Position numbers and translations under genes: made by a program. A DNA stretch of 47,417 bases from Methyloversatilis sp. (GTDB lineage: Bacteria > Pseudomonadota > Gammaproteobacteria > Burkholderiales > Rhodocyclaceae): positions 1 to 47,417 of the forward strand of contig JAEUNO010000023.1 of the NCBI GenBank assembly GCA_016791045.1, written 5' to 3'. Numbering within the stretch: the stretch's first letter is position 1; every line of letters begins with the position of its first letter. Shown in pieces: positions 1 through 47,417 of the stretch. Under the pieces are notes generated by a model. The model ran no database searches and was not told the origin of the DNA. It saw nothing but the letters and a program-made list of their open reading frames with translations.

Positions 1-278
1 TGCGCCGGCGCGTGTTCAGGGGGTGGGAATCGCGAGATGGGCTCGATCATCACTGAAGGTGCGTCCGCTGTAGGAGCGACCCCCGGTCGCGATTGGCGCG
101 TCGATCGTGCGCCGGCACGTGTTCAGTGGGAGGAATCGAGAGCAGGGCTCGCTCCTACAAGAACGTGCCACCCCTGTAGGAGCGACCCGCGGTCGCGATC
201 CGCACGTCGATCGTGCGCCCGGCCGCTTGTTCGGAGGGAGGAATCGCGAGCACGGCTCGCTCCTACAAAACCCCTGTC
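1..278. repeat. Three tandem ~107-bp units containing REP-like palindromes
   Basis: Three consecutive units begin at about 1, 108 and 214, each opening with TGCGCC(C)GG and a GTTCAG/GTTCGG block. Each unit then holds the palindrome half ATCGCGAG...GGCTCGCTCCTACA (or a worn form) and, in units 1 and 2, the opposite half TGTAGGAGCGACC..GGTCGCGAT at about 69-94 and 175-199. The inverted halves at about 134-159 and 242-267 face these. The period is 107 then 106 bases. Short GTAGGAGCGAC palindromes of this kind are typical REP elements in gene ends of proteobacteria. The block lies directly beyond the rho stop codon and no convincing gene was seen in it. It may act as a transcript-end hairpin for trxA-rho. 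Confidence 0.7.
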
Positions 279-1538
<1,260 letters not shown>

Positions 1539-1575
1539 GGTGACGGGGTCTGTGCGGCGTGCGGGGGTGGGGAGG

Positions 1576-1620
1576 CGGAGCCAGGAACCGGCTCCGGCGG
1601 GCGGGGTGCGCGCAGCACCC
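1576..1620 (-). promoter_or_regulatory. Structured, C-rich leader between trxA and rho
   Basis: Two hairpins are visible: arms 1576-1582/1590-1596 (CGGAGCC / GGCTCCG) and 1604-1609/1615-1620 (GGGTGC / GCACCC). Between the first hairpin and the rho start codon the minus-strand RNA is dominated by C with few G residues (about 1539-1575), the composition of a rut site. A Rho-autoregulated leader is known before rho in E. coli. Its presence here is inferred from composition alone. Confidence 0.4.
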
Positions 1621-1638
1621 GTCGCCGTGGAAAAAAGA

Positions 1639-1965
1639 TCAGAGGTGGCTGTCCAGGAATGCGGTCAGTTGCGACTTCGACAGGGCGCCGACCTTCGTGG
1701 CTTCGACATTGCCGTCCTTGAACAGCATCAGCGTCGGAATGCCGCGGATGCCGAAGCGCGCCGGGGTGTCCTGGTTCTCGTCGATATTCACCTTGGCCAC
1801 GCGCAGCTTGCCGGCGTAGTCACGCGCCACCTCGTCGAGGATGGGGGCAATCATCTTGCACGGACCGCACCATTCGGCCCAGTAGTCGACCAGCACGGGC
1901 AGATCGGCTTTGACCACTTCGGCTTCGAAGCTGGCATCGGTGACGTGGTGGATGTGTTCGCTCAT
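1639..1965 (-). CDS. trxA: Thioredoxin
   Basis: This small dithiol oxidoreductase of the cytoplasm reduces protein disulfides and is itself reduced by thioredoxin reductase. The 108-aa product carries the complete active site W32-C33-G34-P35-C36 in the context [14 protein letters not shown], the conserved cis-proline stretch [12 protein letters not shown], and the typical helix-rich C-terminal end. The start at 1965 was chosen because the minus strand has a good GAGGAA ribosome site just upstream. A longer in-frame extension to 2268 has no thioredoxin similarity. It is probably the first gene of a trxA-rho unit. A 7-bp dyad at 2027-2047 lies in the upstream region. Confidence 0.97.
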
Positions 1966-2026
1966 CGTTTCCTCGCGGGGCTTGACTTGGGAGAGACCTG
2001 GAATGCCGGATCGTTTTTTGGATAGA

Positions 2027-2047
2027 GGTATATCGGTCGGATATACC
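2027..2047. promoter_or_regulatory. Perfect 7-bp inverted repeat, candidate operator
   Basis: GGTATAT at 2027-2033 and ATATACC at 2041-2047 are exact inverted copies around a 7-base centre, placed about 60-80 bp upstream of the trxA start codon in an otherwise GC-rich region. Size and spacing suit a dimeric regulator site, and the AT-rich arms could also be part of a promoter. The regulator is unknown. Confidence 0.4.
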
Positions 2048-2367
2048 GTCGAAAACCGGATGTGGGCTGGGCGCTGTTGTTTGCCGGGCTGGATGCCTGA
2101 CGCGCACTGCGCAGGCCGGGAATTCTTGAGCAGGTGTGTGCGGGGGTTGCGAGCCACCGCGGCAGGCACGGGGCAAATCACTCTGGCAGCGCGCTGACCG
2201 CACACCTGCGCGATCGCGTTTGTTACGCTGTTTTCGCGCTGTTTCCATGATGCTAATACAAAAAACACCGAGTTGCGCAGAGTGATGGAGGTACGTCCGA
2301 CAAAAATTCATGTCGGCATGCCTCCGCTGCACGACGCACGGAACGGCTTTGCCACGGGCCGCAGTGA

Positions 2368-2373
2368 TAAAAT
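2368..2373 (+). promoter_or_regulatory. Possible -10 element of fdxA
   Basis: TAAAAT lies within GATAAAATCCACGCC, about 100 bp before fdxA. Similar TAAAATC-plus-GC-rich strings stand before ccoN (11716) and mutL (26321), and a TAAACTC variant before argJ (41452). No good -35 box is present at 16-18 bp. Confidence 0.3.
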
Positions 2374-2471
2374 CCACGCCGTTTTCCGGACTGTCATCGT
2401 CCCGAGATTCCGATCAAACCACCCCGTGGTTCGCCTGCTGTCGGGCAATGCGACCACCGCACGGAGAAATC

Positions 2472-2795
2472 ATGACTTACGTCGTCACCGAATCCTGTAT
2501 CAAGTGCAAGTACACCGACTGCGTCGATGTGTGCCCGGTCGATTGCTTTCGCGAAGGCCCGAATTTCCTGGTGATCGACCCCGACGAGTGCATCGACTGC
2601 ACGCTGTGCGTCGCCGAATGTCCGGCCGAAGCCATTTTCGCCGAGGACGACGTGCCGTCCGACCAGATCCATTTCATCAAGCTGAACGCCGAACTGTCCG
2701 CGGAATGGCCTGCCATCATCGAGCGCAAGGAAGCGCCGGCCGACGCCGACGAATGGGTCAAGGTGAAGGACAAGCTCGGCATGCTGGAACGCTGA
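2472..2795 (+). CDS. fdxA: 7Fe ferredoxin, FdxA type ([3Fe-4S][4Fe-4S])
   Basis: This is a soluble low-potential electron carrier. The 107-aa product has cysteines at 9, 12, 17, 21 and 25 and a second group at 40, 43, 46 and 50, the spacing of Azotobacter-type seven-iron ferredoxins, in which one site binds a 3Fe-4S and the other a 4Fe-4S cluster. The C-terminal half is acidic and ends with the usual WVKVKDK helix. The ATG at 2472 follows a GGAGA ribosome site. The gene stands alone between divergent trxA and the AddB-like gene, which starts 43 bp further on. Its redox partner cannot be told from context. Confidence 0.95.
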
Positions 2796-2838
2796 GCGCG
2801 CCGCCGCCCGCCGGCCGTCGCATGTCGCGTCCTCGTGC

Positions 2839-5508
2839 ATGAACGCGGCGGGCTTCGAAACCCTGCACCTGCCGGCCGATGGCGCGCTGTTTGCCCGGCT
2901 CGCGCGCCTGCTGATCGATCGCCATGGCGATGCGCTCGCCGACTGCGACCTGCTGATTCCGGTCATGGCGCATGCGTCGGCGCTGCGCGGCGCGCTGGTG
3001 GCCGAAGCCGGGCACCCGCTGTTCATGCCGCGCATGCTCACGCCGTCATTGCTGGCGGCGCGCTGGATGGGCGACGCACCGGTCGATCCCCACCCCCGCC
3101 GTCTGCTGCGTCTGGTGGCGCAACTGCGCCAGCAGGCCTGGCTGGGCGACGCCGATCCGTGGTCGGCGGCGCAGGAACTGCTCGAACTGGCCGACGCGCT
3201 GGCCGCAGTGCCGGCGCTGCCGGATGAAGACGCCCTGCAGCAGGGCTTCGAACGCGCCCACGGCTTGACCGACAGCGCCGCGCTGTCGCTCGAAGCGCGT
3301 CTGGTGCATGCGGTATGGCACAGCGACTGCACCGGAACGCCCGGTCACGCGCGTGCCGTCACGCAGGCGTTGATGCGCGCCGCCGGCGCGGCACGCCGTC
3401 CGCTCATCCATCTTTCTGCGGTGGAAGAGCCACCGCCCGCATGGCTTGAATTGCATGCCGCGCGCGTGCCGGTGCTCCATGTGCAGGCGACGCGCGCGCT
3501 GGCCGATACATCGGTGGCCCGCGTGCTGCAAGTCGCCTGGCCGTCCGGCTCGGCACTTTTTTCGGTAACCGTTCCGACGCCCGCCCCATCGCGGGATGAC
3601 GCGCTCGCACTGGCCAGCCGCGTGCGCCTGATCGGTGCGCAGTCGCTCGAGCAGGAAGCGCAATGTGCCGCGTCCTGCATCGCCGGCTGGCTGTCTGAAG
3701 GCCGCCGCAACATCGCGCTGGTGGCGCTCGATCGCGAAGCGGCGCGGCGCGCCCGCGCGCTGCTCGAACGCCGGCAGGTTCTGCTGGCCGATGAAACCGG
3801 CTGGAAGCTGTCGACCACGCGCGCGGCGGCCACGGTCGACGCGCTGCTGCAGTGCCTTGCGTCAGACGGCTATCACCGCGATCTGCTCGATCTGCTGCGT
3901 TCGCCGCATGTGGCCGGCACGCTCGATCGCGATGCGCACGCGCAGGCGATTGCGGTCATCGACGACTGGGTGGTCAGGCGCAACCATGTCGATGGCCTGC
4001 ACGCCTTGCTCACCGATGCCGGCCGCGAGTTTGCCGGCCGGCCGGCCGGCCGGCTGATCGACGCGCTGTCGCAGGCCTTTGCACTCATGCCCACCCACAA
4101 CGCACCGGCCAGTTTCCGGATCGAACGCCTGCTGGCAGCGCTCGATGCATTGGGCGCACGCGCTGCGCTGGCGCTGGATGCGGCGGGTGCGCAGGTGGTC
4201 AACCTGCTGGAGCAGTTGCGTGCCGACAGCAGCGGCGTGGCACTCGACCTGTCCTTCGCCGACTGGCGCAAGTGGCTCAACGGCGAGTTCGAGCAGGCGC
4301 TGTTCCGCGACAGCGCCATCGACAGCCCGGTGGTCCTGACGCCACTGACGGCGACCCGCCTGCGCCGTTTCGACGCCGTGTATGTGATCGGCGCCGACAG
4401 CCGGCACCTTGCGCCGGCGCGCCTGCGCGGCGCGCTCGGTCACGAAGGGCTGCGACGCGAACTCGGGCTGCCGGATTCGCAGGTCGCCGCCCGGCAGCTG
4501 CGCGACGATCTGGCCGGCCTGATCGCCTGCAGCGACGAAACCGTGTTCAGCTGGCAGACGCAGCGCAACGGTGAAGCGAACCTCCCCGGCGTGGATCTGC
4601 AGCGCCTCGATCTGGTGCTGCAGCGTGCGGGTCTGCCGTCGGCGATACGCGCTGCGCCTGCGCTCGCCGATCTGCCGGCGCTGCCTGCCCTGGCGGTATC
4701 CAGCACGCCGGTGCTCGACCCGGGGCGCGTCCCGTCGCGGCTCACGGCGAGCGCTCTGGCCGATCTGATCGCCTGTCCCTACCGCTACTACGCCCGCCAC
4801 GTACTTGGCCTGGGTGCCGGCGACGAGGTCGAGGATGCCATGGGCAAGGGCAGCGTCGGTGAGCTGGTGCATCGCGTACTCCACGACTTTCATGTCGCTC
4901 ACCCGCGACTGGGAGATGCCGCGCCGCTGGCACTGGCCGACGCCCTGCGCGCGCAGATTGCCGCCGCCTTCGATGGCGCCATTGCGCGCAACTTCCAGGA
5001 GCATGCGTGGGCCGATCGCCTGCGCGATCGCGCCGACGCCTACATCGCGTGGGCCGTGCAGCGCGAAACCGACGGCTGGCTGTTCGACAGCGGTGAGGCG
5101 AGGCGCGCGCAGGTGCTCCAGTTGCCGGATGGTGCTGCGCTGTCGCTCGAAGGCCGCATCGACCGCATCGACCGCAATGCAGAGGGCGACGTCGCGCTGC
5201 TCGACTACAAGCTGCGCAGTGCCGAACGCGTACGCAAGACGCTGCAGGCCGATGACGTGCAACTGGCGTTCTACACGCTGCTCGAAGGCGGGGCAGTGAG
5301 CCAGGCGGCCTATCTGGCGCTGGAAGAGGAGGCGCCGGTCGCGTTCCTTCAGGACGATCCGCCGGCTGCCGCGCGGGCGCTGCAGGCGCTGGTGTCCGAA
5401 CTGTTTCCGGCGCTGCGCGACGGCTCCGGCCTGCCGGCACACGGCGACGAGGCGGCCTGCCGGCATTGCGACATGCGCGGCCTGTGCCGCAAGGACTGGC
5501 TGTCATGA
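2839..5508 (+). CDS. AddB-like PD-(D/E)XK nuclease subunit
   Basis: This is the probable nuclease partner of an AddAB-type double-strand-break resection enzyme. It has 889 aa. The N-terminal two thirds resemble an inactivated UvrD-type helicase: no P-loop is present. The C-terminal domain carries LDYKLRS, the catalytic D-x-K strand of the RecB/AddB nuclease fold. Four cysteines match the AddB iron-sulfur clamp: C646 in LIACPYRYY, and C874, C877 and C883 in the C-x2-C-x5-C end CRHCDMRGLC. The stop overlaps the start of the next gene as ATGA, so the two are translationally coupled. It is shorter than Bacillus AddB (about 1160 aa), as expected for the proteobacterial branch. Confidence 0.85.
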   Translation: MNAAGFETLHLPADGALFARLARLLIDRHGDALADCDLLIPVMAHASALRGALVAEAGHPLFMPRMLTPSLLAARWMGDAPVDPHPRRLLRLVAQLRQQAWLGDADPWSAAQELLELADALAAVPALPDEDALQQGFERAHGLTDSAALSLEARLVHAVWHSDCTGTPGHARAVTQALMRAAGAARRPLIHLSAVEEPPPAWLELHAARVPVLHVQATRALADTSVARVLQVAWPSGSALFSVTVPTPAPSRDDALALASRVRLIGAQSLEQEAQCAASCIAGWLSEGRRNIALVALDREAARRARALLERRQVLLADETGWKLSTTRAAATVDALLQCLASDGYHRDLLDLLRSPHVAGTLDRDAHAQAIAVIDDWVVRRNHVDGLHALLTDAGREFAGRPAGRLIDALSQAFALMPTHNAPASFRIERLLAALDALGARAALALDAAGAQVVNLLEQLRADSSGVALDLSFADWRKWLNGEFEQALFRDSAIDSPVVLTPLTATRLRRFDAVYVIGADSRHLAPARLRGALGHEGLRRELGLPDSQVAARQLRDDLAGLIACSDETVFSWQTQRNGEANLPGVDLQRLDLVLQRAGLPSAIRAAPALADLPALPALAVSSTPVLDPGRVPSRLTASALADLIACPYRYYARHVLGLGAGDEVEDAMGKGSVGELVHRVLHDFHVAHPRLGDAAPLALADALRAQIAAAFDGAIARNFQEHAWADRLRDRADAYIAWAVQRETDGWLFDSGEARRAQVLQLPDGAALSLEGRIDRIDRNAEGDVALLDYKLRSAERVRKTLQADDVQLAFYTLLEGGAVSQAAYLALEEEAPVAFLQDDPPAAARALQALVSELFPALRDGSGLPAHGDEAACRHCDMRGLCRKDWLS

Positions 5509-8500
5509 GTCGCGACGACGATCTGCGCGCGCTCGACCCGGCACGCAGCGTTGTGGTCGAGGCGTGCGCCGGCAGCGGCAAGACCTGGACGCTGGTGTCG
5601 CGATTGATCCGCCTGCTGCTGGCCGGTGCGCAGCCGGGCGACATTCTCGCCATCACCTACACGCGCAAGGCGGCGCGCGAAATCGAGGAACGTCTGCAGC
5701 ACTGGCTGGCGGAACTGGCCGTGGCCGACGACGAGCGGGTGAGCGCCTTTCTCGCCGAGCGCGGGCTTGATACGCAGCGCGACCCGACGCTGATCGCGCG
5801 GGCACGGGGGCTGTTCGAGCAGGTTGCCGACGCGCGACCCGGGCTGACGGTGAACACCTTCCACGGCTGGTTTTCTTCACTGCTCGGCGCCGCGCCGCTG
5901 AGCAGCGGTCTGCGCGGCCTGCAGCTGTCGGAGCGCACTGCGCAGTTGCGCGATCAGGCCTGGGCCGCGCTGATGCGCCGCGCCGGGCGCGCGCCGCAGG
6001 GCGAACTGGCGCTCGCGCTGCGCAGCCTGCTTGGCCAGTGCGGGGTGGCGGGCACGAAGACGCTGGCCGGTGCGCTGGTCGATCGCCGCGCCGAGTGGGA
6101 AGCCTGGCTGGCGGCGCATGGCGGGCTGGCCGGAGCGCTCGCCCACCTGCGGCAGTTTTTCGGGGCCGACGCCGAAGTACCGGTCGACGTGCTGGCCGGC
6201 GACGAACTGCTGCGTCGTCGCTGCCTCGATCTCGCGCGGCTGCTGGGTCAGGGCACGGAGGCGCAGCAGCGCAAGGCGACGGCGATCGAACAGGCGTGTG
6301 CGCAGGTCGACGCTCACGCCTACTTTGGCGGCCTGCGCGCCCAGCTGCTCAAGCAGGATGGCGAGCCGGCGAGCTTCAAGCCGGGCAAAGCGCTTGAAAA
6401 GCTCGGTGTGGCCGACAGTGCGCTTGCGCTCAACGAGCAGGTTGTGGCGCGTCTGGTGCAGTGCCTGAACGCGCAGGCCGATCTTGCCGCCTGGGCGCTC
6501 AACGAACAGGGGCTGCAGGTCGCCGCGGCGCTGCTCGACGCCTACGACCGCATCAAGCAGAACGCGGGCGTGCTCGACTTCGGTGATCTCGAATGGCATG
6601 CCGCGCGCCTGCTGTCGGACGCGCAGACCGGCCCCTTCGTGCAGGCGCGTCTGGACGCGCGCTACCGTCACCTGCTGCTGGACGAATTCCAGGACACCAA
6701 TCCGCTGCAGTGGCAGGTGCTGATGCACTGGCTCGACGCCTACGCGCCGGGTCAGGTGCAGCCGGTGGTGTTCGTGGTCGGCGATCCGAAACAGTCGATC
6801 TACCGCTTCCGGCGCGCTGATCCGCGCATCTTCACCCATGCGGCCACGGTGTTCGAACAGCGCTTCGGCGCCCTCCGCCTGCAGCGCAACGAAACCCGGC
6901 GCAGCAGCCCGGCCGTGGTGAGCGTGGTCAACGCCGTGTTCGGCGACATGGACGTGTTCGAGGGCTTTGCACCGCACAGCACGACCCGGACGGATCTGCC
7001 CGGCCGGGTCGAAGTGCTGCCGGCGTTCGGCCACGAGGCGGCCGCCGAGCCTGCAGCCGCCGACAGCCAGACCGTCGCAGGCGGTCTGCGCAATCCGCTG
7101 CGCCAGCCGAGGCTGGCGATCGAGGACAGCCGCCGCAAGCGCGAGGCCGATGCACTGTGCACGAGGCTGAAGAACATGGTCGGACGGCTTGCGGTGCGCG
7201 ATGCGCACACCGGTGCCACCCGTGCGGCGCGCTACGGCGACATGATGATCCTGCTGCGCCGGCGTACCGGACTGGCGGTCTACGAGGCGGCTCTGCGCGC
7301 CCACGGCATCCCCTACTTCGGTGCCAGCCGCGGCCGCCTGCTCGATACGCTCGAAGCGTCCGACCTGCTCGCGCTGCTGCGCTTTCTCGCGGCACCGGCC
7401 GATGCGCTGTCGCTCGCCCATGTGTTGCGCAGTCCGCTGTTCGCGTTTGCCGACGCGCAGCTGCTCGATCTGACCGGCGACGGCGCCGAAAGACTGTGGC
7501 CGACGCTGCGCGCGCGACGCGCCGACAGCGATCCGGCGCATGCACGCGCGGCTGCGCTGCTGGAGGGCTGGCTCGACGCGGCGACCCGCCTGCCGGTGCA
7601 TGATCTGCTGGATCGCGTATTCGACCAGGGCGCGCTGATGCCGCGTTACGCCGCCAGCGTCGACGCGATGGCCTGGCCGGGCGTGCGCGCCAATCTCGAA
7701 GCCTTCATCGAACTGGCGCTCAAGGTCGACAGCGGCCGCTACCCCAGCCTGCCGCGCTTCATCGACGAGCTGACACGCCTGCGCAACGAAGACGACGAAG
7801 CGCCTGACGAAGGCCTCATCCTCGGTGAAGACCCCTCGCGCGGCAGGGTGCGCGTGCTCACCATCCACGCGGCCAAGGGACTGGAAGCGCCCATCGTCTG
7901 GCTGGCCGACGCGGTGGCGCGGTCGCGTACCGACAGCGGCGCGCGCGTGCTGCTGGCCTGGCCTCCCGGTGAGGCGGCGCCCGGTCACCTTTCCTTGCTG
8001 CAGAAGAAGGACAATCAGGGTCATGCCCGCGCCGCCTTCATCGAGGCCGAAGCGCGCGCTGCGGCGCGCGAGGACGCGAACCTGCTGTACGTCGCGCTGA
8101 CCCGCGCACGACAAGTGCTGTATGTCAGTGGTGTCAGCCCTGCCAGGGGCAGCAGCGCCGGCAGCTGGCTAGACCGGGTTACCGCTGCACTGGGCGGCTG
8201 CGCCGATGCAGTCGCCACCGACGGCGGCGGCATGCGGCTCGAACAGGGCGCGCTTGCCGACTGCGTGGACCACGCACCCGACGACCCGGTCGTACCGGTC
8301 GTCATGGCCGATGCGTCCGTGACGCCCGCCATCGGCGAACGACGTCCGCCGGTCGCGCTCGATCCCGTCCAGCTGTGGGGTGTGGGACTGCACAGCTGGC
8401 TGGAGGCGCTGACGGGCGGCGAGCCGTCGCCCGCGCGGCCAATCGGCCTCGATGCCGTGCAGTGGCGCGATCTTGAAGGGATCGCGCGCCGCCTCGTGGC

Positions 8501-8786
8501 AAGTGACGCGCTGCAGCGCTTCTTCGATCCGGCGCAGCATCGCTGGTCGGCGAACGAACTCGAATTCATGCTGCCCGATGGCAGACCGGGCCGGATCGAT
8601 CGTCTGGTCGAGTTCGAGGACGACATCTGGATACTGGATTACAAGAGCGGACAGGGTGACCGTTTTGCCGAGTCCTACACGGCTCAGCTTGCGGGCTACG
8701 CCGAGGCGGTGGCCGCGATCCGGCCCGGCAAGGTGGTGCACGCCGCGCTGATCCGGCCGGACGGCGCGCTCGACGTGCGCTTCTGA
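5505..8786 (+). CDS. AddA-like UvrD/Rep helicase with C-terminal nuclease
   Basis: This 1093-aa superfamily 1A DNA helicase fused to a RecB-like nuclease is the probable motor of the AddAB-type complex. The Walker A motif ACAGSGKT is at 20-27. Motif Ia has TYTRKAAREI and motif II LLLDEFQDTN (D393, E394). Motif III and the downstream GDPKQSIYRFRRAD are clear, as are motif V TIHAAKGLEAPIVWL and motif VI VALTRARQVLYV. The nuclease centre near the C terminus is LDYKSGQGD (D1045, K1047). The start at 5505 overlaps the stop of the AddB-like gene by four bases. A frame opening at 5466 adds only residues that lie inside the upstream gene. Both subunits keep a nuclease motif, as in AddAB, and no RecC- or RecD-like gene lies beside them. 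Confidence 0.9.
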   Translation: MSRDDDLRALDPARSVVVEACAGSGKTWTLVSRLIRLLLAGAQPGDILAITYTRKAAREIEERLQHWLAELAVADDERVSAFLAERGLDTQRDPTLIARARGLFEQVADARPGLTVNTFHGWFSSLLGAAPLSSGLRGLQLSERTAQLRDQAWAALMRRAGRAPQGELALALRSLLGQCGVAGTKTLAGALVDRRAEWEAWLAAHGGLAGALAHLRQFFGADAEVPVDVLAGDELLRRRCLDLARLLGQGTEAQQRKATAIEQACAQVDAHAYFGGLRAQLLKQDGEPASFKPGKALEKLGVADSALALNEQVVARLVQCLNAQADLAAWALNEQGLQVAAALLDAYDRIKQNAGVLDFGDLEWHAARLLSDAQTGPFVQARLDARYRHLLLDEFQDTNPLQWQVLMHWLDAYAPGQVQPVVFVVGDPKQSIYRFRRADPRIFTHAATVFEQRFGALRLQRNETRRSSPAVVSVVNAVFGDMDVFEGFAPHSTTRTDLPGRVEVLPAFGHEAAAEPAAADSQTVAGGLRNPLRQPRLAIEDSRRKREADALCTRLKNMVGRLAVRDAHTGATRAARYGDMMILLRRRTGLAVYEAALRAHGIPYFGASRGRLLDTLEASDLLALLRFLAAPADALSLAHVLRSPLFAFADAQLLDLTGDGAERLWPTLRARRADSDPAHARAAALLEGWLDAATRLPVHDLLDRVFDQGALMPRYAASVDAMAWPGVRANLEAFIELALKVDSGRYPSLPRFIDELTRLRNEDDEAPDEGLILGEDPSRGRVRVLTIHAAKGLEAPIVWLADAVARSRTDSGARVLLAWPPGEAAPGHLSLLQKKDNQGHARAAFIEAEARAAAREDANLLYVALTRARQVLYVSGVSPARGSSAGSWLDRVTAALGGCADAVATDGGGMRLEQGALADCVDHAPDDPVVPVVMADASVTPAIGERRPPVALDPVQLWGVGLHSWLEALTGGEPSPARPIGLDAVQWRDLEGIARRLVASDALQRFFDPAQHRWSANELEFMLPDGRPGRIDRLVEFEDDIWILDYKSGQGDRFAESYTAQLAGYAEAVAAIRPGKVVHAALIRPDGALDVRF

Positions 8787-8888
8787 GCACGCCCCGGAAC
8801 TTTGCGCGGCTGGCTGTTTTGACTACCATCTGCGATATTCAACCGCGGTGTGCGTTTCGCGCATGCGCAGCAAGAAGGGATGGCCGTC

Positions 8889-9338
8889 ATGCAAGTACAT
8901 GAAATCCTGCGCATCAAGGGAACGGTGCTGTACACCGTCGTCCCGGCGCAGTCGCTGGGTAATGCGGTCGCCACGATGGCCGATCTGGACGTCGGTTCGC
9001 TGGTGGTCATGGAACATGGCCTGATGGTTGGCATGCTGAGCTTCCGCGAAGTGCTGCGCGCCCTGCGAAAGTCCGGCGGCGGCTGGCAGACGCTCACGGT
9101 CGCCGACGTGATGCAGCGTGATCCGGCAACCGCCCATCCCGACATGGAAGTCGACGAATTGCGTCGCCTGATGCTGGAGCGGCACTGCCGCTACCTGCCG
9201 ATCATGGAAGGCGACACGCTGATGGGTGTGCTGTCCTTTCACGATGTGGCGCGTGCCATGCTGGAAGAGCAGAGTTTCGAAAACCGCATGCTGAAGAGCT
9301 ATATCCGCGACTGGCCGATGGACGACGCGTCCGGCTAG
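8889..9338 (+). CDS. CBS-domain-pair protein
   Basis: This 149-aa cytoplasmic protein is built almost wholly of two CBS motifs (about residues 8-65 and 75-130), which form a Bateman module that binds adenine nucleotides and usually acts as an energy sensor. Typical strands are visible: [28 protein letters not shown] in the first and [28 protein letters not shown] in the second. The ATG at 8889 is preferred because AAGAAGGGA ends eight bases before it. In-frame ATGs at 8850 and 8880 lie upstream of or inside that ribosome site. Its target is not shown by the context. Such stand-alone proteins are common in betaproteobacteria. Confidence 0.88.
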
Positions 9339-9412
9339 ACCACACGACGGACGACCGTCCGCCGGACGCGCGCAGACGCCGGGCGATGCGGGCCGAACAC
9401 GGGGGGAGGGCT

Positions 9413-11089
9413 ATGGACAAGGTATGGCTGAAAAGCTATCCGGCGGGTGTGCCGGCCGAAATCGATCCATCGGAGTTCAGGTCGATCGGCGATGTGTTCG
9501 AGCGCAGTTGCCGCGAGTTTGCTGATCGTGACGCCTATGTCTGCATGGGCAAGGCGATCAGTTTCGCCGAAACCGAGAGGCTGAGTGCGGCGTTCGCCGC
9601 CTATCTGCAGTCCGTGCTCGGTCTGGCACCCGGTTCTCGGGTGGCGCTGATGATGCCCAACGTGCTGCAGTATCCGGTGGCCATGTTCGGCGCGCTGCGC
9701 GCCGGCTACACGGTGGTGAATTGCAACCCGCTCTACACGCCGCGCGAACTCGAACACCAGCTGGTCGACAGCGGCGCCGAAGTCATCGTCGTGCTCGAGA
9801 ATTTCGCCTCGACGCTGCAGCAGGTGCTGGCCCGCACGCCTGTGCGTCATGTCGTGGTGACCGCGCTGGGCGACATGCTGCCGGCGCCCAAGGGCTGGCT
9901 GGTGAATTTCGTCGTGCGTCACGTGAAGAAGATGGTGCCGCTGTTCGATCTCCCGGGTGCCGTGCGCTTCAACGATGCGCTCAAGCTCAGCCGCGGCCAT
10001 GCGCTCAATCCGGTTAATGTGGTGCATGAAGATATCGCCTTCCTGCAATACACCGGGGGCACGACAGGTGTCGCCAAGGGCGCGATGCTCACCCATCGCA
10101 ACATCGTCGCCAACATGCTGCAGGCCGATGCATGGATCAGGCCCTTTCTGACCGGCCCGCAGATCGTCATCACCGCGCTGCCCCTCTATCATATCTTCGC
10201 GCTGACAGCGAATTGCCTGGTATTTCTGAAACTCGGCGCAAGGAATGTGCTGATCACCAATCCGCGCGACATTCCGGCCTTCGTCAAGGAACTGTCGAAA
10301 CACCGTTTCACGGCGATCACGGGTGTCAATACGCTGTTCAATGCGCTGCTCAACAACGCCGATTTCGCGAAGGTCGACTTTTCAGCGCTGAGGGTTTCGC
10401 TGGGGGGCGGCATGGCCGTCCAGCGGGCCGTTGCCGAACGCTGGAAGAAGGTGACCGGACGGCCGCTGATCGAAGCCTATGGATTGACCGAGACATCGCC
10501 TGCGGTATGCATCAATCCGCCTGACCAGGCGGAATTCAGCGGTGCCATCGGACTGCCTGTGCCATCGACCGAAGTTTCGATCAGGAATGACGACGGCGTC
10601 GAATTGCCAGTGGGCGAGGCGGGCGAATTGTGCGTGCGTGGTCCGCAGGTGATGAAGGGTTATTACCGGCGACCGGAAGAAACCGAAAAAGTCATGACGC
10701 CGGATGGATATCTGCGGACCGGCGACGTGGCAATGGTCGATGAAAACGGCTTCGTGAAAATTGTCGATCGCAAGAAGGACATGATTCTCGTATCCGGATT
10801 CAATGTCTATCCGAATGAGGTGGAAGAAGTCATCGTCGATTGCGAAGGCGTGCTTGAATGCTGCGTGATCGGGGTTGCGGACGAGCATTCGGGCGAGGTC
10901 GTCAAGGCGTACGTCGTGCGCAAGGACATGGCGCTCACGACGGAACAGATCATTGCGCACTGCCGGATACAATTGACCGCGTACAAGATTCCCCGCCAGG
11001 TCGAGTTTCGCGACGAACTGCCGAAAACGAATGTCGGCAAGATATTGCGCCGCGCGCTCAAGGAAGAAATGCAGAAGACGCCGTCCTGA
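9413..11089 (+). CDS. fadD: Long-chain fatty-acid--CoA ligase
   Basis: The enzyme activates long-chain fatty acids to acyl-CoA by way of an acyl-adenylate, at the inner membrane, for beta-oxidation or lipid synthesis. It has 558 aa. The AMP-binding signature [13 protein letters not shown] is near residue 212, and [14 protein letters not shown] and the hinge region [22 protein letters not shown] follow in the expected order, with the catalytic lysine segment [13 protein letters not shown] at the end. The start at 9413 follows a GGAGG ribosome site. An in-frame ATG at 9386 lies upstream of that site. The gene ends just before a strong bidirectional terminator. The symbol rests on family similarity: betaproteobacteria often carry several FadD paralogues. 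Confidence 0.92.
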
Positions 11090-11103
11090 AAACGACGGGC
11101 ATC

Positions 11104-11139
11104 AAATGAAAAAGGCACCGCGAGGTGCCTTTTTCATTT
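11104..11139. terminator. Bidirectional intrinsic terminator
   Basis: AAATGAAAAAGGCACC (11104-11119) and GGTGCCTTTTTCATTT (11124-11139) form a perfect 16-bp stem with a GCGA loop. The T-rich side serves as the U tract in both directions, which fits the convergent acyl-CoA ligase gene and H-NS-like gene on either side. Confidence 0.93.
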
Positions 11140-11164
11140 GTCGTGCTTGAAACCGTTCAACCGT

Positions 11165-11497
11165 TCAATTCACGCGTGCGGCGTTCAACTGGTCGGCCGT
11201 CATGCTGGCGAGCCAGCCCGGCTTGCGGCCGGCAGCGCCGACTTCCTTGATTTCACCGTTTTCCGGATTGCGGTACTTGCCGGGAGCAATCTTCACCTTT
11301 GCACCGGCAGCCGGGCGCGCTGCCCGCTTTGCCGCAGAACCGGACAAACCGACGTCGGCGGCAGAAAGATTGTACTTCTTGATCTTGGCCTTGACATCGG
11401 CAATGACTGATTCGAGTTCCGCTCGACGCACCACTTCGGCCTGCTGTTGAAGATCCGAAATTTTCGCCATCAGTTCGTCGTAACTTTGACCGGACAT
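11165..11497 (-). CDS. H-NS family DNA-binding protein
   Basis: This 110-aa nucleoid-associated regulator has an N-terminal coiled-coil dimerisation region (about residues 1-55, ELMAKISDLQQQAEVVRRAELESVIADVKAKIKKY), a basic Ala/Lys linker (about 65-80) and a C-terminal DNA-binding domain with KYRNPENGE and GRKPGWL. The usual tryptophan-and-SGRG segment between these two blocks (as in GETWSGRGRKP) is replaced by IKEVGAAGRKP, so the AT-hook-like loop is altered. The start at 11497 has a GGAGAA site at a suitable distance. A longer frame to 11551 has none. The gene converges on the acyl-CoA ligase gene, and its upstream region is strikingly AT-rich for this window, which would suit autoregulation. 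Confidence 0.88.
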   Translation of the reverse strand: MSGQSYDELMAKISDLQQQAEVVRRAELESVIADVKAKIKKYNLSAADVGLSGSAAKRAARPAAGAKVKIAPGKYRNPENGEIKEVGAAGRKPGWLASMTADQLNAARVN

Positions 11498-11843
11498 CGA
11501 TGCTTCTCCATTGATTAATGAAATTGAATGATAGACCGATTCGACATTCAAGGTAAATCAATTCGATCGATTTCAATCGTGGTTCTGAATGCAATCCTGA
11601 TGCGGGTGATCGATCTCGCGTCGCGCATGACGGCCATGCCACGACGCTTCGTGGGCTCAGGGATGGCCCGGATCGCGCCACGGCAGGCGATCTGCGCCAG
11701 TTTGTTGCGCTGCAGTAAAATCGGTGGCGCTTGACGTGGGTCAAGATCGCCGCGAGCCCCTGCACATACCCTTCGTTCCGGATCATGCGGGCTCGTGCGG
11801 GGTGGCGGGCGCGAAGCGGAATTTCAATGTGGAGCAGTCAAAA
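11498..11843. other. Divergent regulatory region between H-NS-like gene and ccoN
   Basis: This is 346 bp without a recognisable gene. The half next to the H-NS-like gene (about 11510-11600) is AT-rich. The half next to ccoN contains TAAAAT at 11716-11721 and the FNR-type dyad at 11731-11744. A frame starting at 11724 is only an upstream extension of ccoN. Confidence 0.65.
11731..11744 (+). promoter_or_regulatory. FNR/Anr-type box upstream of ccoNOQP
   Basis: TTGACGTGGGTCAA is a perfect TTGAC-N4-GTCAA dyad close to the FNR consensus TTGAT-N4-ATCAA. Class II activation places the site centre 41.5 bp before the start of transcription, which predicts a start near 11779. The sequence TACCCT at 11767-11772 then sits exactly at -12 to -7. 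An Fnr protein is encoded at 29407-30141, so oxygen-limited induction of the oxidase is the natural reading. Confidence 0.8.
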
Positions 11844-13286
11844 ATGAAAACAGCGGCAATGGGCGGGGTCGGTGAGACCTACGACTACCGGGTGGTGCGG
11901 CAATTCTCGCTGATGACCGTGGTCTGGGGCATCGTGGGCATGCTGGTCGGCGTGATCATCGCCGCCCAGCTGGTATGGCCCGAACTGAACTTCGGCGAGT
12001 GGTTTCACTTCGGGCGTCTGCGGCCCCTGCATACGAACGCGGTGATCTTCGCGTTCGGCGGCTGCGCGTTGATGGCGACTTCGCTGTTCGTCGTGCAGCG
12101 CACCTGTCACACCCGGCTGTTCGCACCCTGGCTGGCCGGCTTCGTGTTCTGGGGCTGGCAGGCGGTCATCGTGCTGGCCGCCATCACCTTGCCGCTGGGC
12201 TACACGCAGGGCAAGGAATATGCCGAGCTCGAGTGGCCGATCGACATCCTGATCACGCTGGTGTGGGTGTCCTACGCGATCGTGTTCTTCGGCACCATCG
12301 TGAAGCGCAAGACGCCGCACATCTATGTCGCCAACTGGTTCTACGGCGCCTTCATCCTCGCGGTGGCGATGCTGCACCTGGTCAACAGCGCAGCCATCCC
12401 GGCCAGTTTCTGGAAGTCCTACTCGGCCTATGCCGGCGTGCAGGACGCGATGATCCAGTGGTGGTACGGCCACAACGCGGTCGGCTTCTTCCTGACCGCC
12501 GGCTTCCTCGGCATGATGTATTACTTCGTGCCCAAGCAGGCCGAGCGCCCGGTGTATTCCTACCGCCTGTCGGTGGTGCACTTCTGGGCGCTGATCTTCA
12601 CCTACATGTGGGCGGGTCCGCACCACCTGCACTACACCGCGCTGCCCGACTGGACGCAATCGCTCGGCATGGTGTTCTCGCTGATCCTGCTGGCACCGAG
12701 CTGGGGCGGCATGATCAACGGCATCATGACGCTGTCGGGTGCCTGGCACAAACTGCGCACCGATCCGATCCTGAAGTTCCTGATCACCTCGCTGTCCTTC
12801 TACGGCATGTCGACCTTCGAAGGTCCGATGATGTCGATCAAGACGGTCAATGCGCTGTCGCACTACACGGACTGGACCATCGGCCACGTGCATTCGGGCG
12901 CACTCGGCTGGGTGGCAATGATTTCGATCGGTTCGATCTACTACCTGATCCCGCGCCTGTTCGGCCAGGAAAAGATGTACTCGGTGCCGGCCATCAGCAT
13001 CCACTTCTGGATGTCGACCCTGGGCGTGGTCCTCTACATCGCCGCAATGTGGATCGCGGGTGTCATGCAGGGCCTGATGTGGCGCGCCATCAACGACGAC
13101 GGCACGCTGACCTACACCTTCGTCGAAAGCGTGAAGGCGACCTATCCGTTCTGGTTCATCCGCTTCCTCGGCGGCGCGCTCTTCCTGGCAGGCATGTTCG
13201 TCATGGCCTGGAACGTGTGGAAAACCATCGCCGGCCAGAAGGCCTACAACGCCCCTGTCATAGCGCCTGCCGCCGCGCACGCCTGA
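11844..13286 (+). CDS. ccoN: Cytochrome cbb3 oxidase subunit I
   Basis: This is the catalytic subunit of the high-affinity C-type heme-copper oxidase, which reduces oxygen to water with heme b, heme b3 and CuB and pumps protons. It has 480 aa with about twelve membrane helices. Metal-binding histidine regions are visible in order: the heme b helix [13 protein letters not shown], the CuB helix YGHNAVGFF, the pair [11 protein letters not shown] and the later [10 protein letters not shown]. The start at 11844 has GGAG nine bases upstream and begins [12 protein letters not shown] frame open from 11724 would cross the FNR box and is rejected. It heads a tightly packed ccoNOQPGH operon. Confidence 0.97.
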
Positions 13287-13302
13287 TCACCGGAGAATCA
13301 TC

Positions 13303-13917
13303 ATGGCTGCATCCAAACACGAACTGATTGAACGCAACGTTGGCCTGATGGCGATACTCACCGTGCTGGTGATCGCCATCGGCGGTCTGGTCGAAATCGT
13401 GCCGCTGTTTTTCCAGCACTCGACGACCGAGCCGGTCGAAGGCGTGAAGCCCTATGAGCCGCTGCAACTGGCCGGCCGCGACATCTACGTGCGGGAAGGT
13501 TGCTACAACTGCCACTCGCAGATGATCCGCCCGTTCCGCGCCGAGACCGAACGCTATGGCCACTATTCGGTGGCCGGTGAATTCGTCTATGACCGGCCGT
13601 TCCAGTGGGGTTCCAAGCGCACCGGCCCGGATCTGGCTCGCGTCGGCGGCCGCTACTCGGACGAGTGGCACCGCGTGCATCTGATCAACCCGCGCGACGT
13701 GGTGCCCGAGTCGAACATGCCGGCCTTCGCCTTCCTGGAGCGCCCGGTCAAGGCATCGACCATCGAGCAGAACATGCGCGCACTCGCCCGCGTCGGTGTG
13801 CCTTACACCGAGGAACAGATGGCGGGAGCCGCCGAATCGCTGAAGGGCAAGACCGAAATGGAGGCGCTGATCGCCTACCTGCAGGGTCTGGGAACCGCGA
13901 TCAAGCGCGTCAACTGA
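13303..13917 (+). CDS. ccoO: Cytochrome cbb3 oxidase subunit II
   Basis: This membrane-anchored monoheme cytochrome c passes electrons to CcoN. It has 204 aa. One N-terminal transmembrane helix (about residues 14-37) is followed by a periplasmic domain with the heme-binding C67-Y-N-C70-H71 in [12 protein letters not shown], and MPAF downstream could supply the axial methionine. The ATG at 13303 follows CGGAGAA, and the gap to ccoN is 16 bp. Length and motif are standard for the family. Confidence 0.97.
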
Positions 13918-13928
13918 AGGATTCCATC

Positions 13929-14105
13929 ATGGACTACGACATCAACACCCTGCGGGCGGCCGTGACGGTTGCCGGATTCGCCTGCTTCATCGTCATCGTC
14001 ATCATGGCCTGGCGGCCGGGCGCACAGCGTGCCCATCACGAGGCGGCGATGCTGCCGTTCGCGGACGACGATCGCGTGCACCTGGACAGCGGAGAAACAA
14101 AGTGA
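13929..14105 (+). CDS. ccoQ: Cytochrome cbb3 oxidase subunit CcoQ/FixQ
   Basis: This is a 58-aa single-span membrane protein that begins MDYDINTLRAAVTV. Its hydrophobic helix lies at about residues 12-27 (VAGFACFIVIVIMAW), followed by a short charged cytoplasmic tail. CcoQ stabilises the assembled oxidase. The assignment rests on size, topology and position between ccoO and ccoP. AAGGA precedes the ATG, and the TGA stop overlaps the GTG start of ccoP. Confidence 0.9.
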   Translation: MDYDINTLRAAVTVAGFACFIVIVIMAWRPGAQRAHHEAAMLPFADDDRVHLDSGETK

Positions 14106-15034
14106 GCGACTTCATCAACGATTTCTGGAACGTCTACGTGGTGGTGCTCGTCATCGCCAGTCTGATGTTCTGTGCCTTCATCGTCCTGTCCAACCGCGGT
14201 TCGCGGCAGACCGGTACGGTCGAGCTGCACGGCCACCAGTGGGACGAAACACTGGCCGAGTGGAACAACCCGCTGCCGCGCTGGTGGGTGTGGCTGTTCT
14301 GGATCACCATCGTCTTCGCCATCGTCTATCTGATCGCATATCCGGGCCTGGGCCGTTTCGGCGGCAAGCTGGAATGGACCTCGGTCAATGCCTACCAGCG
14401 CGAGGTCAGCGTGGCCGACGCGAAGGTTGCGCCGCTGTTCGAGCGCTATTCGAAGATGGACGCCAAGCAGGTGGCGGCCGACCCGGAAGCGCGCGCCATG
14501 GGCGAGCGCCTGTACCTGAACAACTGCGCGCAGTGCCACGGCACCGACGCGCGCGGTTCGCGCGGCTTCCCGAATCTGGTCGACAGCGACTGGCTGTACG
14601 GCGGTGATCCGGAAGCCATCAAGGCGACGCTGGTCAACGGCCGCAACGCCATGATGCCGGCTTTCTCCGCCGTGCTCGATTCGGAAGCGCAGCGTGACGT
14701 GGTGCATTACGTGCGCTCGCTGTCGGGCCTGACCGCCGACAACATGCGTGTACAACGCGGCAAGCCGGTGTTTGCCACCAACTGTGCGGCCTGCCACGGT
14801 GCCGAAGCGCGCGGCAATCAGGCCATGGGTGCGCCCAACCTGACCGACGGCGTGTGGCTGTACGGCAGCACCGAAGCCATCGTCGCGCAGAGCGTCGCAC
14901 GAGGCCGCAACGGTCACATGCCGGCGCACGGCGAATTGCTCGGCGAACACAAGATCCACCTGCTGACCGCCTATGTGTGGGGCCTGTCCAATAACACCGC
15001 CAAGGCGGTGACGGCCGACAGCAGCACACAGTGA
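14102..15034 (+). CDS. ccoP: Cytochrome cbb3 oxidase subunit III (diheme cytochrome c)
   Basis: This is the electron-entry subunit of the oxidase. It has 310 aa and starts at a GTG (14102) that overlaps the ccoQ stop, with GGAGAAA upstream. Two N-terminal membrane segments (about residues 9-30 and 58-80) precede two periplasmic cytochrome c domains. The heme motifs are C142-A-Q-C145-H and C228-A-A-C231-H, each followed by a methionine-containing segment (MMPAF, HMPAHGE) that can supply the axial ligand. The double membrane hairpin and two hemes are usual for CcoP. Confidence 0.96.
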   Translation: MSDFINDFWNVYVVVLVIASLMFCAFIVLSNRGSRQTGTVELHGHQWDETLAEWNNPLPRWWVWLFWITIVFAIVYLIAYPGLGRFGGKLEWTSVNAYQREVSVADAKVAPLFERYSKMDAKQVAADPEARAMGERLYLNNCAQCHGTDARGSRGFPNLVDSDWLYGGDPEAIKATLVNGRNAMMPAFSAVLDSEAQRDVVHYVRSLSGLTADNMRVQRGKPVFATNCAACHGAEARGNQAMGAPNLTDGVWLYGSTEAIVAQSVARGRNGHMPAHGELLGEHKIHLLTAYVWGLSNNTAKAVTADSSTQ

Positions 15035-16482
15035 TGGAACCGCGACCTGCCACCGCGGGTCGGCCGGCGCGGGTGATTCCGATCACCGAAGTGCCGGCTG
15101 ACGACGCCGATCTGTATGCCGCGCGCAAGAAGATTCAGCCGCGCAGCATCAAGGGGCGCTTCAATTCGCTGCGCTGGGCCATGGTGTGGATCACCCAGCT
15201 GGTGTTCTACGGCCTGCCCTGGCTGCCGTGGAACGGACGTCAGGCGGTGCTTTTCGATCTGGTGGAACGCAAGTTCTACATCTTCGGGCTGGTGCTGTGG
15301 CCGCAGGACGTGGTTTATCTGACGCTGCTGCTGATCATCAGCGCGCTCGGGCTGTTCCTGGTCACCGCCGTGGCAGGTCGAGTGTGGTGCGGCTACGCCT
15401 GTCCGCAGTCGGTCTATACCGAAATCTTCATGTGGATCGAGCGTCACGTGGAAGGCGACCGGTCGGCGCGGCTGAAGCTGGATGCCGCGTCGATGAGCCT
15501 GTCGAAGTTCGGCCGCCGGTTCGCCAAGCACGCCATCTGGGCCGCGCTGGCATTGTGGACCGGCTTCACCTTCGTCGGCTTCTTCTCGCCGATCCAGGAA
15601 CTGGCCGCCGAAGTCGGCAGCTTGGGACTGGGCCCGTGGGAAGGCTTCTGGATGCTGTTCTACGCCGCCTTCACCTATCTGTTCGCCGGCCACATGCGCG
15701 AGCAGGTCTGCAAGTACATGTGTCCGTATGCGCGCTTCCAGGGCGTCATGTTCGACCCTGACACGCTCATCGTCAGCTACGACGCGAACCGCGGCGAGCC
15801 GCGCGGCAACAAGAAGAAGGCGAAGGAGGGCCAGCCGGTCGGCGACTGCGTCGATTGCGACTGGTGCGTGCAGGTCTGTCCGACCGGCATCGACATCCGC
15901 AACGGCCTGCAGTACGAATGCATCGGCTGCGCGCTGTGCATCGACGCCTGTGATCAGGTGATGGACAAGGTCGGACGGCCGCGCGGGCTCATCGCCTACT
16001 CGACCGAGCGCGCCCAGCTGGCCGGCAAGCCGGCGCATGAAGGCTGGAGGGAAGTGCTGGCGCACATCCTTCGTCCGCGGGTCATCCTGTATACCAGCCT
16101 GCTGCTGTTCATCGTGTCCGGCTTCGCGTGGGCGCTGCTGACCCGCACACCGGTCAAGATGAACGTGATGCGCGACCGTGCATCGCTGGCGCGCGAGGTC
16201 GAAGGCGGCAAGATCGAGAACGTGTACCAGTTGCGCGTGATGAACACGTCGGAGTCGGCGCGTCGCTTTGTGCTCGAGGTCGAAGGCCTGCCGGGCGCCA
16301 CTGTGCCAGGCCTGCGCGAGATCGAAGTCGAGGCGGCCGGATCGCGCGATGTGGCGCTGCGCGTGCAGGTAGATGCCGAGTCGCTGGCACCGGGTTCGCA
16401 TACCGTATATTTCAATCTGCAGGCGGTCGATGCACCGGATGTCCGGGTGCATGAAAAGTCGTCCTTCCTGCAACCGAGGTAA
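15034..16482 (+). CDS. ccoG: Cytochrome c oxidase accessory protein CcoG (FixG/RdxA)
   Basis: This polytopic iron-sulfur membrane protein is implicated in copper reduction and maturation of cbb3 oxidase. It has 482 aa. Several membrane segments lie in the first 200 residues. Cysteine motifs typical of the NapH/CcoG family are present (CGYACPQ, CKYMCPYARFQ), followed by a two-cluster ferredoxin domain (CVDCDWCVQVCP and CIGCALCIDAC). A C-terminal Ig-like periplasmic domain follows a last helix near residue 350. The ATG at 15034 shares one base with the ccoP stop. A GTG three bases earlier is also possible. Confidence 0.95.
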   Translation: MEPRPATAGRPARVIPITEVPADDADLYAARKKIQPRSIKGRFNSLRWAMVWITQLVFYGLPWLPWNGRQAVLFDLVERKFYIFGLVLWPQDVVYLTLLLIISALGLFLVTAVAGRVWCGYACPQSVYTEIFMWIERHVEGDRSARLKLDAASMSLSKFGRRFAKHAIWAALALWTGFTFVGFFSPIQELAAEVGSLGLGPWEGFWMLFYAAFTYLFAGHMREQVCKYMCPYARFQGVMFDPDTLIVSYDANRGEPRGNKKKAKEGQPVGDCVDCDWCVQVCPTGIDIRNGLQYECIGCALCIDACDQVMDKVGRPRGLIAYSTERAQLAGKPAHEGWREVLAHILRPRVILYTSLLLFIVSGFAWALLTRTPVKMNVMRDRASLAREVEGGKIENVYQLRVMNTSESARRFVLEVEGLPGATVPGLREIEVEAAGSRDVALRVQVDAESLAPGSHTVYFNLQAVDAPDVRVHEKSSFLQPR

Positions 16483-16484
16483 CC

Positions 16485-17000
16485 ATGTCCGACAATTCGA
16501 CACTGCCGCTGCCTTGGTATCGCCATCGCTGGCCCTGGCTGCTGATGCTCGGGCCGGTCACCGTCATCGTGGCCGGCGCCATCACGACGTGGCTGGCGGC
16601 CACCGGCAATACCGCGCTGGTCGCCGACGACTATTACAAGCAGGGCCTGACGATCAACCGCACGCTGGAACGCGAGCGGCGCGCCGACGAACTTGGTGTG
16701 AAGGTGGCGATCGCCGCGCGCCCCGGGGGTGAAGGCCGCACTGACGGAACGACGCGGCTGGACATCCAGCTGTCGATGACCGATCCGGCCAGGCTGCCCG
16801 GCCGCTTGCGCATTTTTCTTGCGCACCCCACGCGCAGCGAACTCGATCGCGAACTGCTGCTCGACGGCGTCGCGGGTGTGTATTCGGGTGTGGTGCAGGA
16901 TCTGGCACCGACCCACTGGAAGCTGGTGATCGAAGATGACGTGCGCGACTGGCGTCGTCAGGACTCACTGGTGCTTGACGCGGAGAAAAGCCGTGGCTGA
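16485..17000 (+). CDS. ccoH: FixH/CcoH family oxidase assembly protein
   Basis: This 171-aa protein has one N-terminal membrane helix (about residues 18-42), the family hallmark DDYYKQGLTINRTLERERRA right after it, and a periplasmic beta-rich domain. CcoH/FixH is needed for assembly of the cbb3 oxidase. It starts two bases after the ccoG stop. The final codons overlap the GTG start of the next small gene by eight bases. The copper P-type ATPase CcoI and the small CcoS, which normally follow, are absent here. Confidence 0.9.
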   Translation: MSDNSTLPLPWYRHRWPWLLMLGPVTVIVAGAITTWLAATGNTALVADDYYKQGLTINRTLERERRADELGVKVAIAARPGGEGRTDGTTRLDIQLSMTDPARLPGRLRIFLAHPTRSELDRELLLDGVAGVYSGVVQDLAPTHWKLVIEDDVRDWRRQDSLVLDAEKSRG

Positions 17001-17277
17001 GGCGATCAACGACGAAGATCCGCACGACACTCACCGCACGCCGGGCGGCGCAGCGCGGCTGTTCGCGCTGGTGTCCTGGCCGTCGTTTCTGGTCGCGGCC
17101 GTTGCCGAACTGGTGTTCTTCAGCGTCATCAACCCGCAGGAACTGTACCTGCTGGGCGAGCCGGTCGGGTTTTCGCCGGTTGCCACCTACTCGATCGGAT
17201 TCTTCGGATTCTGGGCAGTCGCCGGCGCTTCCAGCCTGCTGACGGCCTGGCTGGCGGAAAAGCTGCCGGCGCGCTGA
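16993..17277 (+). CDS. Small two-helix membrane protein at the end of the cco operon
   Basis: This 94-aa product was not assigned to a named family. It has a charged N terminus (about 20 residues, with DEDPHDTHR) and two hydrophobic helices at about 26-46 (LFALVSWPSFLVAAVAELVFF) and 63-86 (YSIGFFGFWAVAGASSLL), ending in a basic tail. The GTG at 16993 is chosen because GGAGAAAAG lies just upstream and the eight-base overlap with ccoH is typical of coupled genes. A frame open from 16936 lies inside ccoH. Its place suggests a role in oxidase assembly or stability, but nothing in the sequence proves it. Confidence 0.75.
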   Translation: MAEAINDEDPHDTHRTPGGAARLFALVSWPSFLVAAVAELVFFSVINPQELYLLGEPVGFSPVATYSIGFFGFWAVAGASSLLTAWLAEKLPAR

Positions 17278-17290
17278 CCGCGTGCTGCAT

Positions 17291-17314
17291 GAGGCGGGCG
17301 TCGCCGCCCGCCTC
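17291..17314. terminator. Hairpin between convergent cco operon and uspA
   Basis: GAGGCGGGC (17291-17299) and GCCCGCCTC (17306-17314) pair perfectly over nine GC-rich bases around a six-base loop. There is no U tract. Its place, 14 bp after the cco operon and just beyond the uspA stop on the other strand, suggests a transcript-end hairpin for both. Confidence 0.55.
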
Positions 17315-17322
17315 CGCCGTGC

Positions 17323-17775
17323 TCAGCGGTAGACCAGCACCGGTATCTTCGAATTCGACAGCACCTTCTGCGTGACGCTGCCCAGCAGCAGGCTGGCCAG
17401 ACCGCGCCGGCTGTGCGACCCCATGAAGATCACGTCGGCCTTGCGCGACAGACCGACCTCGATGATCGCCTTGTGCGGTTCGTCCTGCGTCACGGCAATG
17501 CTGTCGACCGAAACACCGGCCGCTTCCGCTTCGGCGCGCGCTGATTGCAGGATGCGGTCGGCGTGCGTGCGCATCGCGTCGGTGAAGTCGTTCGGCGCGA
17601 TCGGATCGATGCTTTCCTCGTCCGCCTCGCTGTGCAGCAGCGATACCGGGTAATCCTTCATCACGTAAAGGAAGGTGACGTGGCCCGATACATCCCTGGC
17701 AAAGCAGATGGCATGCGTCACTGTTGCCTTTGAAAGGTCTGAACCGTCGACCGGCACGAGTATGTGGCGAAACAT
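17323..17775 (-). CDS. Universal stress protein, UspA family
   Basis: This 150-aa cytoplasmic protein starts MFRHILVPVDGSDLS. The C-terminal nucleotide-binding motif reads GSHSRRGLASLLLGS followed by IPVLVYR, the ATP-binding G-x2-G-x9-G(S/T) type. The start at 17775 has GAGGAG about ten bases upstream. An open frame to 17934 is not supported. It converges on the cbb3 operon. Single-domain UspA proteins often accompany respiratory or microaerobic genes, but no FNR-type box was seen in front of this one. Confidence 0.93.
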   Translation of the reverse strand: MFRHILVPVDGSDLSKATVTHAICFARDVSGHVTFLYVMKDYPVSLLHSEADEESIDPIAPNDFTDAMRTHADRILQSARAEAEAAGVSVDSIAVTQDEPHKAIIEVGLSRKADVIFMGSHSRRGLASLLLGSVTQKVLSNSKIPVLVYR

Positions 17776-17834
17776 CCTGGATGACTCCTCTGTGTATTGT
17801 TTGACCGGCTGCCGCCACGGCATCCGGCCGGTTT

Positions 17835-17865
17835 GAATGCACGGCCTCTGCGGGCCGTTGCATTC
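17835..17865. promoter_or_regulatory. Imperfect dyad upstream of uspA
   Basis: GAATGCACGGCC (17835-17846) and GGCCGTTGCATTC (17853-17865) pair over 12 bases with one bulged T, about 60-90 bp upstream of the uspA start codon. It could be an operator or an RNA hairpin in the leader. No regulator is suggested by the sequence. Confidence 0.4.
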
Positions 17866-17910
17866 CGTCGCACGCGCGGGTCGAGTACCGCAACCCGGTA
17901 CCGCAAAGAA

Positions 17911-17944
17911 AAAGCCGGACGTGCAGTCAAGCACCTCCGGCTTT
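17911..17944 (-). terminator. Intrinsic terminator of the desaturase gene
   Basis: On the minus strand AAAGCCGGAGGTGC and GCACGTCCGGCTTT form a 14-bp stem with one mismatch and a TTGACT loop, followed by TTCTTT. It begins 20 bp after the desaturase stop codon and lies upstream of uspA, so it separates the two minus-strand genes. Confidence 0.88.
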
Positions 17945-17963
17945 CACCCACGCGGCAAGTACG

Positions 17964-19139
17964 TCAGACCGCGTAGGTCTTCAGGCGCCTCGAAAAATCC
18001 TGCAACTGCTTGATACCGCTGGACTCTGCGCGCGCGCACCAGTCCTGCAACTGCTTCAGCAGCTGTTCGCTCGATGCGGTGGAACGCGCCCACAGCGCAA
18101 TCAGCTCCTGGCGCATCGTGTGCACCGTTTCCAGTCGGCTGCTGTGTGCCAGAACCGATGCCATTTCGGCGTCGTCGCTTGCCGGCTGCGCGTTCTCGCT
18201 GCGGCTGAGCCAGCGCTTGAAGCGCTGATAGCGGTCGCCGTCGGCCAGCGCCACATGCGACGTACGCAGCTTTTCAACCTCTTCGGCGTAGATCGAACGC
18301 AGCGACTTCATGTAGCGGGTCATCACGTCGTAGCGATGCGTGATGATCGCTTCGAGCGTCTGGGTGTCCACCACATCGCGGGCCTGGAAGCGCGGCTGCG
18401 GAATGGTTTTCTTGGCCTTGGCCAACCCCATGATTTCGAGGATGCGGATGTACATCCAGCCGATATCGAACTCATACCACTTCGACGACAGCTTGGCTGA
18501 CGTGGCGAAGGCGTGGTGGTTGTTGTGCAGCTCTTCTCCGCCGATCAGGATGCCCCACGGCGAAATGTTGGTCGCCGCGTCGGTGCAGTCGTAATTGCGG
18601 TAGCCCCAGTAGTGGCCGAGACCATTCACGACGCCAGCCGCCCAGATCGGGATCCACGCCATCTGCACGGCCCAGATCGTCAGGCCGAGCGGGCCGAACA
18701 GGATCACGTTGGTGATCAGCATCAGGCGGATGCCCAGCCCGGAGTGCTTGCTGTACAGGTTGCGCTCGATCCAGTCGTCCGGCGTACCCTGGCCGTAGCG
18801 CGCCATGGTTTCCTTGTTCTTCGCCTCGAGGCGGTACAGCTCGGCACCTTCGGTCAGCACCTTCTTGATGCCCAGAACCACCGGGCTGTGCGGATCTTCG
18901 GGGGTTTCGCACTTGGCGTGGTGCTTGCGGTGGATGGCCGCCCACTCCTTCGTCACCATGCCGGTCGTCATCCACAGCCAGAAACGGAAGATATGGCTGG
19001 GCAGCGGGTGCATTTCGAGCGCACGGTGCGCCTGGTGGCGGTGCAGGTAGATCGTGACGCCCGCGATCGTGAGGTGGGTAAACGCCGCCGCGACAACGAT
19101 GTAACCCCACCAGGGCAGATCAATCAAGCCATTTAACAT
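17964..19139 (-). CDS. Membrane fatty-acid desaturase (delta-9 type)
   Basis: This diiron membrane enzyme puts a double bond into acyl chains, probably of acyl-CoA or phospholipid. It has 391 aa. The three histidine boxes are complete: HRHQAH (H33-H38), HRKHH (H70-H74) and HNNHH in GGEELHNNHHAF near residue 200. Hydrophobic pairs lie between them. A C-terminal tail of roughly 150 residues after the last box is soluble and helix-rich, longer than in minimal desaturases. A good sigma-70 promoter lies upstream (19177-19204) and an intrinsic terminator downstream, so it is monocistronic. Confidence 0.93.
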   Translation of the reverse strand: MLNGLIDLPWWGYIVVAAAFTHLTIAGVTIYLHRHQAHRALEMHPLPSHIFRFWLWMTTGMVTKEWAAIHRKHHAKCETPEDPHSPVVLGIKKVLTEGAELYRLEAKNKETMARYGQGTPDDWIERNLYSKHSGLGIRLMLITNVILFGPLGLTIWAVQMAWIPIWAAGVVNGLGHYWGYRNYDCTDAATNISPWGILIGGEELHNNHHAFATSAKLSSKWYEFDIGWMYIRILEIMGLAKAKKTIPQPRFQARDVVDTQTLEAIITHRYDVMTRYMKSLRSIYAEEVEKLRTSHVALADGDRYQRFKRWLSRSENAQPASDDAEMASVLAHSSRLETVHTMRQELIALWARSTASSEQLLKQLQDWCARAESSGIKQLQDFSRRLKTYAV

Positions 19140-19176
19140 TCAGGTCTTTCTCGGTAAAGCAAAGGTCAAGCCTTGG

Positions 19177-19204
19177 ATTCTACGCGAGCCGGGCCCGCGG
19201 TCAA
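19177..19204 (-). promoter_or_regulatory. Sigma-70 promoter of the desaturase gene
   Basis: On the minus strand TTGACC (19199-19204) and TAGAAT (19177-19182) are separated by 16 bp. The predicted transcription start near 19170 gives a leader of about 30 bases before the ATG at 19139. Confidence 0.7.
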
Positions 19205-19215
19205 TTTGCGCCGCG

Positions 19216-20532
19216 TCAAGTGTTTGTGACATCGCCCGGCGGGGCCGAAGGGTTCCGGTCGCGCATGATCCTCAGTTCGCGCTGCGGGAACGGTATTTCA
19301 ATACCCGCGGCACGGAAACGTTCGAGTATTTCGAGCTGGATGGCCGAGCGCAGTCCGAGCGCCCCCCCTTCCGGGTCGGCGATCCAGATGCCCAGCTCGA
19401 GGTTGATGCCCGAGTCGCCGAAGGAGTGGAGAAAGGCCGCCGGAGCGGGCGATTTCAACACCCGCTCCTGGGTCAGCGCGGCGTCCTGCAGGATGGCCAG
19501 CGCGGCCGGTACGTCGTCGCTGTAACTGACCTGCACCGCGATGCCGATGCGCACCTGCCGGTCCGACAGGCCTTCGTTCTGCACCACCGAACTGATCAGC
19601 AGCTCGTTCGGGATGATGGATTCGACCCCCGACAGGCTGCGCACGACCGTGTAGCGGGTGGTGATCTGGGTGACCTGGCCGCGGTCGGCGCCGACCGAAA
19701 TCAGGTCGCCGATGCGGATCGAGCGGTCGAGCAGCAGGATGAAGCCCGACACATAGTTGGCCATGATCTTCTGCAGACCGAAGCCCAGACCCACGCCCAG
19801 CGCACCGCCGAACACCGACAGCGCGGTCAGGTCGATGCCGACCAGCGGCAGCGTGATGATCAGCCCGAGCAGTACCAGCGCGACCTTCGCCACCCGCGCC
19901 AGCACGATGCGCAGATTGCTGTCGATCGGCGCCCGCATCAGCTTGCGCTCGACCGATCCGGACAGCCAGACCGACGCGATCAGCGTCATCAGCACCCAGG
20001 CACCTCCCTGGAGCAGCGTCCACATCGTCAGCTTCTGCTTGCCCAGCGTGATCTTCTGGCTGTCCAGCCAGTCGATGACTTCGGGCAGGATTTCCAGCGC
20101 GTGCATCACCCAGGCCGACCAGATGGCCAGCACGATCAACACCTCGAAGGTGCTCAGCCAGCCGGCCGGCGCGAATACCTGGCGCAGCGCATACACGATG
20201 AGCCGGATGACGCCCATCGCCACCAGCATGGCGATCACCAGATGCATCAGCACCGGCGTCTGGTGCAGCAGGGCGAATGCGCCCCGCGCCAGCGCGAGCA
20301 GCAGGATGCCGGCCAGCGGGAACATCAGCCGCTGCAGGCCGGCGCGGCCCAGCCGTGCCGCGTTGCTCAATACCTCGTTGCCGTTGGTCAGTGCCTCGGC
20401 ACGCTGGCGCCGGATCACGTGCCGCGCAAACAGGCCCGCCAGTACGAGACAGGCGGCGATGACGCCCAATTCCAGTCGCGTGCTGTCGAGCGCCAGCACC
20501 GCCATCAATGCGTCGAAAGACAGGTTGTTCAT
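19216..20532 (-). CDS. MscS-family mechanosensitive ion channel
   Basis: This 438-aa inner-membrane channel has five predicted membrane helices, more than the three of E. coli MscS. The pore helix and following beta domain are recognisable in GGALGVGLGFGLQKIMANYVSGFILLLDRSIRIGD, and the C-terminal cytoplasmic vestibule (about residues 300-425) ends with an IPFPQREL stretch usual in the family. Such channels release solutes on hypo-osmotic shock. It starts five bases after the phospholipase-D-like gene stop and closes the purN-DUF3108-rsmB-pld-mscS gene run. Confidence 0.92.
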   Translation of the reverse strand: MNNLSFDALMAVLALDSTRLELGVIAACLVLAGLFARHVIRRQRAEALTNGNEVLSNAARLGRAGLQRLMFPLAGILLLALARGAFALLHQTPVLMHLVIAMLVAMGVIRLIVYALRQVFAPAGWLSTFEVLIVLAIWSAWVMHALEILPEVIDWLDSQKITLGKQKLTMWTLLQGGAWVLMTLIASVWLSGSVERKLMRAPIDSNLRIVLARVAKVALVLLGLIITLPLVGIDLTALSVFGGALGVGLGFGLQKIMANYVSGFILLLDRSIRIGDLISVGADRGQVTQITTRYTVVRSLSGVESIIPNELLISSVVQNEGLSDRQVRIGIAVQVSYSDDVPAALAILQDAALTQERVLKSPAPAAFLHSFGDSGINLELGIWIADPEGGALGLRSAIQLEILERFRAAGIEIPFPQRELRIMRDRNPSAPPGDVTNT

Positions 20533-20537
20533 GTGGA

Positions 20538-21143
20538 TCAGGGGGTGACGGCTTCACCACGCAGGGTTTCCTGCACCGCATCTGCAAAACTGACCGACTG
20601 CGCGCGATGGCGCTTCCAGTTCTGCATATATAGAGCGGCCAGCGCGCGCTGGCCGCTCAGCACCAGCACGTTCTCGGCGTTCTTCGACTTGCCCGCCACG
20701 CTGAAGTTGTAGGAGCCGGTCACCACCACCGGATCCTTGCCGTCCGGGTCGATGATCATCACCTTGCTGTGTGCCGCGCTGTAGGCACCATCCAGCCACA
20801 GCGGCACGCCGTGACCGGCGACCCGGGGCAGCGCGCTGTATTCGTCCTTCAGCACCTTTTCGCGGTCGGCGATCACTTCGACCTTGAGGCCGCGCTCGTG
20901 CGCCGCGATCAGCGTCTTGGCGATCTGCCGGCTGGTCAGCATGTAGGCCTGCACGTACACCGCCTGTTTCGCGCCATCGATCTGGTCCATGACCAGCCGC
21001 TCGACGTCGTCCCACGGTGCGAAACCGACTTCGACCCTGCCTTCGGCCGGCAGCGCAGGGCCCGCCTGCACGGCACCGCCAGCCAGCAGGCCCACGGCCA
21101 GCAGCGCGCAGGTCAGGATGGGGGCACGCAGATCACGCTTCAT
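20538..21143 (-). CDS. Exported single-HKD phospholipase-D-like protein
   Basis: This 201-aa protein begins with a signal peptide (MKRDLRAPILTCALLAVGLL, probable cleavage after AVQA). It carries one HKD motif, HSKVMIIDPDG with VVVTGSYNFS downstream, matching H-x-K-x4-D-x6-G-S-x-N. Single-HKD members work as dimers, as in the Nuc endonuclease, and cleave phosphodiesters in DNA or lipids. The substrate is unknown. The start at 21143 lies inside the last codons of rsmB (11-base overlap) and is preceded by GGAGA. An open frame to 21170 is not supported. Confidence 0.88.
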   Translation of the reverse strand: MKRDLRAPILTCALLAVGLLAGGAVQAGPALPAEGRVEVGFAPWDDVERLVMDQIDGAKQAVYVQAYMLTSRQIAKTLIAAHERGLKVEVIADREKVLKDEYSALPRVAGHGVPLWLDGAYSAAHSKVMIIDPDGKDPVVVTGSYNFSVAGKSKNAENVLVLSGQRALAALYMQNWKRHRAQSVSFADAVQETLRGEAVTP

Positions 21144-22434
21144 CGACCGTCTCCGGTTGGGTGGCTGCACTGGCTGCGCCGCGCCGTTCCATCACCGCGG
21201 CGTAGAAGCCGTCGGTGCCATGGACGTCGGGGCGCAGTTCGAGATCGATGCCGGTATCGAGATCGACCCGGCCGGCGGCGAGGATTTCGTTTGCCGGCAG
21301 ACGCACGAAATCCGGGTGACTGGCCAGGAAGGTGTCGATCACGCCGCGGTTTTCCGCGTCGAGCAGGCTGCAGGTCGCGTAGACCAGACGGCCGCCCGGT
21401 TTCACCAGCCGCGCCGCGCCGGCCAGAATGGCGCCCTGCTTGACCACCAGTTCCTCGACCGCGATCGGCGTCTGGCGCCACTTCAGATCCGGATTGCGGC
21501 GCAGCGTGCCCAGACCGGAGCAGGGCGCATCGACCAGCACGCGGTCGATCTTGCCGGCCAGCCGCTTCACCTTGATGTCGTTCTCGCTGTCGATCAGCAC
21601 CGGATGGATGTTCGACAGGCCGGAGCGCGCGACCCGCGGGCGCATCTTGATCAGCCGCTTCTCCGATACGTCGAACGCGTACAGCCGCCCGGTCGACCGC
21701 ATCATCGCGCCCAGGGCCAGCGTCTTGCCACCGGCGCCGGCGCAGAAATCGACCACCATTTCGCCGCGCTTGGGCGCGAGCAGCAGCGCCAGCAGCTGAC
21801 TGCCTTCGTCCTGCACCTCGATGATGCCCTTCTCGTACAGCGGATTCTTGGTCAGCGACGGACGCTCGCCCAGACGCAGCGCCCACGGCGAAAAGCGACC
21901 GGGCGTCACGGTCAGGCCATTGTTGGTGAGCGTTGCGGTGACCGCGTCGATGTCGCTTTTCATCAGGTTCACGCGCAGGTCGAGCGGTGCCTGTGTATTC
22001 AGCGCGCGCGCCAGCGACAGCAGCGATGCTTCGTCCATCTGCGTCAGCAGGCGCTCGATCACCCAGTCCGGCAGGTCGGTCCGTTCGCCCAGCGACAGCT
22101 CGGTGTCGGCGGTCGGTGCCAGCGTTTCCAGCCATTGCGCCTCGTTGCGCGAAATCAGTGGAGCGAGAAACTTGTGTCCGAGACCTTCGATGCGCGCCAG
22201 CGCGGTGATGAGCAGCTTGCGCGCACCGGCGTTTTCGCCCGCCACCGCGCGCAGCCAGCGCAGACGGCGCAGCACCAGGTAGGCGTGTTCCGCGACGAAG
22301 GCGCGCTCGCGCGACTGCAGCGCGCGCTGATCGCGGAAGTGGGCCGACAGCACGCTGTCGGCGGTGTGTTCGAAACGCAGCATCCGGCTCAGGACGTCGG
22401 CGGTGCTGTCTATCAGTTTTTCGGTCGGTTTCAT
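21133..22434 (-). CDS. rsmB: 16S rRNA (cytosine-5-)-methyltransferase RsmB
   Basis: The enzyme methylates C967 of 16S rRNA using SAM. It has 433 aa. An N-terminal NusB-like RNA-binding domain covers about residues 1-140, followed by the Rossmann methyltransferase fold with the SAM motif VDFCAGAGGKTLALGA, the catalytic-cysteine motifs DAPCSGLGTLRRNPD and YATCSLLDAEN, and the acidic D-P-type end. The start overlaps the stop of the DUF3108 gene as ATGA, so translation is coupled. Its own stop lies within the next gene. Confidence 0.95.
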   Translation of the reverse strand: MKPTEKLIDSTADVLSRMLRFEHTADSVLSAHFRDQRALQSRERAFVAEHAYLVLRRLRWLRAVAGENAGARKLLITALARIEGLGHKFLAPLISRNEAQWLETLAPTADTELSLGERTDLPDWVIERLLTQMDEASLLSLARALNTQAPLDLRVNLMKSDIDAVTATLTNNGLTVTPGRFSPWALRLGERPSLTKNPLYEKGIIEVQDEGSQLLALLLAPKRGEMVVDFCAGAGGKTLALGAMMRSTGRLYAFDVSEKRLIKMRPRVARSGLSNIHPVLIDSENDIKVKRLAGKIDRVLVDAPCSGLGTLRRNPDLKWRQTPIAVEELVVKQGAILAGAARLVKPGGRLVYATCSLLDAENRGVIDTFLASHPDFVRLPANEILAAGRVDLDTGIDLELRPDVHGTDGFYAAVMERRGAASAATQPETVDEA

Positions 22435-23639
22435 CGCAGGTAGGGGTTGGCGGGTTCGTCCGCCGGCTCGTATCGGGGTGGCGGATCGACCGGGTCGCCG
22501 AAGGGCGCCGGCGTTCCGGCTGAGGCACCGGCAGTGCCGGCGCGCAGGCTCAGGTTTTCATACTCGATCAGGCGCACGCGCTGGTCGTACACATCGCCCT
22601 TGCGATCGGTGAAGCGGATCAGCACCGGCAGCCAGCGCAGATTCGGCGCCAGCCAGACTTCGATCTGGTTGTCTCCCGGCTGAGCGCGCGCCTGCAGCCG
22701 CCTGACCAGCTGGCGTCCGACGGCGGTGTCGAGGCTGCCGAGCGCCGGATCGGGCACAAACCAGCGCGGCGTGTAGCGCTTGCCGGTGGCCAGCGTGAAA
22801 TCGAAGTCGCCGCCGACCTGTGCGCGCCAGATGATTTCCAGCCACAGGCTCAACATGTCCTGCGCGCCGGCCGTCAGTGCATGGTCCGACTGCTTGGTGC
22901 CGGCGCGCAGCATAACCCGATTGCCGTCCCAGTCGAACACCACCTCCTCCTCGGTCGCCTTGCCCTGTGTCGCCCGCGACGCATAGCGCAGCGGCTTCAG
23001 ACCGTCGGACGTCACTTCGCCGGTGCTGCGCTGTTCGACGCGCAGCGGCTTGAGCAGGCCGGCCAGACCGGTCGTTTCGGTGACCTGATCCATCCGGTAG
23101 TCGCGGCCATCGTGCACCCAGTGATAGCGGGTTTCACCGATCGCCAGTTCGCCGCGGAACACGTCGAACTCCAGTTTCGCCTCGCTGACCAGCGCGCGCT
23201 GCGGTGTCAGGCTGGCGGTTTCGTCGCGCTCGGGCAACGCACCTTCGGCAATCGCCCGGTCCAGCAGTTCGCGATCGCCCATGGCATCCGTACTGTCCGC
23301 TTCAGCCGTGACCGGATCGTCGCTTGGCGCAGATTGCGGGGGCGCCTCAGGTTCGGGTTCGGGCAGCGCCACCGGTTCAGATTTCGGGCTGCGCGGCCTC
23401 GGCGGGCGCTTCGGCGCCTGCGCCGGGGCGGGCGCCACCTCGGCGACCGGCGAAGGTACGGGCGCTGCCGCCGGGGGCGGCGGGGCGGGTGGCGCAATCA
23501 GCGCCGCGCGTATGGTCGTGCGCTCGTCCGGCAGGCGCTCGTGATCGAAGCTGCGCAGCCCGCCGGCCAGCAGAAGGTGCAGCAGCACCGAAACGGCCAG
23601 TGCGAAAAGCAGCCGGGATCGGTTCAGCGGTTCAGACAT
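22431..23639 (-). CDS. DUF3108 family envelope protein
   Basis: This 402-aa protein has one N-terminal membrane helix (about residues 9-27, LLFALAVSVLLHLLLAGGL), a long Pro/Ala/Glu-rich linker (about 50-125, with PPAPPPPAAAP) and a C-terminal domain of the DUF3108 type, with the strand KLEFDVFRGELAIGETRYHW and WLAPNLRWLPVLIRFTDRKGD near the end. The layout resembles a TonB-like spanning linker that presents a periplasmic beta domain. The function of the family is unknown. The start at 23639 overlaps the purN stop by eight bases and the stop overlaps rsmB, so it is locked into this operon. Confidence 0.85.
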   Translation of the reverse strand: MSEPLNRSRLLFALAVSVLLHLLLAGGLRSFDHERLPDERTTIRAALIAPPAPPPPAAAPVPSPVAEVAPAPAQAPKRPPRPRSPKSEPVALPEPEPEAPPQSAPSDDPVTAEADSTDAMGDRELLDRAIAEGALPERDETASLTPQRALVSEAKLEFDVFRGELAIGETRYHWVHDGRDYRMDQVTETTGLAGLLKPLRVEQRSTGEVTSDGLKPLRYASRATQGKATEEEVVFDWDGNRVMLRAGTKQSDHALTAGAQDMLSLWLEIIWRAQVGGDFDFTLATGKRYTPRWFVPDPALGSLDTAVGRQLVRRLQARAQPGDNQIEVWLAPNLRWLPVLIRFTDRKGDVYDQRVRLIEYENLSLRAGTAGASAGTPAPFGDPVDPPPRYEPADEPANPYLR

Positions 23640-24273
23640 CCGCACTCGGAACGCACAGCGCAGCGCTGTCCGGCGCGGCGTCACCGCGCAGCACGGCACG
23701 GCCGTCACGCAGTGCGAGCCGGCCGTCGACGAACCAGCGCACCACCTGCGGGTACAGCAGATGCTCCTGCACCAGCACGCGCGCGGCCAGCGTGGTTTCG
23801 GTATCGCCGGCCAGCACCGGCACCGCGGCCTGCGCGATGATCGGACCGCCGTCGAGTTCGCCGGTCACGAAATGCACCGTGGCACCGGCCACCCGGCAAC
23901 CCGCCTCGATGGCGCGCCGGTGCGTGTGCAGCCCGGTGAAGGCCGGCAGCAGCGACGGATGGATGTTGATCATGCGGCCGCGATAGTGCTCGACGAAGCC
24001 GGGCGTGAGGATGCGCATGAAGCCGGCGAGCACGACCAGCTCCGGGGCATGGCGATCGATGCAGGCGGCGAGCGCGGCGTCGAAGGCGGCGCGGTCGGGA
24101 TAGGCGGTGTGATCGACCACCTCGGTCGTGATGCCGCGATCGCGTGCGTACGCGAGGCCGGCGGCGTCCGGCCGGTTGCTGATCACGGCGCGGATGTCCG
24201 CCGGCAGGCCGGCGTCGACGATGGACCGCATATTGCTGCCGCGTCCGGAAATGAGGATGACGACGGATGTCAT
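23632..24273 (-). CDS. purN: Phosphoribosylglycinamide formyltransferase
   Basis: The enzyme performs the third step of purine synthesis, transferring a formyl group from 10-formyl-THF to GAR. It has 213 aa. The N-terminal ISGRGSNM loop binds the phosphate of GAR. The catalytic region is complete: LAGFMRIL, NIHPSLLPAFTGLHTHRRAIE (Asn and His) and GATVHFVTGELDGGPII (the catalytic Asp). The start at 24273 gives the family length. A frame open to 24552 is antisense to the lipoprotein gene's tail. No clear ribosome site is present. Confidence 0.95.
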   Translation of the reverse strand: MTSVVILISGRGSNMRSIVDAGLPADIRAVISNRPDAAGLAYARDRGITTEVVDHTAYPDRAAFDAALAACIDRHAPELVVLAGFMRILTPGFVEHYRGRMINIHPSLLPAFTGLHTHRRAIEAGCRVAGATVHFVTGELDGGPIIAQAAVPVLAGDTETTLAARVLVQEHLLYPQVVRWFVDGRLALRDGRAVLRGDAAPDSAALCVPSADV

Positions 24274-24332
24274 TCGGGGCTGTCGGAAGGAGGGGGTCAG
24301 GGGCGGATTATCGCCGCCCGGCCGGCTGCCTG

Positions 24333-25067
24333 CTATCTGACCGGCAGGAACACCGCCGTGGCCAGCGATTGCAGGATGCGTGTCACCACGCGCCGGTTCT
24401 TGTCGGCCACGATCTGCGAACTCATGTCGAGCCAGCCGATCATCTTGCCCATTTCGCGCTCGAAGCTGAGGTTGCGCACGCCGTCGGTGCCGATCTCGTT
24501 CGACAGCAGCAGCAACTCGCCGGTGGCATCGCGCGACTGCGCCAGCTTCCACGCCGAAATCTCGACATTGCGCGCGCAGTTGGACAGTGCCTGAGGATCG
24601 AGTTCATCCATGATGAACAGTTCGGTCCGGTCGGCCCAGGCCGTCTGGATCATGCCGCCCATGCCGACGATCAGCGCCGCCACCCGGTCGCCCGCGAAAT
24701 CGGCGGAAAAGGCCAGCCGCATCACCTCGATGTCGCGCTTGCCGTCGAATTCCGCCAGCTGCCAGCCGCGGTCTGCGTTGAACAGGCGGGCCAGCGCTTC
24801 TTCACGACTGTTCAACCCGGCGCGCCGCCATTCGCGCGGATTGCGCCGGTACAGCTTGTCGGCCAGCCGTTCCAGACTGGCGAATATTTCCCGGTGATGC
24901 GCTTCGAGTACCCGGTCGATATCACTTTTAACAATCTGTTTAGGATGCATGGAATCAGCCACTGGCGCGGGTTTCTGACCCGTGCCGCCGCAGCCCGTGA
25001 TCCAGTTGGCTATCGCGGCGCAACACAGCACGCGCACAATCGCCTTGCAAGCTGTCATAGCGTTCAT
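24333..25067 (-). CDS. Putative lipoprotein of unknown function
   Basis: This 244-aa product begins with a signal peptide (MNAMTACKAIVRVLCC...) and a lipobox-like ITGC followed by GGTGQ, so it is probably lipid-anchored. The mature part is helix-rich and contains the repeated hydrophobic run ALIVGMGGMIQTAW. No family was recognised. The start could also be the second ATG at 25058. It precedes purN on the same strand by 59 bp and is divergent from the gene at 25162. An upstream extension of the frame to 25370 overlaps that gene and is not credible. Confidence 0.7.
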   Translation of the reverse strand: MNAMTACKAIVRVLCCAAIANWITGCGGTGQKPAPVADSMHPKQIVKSDIDRVLEAHHREIFASLERLADKLYRRNPREWRRAGLNSREEALARLFNADRGWQLAEFDGKRDIEVMRLAFSADFAGDRVAALIVGMGGMIQTAWADRTELFIMDELDPQALSNCARNVEISAWKLAQSRDATGELLLLSNEIGTDGVRNLSFEREMGKMIGWLDMSSQIVADKNRRVVTRILQSLATAVFLPVR

Positions 25068-25161
25068 GACCGACAGCGTACGACAACCCGGGTCCGGTTT
25101 GGGCGCGCGACGCACCCGCGGTGCGCGCGCCGGCAAGACCCAGAACCTCCGCAAATCAGCC

Positions 25162-25689
25162 ATGAAGATGGAACAACTCGAGCGCGTGCGCGCTCCCGGC
25201 GTCAAGGCAGGCAGCCGTCGCTTCGGCCAGTTGCTGCGCACCCTGATGCGGGCCGACCACGGCGGCGTGCTGCTGTGCGGCGGGCGCGACGTCCAGTGCG
25301 ATGCGCTGGCGATGGCGCTCGCCCGGCTGCGCGACCAGCCGCTGATGCGCGTCGAACTCGAGGCGGCCAACGACGAGCCGATCAGCGCCGAACAATGGCG
25401 GCCGTCGCTGCAGCAGGCGCGCCGGCAGGCTGCTCTGCTCTATCTTCATCTGGGGGACGGCGCCGAGGGCGCCTTCGGCCGGATCGGCGGCGGGGTGGCC
25501 AGCCTGCGCGCCGAGCGTCTGCTGGCCGATGTGCAGCGCGCCGGGGTGGTGGTCATCGTGGCGGGTGCCGAACGCTACAGTTTCGCGCTTGAAGCGTGCT
25601 GGCCGCGCATCAGACTGGATTTCCCGAAGCCGGTCCGAACTTTGCGCGCACCCATGCGACTGCCAGGGGTGCGAGCGATAGCGCGATGA
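25162..25689 (+). CDS. Hypothetical protein with P-loop-like strand pattern
   Basis: This 175-aa product was not recognised. It begins MKMEQLERVRAPGV. A glycine-rich strand HGGVLLCGGRD is followed by a helix and by further hydrophobic strands (AALLYLHLGDG, RAGVVVIVAGAE), an order that recalls a degraded AAA-type nucleotide fold without a true Walker A. Codon use has the strong G/C third-position bias of its neighbours, so it looks genuine. Its last 80 bases overlap the tail of dedA on the other strand. A frame open from 24982 has no support for its extra residues. Confidence 0.6.
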   Translation: MKMEQLERVRAPGVKAGSRRFGQLLRTLMRADHGGVLLCGGRDVQCDALAMALARLRDQPLMRVELEAANDEPISAEQWRPSLQQARRQAALLYLHLGDGAEGAFGRIGGGVASLRAERLLADVQRAGVVVIVAGAERYSFALEACWPRIRLDFPKPVRTLRAPMRLPGVRAIAR

Positions 25690-26266
25690 TTGCCAGAATC
25701 ACCAGCGTCAGGTTTTCCTTCACCCAGGGCAGGTTGCCGAACCAGTAACCGGCCAGCGCCAGCGACACCACCCAGATGATGGCGCCCGTGATGTTGAACA
25801 TCGCGAAGCGCGGGTAGCTCATCTGCGCCACACCGGCCACGAAGGGCGCAAAGGTGCGGATCAGCGGCATGAAGCGCGCAATGATGATGGTCTTGCCGCC
25901 GTGCTTTTCGTAGAACGCATGCGTGCGGTCGAACGCCGTGCGGTTGAAGAAACGCGAATTTTCCCACTTGAACACCCGCGGGCCGCACCACGCGCCCACC
26001 GCGTAATTCACCGCGTCGCCCAGCACGGCTGCGATGATGAGCAGCACGATCAGCAGACCGATGTGCATGCCGCCGGCAGCGGCGATCGCGCCGGCGACGA
26101 ACAGCAGCGAATCGCCGGGCAGGAAGGGCGTCACCACCAGACCGGTTTCGCAGAACACGATCAGGAACAGGATGGCGTAGACCCAGGCACCGTACTGGGC
26201 GACCAGCATGGCCAGATGCTTGTCCAGGTGCAGCATGATGTCGATGAAGGTGGTGAGCAGTTCCAT
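25610..26266 (-). CDS. DedA family membrane protein
   Basis: This 218-aa inner-membrane protein of the DedA/VTT superfamily includes members that flip undecaprenyl phosphate or phosphatidylethanolamine and keep membrane potential. The family signature is clear: FCETGLVVTPFLPGDSLLFVAG near residues 38-60 and the later IIIARFMPLIRTFAPFVAGVAQMSYPRF with the essential arginines. Four or more hydrophobic spans are visible. It is divergent from mutL. The C-terminal 26 codons overlap the convergent hypothetical gene. Confidence 0.93.
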   Translation of the reverse strand: MELLTTFIDIMLHLDKHLAMLVAQYGAWVYAILFLIVFCETGLVVTPFLPGDSLLFVAGAIAAAGGMHIGLLIVLLIIAAVLGDAVNYAVGAWCGPRVFKWENSRFFNRTAFDRTHAFYEKHGGKTIIIARFMPLIRTFAPFVAGVAQMSYPRFAMFNITGAIIWVVSLALAGYWFGNLPWVKENLTLVILAIIALSLAPLAVAWVRAKFGPASGNPV

Positions 26267-26320
26267 GGTGCGTTGCGCTGAATTCGAGCCCGGATGATAG
26301 CGGATGCCTGTGACGGCCCG

Positions 26321-26326
26321 TAAAAT
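26321..26326 (+). promoter_or_regulatory. Possible -10 element of mutL
   Basis: TAAAAT in CGTAAAATCGACGCCC lies 30 bp before the mutL ATG and resembles strings before fdxA and ccoN. No convincing -35 sequence stands 16-18 bp upstream. Confidence 0.35.
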
Positions 26327-26355
26327 CGACGCCCGCCCCTGTTTTCTGCCTGCGC

Positions 26356-28113
26356 ATGCCTTCGATCCAGCTGCTGCCCGACCTCCTGATCAGCCAGATT
26401 GCCGCCGGCGAGGTGGTCGAGCGTCCCGCGTCGGTGCTGAAGGAACTGCTGGAAAACAGTCTCGACGCCGGCAGCCGCGACATCCGCGTGCAGCTCGAAG
26501 CCGGTGGCGTGAAGCGCCTGCGGGTGGCGGACGACGGCTGCGGCATGCCGCCGGACGACCTGCCGCTGGCGCTGGCCCGGCACGCCACGTCCAAGATCGC
26601 CTCGCTCGATGATCTCGAAGCGGTCGCCACCATGGGTTTTCGCGGCGAGGCGCTGGCATCGATCGCCAGTGTGGCGCGGGTGGTCATTACCAGCCGGCAG
26701 ACCGGTTCGCCGCACGCCTGGCGGATCGATGCCGGCAGCGCGCCGGAACCGGCCGCACTCGATGCCGGCACCGTGGTCGACGTCGCGGACCTCTATTACA
26801 ACACCCCGGCCCGGCGCAAATTCCTGCGCACCGAACAGACCGAATACGGCCACTGCGACGACGTGTTCCGGCGCATCGCGCTGTCGGTGCCGCAGGTCGC
26901 CTTCCAGTTGCAGCACAACGGTCGCGTCACGCAGCGCCTGCCGGCGGCCGACATGGCAAGCCGCGTGCGTGCGCTGCTCGGCGACGAATTCATGCAGCAC
27001 GCGCGCCCGGTCGAGGCGGATGCCGGCTCGCTCCGGATATCGGGCTTCGTCGCCCAGCCGGCGTTTTCGCGCGCCGGACGCGACGCCCAGTACTGCTTCG
27101 TCAATGGCCGTTTCGTGCGCGACCGCCTGCTCGCGCACGCGCTGCGCGAGGCCTACGCCGACGTGCTGCACGGTGCGCGCCATCCGGCGTACGTCGTGTT
27201 CATCGAACTCGATCCGCGCGCGGTCGATGTGAACGTGCATCCGGCCAAGACCGAAGTGCGCTTTCGCGAGGCGCGCGGCATCCACCAGTTCGTATTCCAT
27301 GCGGTCGAGCGCGCGCTGGCGCTGTCAACACAGACGGCCGAACCGGTCACCGTGCAGGCGGGTGTTCCGGATGCCTTCTCGCCGCCGCCCTCGCAATCCG
27401 GCTGGCCGATGCAGCAGGGGCGGGGCGTCGAGCAACCGCTGGCGCGCTACTTCGATTTCGTTCGATCCGACAGTCCCGTCCACGCGCCGAACGCGGTGGC
27501 TGCGGGCCTGGCGGTCCTGCCGGCCGAGTCCGGTCCGCCGCTCGGCTTTGCCCTCGCCCAGTTGCAGGGCGTGTATGTGCTGGCCCAGAACAGCGCCGGC
27601 CTGGTGCTGGTCGACATGCACGCGGCGCATGAGCGCATCCTCTACGAACACTTGAAGAAGGTGCTCGAGGGCGCGCCCGCGGTACAGCGGCTGCTGATTC
27701 CGGCCGTGCTGTCGATGAGCGCGCGCGAGGTGGCGACCGCCTTCGAATACGCCGACGTGCTGGACAGGCTCGGCTTCGACATCGGCCAGGCCGGGCCGAA
27801 CGAATTGATGGTGCGTGCCGTACCGGCGCTGCTGGCGCGCGCCGATACCGCAGCGCTGTTGCGCGCGCTGCTGGAAGAGCTGCGCGAGGCGCCGGCCAGC
27901 CAGGTGGTCGAGCGCCGGCGCAACGAACTGCTCGCGACGATGGCCTGCCATGGCGCGGTGCGCGCCAACCGACTGCTGGCGCTGCCGGAAATGAATGCGC
28001 TGCTGCGCGACATGGAAGCCTGCGAGCGCGCCGACCAGTGCAATCACGGCCGTCCGACCTGGGTGCAGCTCACCATGGGCGAACTGGACCGCCTGTTCAT
28101 GCGCGGCCGCTGA
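26356..28113 (+). CDS. mutL: DNA mismatch repair protein MutL
   Basis: MutL couples mismatch recognition by MutS to strand incision. It has 585 aa. The N-terminal GHKL ATPase motifs are in order: [45 protein letters not shown] and [10 protein letters not shown]. The C-terminal domain holds [12 protein letters not shown], which matches the metal-binding endonuclease motif D-Q-H-A-x2-E-x4-E with Met for Gln, as well as ACHGAVRAN and a CNHGRPTW-type motif. MutL is therefore probably itself the nicking enzyme, unlike E. coli MutL. miaA starts two bases after its stop. Confidence 0.96.
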
Positions 28114-28115
28114 TC

Positions 28116-29057
28116 GTGCCGCCCGTGTCCGCCTCGCCGGTGCTGGTGCTGCTCGGTCCGACCGCCAGCGGCAAGACCGCGGCGGTCGCCCGCATCGCGC
28201 GCGCCCTGCCGGTCGAACTGGTCAGCGTCGATTCGGCGCTGGTGTTCCGCGACATGGACATCGGCACCGCAAAGCCGACGGCGGAAGAGCGGGCGCTGTG
28301 CCCGCACCATCTGATCGACATCGTGTCGCCGCAGGAGGCGTATTCGGCCGCGCGCTTTGCCGCCGACGCACGCACGCTGATCGCCGCCATCCAGGGCCGT
28401 GGCAACATTCCGCTGCTGGCTGGCGGCACCATGCTGTACATCAAGGCGCTGCGCGACGGCCTGTCCGATCTGCCGGACGCCGACGCCGATCTGCGCGCCG
28501 ACATCGACCGCCGTGCCGCCGCCCAAGGCTGGTCGGCGCTGCACGCCGAACTCGCCGCACGCGACCCGGACGCCGCCGCCCGTCTCAAGCCGACCGACGC
28601 GCAGCGCATCCAGCGCGCGCTGGAAATCGTCACGCTGACCGGCCGGCCGCTGGCCGAGAGCTACGCGCGACGCGAGATCGATGCGCCGCTGCCGCCGATG
28701 ACCGTGCTGTCGCTCGAACCTTCGGATCGTGCCTGGCTGCACCGGCGCATCGAGGCGCGCTTCGACGCCATGCTGGCGCAGGGCCTGGTGGACGAAGTGC
28801 GACGGCTGCGCAAAAAGTACGTGCTCGACGCCGGCATGCCGTCGATGCGCTGCGTCGGCTACCGGCAGGTCTGGCACCACCTCGAAGGCGACATCGACGC
28901 CGCCGCAATGCGCGACACCGGCATCTACGCCACGCGCCAGCTCGCCAAGCGCCAGATCACCTGGCTGCGCTCGATGCCGATCGATCAGCGCATCGATTGC
29001 TGTCGCGCCGACGCGGCGGATGCGGTGCTGGAGACCTTCACCCGCGTGAGCGGGTGA
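28116..29057 (+). CDS. miaA: tRNA dimethylallyltransferase
   Basis: The enzyme adds a dimethylallyl group to A37 of tRNAs that read U-starting codons. It has 313 aa from the GTG at 28116, which gives the family length. GTG at 28125 is an alternative, and a frame opening at 28038 lies inside mutL. The P-loop GPTASGKT is near residue 13, followed by the [17 protein letters not shown] region, the [13 protein letters not shown] strand and the tRNA-binding [10 protein letters not shown] segment. The last ten codons are one arm of a 23-bp perfect inverted repeat that also covers the stop codon. A 66-bp part of the gene (28884-28949) is repeated downstream. Confidence 0.95.
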
Positions 29058-29072
29058 AGGTCTCCAGCACCG
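29023..29072. repeat. 23-bp perfect inverted repeat across the miaA stop codon
   Basis: Arms 29023-29045 and 29050-29072 are exact inverted copies around a GTGA loop. The left arm encodes the end of MiaA and the right arm contains the stop codon at 29055-29057. Such a stem would block decay from the 3' end or pause transcription. There is no U tract. Confidence 0.85.
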
Positions 29073-29203
29073 GGACGCAAGATGCAAGATTCAAGATGCA
29101 AGGAAAACCGGACGAGCGCCGCAGTCCGCACCTTGAACCTGCGTGAAATGAAAAAAGGCGCCCGCAGGCGCCTTACCTTTCATATTGCATCTTGAACCTT
29201 GAA
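29068..29203. repeat. Intergenic element, copy 1 (136 bp)
   Basis: The element begins CACCGGGACGCAAGATGC and ends CATCTTGAACCTTGAA. Inside it TTCAAGATGCAA (29089-29100) and TTGCATCTTGAA (near 29184-29195) form terminal inverted repeats, and a terminator-like hairpin lies at 29155-29174. A second copy, nearly identical with two extra A residues in a run, follows at 29267-29404. Between them is a fragment of miaA. Confidence 0.85.
29155..29174. terminator. Bidirectional terminator hairpin, copy 1
   Basis: AAGGCGCC (29155-29162) pairs with GGCGCCTT (29167-29174) around CGCA, flanked by AAAA on the left and TTACCTTT on the right. It lies between the convergent miaA and fnr genes and suits termination of both. 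Confidence 0.75.
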
Positions 29204-29266
29204 GGCGACATCGACGCCACCGCGATGCGCGACACCGGCATCTACGCCACACGCCAGCTCGCCAAG
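29201..29266 (+). pseudogene. Duplicated 66-bp fragment of miaA
   Basis: This stretch matches miaA 28884-28949 over 66 bases with three differences, beginning GAAGGCGACATCGACGCC and ending CAGCTCGCCAAG. It has no start and no continuation, and sits exactly between the two copies of the intergenic element. It is the remnant of a duplication of the miaA 3' end followed by deletion. Confidence 0.85.
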
Positions 29267-29404
29267 CACCGGGACGCAAGATGCAGGATTCAAGATGCAA
29301 GGAAAACCGGACGAGCGCCGCAGTCCGCACCTTGAACCTCCGTGAAATGAAAAAAAAGGCGCCCGCAGGCGCCTTACCTTTCATCTTGCATCTTGAACCT
29401 TGAA
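29267..29404. repeat. Intergenic element, copy 2 (138 bp)
   Basis: This is the second copy of the element at 29068-29203, differing in a few bases and by two extra A residues before the hairpin. It ends three bases before the fnr stop codon. Confidence 0.85.
29356..29375 (-). terminator. Terminator hairpin, copy 2
   Basis: AAGGCGCC (29356-29363), CGCA loop, GGCGCCTT (29368-29375), with a run of A to its left that becomes the U tract on the minus strand. It lies about 30 bp after the fnr stop and is the likely end of the fnr transcript. Confidence 0.8.
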
Positions 29405-29406
29405 TC

Positions 29407-30141
29407 TCAACACCTTGGGCTCATCGCCTTCTTCAGGTCGTCCAGCTTGTGGATGCGGATGTTCTTGTTGCTGACCGACAGCAGCCCTTCGTCCTGCAGG
29501 CGCGACAGGCCGCGGCTGACGGTTTCGAGCTTGAGGCCGAGATAGGAGCCGATTTCCTCGCGCGTCATGCGCAGGTTGAATTCGGTCGCCGAATAGCCGC
29601 GCGACACGAAACGCTGCGACAGATTCACCAGGAAGGCGGCCAGACGTTCTTCGGCGCGCATCGTGCCGAGCAGCATCATCACGCTCTGGTCGCGCACGAT
29701 TTCCCGGCTCATCACCTTGTGGAAGTGGTGCTGCAAGGTGTCGATCTCGCGCGACAGTTCCGACAGGCGGTTGAACGGGATGACGCACACCTCGCTGTCT
29801 TCCAGCGCGCGGGCGTCGCAGTTGTGCTGACCGGTACCGATGCCATCGAGCCCCATCAGTTCGCCCGCCATCTGGAAGCCGGTCACCTGTTCGCGGCCGT
29901 CTTCCGACACGACTTCGGTCTTGAAGAAACCGGTGCGGATGGCGAACAGCGACTGGAAGGGTTCGCCTGCCAGGTAGAGCGGCATGCCACGCGCCACCTT
30001 GCGGCGCGCGCCGACCAGTTCGTCGACGCGTTCTATTTCCTGATCCGACAGGCCGACCGGCATGCACAGCTCGCGCAGATTGCAGGCCGAACAGGCCACC
30101 TGAAGACCGTGTGACGTGATGGGTATCGGGACGCTGCTCAT
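29407..30141 (-). CDS. fnr: Fnr-type oxygen-responsive transcription regulator
   Basis: This is a CRP/FNR-family regulator that binds a 4Fe-4S cluster and dimerises without oxygen. It has 244 aa. All four cluster cysteines are present: C17, C20, C26 and C108, at spacings like those of E. coli Fnr. A cyclic-nucleotide-like beta roll (about 30-150) and a long dimer helix precede the helix-turn-helix TREEIGSYLGLKLETVSRGLSRLQ, whose recognition helix has the ExxSR type expected for TTGAT sites. It is divergent from hemN. Its own start codon lies three bases from an FNR-type box, so negative autoregulation is likely. Confidence 0.96.
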   Translation of the reverse strand: MSSVPIPITSHGLQVACSACNLRELCMPVGLSDQEIERVDELVGARRKVARGMPLYLAGEPFQSLFAIRTGFFKTEVVSEDGREQVTGFQMAGELMGLDGIGTGQHNCDARALEDSEVCVIPFNRLSELSREIDTLQHHFHKVMSREIVRDQSVMMLLGTMRAEERLAAFLVNLSQRFVSRGYSATEFNLRMTREEIGSYLGLKLETVSRGLSRLQDEGLLSVSNKNIRIHKLDDLKKAMSPRC

Positions 30142-30143
30142 TA

Positions 30144-30157
30144 TTGACGTCGATCAA
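30144..30157 (+). promoter_or_regulatory. FNR-type box between fnr and hemN
   Basis: TTGACGTCGATCAA matches the TTGAY-N4-ATCAA consensus. A class II site centred at 30150.5 predicts a hemN start of transcription near 30192, and CATGAT at 30180-30185 lies in the -10 position. For fnr the box lies only three bases before the start codon, which suits repression. Confidence 0.82.
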
Positions 30158-30214
30158 TGCGCGGTGGGGGGCGCGCTTGCATGATGGACGCACCACAAAG
30201 TGTGCCAATAAATC

Positions 30215-31600
30215 ATGAATGTCGCAAAAGAACTCGTGTTCGACCCGCAGTTGATGCGGCGTTTTGATGTGCCCGGCCCGCGCTACACCTCGTATCCGAC
30301 GGCTGACCGCTTCAACTTTTCGCACGACGCCCGGGCGCACGCGGCGCGACTCGAGGCGCGCAATGCGGCCGCCGGGCCGCTGTCGATCTACATTCACATC
30401 CCGTTCTGCGACACGATCTGCTACTACTGCGCCTGTAACAAGATCATCACCAAGGACCACGCGCGCGCCGACAGTTACGTCGATACGCTGCTGCGCGAAC
30501 TGGCGATGAAGGCCGCACTGGTCAAGGGCAGCCGCGAAGTGGCACAGCTTCATCTGGGCGGCGGCACACCCACCTTCCTGAACGATGCACAGATGACCCG
30601 GCTGTTCGAAGGCCTGCGCAGCCACTTCCGCATCGCCGAAACGGCGCAGTGCTCGATCGAAATGGATCCGCGCGGCGTCAGCGCCGCCCGTGTGGCGCAT
30701 CTGGGTTCGCTCGGCTTCAACCGCATCAGCATCGGTGTGCAGGACTTCGACCCGGTGGTGCAGCGCGCGGTGAACCGCGTGCAGAGCGTGGAAGAGACCG
30801 AAGTCGTGCTGCGTGCGGCGCGCGCCAATGGCTTCGTGTCATCCGGGGTCGACCTGATCTACGGTCTGCCGGGGCAGACGCTGGACAGCTTCGACGCCAC
30901 CCTGGCCACCTTGATCCGGCTGGCACCGGATCGCGTTGCCATCTATCACTATGCGCATCTGCCGAAACAGTTCATGCCGCAGCGTCGCATCGACGAAAGC
31001 ATGCTGCCTGACGTCAGCGTGCGCCCGCAGCTGCTGAAGCTGGCGATCGACCGGCTGCACGAAGCCGGTTTCGTGCATGTCGGCATGGACCACTTTGCCC
31101 GCCCCGACGACGAACTGGCGCAGGCGCAGCGCCATGGCCGGCTGCAGCGCAACTTCCAGGGCTATTCCACGCACGCCGGCTGCGACCTGATCGGGCTTGG
31201 CGTGTCGGCCATTTCCCGCGTCGGCGCCAGTTTTGCGCAGAACCACCGCACGCTCGAAAGCTGGGCCAAATCGATCGACGACGGCGAACTGCCGGTCATG
31301 CGCGGTCTGGACATGACGGCCGACGACAGCGTGCGCAGCGCCGTGATCGGCGCATTGATGTGCCACTTCGAACTGTCCATCGAAGCGATAGAAAGCAGTT
31401 ACGCAATTGATTTCAAGCAGTATTTCGCCCCGGAGCTGGCCGAGCTGCAGGAACTGGCCGATGCCGGCCTGCTGACCATCGAGCCGGACTGGATCGGCAT
31501 CACGCCGCGCGGCCGCCTGCTGGTGCGCGCCGTCTGCATGGTGTTCGACCGCTATCTGCGCCTCGATTCGGAGACGGTGCGGTATTCGAAGGTCGTCTAG
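30215..31600 (+). CDS. hemN: Oxygen-independent coproporphyrinogen III oxidase
   Basis: This radical-SAM enzyme converts coproporphyrinogen III to protoporphyrinogen IX without oxygen, for heme synthesis under low aeration. It has 461 aa, the full HemN length. The cluster motif is C65-x3-C69-x2-C72 in CDTICYYCACNKI, preceded by PRYTSYPTADRF, a hallmark of true HemN rather than HemW. GGGTPTFL and the FNRISIGVQDFD strand follow. It is divergent from fnr with an FNR-type box between, and is followed by the DsbD_2/TauE-type gene. Confidence 0.96.
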   Translation: MNVAKELVFDPQLMRRFDVPGPRYTSYPTADRFNFSHDARAHAARLEARNAAAGPLSIYIHIPFCDTICYYCACNKIITKDHARADSYVDTLLRELAMKAALVKGSREVAQLHLGGGTPTFLNDAQMTRLFEGLRSHFRIAETAQCSIEMDPRGVSAARVAHLGSLGFNRISIGVQDFDPVVQRAVNRVQSVEETEVVLRAARANGFVSSGVDLIYGLPGQTLDSFDATLATLIRLAPDRVAIYHYAHLPKQFMPQRRIDESMLPDVSVRPQLLKLAIDRLHEAGFVHVGMDHFARPDDELAQAQRHGRLQRNFQGYSTHAGCDLIGLGVSAISRVGASFAQNHRTLESWAKSIDDGELPVMRGLDMTADDSVRSAVIGALMCHFELSIEAIESSYAIDFKQYFAPELAELQELADAGLLTIEPDWIGITPRGRLLVRAVCMVFDRYLRLDSETVRYSKVV

Positions 31601-31738
31601 GGTTCTGGCGCATCACGTCGGCCCGGCACGTCGGCGAGCGGCGTGCGCCGGCAGATCGCTGCGACGCATCGCCTTGCATGCGCACGAGGCTCGGCGCACG
31701 ATCGCGCCACGTACCCCTTCAGGAATGATTGATTTCCC

Positions 31739-32464
31739 ATGAGTCTCGGACTTGCCGCGGTGTTTCTGGTCGGCCTGCTCGGCGGCGTGCACTGCGCCGG
31801 CATGTGCGGCGGCATCGTGTCGGCGATTTCCGCCGGCGTGCCGCAGGTGCGCCAGCCCGGCTGGCGCGCGCAGTTGCCTGCCTTTTCGCTGCACCTTGCC
31901 TACAGCACCGGCCGCATCGCCAGCTATGCGTTCGCCGGTGCGGTCGCGGGCGGCATCGGCGGCGTCGGCCTGCTGGCCGGCAGTGCCCTGCCGCTGCAGA
32001 CGGTGCTGTATGTGCTGGCCAACGTGATGATGATCGCGCTCGGCCTGTACCTCACGGGCTACACGCGGGTGCTCGCGCCCATCGAGGCGCTCGGCCGGCC
32101 GCTGTGGGCACGCATCCAGCCGATCGCCGGGCGCTTTCTGCCGGCGCGCACGCCGGCGCAGGCGCTGGGCGTCGGCCTGCTGTGGGGATTTCTGCCGTGC
32201 GGCATGGTCTACAGCATGCTCGGATTGGCTCTGCTGTCCGGCTCGCCGGCCAGCGGTGCGCTGATCATGCTGGCTTTCGGACTGGGCACGCTGCCCAACC
32301 TGCTGCTGGCCGGCATGCTGCTGACCCGGCTGCGCGCGCTCACCCGCAATCCGGCGCTGCGCCGGGTGGCCGGCCTGCTGGTGCTGGGCTTCGGCCTGGT
32401 CGGGCTGGCGCGCGCGTCCACCCTCGGCGACGGGCTGTGGAACGGCCTCATCTGCCATACTTGA
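31739..32464 (+). CDS. DsbD_2/TauE-SafE-type membrane protein
   Basis: This 241-aa protein has six predicted membrane helices. Near the N terminus GGVHCAGMCGGI (about residues 15-26) places two cysteines and a histidine in a membrane-embedded motif typical of this family, and a second conserved block GLLWGFLPCGMVYSML (about 145-160) has a Pro-Cys pair. Relatives are annotated as sulfite exporters or cytochrome biogenesis proteins, and some lie in cbb3 operons. Next to hemN and fnr it may help copper or thiol supply for oxidase assembly, which is an inference. AGGAA precedes the start. Confidence 0.85.
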   Translation: MSLGLAAVFLVGLLGGVHCAGMCGGIVSAISAGVPQVRQPGWRAQLPAFSLHLAYSTGRIASYAFAGAVAGGIGGVGLLAGSALPLQTVLYVLANVMMIALGLYLTGYTRVLAPIEALGRPLWARIQPIAGRFLPARTPAQALGVGLLWGFLPCGMVYSMLGLALLSGSPASGALIMLAFGLGTLPNLLLAGMLLTRLRALTRNPALRRVAGLLVLGFGLVGLARASTLGDGLWNGLICHT

Positions 32465-32492
32465 GTGTCCCTGCAACCAGACTGATTTCACC

Positions 32493-32918
32493 ATGCGTAT
32501 CCTGCTTGCCGTCGATGGTTCCGAACACGGCGTTCGCGCCGCCACCGAAGTGCTGCGCCTGTCCGCCCATTTCACCAGCGTGCCCGAAATCCACCTGCTG
32601 TTCGTTCATGCGCCGGTGCCCAGCGGCCTGTTGCAACAGCACGTGAGCCGCGAGGCGCTGAACGACTACTACCGCGAAGAAGGCGAGGACGCGACCCGCA
32701 TCGCGCTGGAAACACTGCGCAATGCCAAGGTCGAACCCATCCTGCACCTGCACGTCGGTCCGCCGGCGGAAACCATCGCCCGCTACGCCGAACAGCACGA
32801 CTGCGAAATGATCGTCATGGGCCGGCGCGGTCACGGCGCACTGGCCAGCTTCGCGCTGGGCTCGATCGCCAGCGGTGTGCTGCATCACTCGAAACGGCCG
32901 GTGCTGCTGGTCCGCTAA
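32493..32918 (+). CDS. Universal stress protein, UspA family (second copy)
   Basis: This 141-aa single-domain Usp begins MRILLAVDGSEHG and ends with GRRGHGALASFALGSIASGVLHHSKRPVLLVR, the intact ATP-binding motif. It lies 28 bp after the DsbD_2/TauE-type gene on the same strand, so it may share its transcript with hemN. It belongs to a different subgroup from the protein at 17323-17775: the alpha-2 region and the DPLEV-free N terminus differ clearly. Confidence 0.93.
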   Translation: MRILLAVDGSEHGVRAATEVLRLSAHFTSVPEIHLLFVHAPVPSGLLQQHVSREALNDYYREEGEDATRIALETLRNAKVEPILHLHVGPPAETIARYAEQHDCEMIVMGRRGHGALASFALGSIASGVLHHSKRPVLLVR

Positions 32919-32927
32919 CTGTTGTCT

Positions 32928-32951
32928 GCCCGGCTGCGATCTGCGCCGGGC
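32928..32951 (+). terminator. Weak hairpin after uspA copy 2
   Basis: GCCCGGC (32928-32934) and GCCGGGC (32945-32951) pair over seven bases with a ten-base loop. The stem is followed by TTCAGCTTC rather than a U run, so termination would be inefficient or Rho-dependent. Confidence 0.3.
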
Positions 32952-33016
32952 TTCAGCTTCGCTCAAGAAAGCACGGCTGCGCGCCGTTAGCGGGAATAGT
33001 TCCCTACTTTTCCGCA

Positions 33017-34477
33017 ATGGATACGCACATGAGCGCCACACCCGTTGCCACCGATCCACTCGAGGTCTGGGTGGACAAGCTGCGCAATCAGGACATGCCC
33101 ATCTTCAGCGCGACGCTGGCCGCCATCGGCGAGGTCGCGGAGAACGACGCCAGTCCGACGTCGGCGCTCGGGCGCATCATCCTGCGCGATGCCGGCATGA
33201 CGGCGCGCGTGCTCCGCATGGCGAACTCCGTGTTTTTCCACGGAGAAGGCAGCAGAATCAACACCATTTCGCGTGCGATCGTACTGCTCGGTTTCGACAC
33301 CGTGCGCAACATCGCCATATCGGTCGCACTGATCGACGCCTTCCTGGCAGGTGGCGTGCGTGACCGGGTCAGCGCCGAAATGGCGCGCTGCTTTCACGCG
33401 GCCGTCCATGCCAAGCATGCCGCCACGGTGCGTGGCGATGCCTCGCCGGAAGAGGTGTTCATCGCGACGCTGCTGTCGCGCATCGGCGAGCTGGCCTTCT
33501 GGTGCTTCTCCGGGGAAGCGGGGCAGCAGCTGGATCGCGCGCTGCGCAAGCCCGCTGCCGTGCCGGAAAAGGTCGAAAGCGAGGTGCTCGGCTTCCGGCT
33601 GCGTTCGCTGACCCAGTTGCTGGCGCGCGAATGGACGCTGCCCGGACTGGTGGCGAACGCCTGTACGGACACCGCGCGGTCTGACAGTCGCGAAGCGCTG
33701 GTGATCGCCAGCTACCGGCTGGCCAGCGCCGCCGAAGCCGGCTGGCAAAGCGAAAAGGCGCGTGAATCGGTGCGCGACTACGCCAAGCTGCTGCGGCAGG
33801 ACGTGGCAGCCGTCGCGCCGGTGGTCGCCGCGCACGCGCGCGAAGCGGCCTGCCTTGCAGGATTCTATGGTTGCGAAGAGGCCGCGGCGCGCATTCCGGT
33901 GCCGGCGCGTCCGGACGAAGAGGATGAAACCGGCGCGCCAGCCATTCTGGCCGACCCCGATCCGGCGCTGCAGTTCGACATTTCGCGTCGCATGGTGGCG
34001 CTGATTGCAGCGCACTCGGCGTCCGGCGCGGTGCTCGACCTGGCGCTCGAAGGCGCCGGCCGCTCGCTGGGCGCCGACCGCGCCGTGCTTGCGCTGGTCA
34101 CCGCCAACCGCTCACAGCTCGCGGCCCGGGCCACGCATGGCCGCGGCGCGCAGCAACTCATGCGTCACTTCAATTTCCTGCTGGCCGGCGCTGCGCGCGA
34201 TGCGCTGACCGAACTGGTCGATCACGGACGCGTCATCGACGTCGAGGCGTCACACGTGCCCGCCCCGGGATTGCCGTCCATCACGCGCCTGCGGTCGGCA
34301 TTGGGCCAGCGACACCAGGTGCTGGTGCCGATCAACGCGCACGGCCACGTCGTGGGCGTGCTGTACATCGATCGCGCCGCGGAGCGCCCGCCGATGCGGC
34401 CCGGCACGCCGGACGCACTCGCAACCTTCGCCCAGCTGGCCGGCATCGCCCTGGAAGCGTCGTCGCGCAAGGCCTGA
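33017..34477 (+). CDS. HDOD-domain signalling protein with GAF-like C terminus
   Basis: This 486-aa cytoplasmic protein has an N-terminal HDOD domain (about residues 15-215), recognisable from LGRIILRDAGMTARVLRMANSVFF and the later LLGFDTVRNIAISVALIDAF. HDOD proteins lack the catalytic HD pair and act as scaffolds in two-component or motility signalling. The last 150 residues resemble a GAF sensor (APGLPSITRLRSALGQRHQVLVPI with VVGVLYIDRAAERPP). The ATG at 33017 or 33029 may be used, and neither has a strong ribosome site. The gene converges on the phosphoester-hydrolase operon. Confidence 0.85.
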   Translation: MDTHMSATPVATDPLEVWVDKLRNQDMPIFSATLAAIGEVAENDASPTSALGRIILRDAGMTARVLRMANSVFFHGEGSRINTISRAIVLLGFDTVRNIAISVALIDAFLAGGVRDRVSAEMARCFHAAVHAKHAATVRGDASPEEVFIATLLSRIGELAFWCFSGEAGQQLDRALRKPAAVPEKVESEVLGFRLRSLTQLLAREWTLPGLVANACTDTARSDSREALVIASYRLASAAEAGWQSEKARESVRDYAKLLRQDVAAVAPVVAAHAREAACLAGFYGCEEAAARIPVPARPDEEDETGAPAILADPDPALQFDISRRMVALIAAHSASGAVLDLALEGAGRSLGADRAVLALVTANRSQLAARATHGRGAQQLMRHFNFLLAGAARDALTELVDHGRVIDVEASHVPAPGLPSITRLRSALGQRHQVLVPINAHGHVVGVLYIDRAAERPPMRPGTPDALATFAQLAGIALEASSRKA

Positions 34478-34496
34478 CCGGGGAACGCCCGGTCAG
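34474..34496. terminator. Hairpin between HDOD gene and endonuclease/phosphatase gene
   Basis: CTGACCGGG (34474-34482) and CCCGGTCAG (34488-34496) pair over nine bases around GAACG, including the HDOD stop codon. The two flanking genes converge here. No U tract. Confidence 0.45.
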
Positions 34497-34502
34497 CGCC
34501 CC

Positions 34503-35921
34503 TTACTTCCGGCGCCGTGCCACCCCCGCGATCAGGCCCAGACCAGCCAGCAGCATCGCGTATGTTTCGGGCTCGGGCACCACCGTCACGTCCACCCATA
34601 CGGCCTTGTGATCCGAACTCGGGTAGTTCGCGTACAGGTTCTGGTCGCGGAAATTGCCGACCAGATCGTATTCGTCGCCGGTCGTGTTCGGCGCGCTGCG
34701 GTCAGGGTCGGCCGGCCAGAATATGCCGGCGCCTTCGATCTGCAGGTTGGCCGAGGGCAGTACGTAATCCACCCGCAGATTGCCGGGCGCCGAATCGCTG
34801 AAATCGGCGGTGTCCTGCGCCGGATCGCCGATGTGGCTCTGATTGGCGCTGCCGTTGTTGCTCGGGTGGGTGGCTGCATCGACACCACCCGGCGCCGACG
34901 GTGTGACCGAGGTATTGACCAGCGGATTGTCCAGCAGCTGGCCGATCGCGTTGTATTGCGTGCCCGCTACCGTGCCCTTGAAGCTGTCACCATCCAGCGG
35001 GTCGGCGTTGTAGTCGCCGGCAATGACGAATTTCGCACCCGCCGCCAGACCGCCGGTGTTGCCCTGATCGTCATAGATGTAGCCGGCGCCGGCGATGTAG
35101 TCGGCCCAGAAGCGGATTTCGTCGTGGTTGCGCTTGCCGTTGCGATCTTCCGCGCCGTCGAAGGTCGGCGGTGTCGGGTGGGCGGTCAGGAAATGCACGT
35201 CCTGACCGTTGATGCGCACCGTCACATCGACATGGTTCTTCGACGACAGGCGCAGCGCGTCGATTTCGGCCGGCGAATAGAAATCGGCGAGATTGCTGGC
35301 GGTCGGGTCATTGGTCAGCAGATTGCCCGGCATGTCCTTCCACAGGAAGGTCTGGAAGCTGCGCACGCCGACGATTTCGTACTTCGAGTAGATCGTGAAG
35401 CCGAACTGGCCGCCGAAATTGCCGAAGCCGAAAGCATCGTCGCCGCCAGCGATCACACCGTTGTTGTTCAGGTCGAAGCCCGACGCCAGACCGGTGTTGG
35501 TGTTCGGTGTGTAGCGGAAGGCGTAGTCGATGCCGCTGGTCAGGCCGCGCACGGCATTGCCCTGACCGACCGACAGGAAGTTCTGCTGGAACAGCCGCGC
35601 GCCCTCGCTTGAGTAGCCGAGGCCCATCGGCACGCTGCTGGCGGTCGGCGTGCCATTCAGGTCGAAGTCGAATTCATTCACCAGCAGCACGTCGGCCTGC
35701 ACGCGCTGGGCGATTTCGGCCACGTTGCGCGCCTGCTGGATGCGGTTGGCGACTGTGGTGGTGACGCCGATCGCACCCGGGTTGGCGAGATCGGACAGCA
35801 GCTGGCCGGCCGCATCGCGGTTCAGCGAAGCATTGAAGGTGGCAAAGCGGACGGTTTCCGCCTGCGCCGCGCCGGCCATGACCAGCAGCGCAAGGGCAAT
35901 CGGGGTGAGGGCATGTTTCAT
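34503..35921 (-). CDS. Exported endonuclease/exonuclease/phosphatase-family protein with PEP-CTERM
   Basis: This 472-aa protein has a signal peptide (MKHALTPIALALLVMAGAAQA). The EEP fold is supported by RFATFNASLNRD at the start, LLVNEFDFD with the metal-binding glutamate, a GDYNADP motif and the final SSDHKAVW with the catalytic histidine. The fold hydrolyses phosphodiesters or phosphomonoesters of nucleic acids, lipids or inositol phosphates. The sorting signal is VPEPETYAMLLAGLGLIAG followed by VARRRK. It is the last of five minus-strand PEP-CTERM genes and converges on the HDOD gene. Confidence 0.9.
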   Translation of the reverse strand: MKHALTPIALALLVMAGAAQAETVRFATFNASLNRDAAGQLLSDLANPGAIGVTTTVANRIQQARNVAEIAQRVQADVLLVNEFDFDLNGTPTASSVPMGLGYSSEGARLFQQNFLSVGQGNAVRGLTSGIDYAFRYTPNTNTGLASGFDLNNNGVIAGGDDAFGFGNFGGQFGFTIYSKYEIVGVRSFQTFLWKDMPGNLLTNDPTASNLADFYSPAEIDALRLSSKNHVDVTVRINGQDVHFLTAHPTPPTFDGAEDRNGKRNHDEIRFWADYIAGAGYIYDDQGNTGGLAAGAKFVIAGDYNADPLDGDSFKGTVAGTQYNAIGQLLDNPLVNTSVTPSAPGGVDAATHPSNNGSANQSHIGDPAQDTADFSDSAPGNLRVDYVLPSANLQIEGAGIFWPADPDRSAPNTTGDEYDLVGNFRDQNLYANYPSSDHKAVWVDVTVVPEPETYAMLLAGLGLIAGVARRRK

Positions 35922-35949
35922 GTCGGTGTGTCCTTTCAGAGGGGGCGTT

Positions 35950-37125
35950 TCAGCGGCGGCGCAGGCGCAGCGTGAGCGTCATCAGGCCGAGGCCGGCGAG
36001 GAACTGCACGATGCGGGTGGGTTCGGGTACGGCGGACACTTCAAGCGCGATGAACTGGGTGACCTGGGTGCCGCTGAAGTTATTGTCGGCCGCCAGCACC
36101 AGCGTGCGGTTGCCGTTGGCCAGCGTGTGGCCCCAGCTGATCGCTTCGATGTTGTCGAGCGTGATGCCGTCGAAGCTGATCGGCATTTCGAGCAGCAGCT
36201 CGCGGCGCATCGGCGTGTAGGTGGCGCCGACCAGACTGTCGAAGCTGCTCACGTCGGTGGTGTCCGGCATGATTTCGGCGAGCGTGAGGCGGATGGTGTT
36301 GCCCACGCCGAAGGCGAACGCGCGTTCCACCGCGATGAACTGCGTGTCCGAAAGCGCCAGCAGTTCCGGCAGGCCGTTATCCGGACCGAACGGCGCACCG
36401 GGAACGGCATCGACCGGAATCTGCGGCAGTGCGTATACATATTGCGCACCGGCCGCGCCGCTGACCGGATCGAGCGCGGTCACGCGCACCACGCTGCCGT
36501 TGTTGATCGACGTGAGCGGGCCGTCCTGCACCAGCGCGTCTTCATTGGCGGTCCAGATCGTGCCGCCGGGCGACACCGTCAGCGCCTCGAACAGCTTGTT
36601 GCTGCGCCCGCCGGTGGTGGCGTTGTCGACGTAGTTGAACATCGCCGGCGTGGCGAATTCGCGCACGAAGACGCCCGAGGTCGTCATTTCGCGCACGAAG
36701 GGCTGGTAGCGGCTGGCTGCGTTGCCGCTCCAGTTGCCTTCCGACGACCAGTACAGATTGCCGTTCGGCGCCACCCGGATGCCTTCCGGATCGACCGTGC
36801 GCGCGTTCGACGGAAAGGTCGAGCCGTCCGGCCGCTGCATGAAGGTCTGGCTGTTCACGGTGACACCGTTGAAGCCGGCGGCGTCGTAATCGAGCGACAG
36901 GTTGTAGAAGCGCGGCGTGCCGCGCTCGCCGCCGCGGTCATCGGAAATCGCCCAGTAGCGGCCGTCGGCGGCGCGGTCGAGCCCGGAAATGCCGCCGAAT
37001 TCGACGCCTTCGAACAGCGTGCCGGTCGCGATGCGCTGCTCGCCGATGACGCGCAGCGAGAAATCGGCCGCCAGCGTGTGGCCGGCAAAGGTGGCGAGCA
37101 GGGCCACCAGCAAGGTCTTCTTCAT
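35950..37125 (-). CDS. Exported phytase/esterase-like protein with degenerate PEP-CTERM
   Basis: This 391-aa protein has a signal peptide (MKKTLLVALLATFAGHTLAA). It resembles the esterase-like domain of phytases (PF13449 type), a beta-propeller-like enzyme group, from EFGGISGLDRAADGRYWAISDDRG, DPEGIRVAPNGNLYWSSEGN and NKLFEALTVSPGGTIWTANEDAL. The C terminus keeps VPEP and a hydrophobic helix with an Arg-rich tail (LRLRRR) but has TRIVQF in place of ETYAML, so the sorting signal is divergent. The start is 18 bp after the GDPD stop. Confidence 0.87.
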   Translation of the reverse strand: MKKTLLVALLATFAGHTLAADFSLRVIGEQRIATGTLFEGVEFGGISGLDRAADGRYWAISDDRGGERGTPRFYNLSLDYDAAGFNGVTVNSQTFMQRPDGSTFPSNARTVDPEGIRVAPNGNLYWSSEGNWSGNAASRYQPFVREMTTSGVFVREFATPAMFNYVDNATTGGRSNKLFEALTVSPGGTIWTANEDALVQDGPLTSINNGSVVRVTALDPVSGAAGAQYVYALPQIPVDAVPGAPFGPDNGLPELLALSDTQFIAVERAFAFGVGNTIRLTLAEIMPDTTDVSSFDSLVGATYTPMRRELLLEMPISFDGITLDNIEAISWGHTLANGNRTLVLAADNNFSGTQVTQFIALEVSAVPEPTRIVQFLAGLGLMTLTLRLRRR

Positions 37126-37143
37126 TTCGTGGTCTCCGGGTGA

Positions 37144-38361
37144 TCAGGCGCGACGGCGCGCAGCAGCGCCGATCAGGCCGAGGCCGGCCAGCAGCATCGC
37201 GTACGTTTCGGGTTCCGGCACTGCGGCCAGTGCGGCGAGGGCGGTGTCCGGGTGATCCGAAAACACGCCATCCACGCCCAGGGCGTAGAACGCGGCGTAC
37301 TCCTCTTCCGGCGTGCCATAGCCGAGCTGGTAGCCGATCGAGTCGTCGCGGAAAGTCCAGGTGTGCACCAGCAGACCGCGTTCGTGGGCGGCTTCGACGA
37401 TGCCGGTGCTGCCTTCGACCAGGCGGTCGCGCGCGTCGATGACGCCGTCGCCGGTGCGTTCGACGCCATCGGCCACCGTCTTCAGCAGATAGGGCTTCCA
37501 CGGGCCGATGCCGTCGGCGTAGCCGGCGATGAAGTCGAGGCCGGCTGCGGTCAGCAGGTCACCGAAGGTGCGCGGGTCACCCGCTTCGGCGAAGTCGAAC
37601 GGGCGGTCATACGGCGGTACCGTCAGGTCCATGCTGCCATCGGCATTCACGTCCCAGGCATCCATCAACTGCACCAGACGGATGTCGGTCTTGCCGTTCA
37701 GATACTGCAGGTTCGATACCTCGAACGACTGGATGAACACCGGTGCGGCGGCCGAGTTGCCATAGGCGGCGTGCAGCGTGCTGACCAGCTTGTCCTCGAA
37801 GTAATTCGCGGCGAAGCCGTTGTTCGCGGCCTGCGCATTCATGTAGACCGAATGCTTCAGTTCCGGGTAGATGCCCACGCCCTTCGACTGCGCCAGCGTG
37901 ATCACTTCGTCCAGCGTCGGGATTTCGTACAGGCCGTTGAAGCTCTGGTCGCGGTCGGCGCGCGGCTGGATGGCGCGCAGCGTCTTGATTTCGGCCAGCG
38001 TGAAGGTGTCGGCGAAGTAGGCGGTGGTCGACACGCCGTCAAGCAGTCGCGTGGACTTGCGGCTGGCATCGAACACGCTGGACACATTGGTCGTGCCGTC
38101 GAGTATCGGCTCGTGGCGGGCGATCAGGTGACCATCCTTCGTCAGCACCAGATCCGGTTCGATGAAGTGCGCACCCTGGTCGATGGCGAGCGCATACGAC
38201 GCCAGCGTGTGCTCCGGCAGGTAGCCGGAGGCGCCACGGTGGCCGATGACGATGGGGGCGGCGCCGTCGAGGGTGTTCCAGGCGAGGGCCGCCGGTGCGT
38301 TGAAGGCGGACAGCAGTGCGACACACAGCAGGGCGGGACGAAGCGAAGCCAGATTTTTCAT
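37144..38361 (-). CDS. Exported glycerophosphodiester phosphodiesterase with PEP-CTERM (copy A)
   Basis: This 405-aa GDPD-family enzyme would release glycerol phosphate from glycerophosphodiesters outside the cytoplasm. A signal peptide covers about 1-27. Catalytic residues are all present: H41-R42 in GHRGASG, E68 and D70 in IEPDLVLTKDG and H83 in ARHEP. The C terminus reads VPEPETYAMLLAGLGLIGA followed by AARRRA. It is a close paralogue of the next upstream gene, with which it shares GASGY-PEHTL and PDLV-TKDG-LIARHEP, and probably arose by tandem duplication. Confidence 0.93.
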   Translation of the reverse strand: MKNLASLRPALLCVALLSAFNAPAALAWNTLDGAAPIVIGHRGASGYLPEHTLASYALAIDQGAHFIEPDLVLTKDGHLIARHEPILDGTTNVSSVFDASRKSTRLLDGVSTTAYFADTFTLAEIKTLRAIQPRADRDQSFNGLYEIPTLDEVITLAQSKGVGIYPELKHSVYMNAQAANNGFAANYFEDKLVSTLHAAYGNSAAAPVFIQSFEVSNLQYLNGKTDIRLVQLMDAWDVNADGSMDLTVPPYDRPFDFAEAGDPRTFGDLLTAAGLDFIAGYADGIGPWKPYLLKTVADGVERTGDGVIDARDRLVEGSTGIVEAAHERGLLVHTWTFRDDSIGYQLGYGTPEEEYAAFYALGVDGVFSDHPDTALAALAAVPEPETYAMLLAGLGLIGAAARRRA

Positions 38362-38427
38362 GAATGTCTCTCCGGGAGATGCGGGGGGCTTCCTGAGAGG
38401 CGCGCCGGGTGCGGCGCGCCCCGGGGC

Positions 38428-39702
38428 TCAGCCGGCCTTGCGGCGGCGTGCCATGAAACCGGTCAGCGCGAGGCCGGCCAGCAGCATGGCGTAGGTTTCC
38501 GGCTCGGGAATCGACGCCACGGCGGCGACGCCGATGTCCGGGTGATCGGTGAAGAACCCGTCCAGCCCGAGTGCGGTGAAGGCGAGGATCTGGCCCTTCA
38601 TGTCGCCGAAGGCGGCCGGGTCGCTGCTGGAATCGAACTCGTTCGGCAGGAACACGTTTTCCGCGCGGAAGGTCCAGGCATGCACCTCGAGGCCGAGGCT
38701 GTGCGCGTCGGCGATCAGGCTGGTCGGTGTGCCGAGCACGCCGCCCACCAGCGGAATCAGCAGATTGGTGTTGGCGCCGACGCCATCGGCGTACCCCTCG
38801 ATGAACAGCAGGCCGTCGGCGTCAAGCTCGGCCAGTTGCGCATAGGTGCGCAGGTCGCCCGCGACCGTGAAGTCATAGGGCCGGCCGCCGCCATTGAGCA
38901 GCTGCGCGATCCTGATGTCGGTCAGCGTATTGACGTACTGCAGGTTCGACACTTCGAACGACTGGATATACACCGGCGCGCTGGCGGTGTTGCCGTAGTT
39001 GGCGTGCAGCGTCGCAACCAGCGTGTCTTCCATGCGCTGCAGGCCGTTGGCGTCGCTGAAGTTCTTGAAGTAGGTCGGGTGCTTGGTTTCCGGGTAGATG
39101 CCGATGGTGCGGCCGGTTTCGACGCTCTTCGCCTTGGCCAGGTCGATCACTTCCTGCAGTGTCGGAATGACGAACTGGTTGTTGTAGGCGTTGTTGCCGG
39201 TGCGCAGGTCGCGCAGGCGCTCCTGGGTACGGATGTCGGTGCGGATTTCGGCCGCGGTGAAATCTTCCGCCCACCAGCCACCCACCTTGGTGCCGTCGAG
39301 CGTCTTGACGGTCAGGCGATCGCTGTACTTTTCCAGCTCCCACACATTGGTGCTGGTATCGGTGCGGTTGAGCACCGGCTTGCCATCGGCGCCGAACACG
39401 ATGTTGCCGCTGGCATCGAGATTGACGCGCGCCAGCATCGGCTCGTGGCGGGCGATCAGCACGCCGTCCTTCGTCATGACGAGGTCGGGCTCGATGTAGT
39501 TGGCGCCCTGTTCGATGGCCAGCGTGTAGGCCTCGAGGGTGTGCTCCGGGCGGTAACCGGAGGCGCCCCGGTGGCCGATCACCAGCGGCGCATTGCCGCT
39601 GAGCGTGTTGTAGGGCGATGCGGCCAGCGCATCGGACGGCGCCAGCAGCGGGGCGGCGCCCAGCGTGGCGGCGAGTGCGGCAAACAGTGCGGTGTGTTTC
39701 AT
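38428..39702 (-). CDS. Exported glycerophosphodiester phosphodiesterase with PEP-CTERM (copy B)
   Basis: This 424-aa protein starts MKHTALFAALAATLGAAPLL, a signal peptide. The catalytic set is H44-R45, E71, D73 and H86. A segment of about 25 residues after ARHEP (VNLDASGNIVFGADG...) has no counterpart in copy A. The end is IPEPETYAMLLAGLALTGF with the MARRRK basic tail. The ATG at 39702 has GAGGT seven bases upstream. The open frame to 39777 has no signal peptide. It is co-directional with copy A (66-bp gap). Confidence 0.93.
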   Translation of the reverse strand: MKHTALFAALAATLGAAPLLAPSDALAASPYNTLSGNAPLVIGHRGASGYRPEHTLEAYTLAIEQGANYIEPDLVMTKDGVLIARHEPMLARVNLDASGNIVFGADGKPVLNRTDTSTNVWELEKYSDRLTVKTLDGTKVGGWWAEDFTAAEIRTDIRTQERLRDLRTGNNAYNNQFVIPTLQEVIDLAKAKSVETGRTIGIYPETKHPTYFKNFSDANGLQRMEDTLVATLHANYGNTASAPVYIQSFEVSNLQYVNTLTDIRIAQLLNGGGRPYDFTVAGDLRTYAQLAELDADGLLFIEGYADGVGANTNLLIPLVGGVLGTPTSLIADAHSLGLEVHAWTFRAENVFLPNEFDSSSDPAAFGDMKGQILAFTALGLDGFFTDHPDIGVAAVASIPEPETYAMLLAGLALTGFMARRRKAG

Positions 39703-39801
39703 GGTGCAGACCTCGGTGTCGGGAGCGTTGTCGGGTGATTCGCAGGGTGGTTCCGTCGGGCGCCGGTCCGCAGGCACGATTGCCCGCGGACCGCGTGGCG
39801 C

Positions 39802-41151
39802 TCAGCGCGTGCGACGGCGCACGGCCGCGCCGATCAGGCCGAGACCGGCCAGCAGCATTGCGTAGGTTTCGGGCTCCGGCACCGGGTTGGCGAGGCTGAT
39901 CTTCAGGAACTCGGTGTGGTCGGAGCCGAAGTCGCGACCGCCGGTGCCGGGGTAGTTGTTGTCGTTGATCACCAGCAGCGTGTTGGCGTCGAGGATGAGC
40001 ACGTCCTCGATGGTCACGTAGGGGAAGGTGAAGGTGGTGAGGCCGTCGCCATTCAGGTCGTCCGGGTCGGCGATGTTCATCAGGTCGACCAGTTCGGTCT
40101 TGGTGACGAAGCCGCCGTCGGCGACACCGGTGGTGTCGGCGATGAAGATCTTCTTGAACGGTGTGCCGCTGGTGGCGGTGCCGCCGTTGCGCTCGATCAC
40201 CAGGAAGCGGTGATCGTCGATGGCGGTCATGTCGCCGATGGCCGTGCCCTGCGCTTCGAGTTGATACAGGTAGTCGAGGCCGGTATAGCTTTCGCTGTCG
40301 ATGTTGAACTCATTGATGCGCAGGCTTCTGGCGGGATCGCCGGCAACCGTGCGCTCGAGCAGCGTGTAGAGCCGGTCGCCGCTGGCGTTGATGGCCATGC
40401 CCTCGAAGCCGCCCGAGCTGCCGAGATTGCTCGCCACCGAACCGTTCAGCACCGCCTCATGCTGCGGCGCGAACACGCCGGGCAGCGCGATTTCGCGACG
40501 CTGCACCACGCCGCTGGCATCGGTCTTGACCAGGTAGGGGCCGAATTCGTCACCGAACCACAGGTTGCCGTTCTTGTCCTGACGCACCGATTCGATGTCC
40601 AGATCGGCGCCGGTGAGCAGGCGGCCGGACTTGATCGACGCATCCACCAGCGGGTTGGCGGCGTTGTTGTAGTAGTTCGTGTAGTCGGCCTGGATCTTGA
40701 TGCTCAGCAGGTTCTTCGGGTCGCTCAGCGTGATGCGGCTGGCTGCGTCGAAGGCCGGCAGCGACGCGCCGGAATTCCAGTCGGCGGCGGACACGCTGCC
40801 GCTGCCGCCCTGTGCGGTGCGGAAGTCGACATTCACCGCGTAGCTGCGCAGCAAGGTGTCACCCGAATTGCCCTGGGTGCCGAAGCCGTTGTCCGAGATG
40901 ACGCGGAAGCTGCCATTGGCACCGGTCAGCACGCCGGAAAAGCCCTGTACCGGTTGCCGGTCGATCAGCGGCAGCGGGTTGCCACCGGCGCCGGCGCCGG
41001 CAAACTGGCCCGAGGTCGGGCCGTCGGAGAAGGTATTGGCCGGCATCACGGCCCAGCCGGCCAGCGTGTTCTGTGCGGCGTGCGCGGTCGGTGCGGCGAA
41101 GGCGGCGGTCAGCGCGAGCGCGAGGCTCAGACGTGCGAAATCAGCGTTCAT
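39802..41151 (-). CDS. Exported phytase/esterase-like protein with PEP-CTERM
   Basis: This 449-aa protein has a signal peptide (MNADFARLSLALALTAAFAAPTAHA) and an esterase-like phytase-type domain: GFSGVLTGANGSFRVISDNGFG, DIESVRQDKNGNLWFGDEFGPYL, GGFEGMAINASGDRLYTLLE and DDHRFLVIERN. It is longer than the gene at 35950 and only distantly similar. The C terminus VPEPETYAMLLAGLGLIGAA plus VRRRTR is canonical. A GGGGAG ribosome site lies eight bases before the ATG. It heads the minus-strand run of five exported hydrolase genes and is divergent from argJ. Confidence 0.88.
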   Translation of the reverse strand: MNADFARLSLALALTAAFAAPTAHAAQNTLAGWAVMPANTFSDGPTSGQFAGAGAGGNPLPLIDRQPVQGFSGVLTGANGSFRVISDNGFGTQGNSGDTLLRSYAVNVDFRTAQGGSGSVSAADWNSGASLPAFDAASRITLSDPKNLLSIKIQADYTNYYNNAANPLVDASIKSGRLLTGADLDIESVRQDKNGNLWFGDEFGPYLVKTDASGVVQRREIALPGVFAPQHEAVLNGSVASNLGSSGGFEGMAINASGDRLYTLLERTVAGDPARSLRINEFNIDSESYTGLDYLYQLEAQGTAIGDMTAIDDHRFLVIERNGGTATSGTPFKKIFIADTTGVADGGFVTKTELVDLMNIADPDDLNGDGLTTFTFPYVTIEDVLILDANTLLVINDNNYPGTGGRDFGSDHTEFLKISLANPVPEPETYAMLLAGLGLIGAAVRRRTR

Positions 41152-41486
41152 GGTTCATCTCCCCTGTGTGGTCGGTCCGGTCGATGCCGGCAACACGCGG
41201 AAGGCTGGGGAGGGCGCTTTGCAGTGCCGTGAAGGTGAACTGGTCCGTTCGGATCATGGCGCGTCGCCGGCCGCACGCAGCATGGCTTTGCACGCAGGCG
41301 GCAGACCCACCGAAAGCGCGCGGGAGGCTGCTTTCCGGCACTCCGTGCAGGGCCAGGATTGCGCGCCGGTTACAGAGCAGGTGAATTCGTGTGACGGGCG
41401 TGCAGTGCGGCGGTGTGCCACACGAATCGACGGTCGGCACCGGCCTGCATGTAAACTCGCGGCTTTACCCCCTGCGAGACCCCGCC
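41152..41486. other. Divergent region between phytase-like gene and argJ
   Basis: This is 335 bp with no convincing gene. TGTAAACT at 41450-41457 (extended -10 type, TAAACT at 41452) lies 30 bp before argJ. No Pho-box-like direct repeat (CTGTCAT type) was recognised on either strand. Confidence 0.5.
41450..41457 (+). promoter_or_regulatory. Possible extended -10 element of argJ
   Basis: TGTAAACT, followed by CGCGGC, lies 30 bp before the argJ ATG. The -35 region is weak (TCGACG at 41427-41432, 19-bp spacer). Confidence 0.35.
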
Positions 41487-42728
41487 ATGCCCGTGAATTA
41501 CCAGACGCCGCCTGCCGAATCCATCCTGCCGGTCGCCGGCGTGCGATTGGGCATCGCCCAGGCCGGCATCCGCAAGGCCAACCGGCGCGACCTGTGCCTG
41601 ATATCGCTGGTGCCGGGCGCCCGCGTGGCCGGCGTATTCACGGTGAACCGCTTCTGCGCCGCGCCGGTGCAGGTGTGCCGCGACCACCTGTCGCGCAGCG
41701 ACATCCGCGCGCTGGTCATCAACACCGGCATCGCCAACGCCGGCACCGGCGAACCCGGCCTGGTCGCCGCGCACGCCACCTGCATTGCCGTGGCGCGCGT
41801 GCTCGGCGTGGCACCGGAGCAGGTGCTGCCGTTTTCCACCGGCGTCATCATGGAGCCGCTGCCGGTCGACCGCATCGAGCGCGGTCTGCCCGCCTGCATG
41901 GCCGATCTCGACGAAGGCAACTGGCACGCTGCCGCGCACGCCATCATGACCACCGACACGGTCGCCAAGGTGGCGTCGCGCACCGTGCAGATCGACGGCC
42001 GCACCGTCACGCTCAGCGGCATCAGCAAGGGCGCCGGCATGATCAAACCCAATATGGCCACCATGCTGGGTTTCATGGCCACCGACGCCGCCGTGTCGCA
42101 GGCTGCGCTCGAAGCCATGGTGAAGCACGCCGCCGACCGCTCGTTCAACTGCATCACGGTCGACGGCGACACCTCGACCAACGATTCCTTCATGCTGATC
42201 GCCTCCGGCACGGCCGGTAACGCCGAGATCACCGCACTCGACAGCGACGCCGGCGCCGCGCTGGCCGAGGCCGTGACCTCGCTCGCCGCAGAGCTCGCCC
42301 AGGCCATCGTGCGCGACGGCGAAGGCGCGACCAAATTCATCACCATCGACATCGAGGGCGGTCGCGACGTCGCGGAGTGCAAGGCAGTCGGCTATGCCAT
42401 CGCCCACTCGCCGCTGGTGAAAACCGCCTTCTTCGCGTCCGACCCCAATCTCGGCCGCATCCTCGCTGCCGTCGGCAACGCGGCGCAGAACCATCCGCCG
42501 CTGGAAGACCTCGATACCTCGAAGGTGAGTCTGTGGATCGGCGACTTCCTGGTCGCGAAAGACGGTGGCCGCAACCCCGCCTACCGCGAAGAGCAGGGCG
42601 CCTCGGCCATGGCGCCGGCCGAAATCACCATCCGCGTGGCGCTGGGCCGGGGCACTGCTCGTGCCACCTGCTGGACCTGCGACTTCAGCTACGACTACGT
42701 GAAGATCAACGCGGACTACCGCAGCTGA
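41487..42728 (+). CDS. argJ: Glutamate N-acetyltransferase / ornithine acetyltransferase
   Basis: This enzyme of the cyclic arginine pathway moves acetyl from N-acetylornithine to glutamate. It has 413 aa. It is an Ntn-type protein that cleaves itself before the catalytic threonine, here T192 in KPNMATML preceded by KGAGMI. The [12 protein letters not shown] and [20 protein letters not shown] ends are typical. The start at 41487 gives the usual N terminus [10 protein letters not shown] frame from 41391 has no support. It is divergent from the exported hydrolase operon. Confidence 0.96.
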
Positions 42729-42733
42729 GCTGG

Positions 42734-43459
42734 ATGGACGCGCTGAGCCGGCCGCTGTCGCCACCGGAACTCGATACGCTTGAAGATTTTCTCGCGTCGC
42801 CGCAGTTCGAATACCGGGCGATGGAATTGCCGATGCTGGAAGGCTTCCTGACCGCCCTCGTCATCGGACCGCGCATGGTCATGCCCGGCGAATGGCTGCC
42901 CCGGGTATGGGACCGCTACGACGCAGCCGTGGCACCCGACTTCGCCGACGCCGGACAGGCCGCGCGCATCACCTCGCTGCTCATGCGTTTCATGAATGGC
43001 ATCGTCGACACCTTCCTGAACGACCCGGGCGCCTTCCAGCCCATCTTCCGGCAGCCCGAGCGGCGAGGTGCCCCGGAATGGTGTGAAGGCTTCCTGGCCG
43101 GCACCGCGTTCTGCGAAGCCGAATGGGCTGCGCTCTGGGACGAGGAGCCCGCACTGTTCGCACCCCTGATGCGCCTGGGGACCGACGAAGGTCGCGCGAT
43201 GATCCGCGAGGACGGTGAAACCGAGGTGTGGATGAAGCTGGTCCAGCCGATGCTGGTCGCCATTCATGAAATCTGGCTGCAGGCGCGCACCGTCCCGCCC
43301 GGCAGCGGCGACGAAGGCGCTTTCGACGATGACGATGCGCCCGGCGAAGAACCCTTTGTGCGCCGCGAGCCCAAGGTCGGCCGCGACGACGTCTGCCCGT
43401 GCGGCAGCGGCAAGGAGTTCGAGAAGTGCTGCGGTGGCGGGGACCGCTCGGTGCATTGA
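42734..43459 (+). CDS. UPF0149/YecA-type protein with SEC-C metal-binding tail
   Basis: This 241-aa cytoplasmic protein has an all-helical UPF0149 (YgfB/YecA-like) domain in the first 190 residues (PLSPPELDTLEDFLASPQ, AMELPMLEGFLTALVIGP, FLAGTAFCEAEW), an acidic linker DDDDAPGEE and a C-terminal SEC-C zinc motif CPCGSGKEFEKCC. The SEC-C tail also ends SecA, where it binds SecB and ribosomes. The start at 42734 is five bases after the argJ stop, and a frame opening at 42377 is an antisense-type extension through argJ. Function is not known. Confidence 0.88.
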   Translation: MDALSRPLSPPELDTLEDFLASPQFEYRAMELPMLEGFLTALVIGPRMVMPGEWLPRVWDRYDAAVAPDFADAGQAARITSLLMRFMNGIVDTFLNDPGAFQPIFRQPERRGAPEWCEGFLAGTAFCEAEWAALWDEEPALFAPLMRLGTDEGRAMIREDGETEVWMKLVQPMLVAIHEIWLQARTVPPGSGDEGAFDDDDAPGEEPFVRREPKVGRDDVCPCGSGKEFEKCCGGGDRSVH

Positions 43460-43594
43460 TCGACACCGTCGCGCGCCTGCGCTGCGCCTGTGTCCGATAG
43501 CCCGTTCGGACCACGCCGCCGCGCACAGGCCGTCACGTCGTCGACATCCGCTGGACCGATGATGGACGAATCGCCATCGTTTCCGGAGTTCCGA

Positions 43595-45241
43595 ATGTCT
43601 TCGTCCTGTACCTCGCCCGGCCGTCGCCGTCTGCTGCAGAGCTCCGGCGCGCTGGCCGCCACCCGCTTCACCGGCCTGATGGGCGCGCTGTATGCGCAGA
43701 ACGCGCTGGCCGCCACCGGCAAGCAGACGGTGTCCGCCCTGTCGCCCTACGGTGCACTGGCGCCGGTCAGGGACGCGACCACCGGCCTGCCGCTGCTGCA
43801 ACTGCCGCCGGGCTTCAGCTACCGCAGCTACGGCTGGACCGGCGACAGCATGAGCGACGGCAACCCGACGCCGGGCAATCACGACGGCATGGCCGTGGTC
43901 ACGTCGCGCCGCGTCGGCCGCAGCACTGAACTCGTGCTGGTGCGCAACCACGAGCGCGGTCTGGTCGCCACCCAGGCCGAGACCATCCAGGCGCCGCGCA
44001 GCTACGCCACCCAGCCGGTCAACGGCATCATCACTGTCCTATACGGCAGCCTGCCCATCCGCATCGGCGCCGGCGGCATCGTGACCGACCCGTCGGCCGC
44101 CGCACCGGCACCCTTCGTCGGCTACCCGGCCGGCGGCACCACGAACCTGCTGTTCCGCGACGCCAACTGGGCCGGCGCCACCGGCTCGATCGGCGGCACG
44201 CTGGGCAACTGCGCCGGCGGCCCGACGCCCTGGGGCACCTGGCTCACCTGCGAAGAAACCATCTACGACTTCTCCGGCATCGGCGGCAAGAAGCACGGCT
44301 ATGTGTTCGAAGTCGATGCCGACGCCGGCGACTCGATCGCCGACCCCATCATCGGCATGGGCCGCTTCGTGCATGAGGCCGTGGCGGTCGACCCGACCAC
44401 CGGCTTCGTCTATGAGACGGAAGACAACCGCAACGTATCGGCCTTCTTCCGCTACCGGCCGGCCGACACCTCGGGCGAACCGGGCAGCCTGCACAACGGC
44501 GGCACGCTGCAGGCGGCGCGCATCAAGACCATCGTGCGCAAGGCGGTACCGGCCACGCTGGCCCAGGCCAACGACCAGGGCCTGCTGAACCCGGACATCG
44601 GCGACGAATACGAACTGGAGTGGGTCGATATCGCCAACCCCGACGCCGATCCGGTGCCGGTCGCCGGCCAGCCCGGTGGTGTCAGCCTCGCCTTCATGGC
44701 CGGCCCGACCTACCAGGCCATCAGCCAGGGCGGCGCCCGCATGAGTCGCGGCGAAGGCATCTGGTACTCGGCCGGCCGGATGTTCATCGTCGACACCGCT
44801 GCCGGCACCGACGGCAGCTCGCGCGTCGGCCGGGGCGAAGGCGCGGTGTGGGAACTGACGCTGGCCACCATGCGCCTGCGCGCCATCTTCGTCAGCGGCA
44901 ACCAGACCGTCGGCAACAACCCGGACAACGTCACAGTCAGCCCGCGCGGCGGCGTGCTGCTGTGCGAAGACGGCGGCGGCTCGACCGACGTCTACGGCAC
45001 CGGCTCGCGTCTGCTCGGCCTGAATCCGGCCGGCGAGGCCTACATCTTCTGCAAGAACAACGTGACGCTGTCGGCCGACCAGATCGCGAGCGCAGGCAAG
45101 TTCGCCGCCGCCGCGGACTATCGCGGCTTCGAATTCTGCGGCGCCTGCTTCGATCCGACCGGCCGCGTGCTGTTCGCGAACATCCAGACACCGGGCATCA
45201 CCGTGGCCATCACCGGCCCGTGGGCCAAGGGCAATCTTTGA
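43595..45241 (+). CDS. Tat-exported PhoX-family alkaline phosphatase-like protein (DUF839)
   Basis: PhoX enzymes are calcium/iron-dependent monoesterases secreted by the Tat route. The 548-aa product begins with R10-R11-R12-L in GRRRLLQSSGALAAT, a twin-arginine signal. The family block NCAGGPTPWGTWLTCEE (cysteine near residue 206) and the later NPDNVTVSPRGGVLLCEDGG are present, with FVHEAVAVDPTTGFVYETEDN between them. The start at 43595 has GGAG seven bases upstream. In-frame codons back to 43490 precede the Tat motif and are not needed. No PEP-CTERM signal ends this one. A small PEP-CTERM protein follows 22 bp later. Confidence 0.9.
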   Translation: MSSSCTSPGRRRLLQSSGALAATRFTGLMGALYAQNALAATGKQTVSALSPYGALAPVRDATTGLPLLQLPPGFSYRSYGWTGDSMSDGNPTPGNHDGMAVVTSRRVGRSTELVLVRNHERGLVATQAETIQAPRSYATQPVNGIITVLYGSLPIRIGAGGIVTDPSAAAPAPFVGYPAGGTTNLLFRDANWAGATGSIGGTLGNCAGGPTPWGTWLTCEETIYDFSGIGGKKHGYVFEVDADAGDSIADPIIGMGRFVHEAVAVDPTTGFVYETEDNRNVSAFFRYRPADTSGEPGSLHNGGTLQAARIKTIVRKAVPATLAQANDQGLLNPDIGDEYELEWVDIANPDADPVPVAGQPGGVSLAFMAGPTYQAISQGGARMSRGEGIWYSAGRMFIVDTAAGTDGSSRVGRGEGAVWELTLATMRLRAIFVSGNQTVGNNPDNVTVSPRGGVLLCEDGGGSTDVYGTGSRLLGLNPAGEAYIFCKNNVTLSADQIASAGKFAAAADYRGFEFCGACFDPTGRVLFANIQTPGITVAITGPWAKGNL

Positions 45242-45263
45242 GCATCGATCCGGGAGCCATCAC

Positions 45264-45833
45264 ATGAACATCCGCCACACCCTCGCCGCCGCGCTGTGCG
45301 CCTTCGCACTCGCCCCGGCCGCCCACGCCTACACGCTCGACATCGTCGCCGCCAACGGCAACACCGTTGACACGAGCTTCAGCACGCCGGACATGCTGTC
45401 CATCGACTTCGGCCTGATCAACACGCTGCCGGTCACGCTCACGCTGACGCGCGACGAGAGCGACCTGCCGATGCTCGACTTCAACGCCATCGTCCGCAAC
45501 TACATCGGTTTCGGCTTCGAAAGCCTCACGCTGACGATTTCCGGCGGCCTGTTCAACACCCTGGGCAGCGCCGGCGCCACCTTCGGCTCGGTCGCCACCG
45601 TCACCGGCAGCTTCGACACCGCACGCATCAGCTTCAGCGGCCCGGAATACGTCGAAGCCACGCTCGGCGACTGGTTCCTCGACGGCAGCCAGACCGATTT
45701 CGTGCTCGACATCGCCAACGCCACCGGCCCGGTCACCCTGACCCTCACCGCCGCGGTGCCCGAACCCGAAAGCTGGGCCATGATGCTGGCCGGCCTGGGT
45801 CTGCTCGGCGCAGCCGCGCGTCGCCGTCGCTGA
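45264..45833 (+). CDS. Small exported PEP-CTERM protein
   Basis: This 189-aa protein has a signal peptide (MNIRHTLAAALCAFALAPAAHA) and a mature beta-rich region of unknown fold, rich in Thr, Asp and Ser, ending VPEPESWAMMLAGLGLLGA and AARRRR. Such short PEP-CTERM proteins are usually structural or carrier proteins of the cell surface. It follows the PhoX-type gene by 22 bp, so co-expression is likely. Function unknown. Confidence 0.85.
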   Translation: MNIRHTLAAALCAFALAPAAHAYTLDIVAANGNTVDTSFSTPDMLSIDFGLINTLPVTLTLTRDESDLPMLDFNAIVRNYIGFGFESLTLTISGGLFNTLGSAGATFGSVATVTGSFDTARISFSGPEYVEATLGDWFLDGSQTDFVLDIANATGPVTLTLTAAVPEPESWAMMLAGLGLLGAAARRRR

Positions 45834-45859
45834 AGGGCGGGGCAGTGCAAAGCAAATGA

Positions 45860-45888
45860 AGCATCCGGTGCCGTGCGCATCGGATGCT
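45860..45888 (+). terminator. Hairpin after the PEP-CTERM gene
   Basis: AGCATCCG (45860-45867) pairs with CGGATGCT (45881-45888), with further partial pairing inside. It lies 26 bp after the stop codon. There is no U tract, so it is a tentative transcript end. Confidence 0.4.
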
Positions 45889-45914
45889 CCGTATCGCGCC
45901 GACGCTCGCGTCAC

Positions 45915-46253
45915 TCAGCCGGGCTTCGTCTCGCCGAAGTCCGCCAGCGAGCGCTGAAGTTCGTCAGCGCCGGTCCGGATCACGGCGATGCCGTGACGCC
46001 CGAGCGTGTCCGTCATCTCCCCGACAGAAAGTCCTGCTATCCAGGCCGCCGTGCCCAAGGAGATGCATTCCTGATCGAATAGGCGCATCGCAAGCGAAGT
46101 CATCGCTTCGTCGGTCATCAGGCCCCGGTCGAACGGAACGGCCACAAAGATCGGTGCGCCGTCCTTCGTCACCACCGACAGGCGGCCGGCTTCGGCGTGG
46201 CGGATCAGTCTGTCGGCGCTTCTCTTCAGGTTGCGGGCTGAGAACGATTTCAT
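45915..46253 (-). CDS. Hybrid antitoxin: Phd-like N terminus with UPF0175-like C terminus
   Basis: This 112-aa product begins MKSFSARNLKRSADRLIRHAEAGRLSVVTKDGAPIFVAVPFD, a Phd/YefM-type DNA-binding and dimerisation segment. About residues 45-112 (AMRLFDQECISLGTAAWIAGLSVGEMTDTLGRHGIAVIRTG) match UPF0175, a family of antitoxins paired with PIN-domain proteins. The start at 46253 has AAGGGCGAG upstream. A frame that stays open to 46982 on this strand shows no family features. No toxin lies within 700 bp on either side, so it is orphan. Confidence 0.75.
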   Translation of the reverse strand: MKSFSARNLKRSADRLIRHAEAGRLSVVTKDGAPIFVAVPFDRGLMTDEAMTSLAMRLFDQECISLGTAAWIAGLSVGEMTDTLGRHGIAVIRTGADELQRSLADFGETKPG

Positions 46254-46968
46254 GGCTCGCCCTTTTCGATGGCCGACTCCGTGGAAGATGGAACGCCATT
46301 GTGCGCCGGCGCTCGCGATATCATGCCCCGCACATGCCGACGGCTCTGACTTGGCAATGCTAGTTGAAAAGAGACACCGGCCACGGGAGCCGAACAGACC
46401 CCCTTCGCGCCTCACTGCCCCGTCCTTGTGTCGGCAGACAAGCGGCATCGAGCGCAATCCTCGCGCATCCATCCGATCGAGAAACGCATCAAGGTAGATG
46501 TCCGAGGCGGGTGGCCGGCTGTCCACCATCACCGTCCCGCGGCTAGGGCGGGGTCTAAGTCGCTGGCTCGCCGTCTGATTTCCAGCGGTCGCCACGGACA
46601 CCGGGAGCATATCTATGCGGGAATCCTGAGCGCAAGCGAGCGTTGGATGACAACGCGATGACCTTGGTCCGGCCGGCGTACAGTCGATCTCATGGCGTCG
46701 AAATGACGATCCGCACTCCGATTCGACCGATGAAGGACTTCGTTCCGCTGCATTTCCGGCTTCTTTCGCTGGGGCTAAGTTATTGCACCGGGCGTTGTAC
46801 GGTGGGTAATCAAGGTTTATGGCGCAATTTTCGAACTGCTGTGGAGAGCGCCCTACGTGGTTTGTTGCGGCGCCGTCCGCCTCTGGTATCGCGTGTGCGT
46901 GTCCTTCGAGTAAGGCTTTGGTTATAGGGGCGAGACTTCGGTAGGCAGCGCTGTTTGACGTCGTGGTT
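46254..46968. other. Gene-poor stretch between antitoxin and CRISPR array
   Basis: This is 715 bp with no supported gene. Several frames are open, including one continuous with the antitoxin gene on the minus strand, but none has a recognisable motif or a consistent codon bias. Base composition is less GC-rich and less even than the rest of the window. It may hold a decayed toxin or the worn trailer of the CRISPR array. Confidence 0.55.
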
Positions 46969-47417
46969 GTTTCAATCTCCATCCGACTCGGATGAGCTTT
47001 GCGAGGGGCGCGACTAGCGCGTCACCAGGTTGATGCCGCAGGCGTGCTCGTTTCAATCCACGCGCCCGTGAAGGGCGCGACCACACCCCCCGCGCCGAAA
47101 CCCGCTGCGCGCGCGAGTTTCAATCCACGCGTCCGTGAAGGGCGCGACGCGCCGCGGACCGTCTGCCAGTCGCGACCAGCGTTGTTTCAATCCACGCGCC
47201 CGTGAAGGGCGCGACCCGGCACCGAAGTAGGTGCTGGCTTCCGCATCGGTGTTTCAATCCACGCGCCCGTGAAGGGCGCGACGCGGCGTCCCCGACGTGC
47301 GAGGGATCCGGCAAGGTTTCAATCCACGCGCCCGTGACGGGCGCGACCCGGGGGCCGATGACATGGCAATTTCCAAGCTGAAGTTTCAATCCACGCGCCC
47401 GTGAAGGGCGCGACGGG
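46969..47417 (-). CRISPR. Leader-distal end of a subtype I-C-like CRISPR array
   Basis: Six intact 32-bp repeats at 47050-47081, 47117-47148, 47184-47215, 47251-47282, 47316-47347 and 47383-47414 start GTTTCAATCC and end GGGCGCGAC. Spacers are 35, 35, 35, 33 and 35 bp. Read on the minus strand, the repeat forms a CGCGCCC/GGGCGCG hairpin and ends ATTGAAAC, the I-C crRNA handle, so transcription runs right to left and the leader lies beyond the right edge. Repeat 2 has C16 to T and repeat 5 has A23 to C. A broken repeat (46969-47014) and a 35-bp spacer precede the first intact repeat. No cas gene is in the window. Confidence 0.96.

Follow-up and report, generated by a model that had tools for sequence, protein, structure and literature searches.

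We identified in Methyloversatilis sp. a run of five adjacent minus-strand genes (PHY1, GDPD1, GDPD2, PHY2 and EEP; Table 1) that quite probably constitutes a PhoB-controlled island for organophosphate scavenging by exosortase-tagged enzymes. The run lies in a window of 47,417 nt, which is the whole of contig C5 in an assembly of 3.54 Mb. Pho-controlled scavenging is suggested by the similarity of the run promoter to the pst promoter, by the presence of exosortases and PhoB in the genome, and by the interval between argJ and an HDOD gene, in which all genes identified are of phosphoesterase type or PEP-CTERM genes. An earlier note, written from the window sequence, had proposed a surface-anchored phosphorus-scavenging locus; we find this reading supported, with the limits that enzyme activity, induction and surface tethering are what we infer from sequence.

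In the proposed scheme, PHY1-GDPD1-GDPD2-PHY2-EEP would be one PhoB-controlled operon for using organic phosphorus. The enzymes of the run would each be exported via Sec, one of the exosortases, XrtA or XrtB, would then process their PEP-CTERM segments, and the processed enzymes would be kept in the envelope or extracellular matrix and not diffuse away. The GDPDs would cleave glycerophosphodiesters derived from phospholipid head groups, EEP would use nucleic-acid or other phosphodiesters as substrate, and the PF13449 propellers are probably phosphomonoesterases. Phosphate freed by PhoX and, in relatives, by a 5'-nucleotidase would be passed to the Pst transporter.

Table 1. Features of the phosphoesterase locus (window coordinates; scores in bits except for the Pho box)
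Feature	Positions	Strand	Description
EEP	34503-35921	-	PF03372, Pfam 66.2 bits; PEP-CTERM 34.2 bits; predicted exported phosphoesterase/nuclease
PHY2	35950-37125	-	PF13449, 257.5 bits; beta-propeller protein; signal peptide; exosortase-type tail
GDPD2	37144-38361	-	PF03009, 142.1 bits; PEP-CTERM 36.6 bits; glycerophosphodiester phosphodiesterase
GDPD1	38428-39702	-	PF03009, 125.5 bits; PEP-CTERM 32.8 bits; glycerophosphodiester phosphodiesterase
PHY1	39802-41151	-	PF13449, 182.3 bits; PEP-CTERM 37.6 bits; first gene of the run
Predicted Pho box and -10 element	41202-41235	-	CCTTCAC-ggca-CTGCAAA-N10-CAGCCT; starts 84 bp before PHY1; score 16.4
argJ	41451-42728	+	Between the run and the PhoX-family gene
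SEC-C-type gene	42728-43459	+	Type assigned by eye from its end
PhoX-family gene (PHOX)	43490-45241 (start near 43559 as likely)	+	PF05787, 273.8 bits (from 43490); GRRRLLQ twin-arginine motif; own PEP-CTERM absent
Small PEP-CTERM protein	45264-45833	+	PEP-CTERM 36.6 bits; directly after the PhoX gene

Genes of the run are separated by 99 bp (GDPD1/PHY1), 66 bp (GDPD2/GDPD1), 18 bp (PHY2/GDPD2) and 28 bp (EEP/PHY2). Sec-type signals were recognized by eye at the N-termini of all five proteins, and the tagged proteins of the window have the tripartite C-terminal tail (PEP motif, hydrophobic helix and basic end). The Pfam PEP-CTERM model scored above cut-off for four of the five run genes and for the small partner of PhoX, that is, for five of the six tagged proteins. 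The PHY2 tail, VPEPTRIVQFLAGLGLMTLTLRLRRR, has no Pfam PEP-CTERM match; it is of exosortase type and is canonical in some relatives within the genus. The earlier note had listed one EEP-family, two phytase/esterase-like (here PF13449) and two glycerophosphodiesterase genes in a single minus-strand run with signals and PEP-CTERM-type ends and, beyond argJ, a Tat-exported phosphatase of PhoX type next to a small PEP-CTERM partner; all of these genes are present. Between positions 34300 and 46000, no sigma-70 promoter was found by scanning, and four terminator-like sites were detected versus 6.0 expected.

The EEP motifs NASLNR, NEFD, HPTPP, GDxNAD, LRVDYVLP and SDHK are conserved in all nine aligned sequences (the window's included), and the motif set N, E, D-N and SDH, which we take to be catalytic, is complete. 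A phmmer search of EEP against PDB sequences gave no match at 0.01. In the alignment of GDPD2 with E. coli GlpQ (1t8q) the HR, E-D and H residues, presumably catalytic in PF03009, are kept. The AlphaFold model of PHY2 (mean pLDDT 87.9) has strands all along the chain and a C-terminal helix at 371-390, and a fold search matched generic propellers. PhoX was absent among the 50 best matches listed by either fold-search program for the PF13449 query, an absence that excludes nothing; comparison of PF13449 with PDB sequences gave no useful match. Besides PEP-CTERM, PHY1 and PHY2 matched PF13449 only, with no match to another phytase family. We set aside phytase as the function of PF13449 proteins, the name of the Pfam family being its sole basis and nothing pointing to inositol phosphates.

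PhoB is present in the genome (352.6 bits, cut-off 296.2). The pst operon was located by pstB, above cut-off in all 13 Methyloversatilis genomes compared, since the PstS model TIGR00975 exceeded its cut-off in only one of the 13. A strict E. coli-type consensus (two CTGTCAT repeats) gave no clear box before pst, and aligned upstream regions were used instead. In these, all 13 genomes have CCTTCAC-N4-CTGTAAC or a near variant (e.g. CCTTCAC-ATGG-CTGTAAC-N10-TAGACT), with the -10 element 17 bases past the start of the second half-site. A site orthologous to that of the run promoter was found in every one of the 13 genomes (strong in seven and weak in six), always with the half-site spacing and -10 distance of the pst promoter.

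A Pho matrix was trained on the pst promoters and on those of a second phosphatase locus, on contig C16; the run promoter was excluded from training. We scanned 699,808 positions on both strands of 17 loci, 13 of which were the argJ-HDOD locus with flanks. Eight of the nine best-scoring sites precede PF13449 genes of the argJ-HDOD locus; the remaining one precedes a 5'-nucleotidase gene of the same locus (genome G002). The maximum score in 70 control upstream regions was 7.3, with a median of -0.4. In the six genomes with weak sites the best scores ranged from 5.8 to 9.2 and in three genomes did not exceed that of the best control; between 0 and 12 of 200 shuffles of these regions reached the score observed. 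The score of the window's own site was equalled in two of 12 whole-window shuffles, so that alone it is not significant across the window; it ranked first with pst half-sites alone and fifth with C16 half-sites alone. The scan with a trained matrix, proposed as a check in the earlier note, thus marked the run promoter (16.4; site found in 13/13 genomes) but not the window's PhoX gene, for which no convincing Pho box was found (best 4.1; 7/200 shuffles). Among PhoX orthologues, those of G001, G004 and G010 scored below 4.1, that of G009 scored 8.0 (4/200 shuffles), and those of G008 and G011, situated at the C16-type locus, have a Pho box scoring 17.1. Another PhoX gene of the genome, on contig C13, has a site scoring 12.1 about 80 bp upstream.

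Comparison within the genus indicates that the island is conserved and modular. The argJ-HDOD interval contains at least one PF13449 gene in all 13 genomes; PHY1 was found in 10, PHY2 or its closest paralogue in 11, EEP in 10 and at least one GDPD in five. A UshA-type 5'-nucleotidase (PF00149 and PF02872) is in the interval in five of 13 genomes, and PHOX with its partner lies beyond argJ in four of 13. Ten interval stretches longer than 450 bp, in six genomes, were left uncovered by these families and hold PEP-CTERM genes; in G006 there is also a metallophosphoesterase with a signal peptide. With stretches of this length considered, every identified gene between argJ and the HDOD gene is of phosphoesterase type or a PEP-CTERM gene. 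One of the PEP-CTERM genes in these stretches, in G002, was recognized by eye only, from its tail.

Outside the genus, relatives of EEP (E-values up to 1e-30) were found in seven of 399 genomes of the order, its own genome included. A PF13449 relative is beside EEP in four of the six other genomes and is absent within the fetched stretch in two. In a Thiobacillus metagenome-assembled genome (L203) the following genes stand in one direction: a 5'-nucleotidase-type gene, PhoX with PEP-CTERM, a PHY2 relative with PEP-CTERM, GDPD without a tail, EEP with PEP-CTERM, a PEP-CTERM protein and PhoD with PEP-CTERM. Another Burkholderiales locus (G175/L222) combines EEP, a PHY2 relative, a small PEP-CTERM gene and two PhoX genes. 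In L151, EEP, the PHY2 relative and GDPD have VPxPA-type ends instead, and in L180 the PF13449 and EEP relatives are within one open frame. The association of PF13449 genes with predicted phosphoesterase genes thus recurs beyond Methyloversatilis. A simple pattern, which misses some tails, found PEP-CTERM in at least 31 of 79 PHY2 relatives; many relatives, such as those of Acidovorax, are tail-less, so the tail is optional for the family. Gene order in relatives, named in the earlier note as a point of comparison, fits the scavenging reading both within the genus (a PF13449 gene in 13/13) and in the clusters of L203 and G175/L222.

Both exosortases are above their NCBIfam cut-offs: XrtA, fused to an EpsI domain, with 285.2 bits (cut-off 208) and XrtB with 411.6 bits (cut-off 275), as the idea of surface anchoring had demanded. 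The genome has 69 PEP-CTERM matches; even so, five adjacent tailed genes, together with a PF13449 gene at the same place in 13/13 genomes, indicate more than chance. The annotated set comprises 29 of the 69 matches (30 listed loci less L030); of 39 further matches, the PF13449 gene on C16 alone was annotated. Six of the 29 proteins have a phosphoesterase-type domain, PF13449 being counted as such: EEP, the two GDPDs, PHY1, a protein on C13 with a PhoX domain and one on C46 with a 5'-nucleotidase domain. No other recognized enzyme domain was found among the 29 at E 0.001. In most of the other PEP-CTERM proteins scanned the tail is the only domain. The other GDPD of the genome (C41), a frame of 270 aa, has no PEP-CTERM match in that frame.

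The tagged nuclease, GDPDs and propellers might instead maintain the matrix, remodelling extracellular DNA, lipids or polymer of a floc or biofilm, with phosphate as a by-product. PMC2907700 links PEP-CTERM proteins with the formation of exopolysaccharide and flocs. Domains typical of adhesion or matrix proteins (DNRLRE, cohesin, NIDO and CHRD) occur in several other PEP-CTERM proteins of the genome. A further study reportedly ties such proteins to exopolysaccharide and floc formation as well. Still, the run promoter is of Pho type, and the genes in which the locus varies encode phosphoesterases from several unrelated folds, which have little in common apart from phosphate release; we therefore regard matrix maintenance as unlikely.

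Products of GDPD and nucleotidase are carbon and nitrogen sources, so glycerol, nucleosides and choline could be what feeds the cell, with phosphate secondary; given that the five run genes include no transporter or catabolic gene and that their promoter is similar to that of pst, this seems very improbable. Equally hard to credit is passive expansion of a hot spot that gathers PEP-CTERM genes without joint function: a PF13449 paralogue in G011 ends with VPEPETYAMLLAGLALTGFMARRRKAG, almost the tail of GDPD1, so that tails may recombine, and locus content differs among species, but every extra enzyme is a phosphoesterase, in some cases a tail-less one (the 5'-nucleotidase and the G006 metallophosphoesterase), and comparable clusters exist in other lineages.

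Several known systems come close to the proposed island. With the hydrolases of the Pho regulon (PhoX, PhoD, GlpQ/GDPD and UshA-type 5'-nucleotidase) it shares enzyme families, PhoB, a Pho-box-type promoter and a genomic pst operon. The Pho-regulon hydrolases of E. coli and Pseudomonas are periplasmic, lipoproteins or secreted, whereas the enzymes described here are mostly exosortase-tagged and clustered in one island. Tail type, genomic exosortases and Sec signals are shared with betaproteobacterial PEP-CTERM sorting by XrtA and XrtB; this sorting is known chiefly from proteins connected with exopolysaccharide and flocs (PMC2907700), while our tagged proteins resemble nutrient enzymes. The island may offer a nutritional role, phosphatase activity retained in the cell coat when phosphate is limiting, for exosortase sorting, whose purpose in betaproteobacteria has largely been deduced from the formation of exopolysaccharide and flocs; a function is suggested also for PF13449 proteins and for the small PEP-CTERM proteins beside PhoX and 5'-nucleotidase. 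The genes strongly induced by phosphorus limitation in Nodularia spumigena, according to PMC9846622, include GDPD, PhoX-like and 'esterase-like activity of phytase' genes, as in our locus; this species is a cyanobacterium, and the term 'PEP-CTERM' is absent from the main text of that paper. The families are already known. Their combination as tagged phosphoesterases was not found in full-text literature (most subscription journals lay outside the search).

The locus on C16 contains a PF13449 gene with PEP-CTERM, a full-length PhoX gene (PHOXA) and a small PEP-CTERM gene. In all six genomes where this locus was fetched, its promoter shows a pair of good Pho half-sites spaced at 11 bp, to which four of the genomes add a third good one. 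PHOXA is a full-length relative of the solved P. fluorescens PhoX (3zwu), with a score of 529 bits; the window's PhoX scored only 32.7 bits and thus belongs to a distant branch, but its NCA..TPWGTWLTCEE segment aligns to the Cys179 region. Besides the Tat signal, it has NCA, HE, ED and R-G-E equivalents of the Cys179, Glu273, Asp292 and Arg385 regions. Cys179 and Glu273 are residues whose roles in PhoX we presume. The roles of Asp292 and Arg385 are taken from PMC11098088.

We tentatively consider two modes of anchoring, a proposal that is possible though doubtful: Sec-exported enzymes would carry their own tails, and tail-less PhoX or 5'-nucleotidase would be held by an adjacent small PEP-CTERM adaptor. 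It is suggested by the own genome, where one or more PEP-CTERM genes come after PhoX on each of C5, C16 and C32 and a PEP-CTERM tail is fused to the Sec-type PhoX of C13; by PHOXA, followed by a small PEP-CTERM gene in 6/6 genomes with a fetched C16-type locus; and by the tail-less 5'-nucleotidase, directly followed by a PEP-CTERM gene in 5/5 genomes having it at the argJ-HDOD locus. Against it, the partner adjoins PHOX in only five of the nine genomes where PHOX was seen, and in G006 the tail-less metallophosphoesterase closes the row. The pair occurs also in G001, G004 and G010, and in G009 at the C16-type locus; no PEP-CTERM partner was detected beside PHOX in G008 and G011, and in G003 and G012 the nearest PEP-CTERM gene is about 4 kb beyond. 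With two anchoring modes, PhoX would be Tat-exported and cofactor-loaded.

The same Methyloversatilis genome carries three further PhoX-family loci, on contigs C16, C32 and C13 (see the table). The full-length PhoX of the C16 locus has the Tat motif GRRNFLK, and the locus is preceded by Pho half-sites. A predicted Pho-type site (score 12.1, matrix trained on pst and C16 promoters) lies ∼80 bp upstream of the PhoX-family gene on C13. Separately, a site outside the phosphatase locus of the window, at 12721 (+), scored 17.4 with the C16-promoter half-sites alone.

In one genus mate (G011), a PF13449 paralogue ends in a C-terminal tail nearly identical to that of the glycerophosphodiesterase GDPD1; because of this likeness, recombination-driven exchange of tails is suggested. 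The partial match to the window's PhoX-family gene (PHOX) in this genome is perhaps a remnant of a former copy.

Outside the genus, relatives of PF13449 and EEP proteins share one open frame in a Burkholderiaceae MAG, a possible fusion, with a PhoX gene nearby. At locus L151, relatives of EEP, GDPD and the PF13449 protein PHY2 end in VPxPA-type tails; the Klebsiella pneumoniae label of this MAG is probably wrong.

The repeat of the CRISPR-type array in the window resembles that of type I-C.

Coordinates of features in the window and in related loci
Feature	Location	Details
Second phosphatase locus	L115 (G000 C16) 5644-10397	PF13449 with PEP-CTERM, full-length PhoX, small PEP-CTERM gene
Tat-type PhoX-family gene	L125 (G000 C32) 6049-9130	followed by two DNRLRE-type PEP-CTERM genes
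PhoX-family domain	L126 (G000 C13) 7899-9284	Sec-type signal, own PEP-CTERM tail
PF13449 paralogue	L073 (G011) 9535-10719	
Partial PHOX match	L073 (G011) 4894-5253	adjoins argJ; 82% over 120 of 583 residues
PF13449/EEP open frame	L180 535-2913	
CRISPR-type array	window 47049-47415	contig end; six 34-nt copies, core GTTTCAATCCACGCGCCCGTGAAGGGCGCGAC, spacing 65-67
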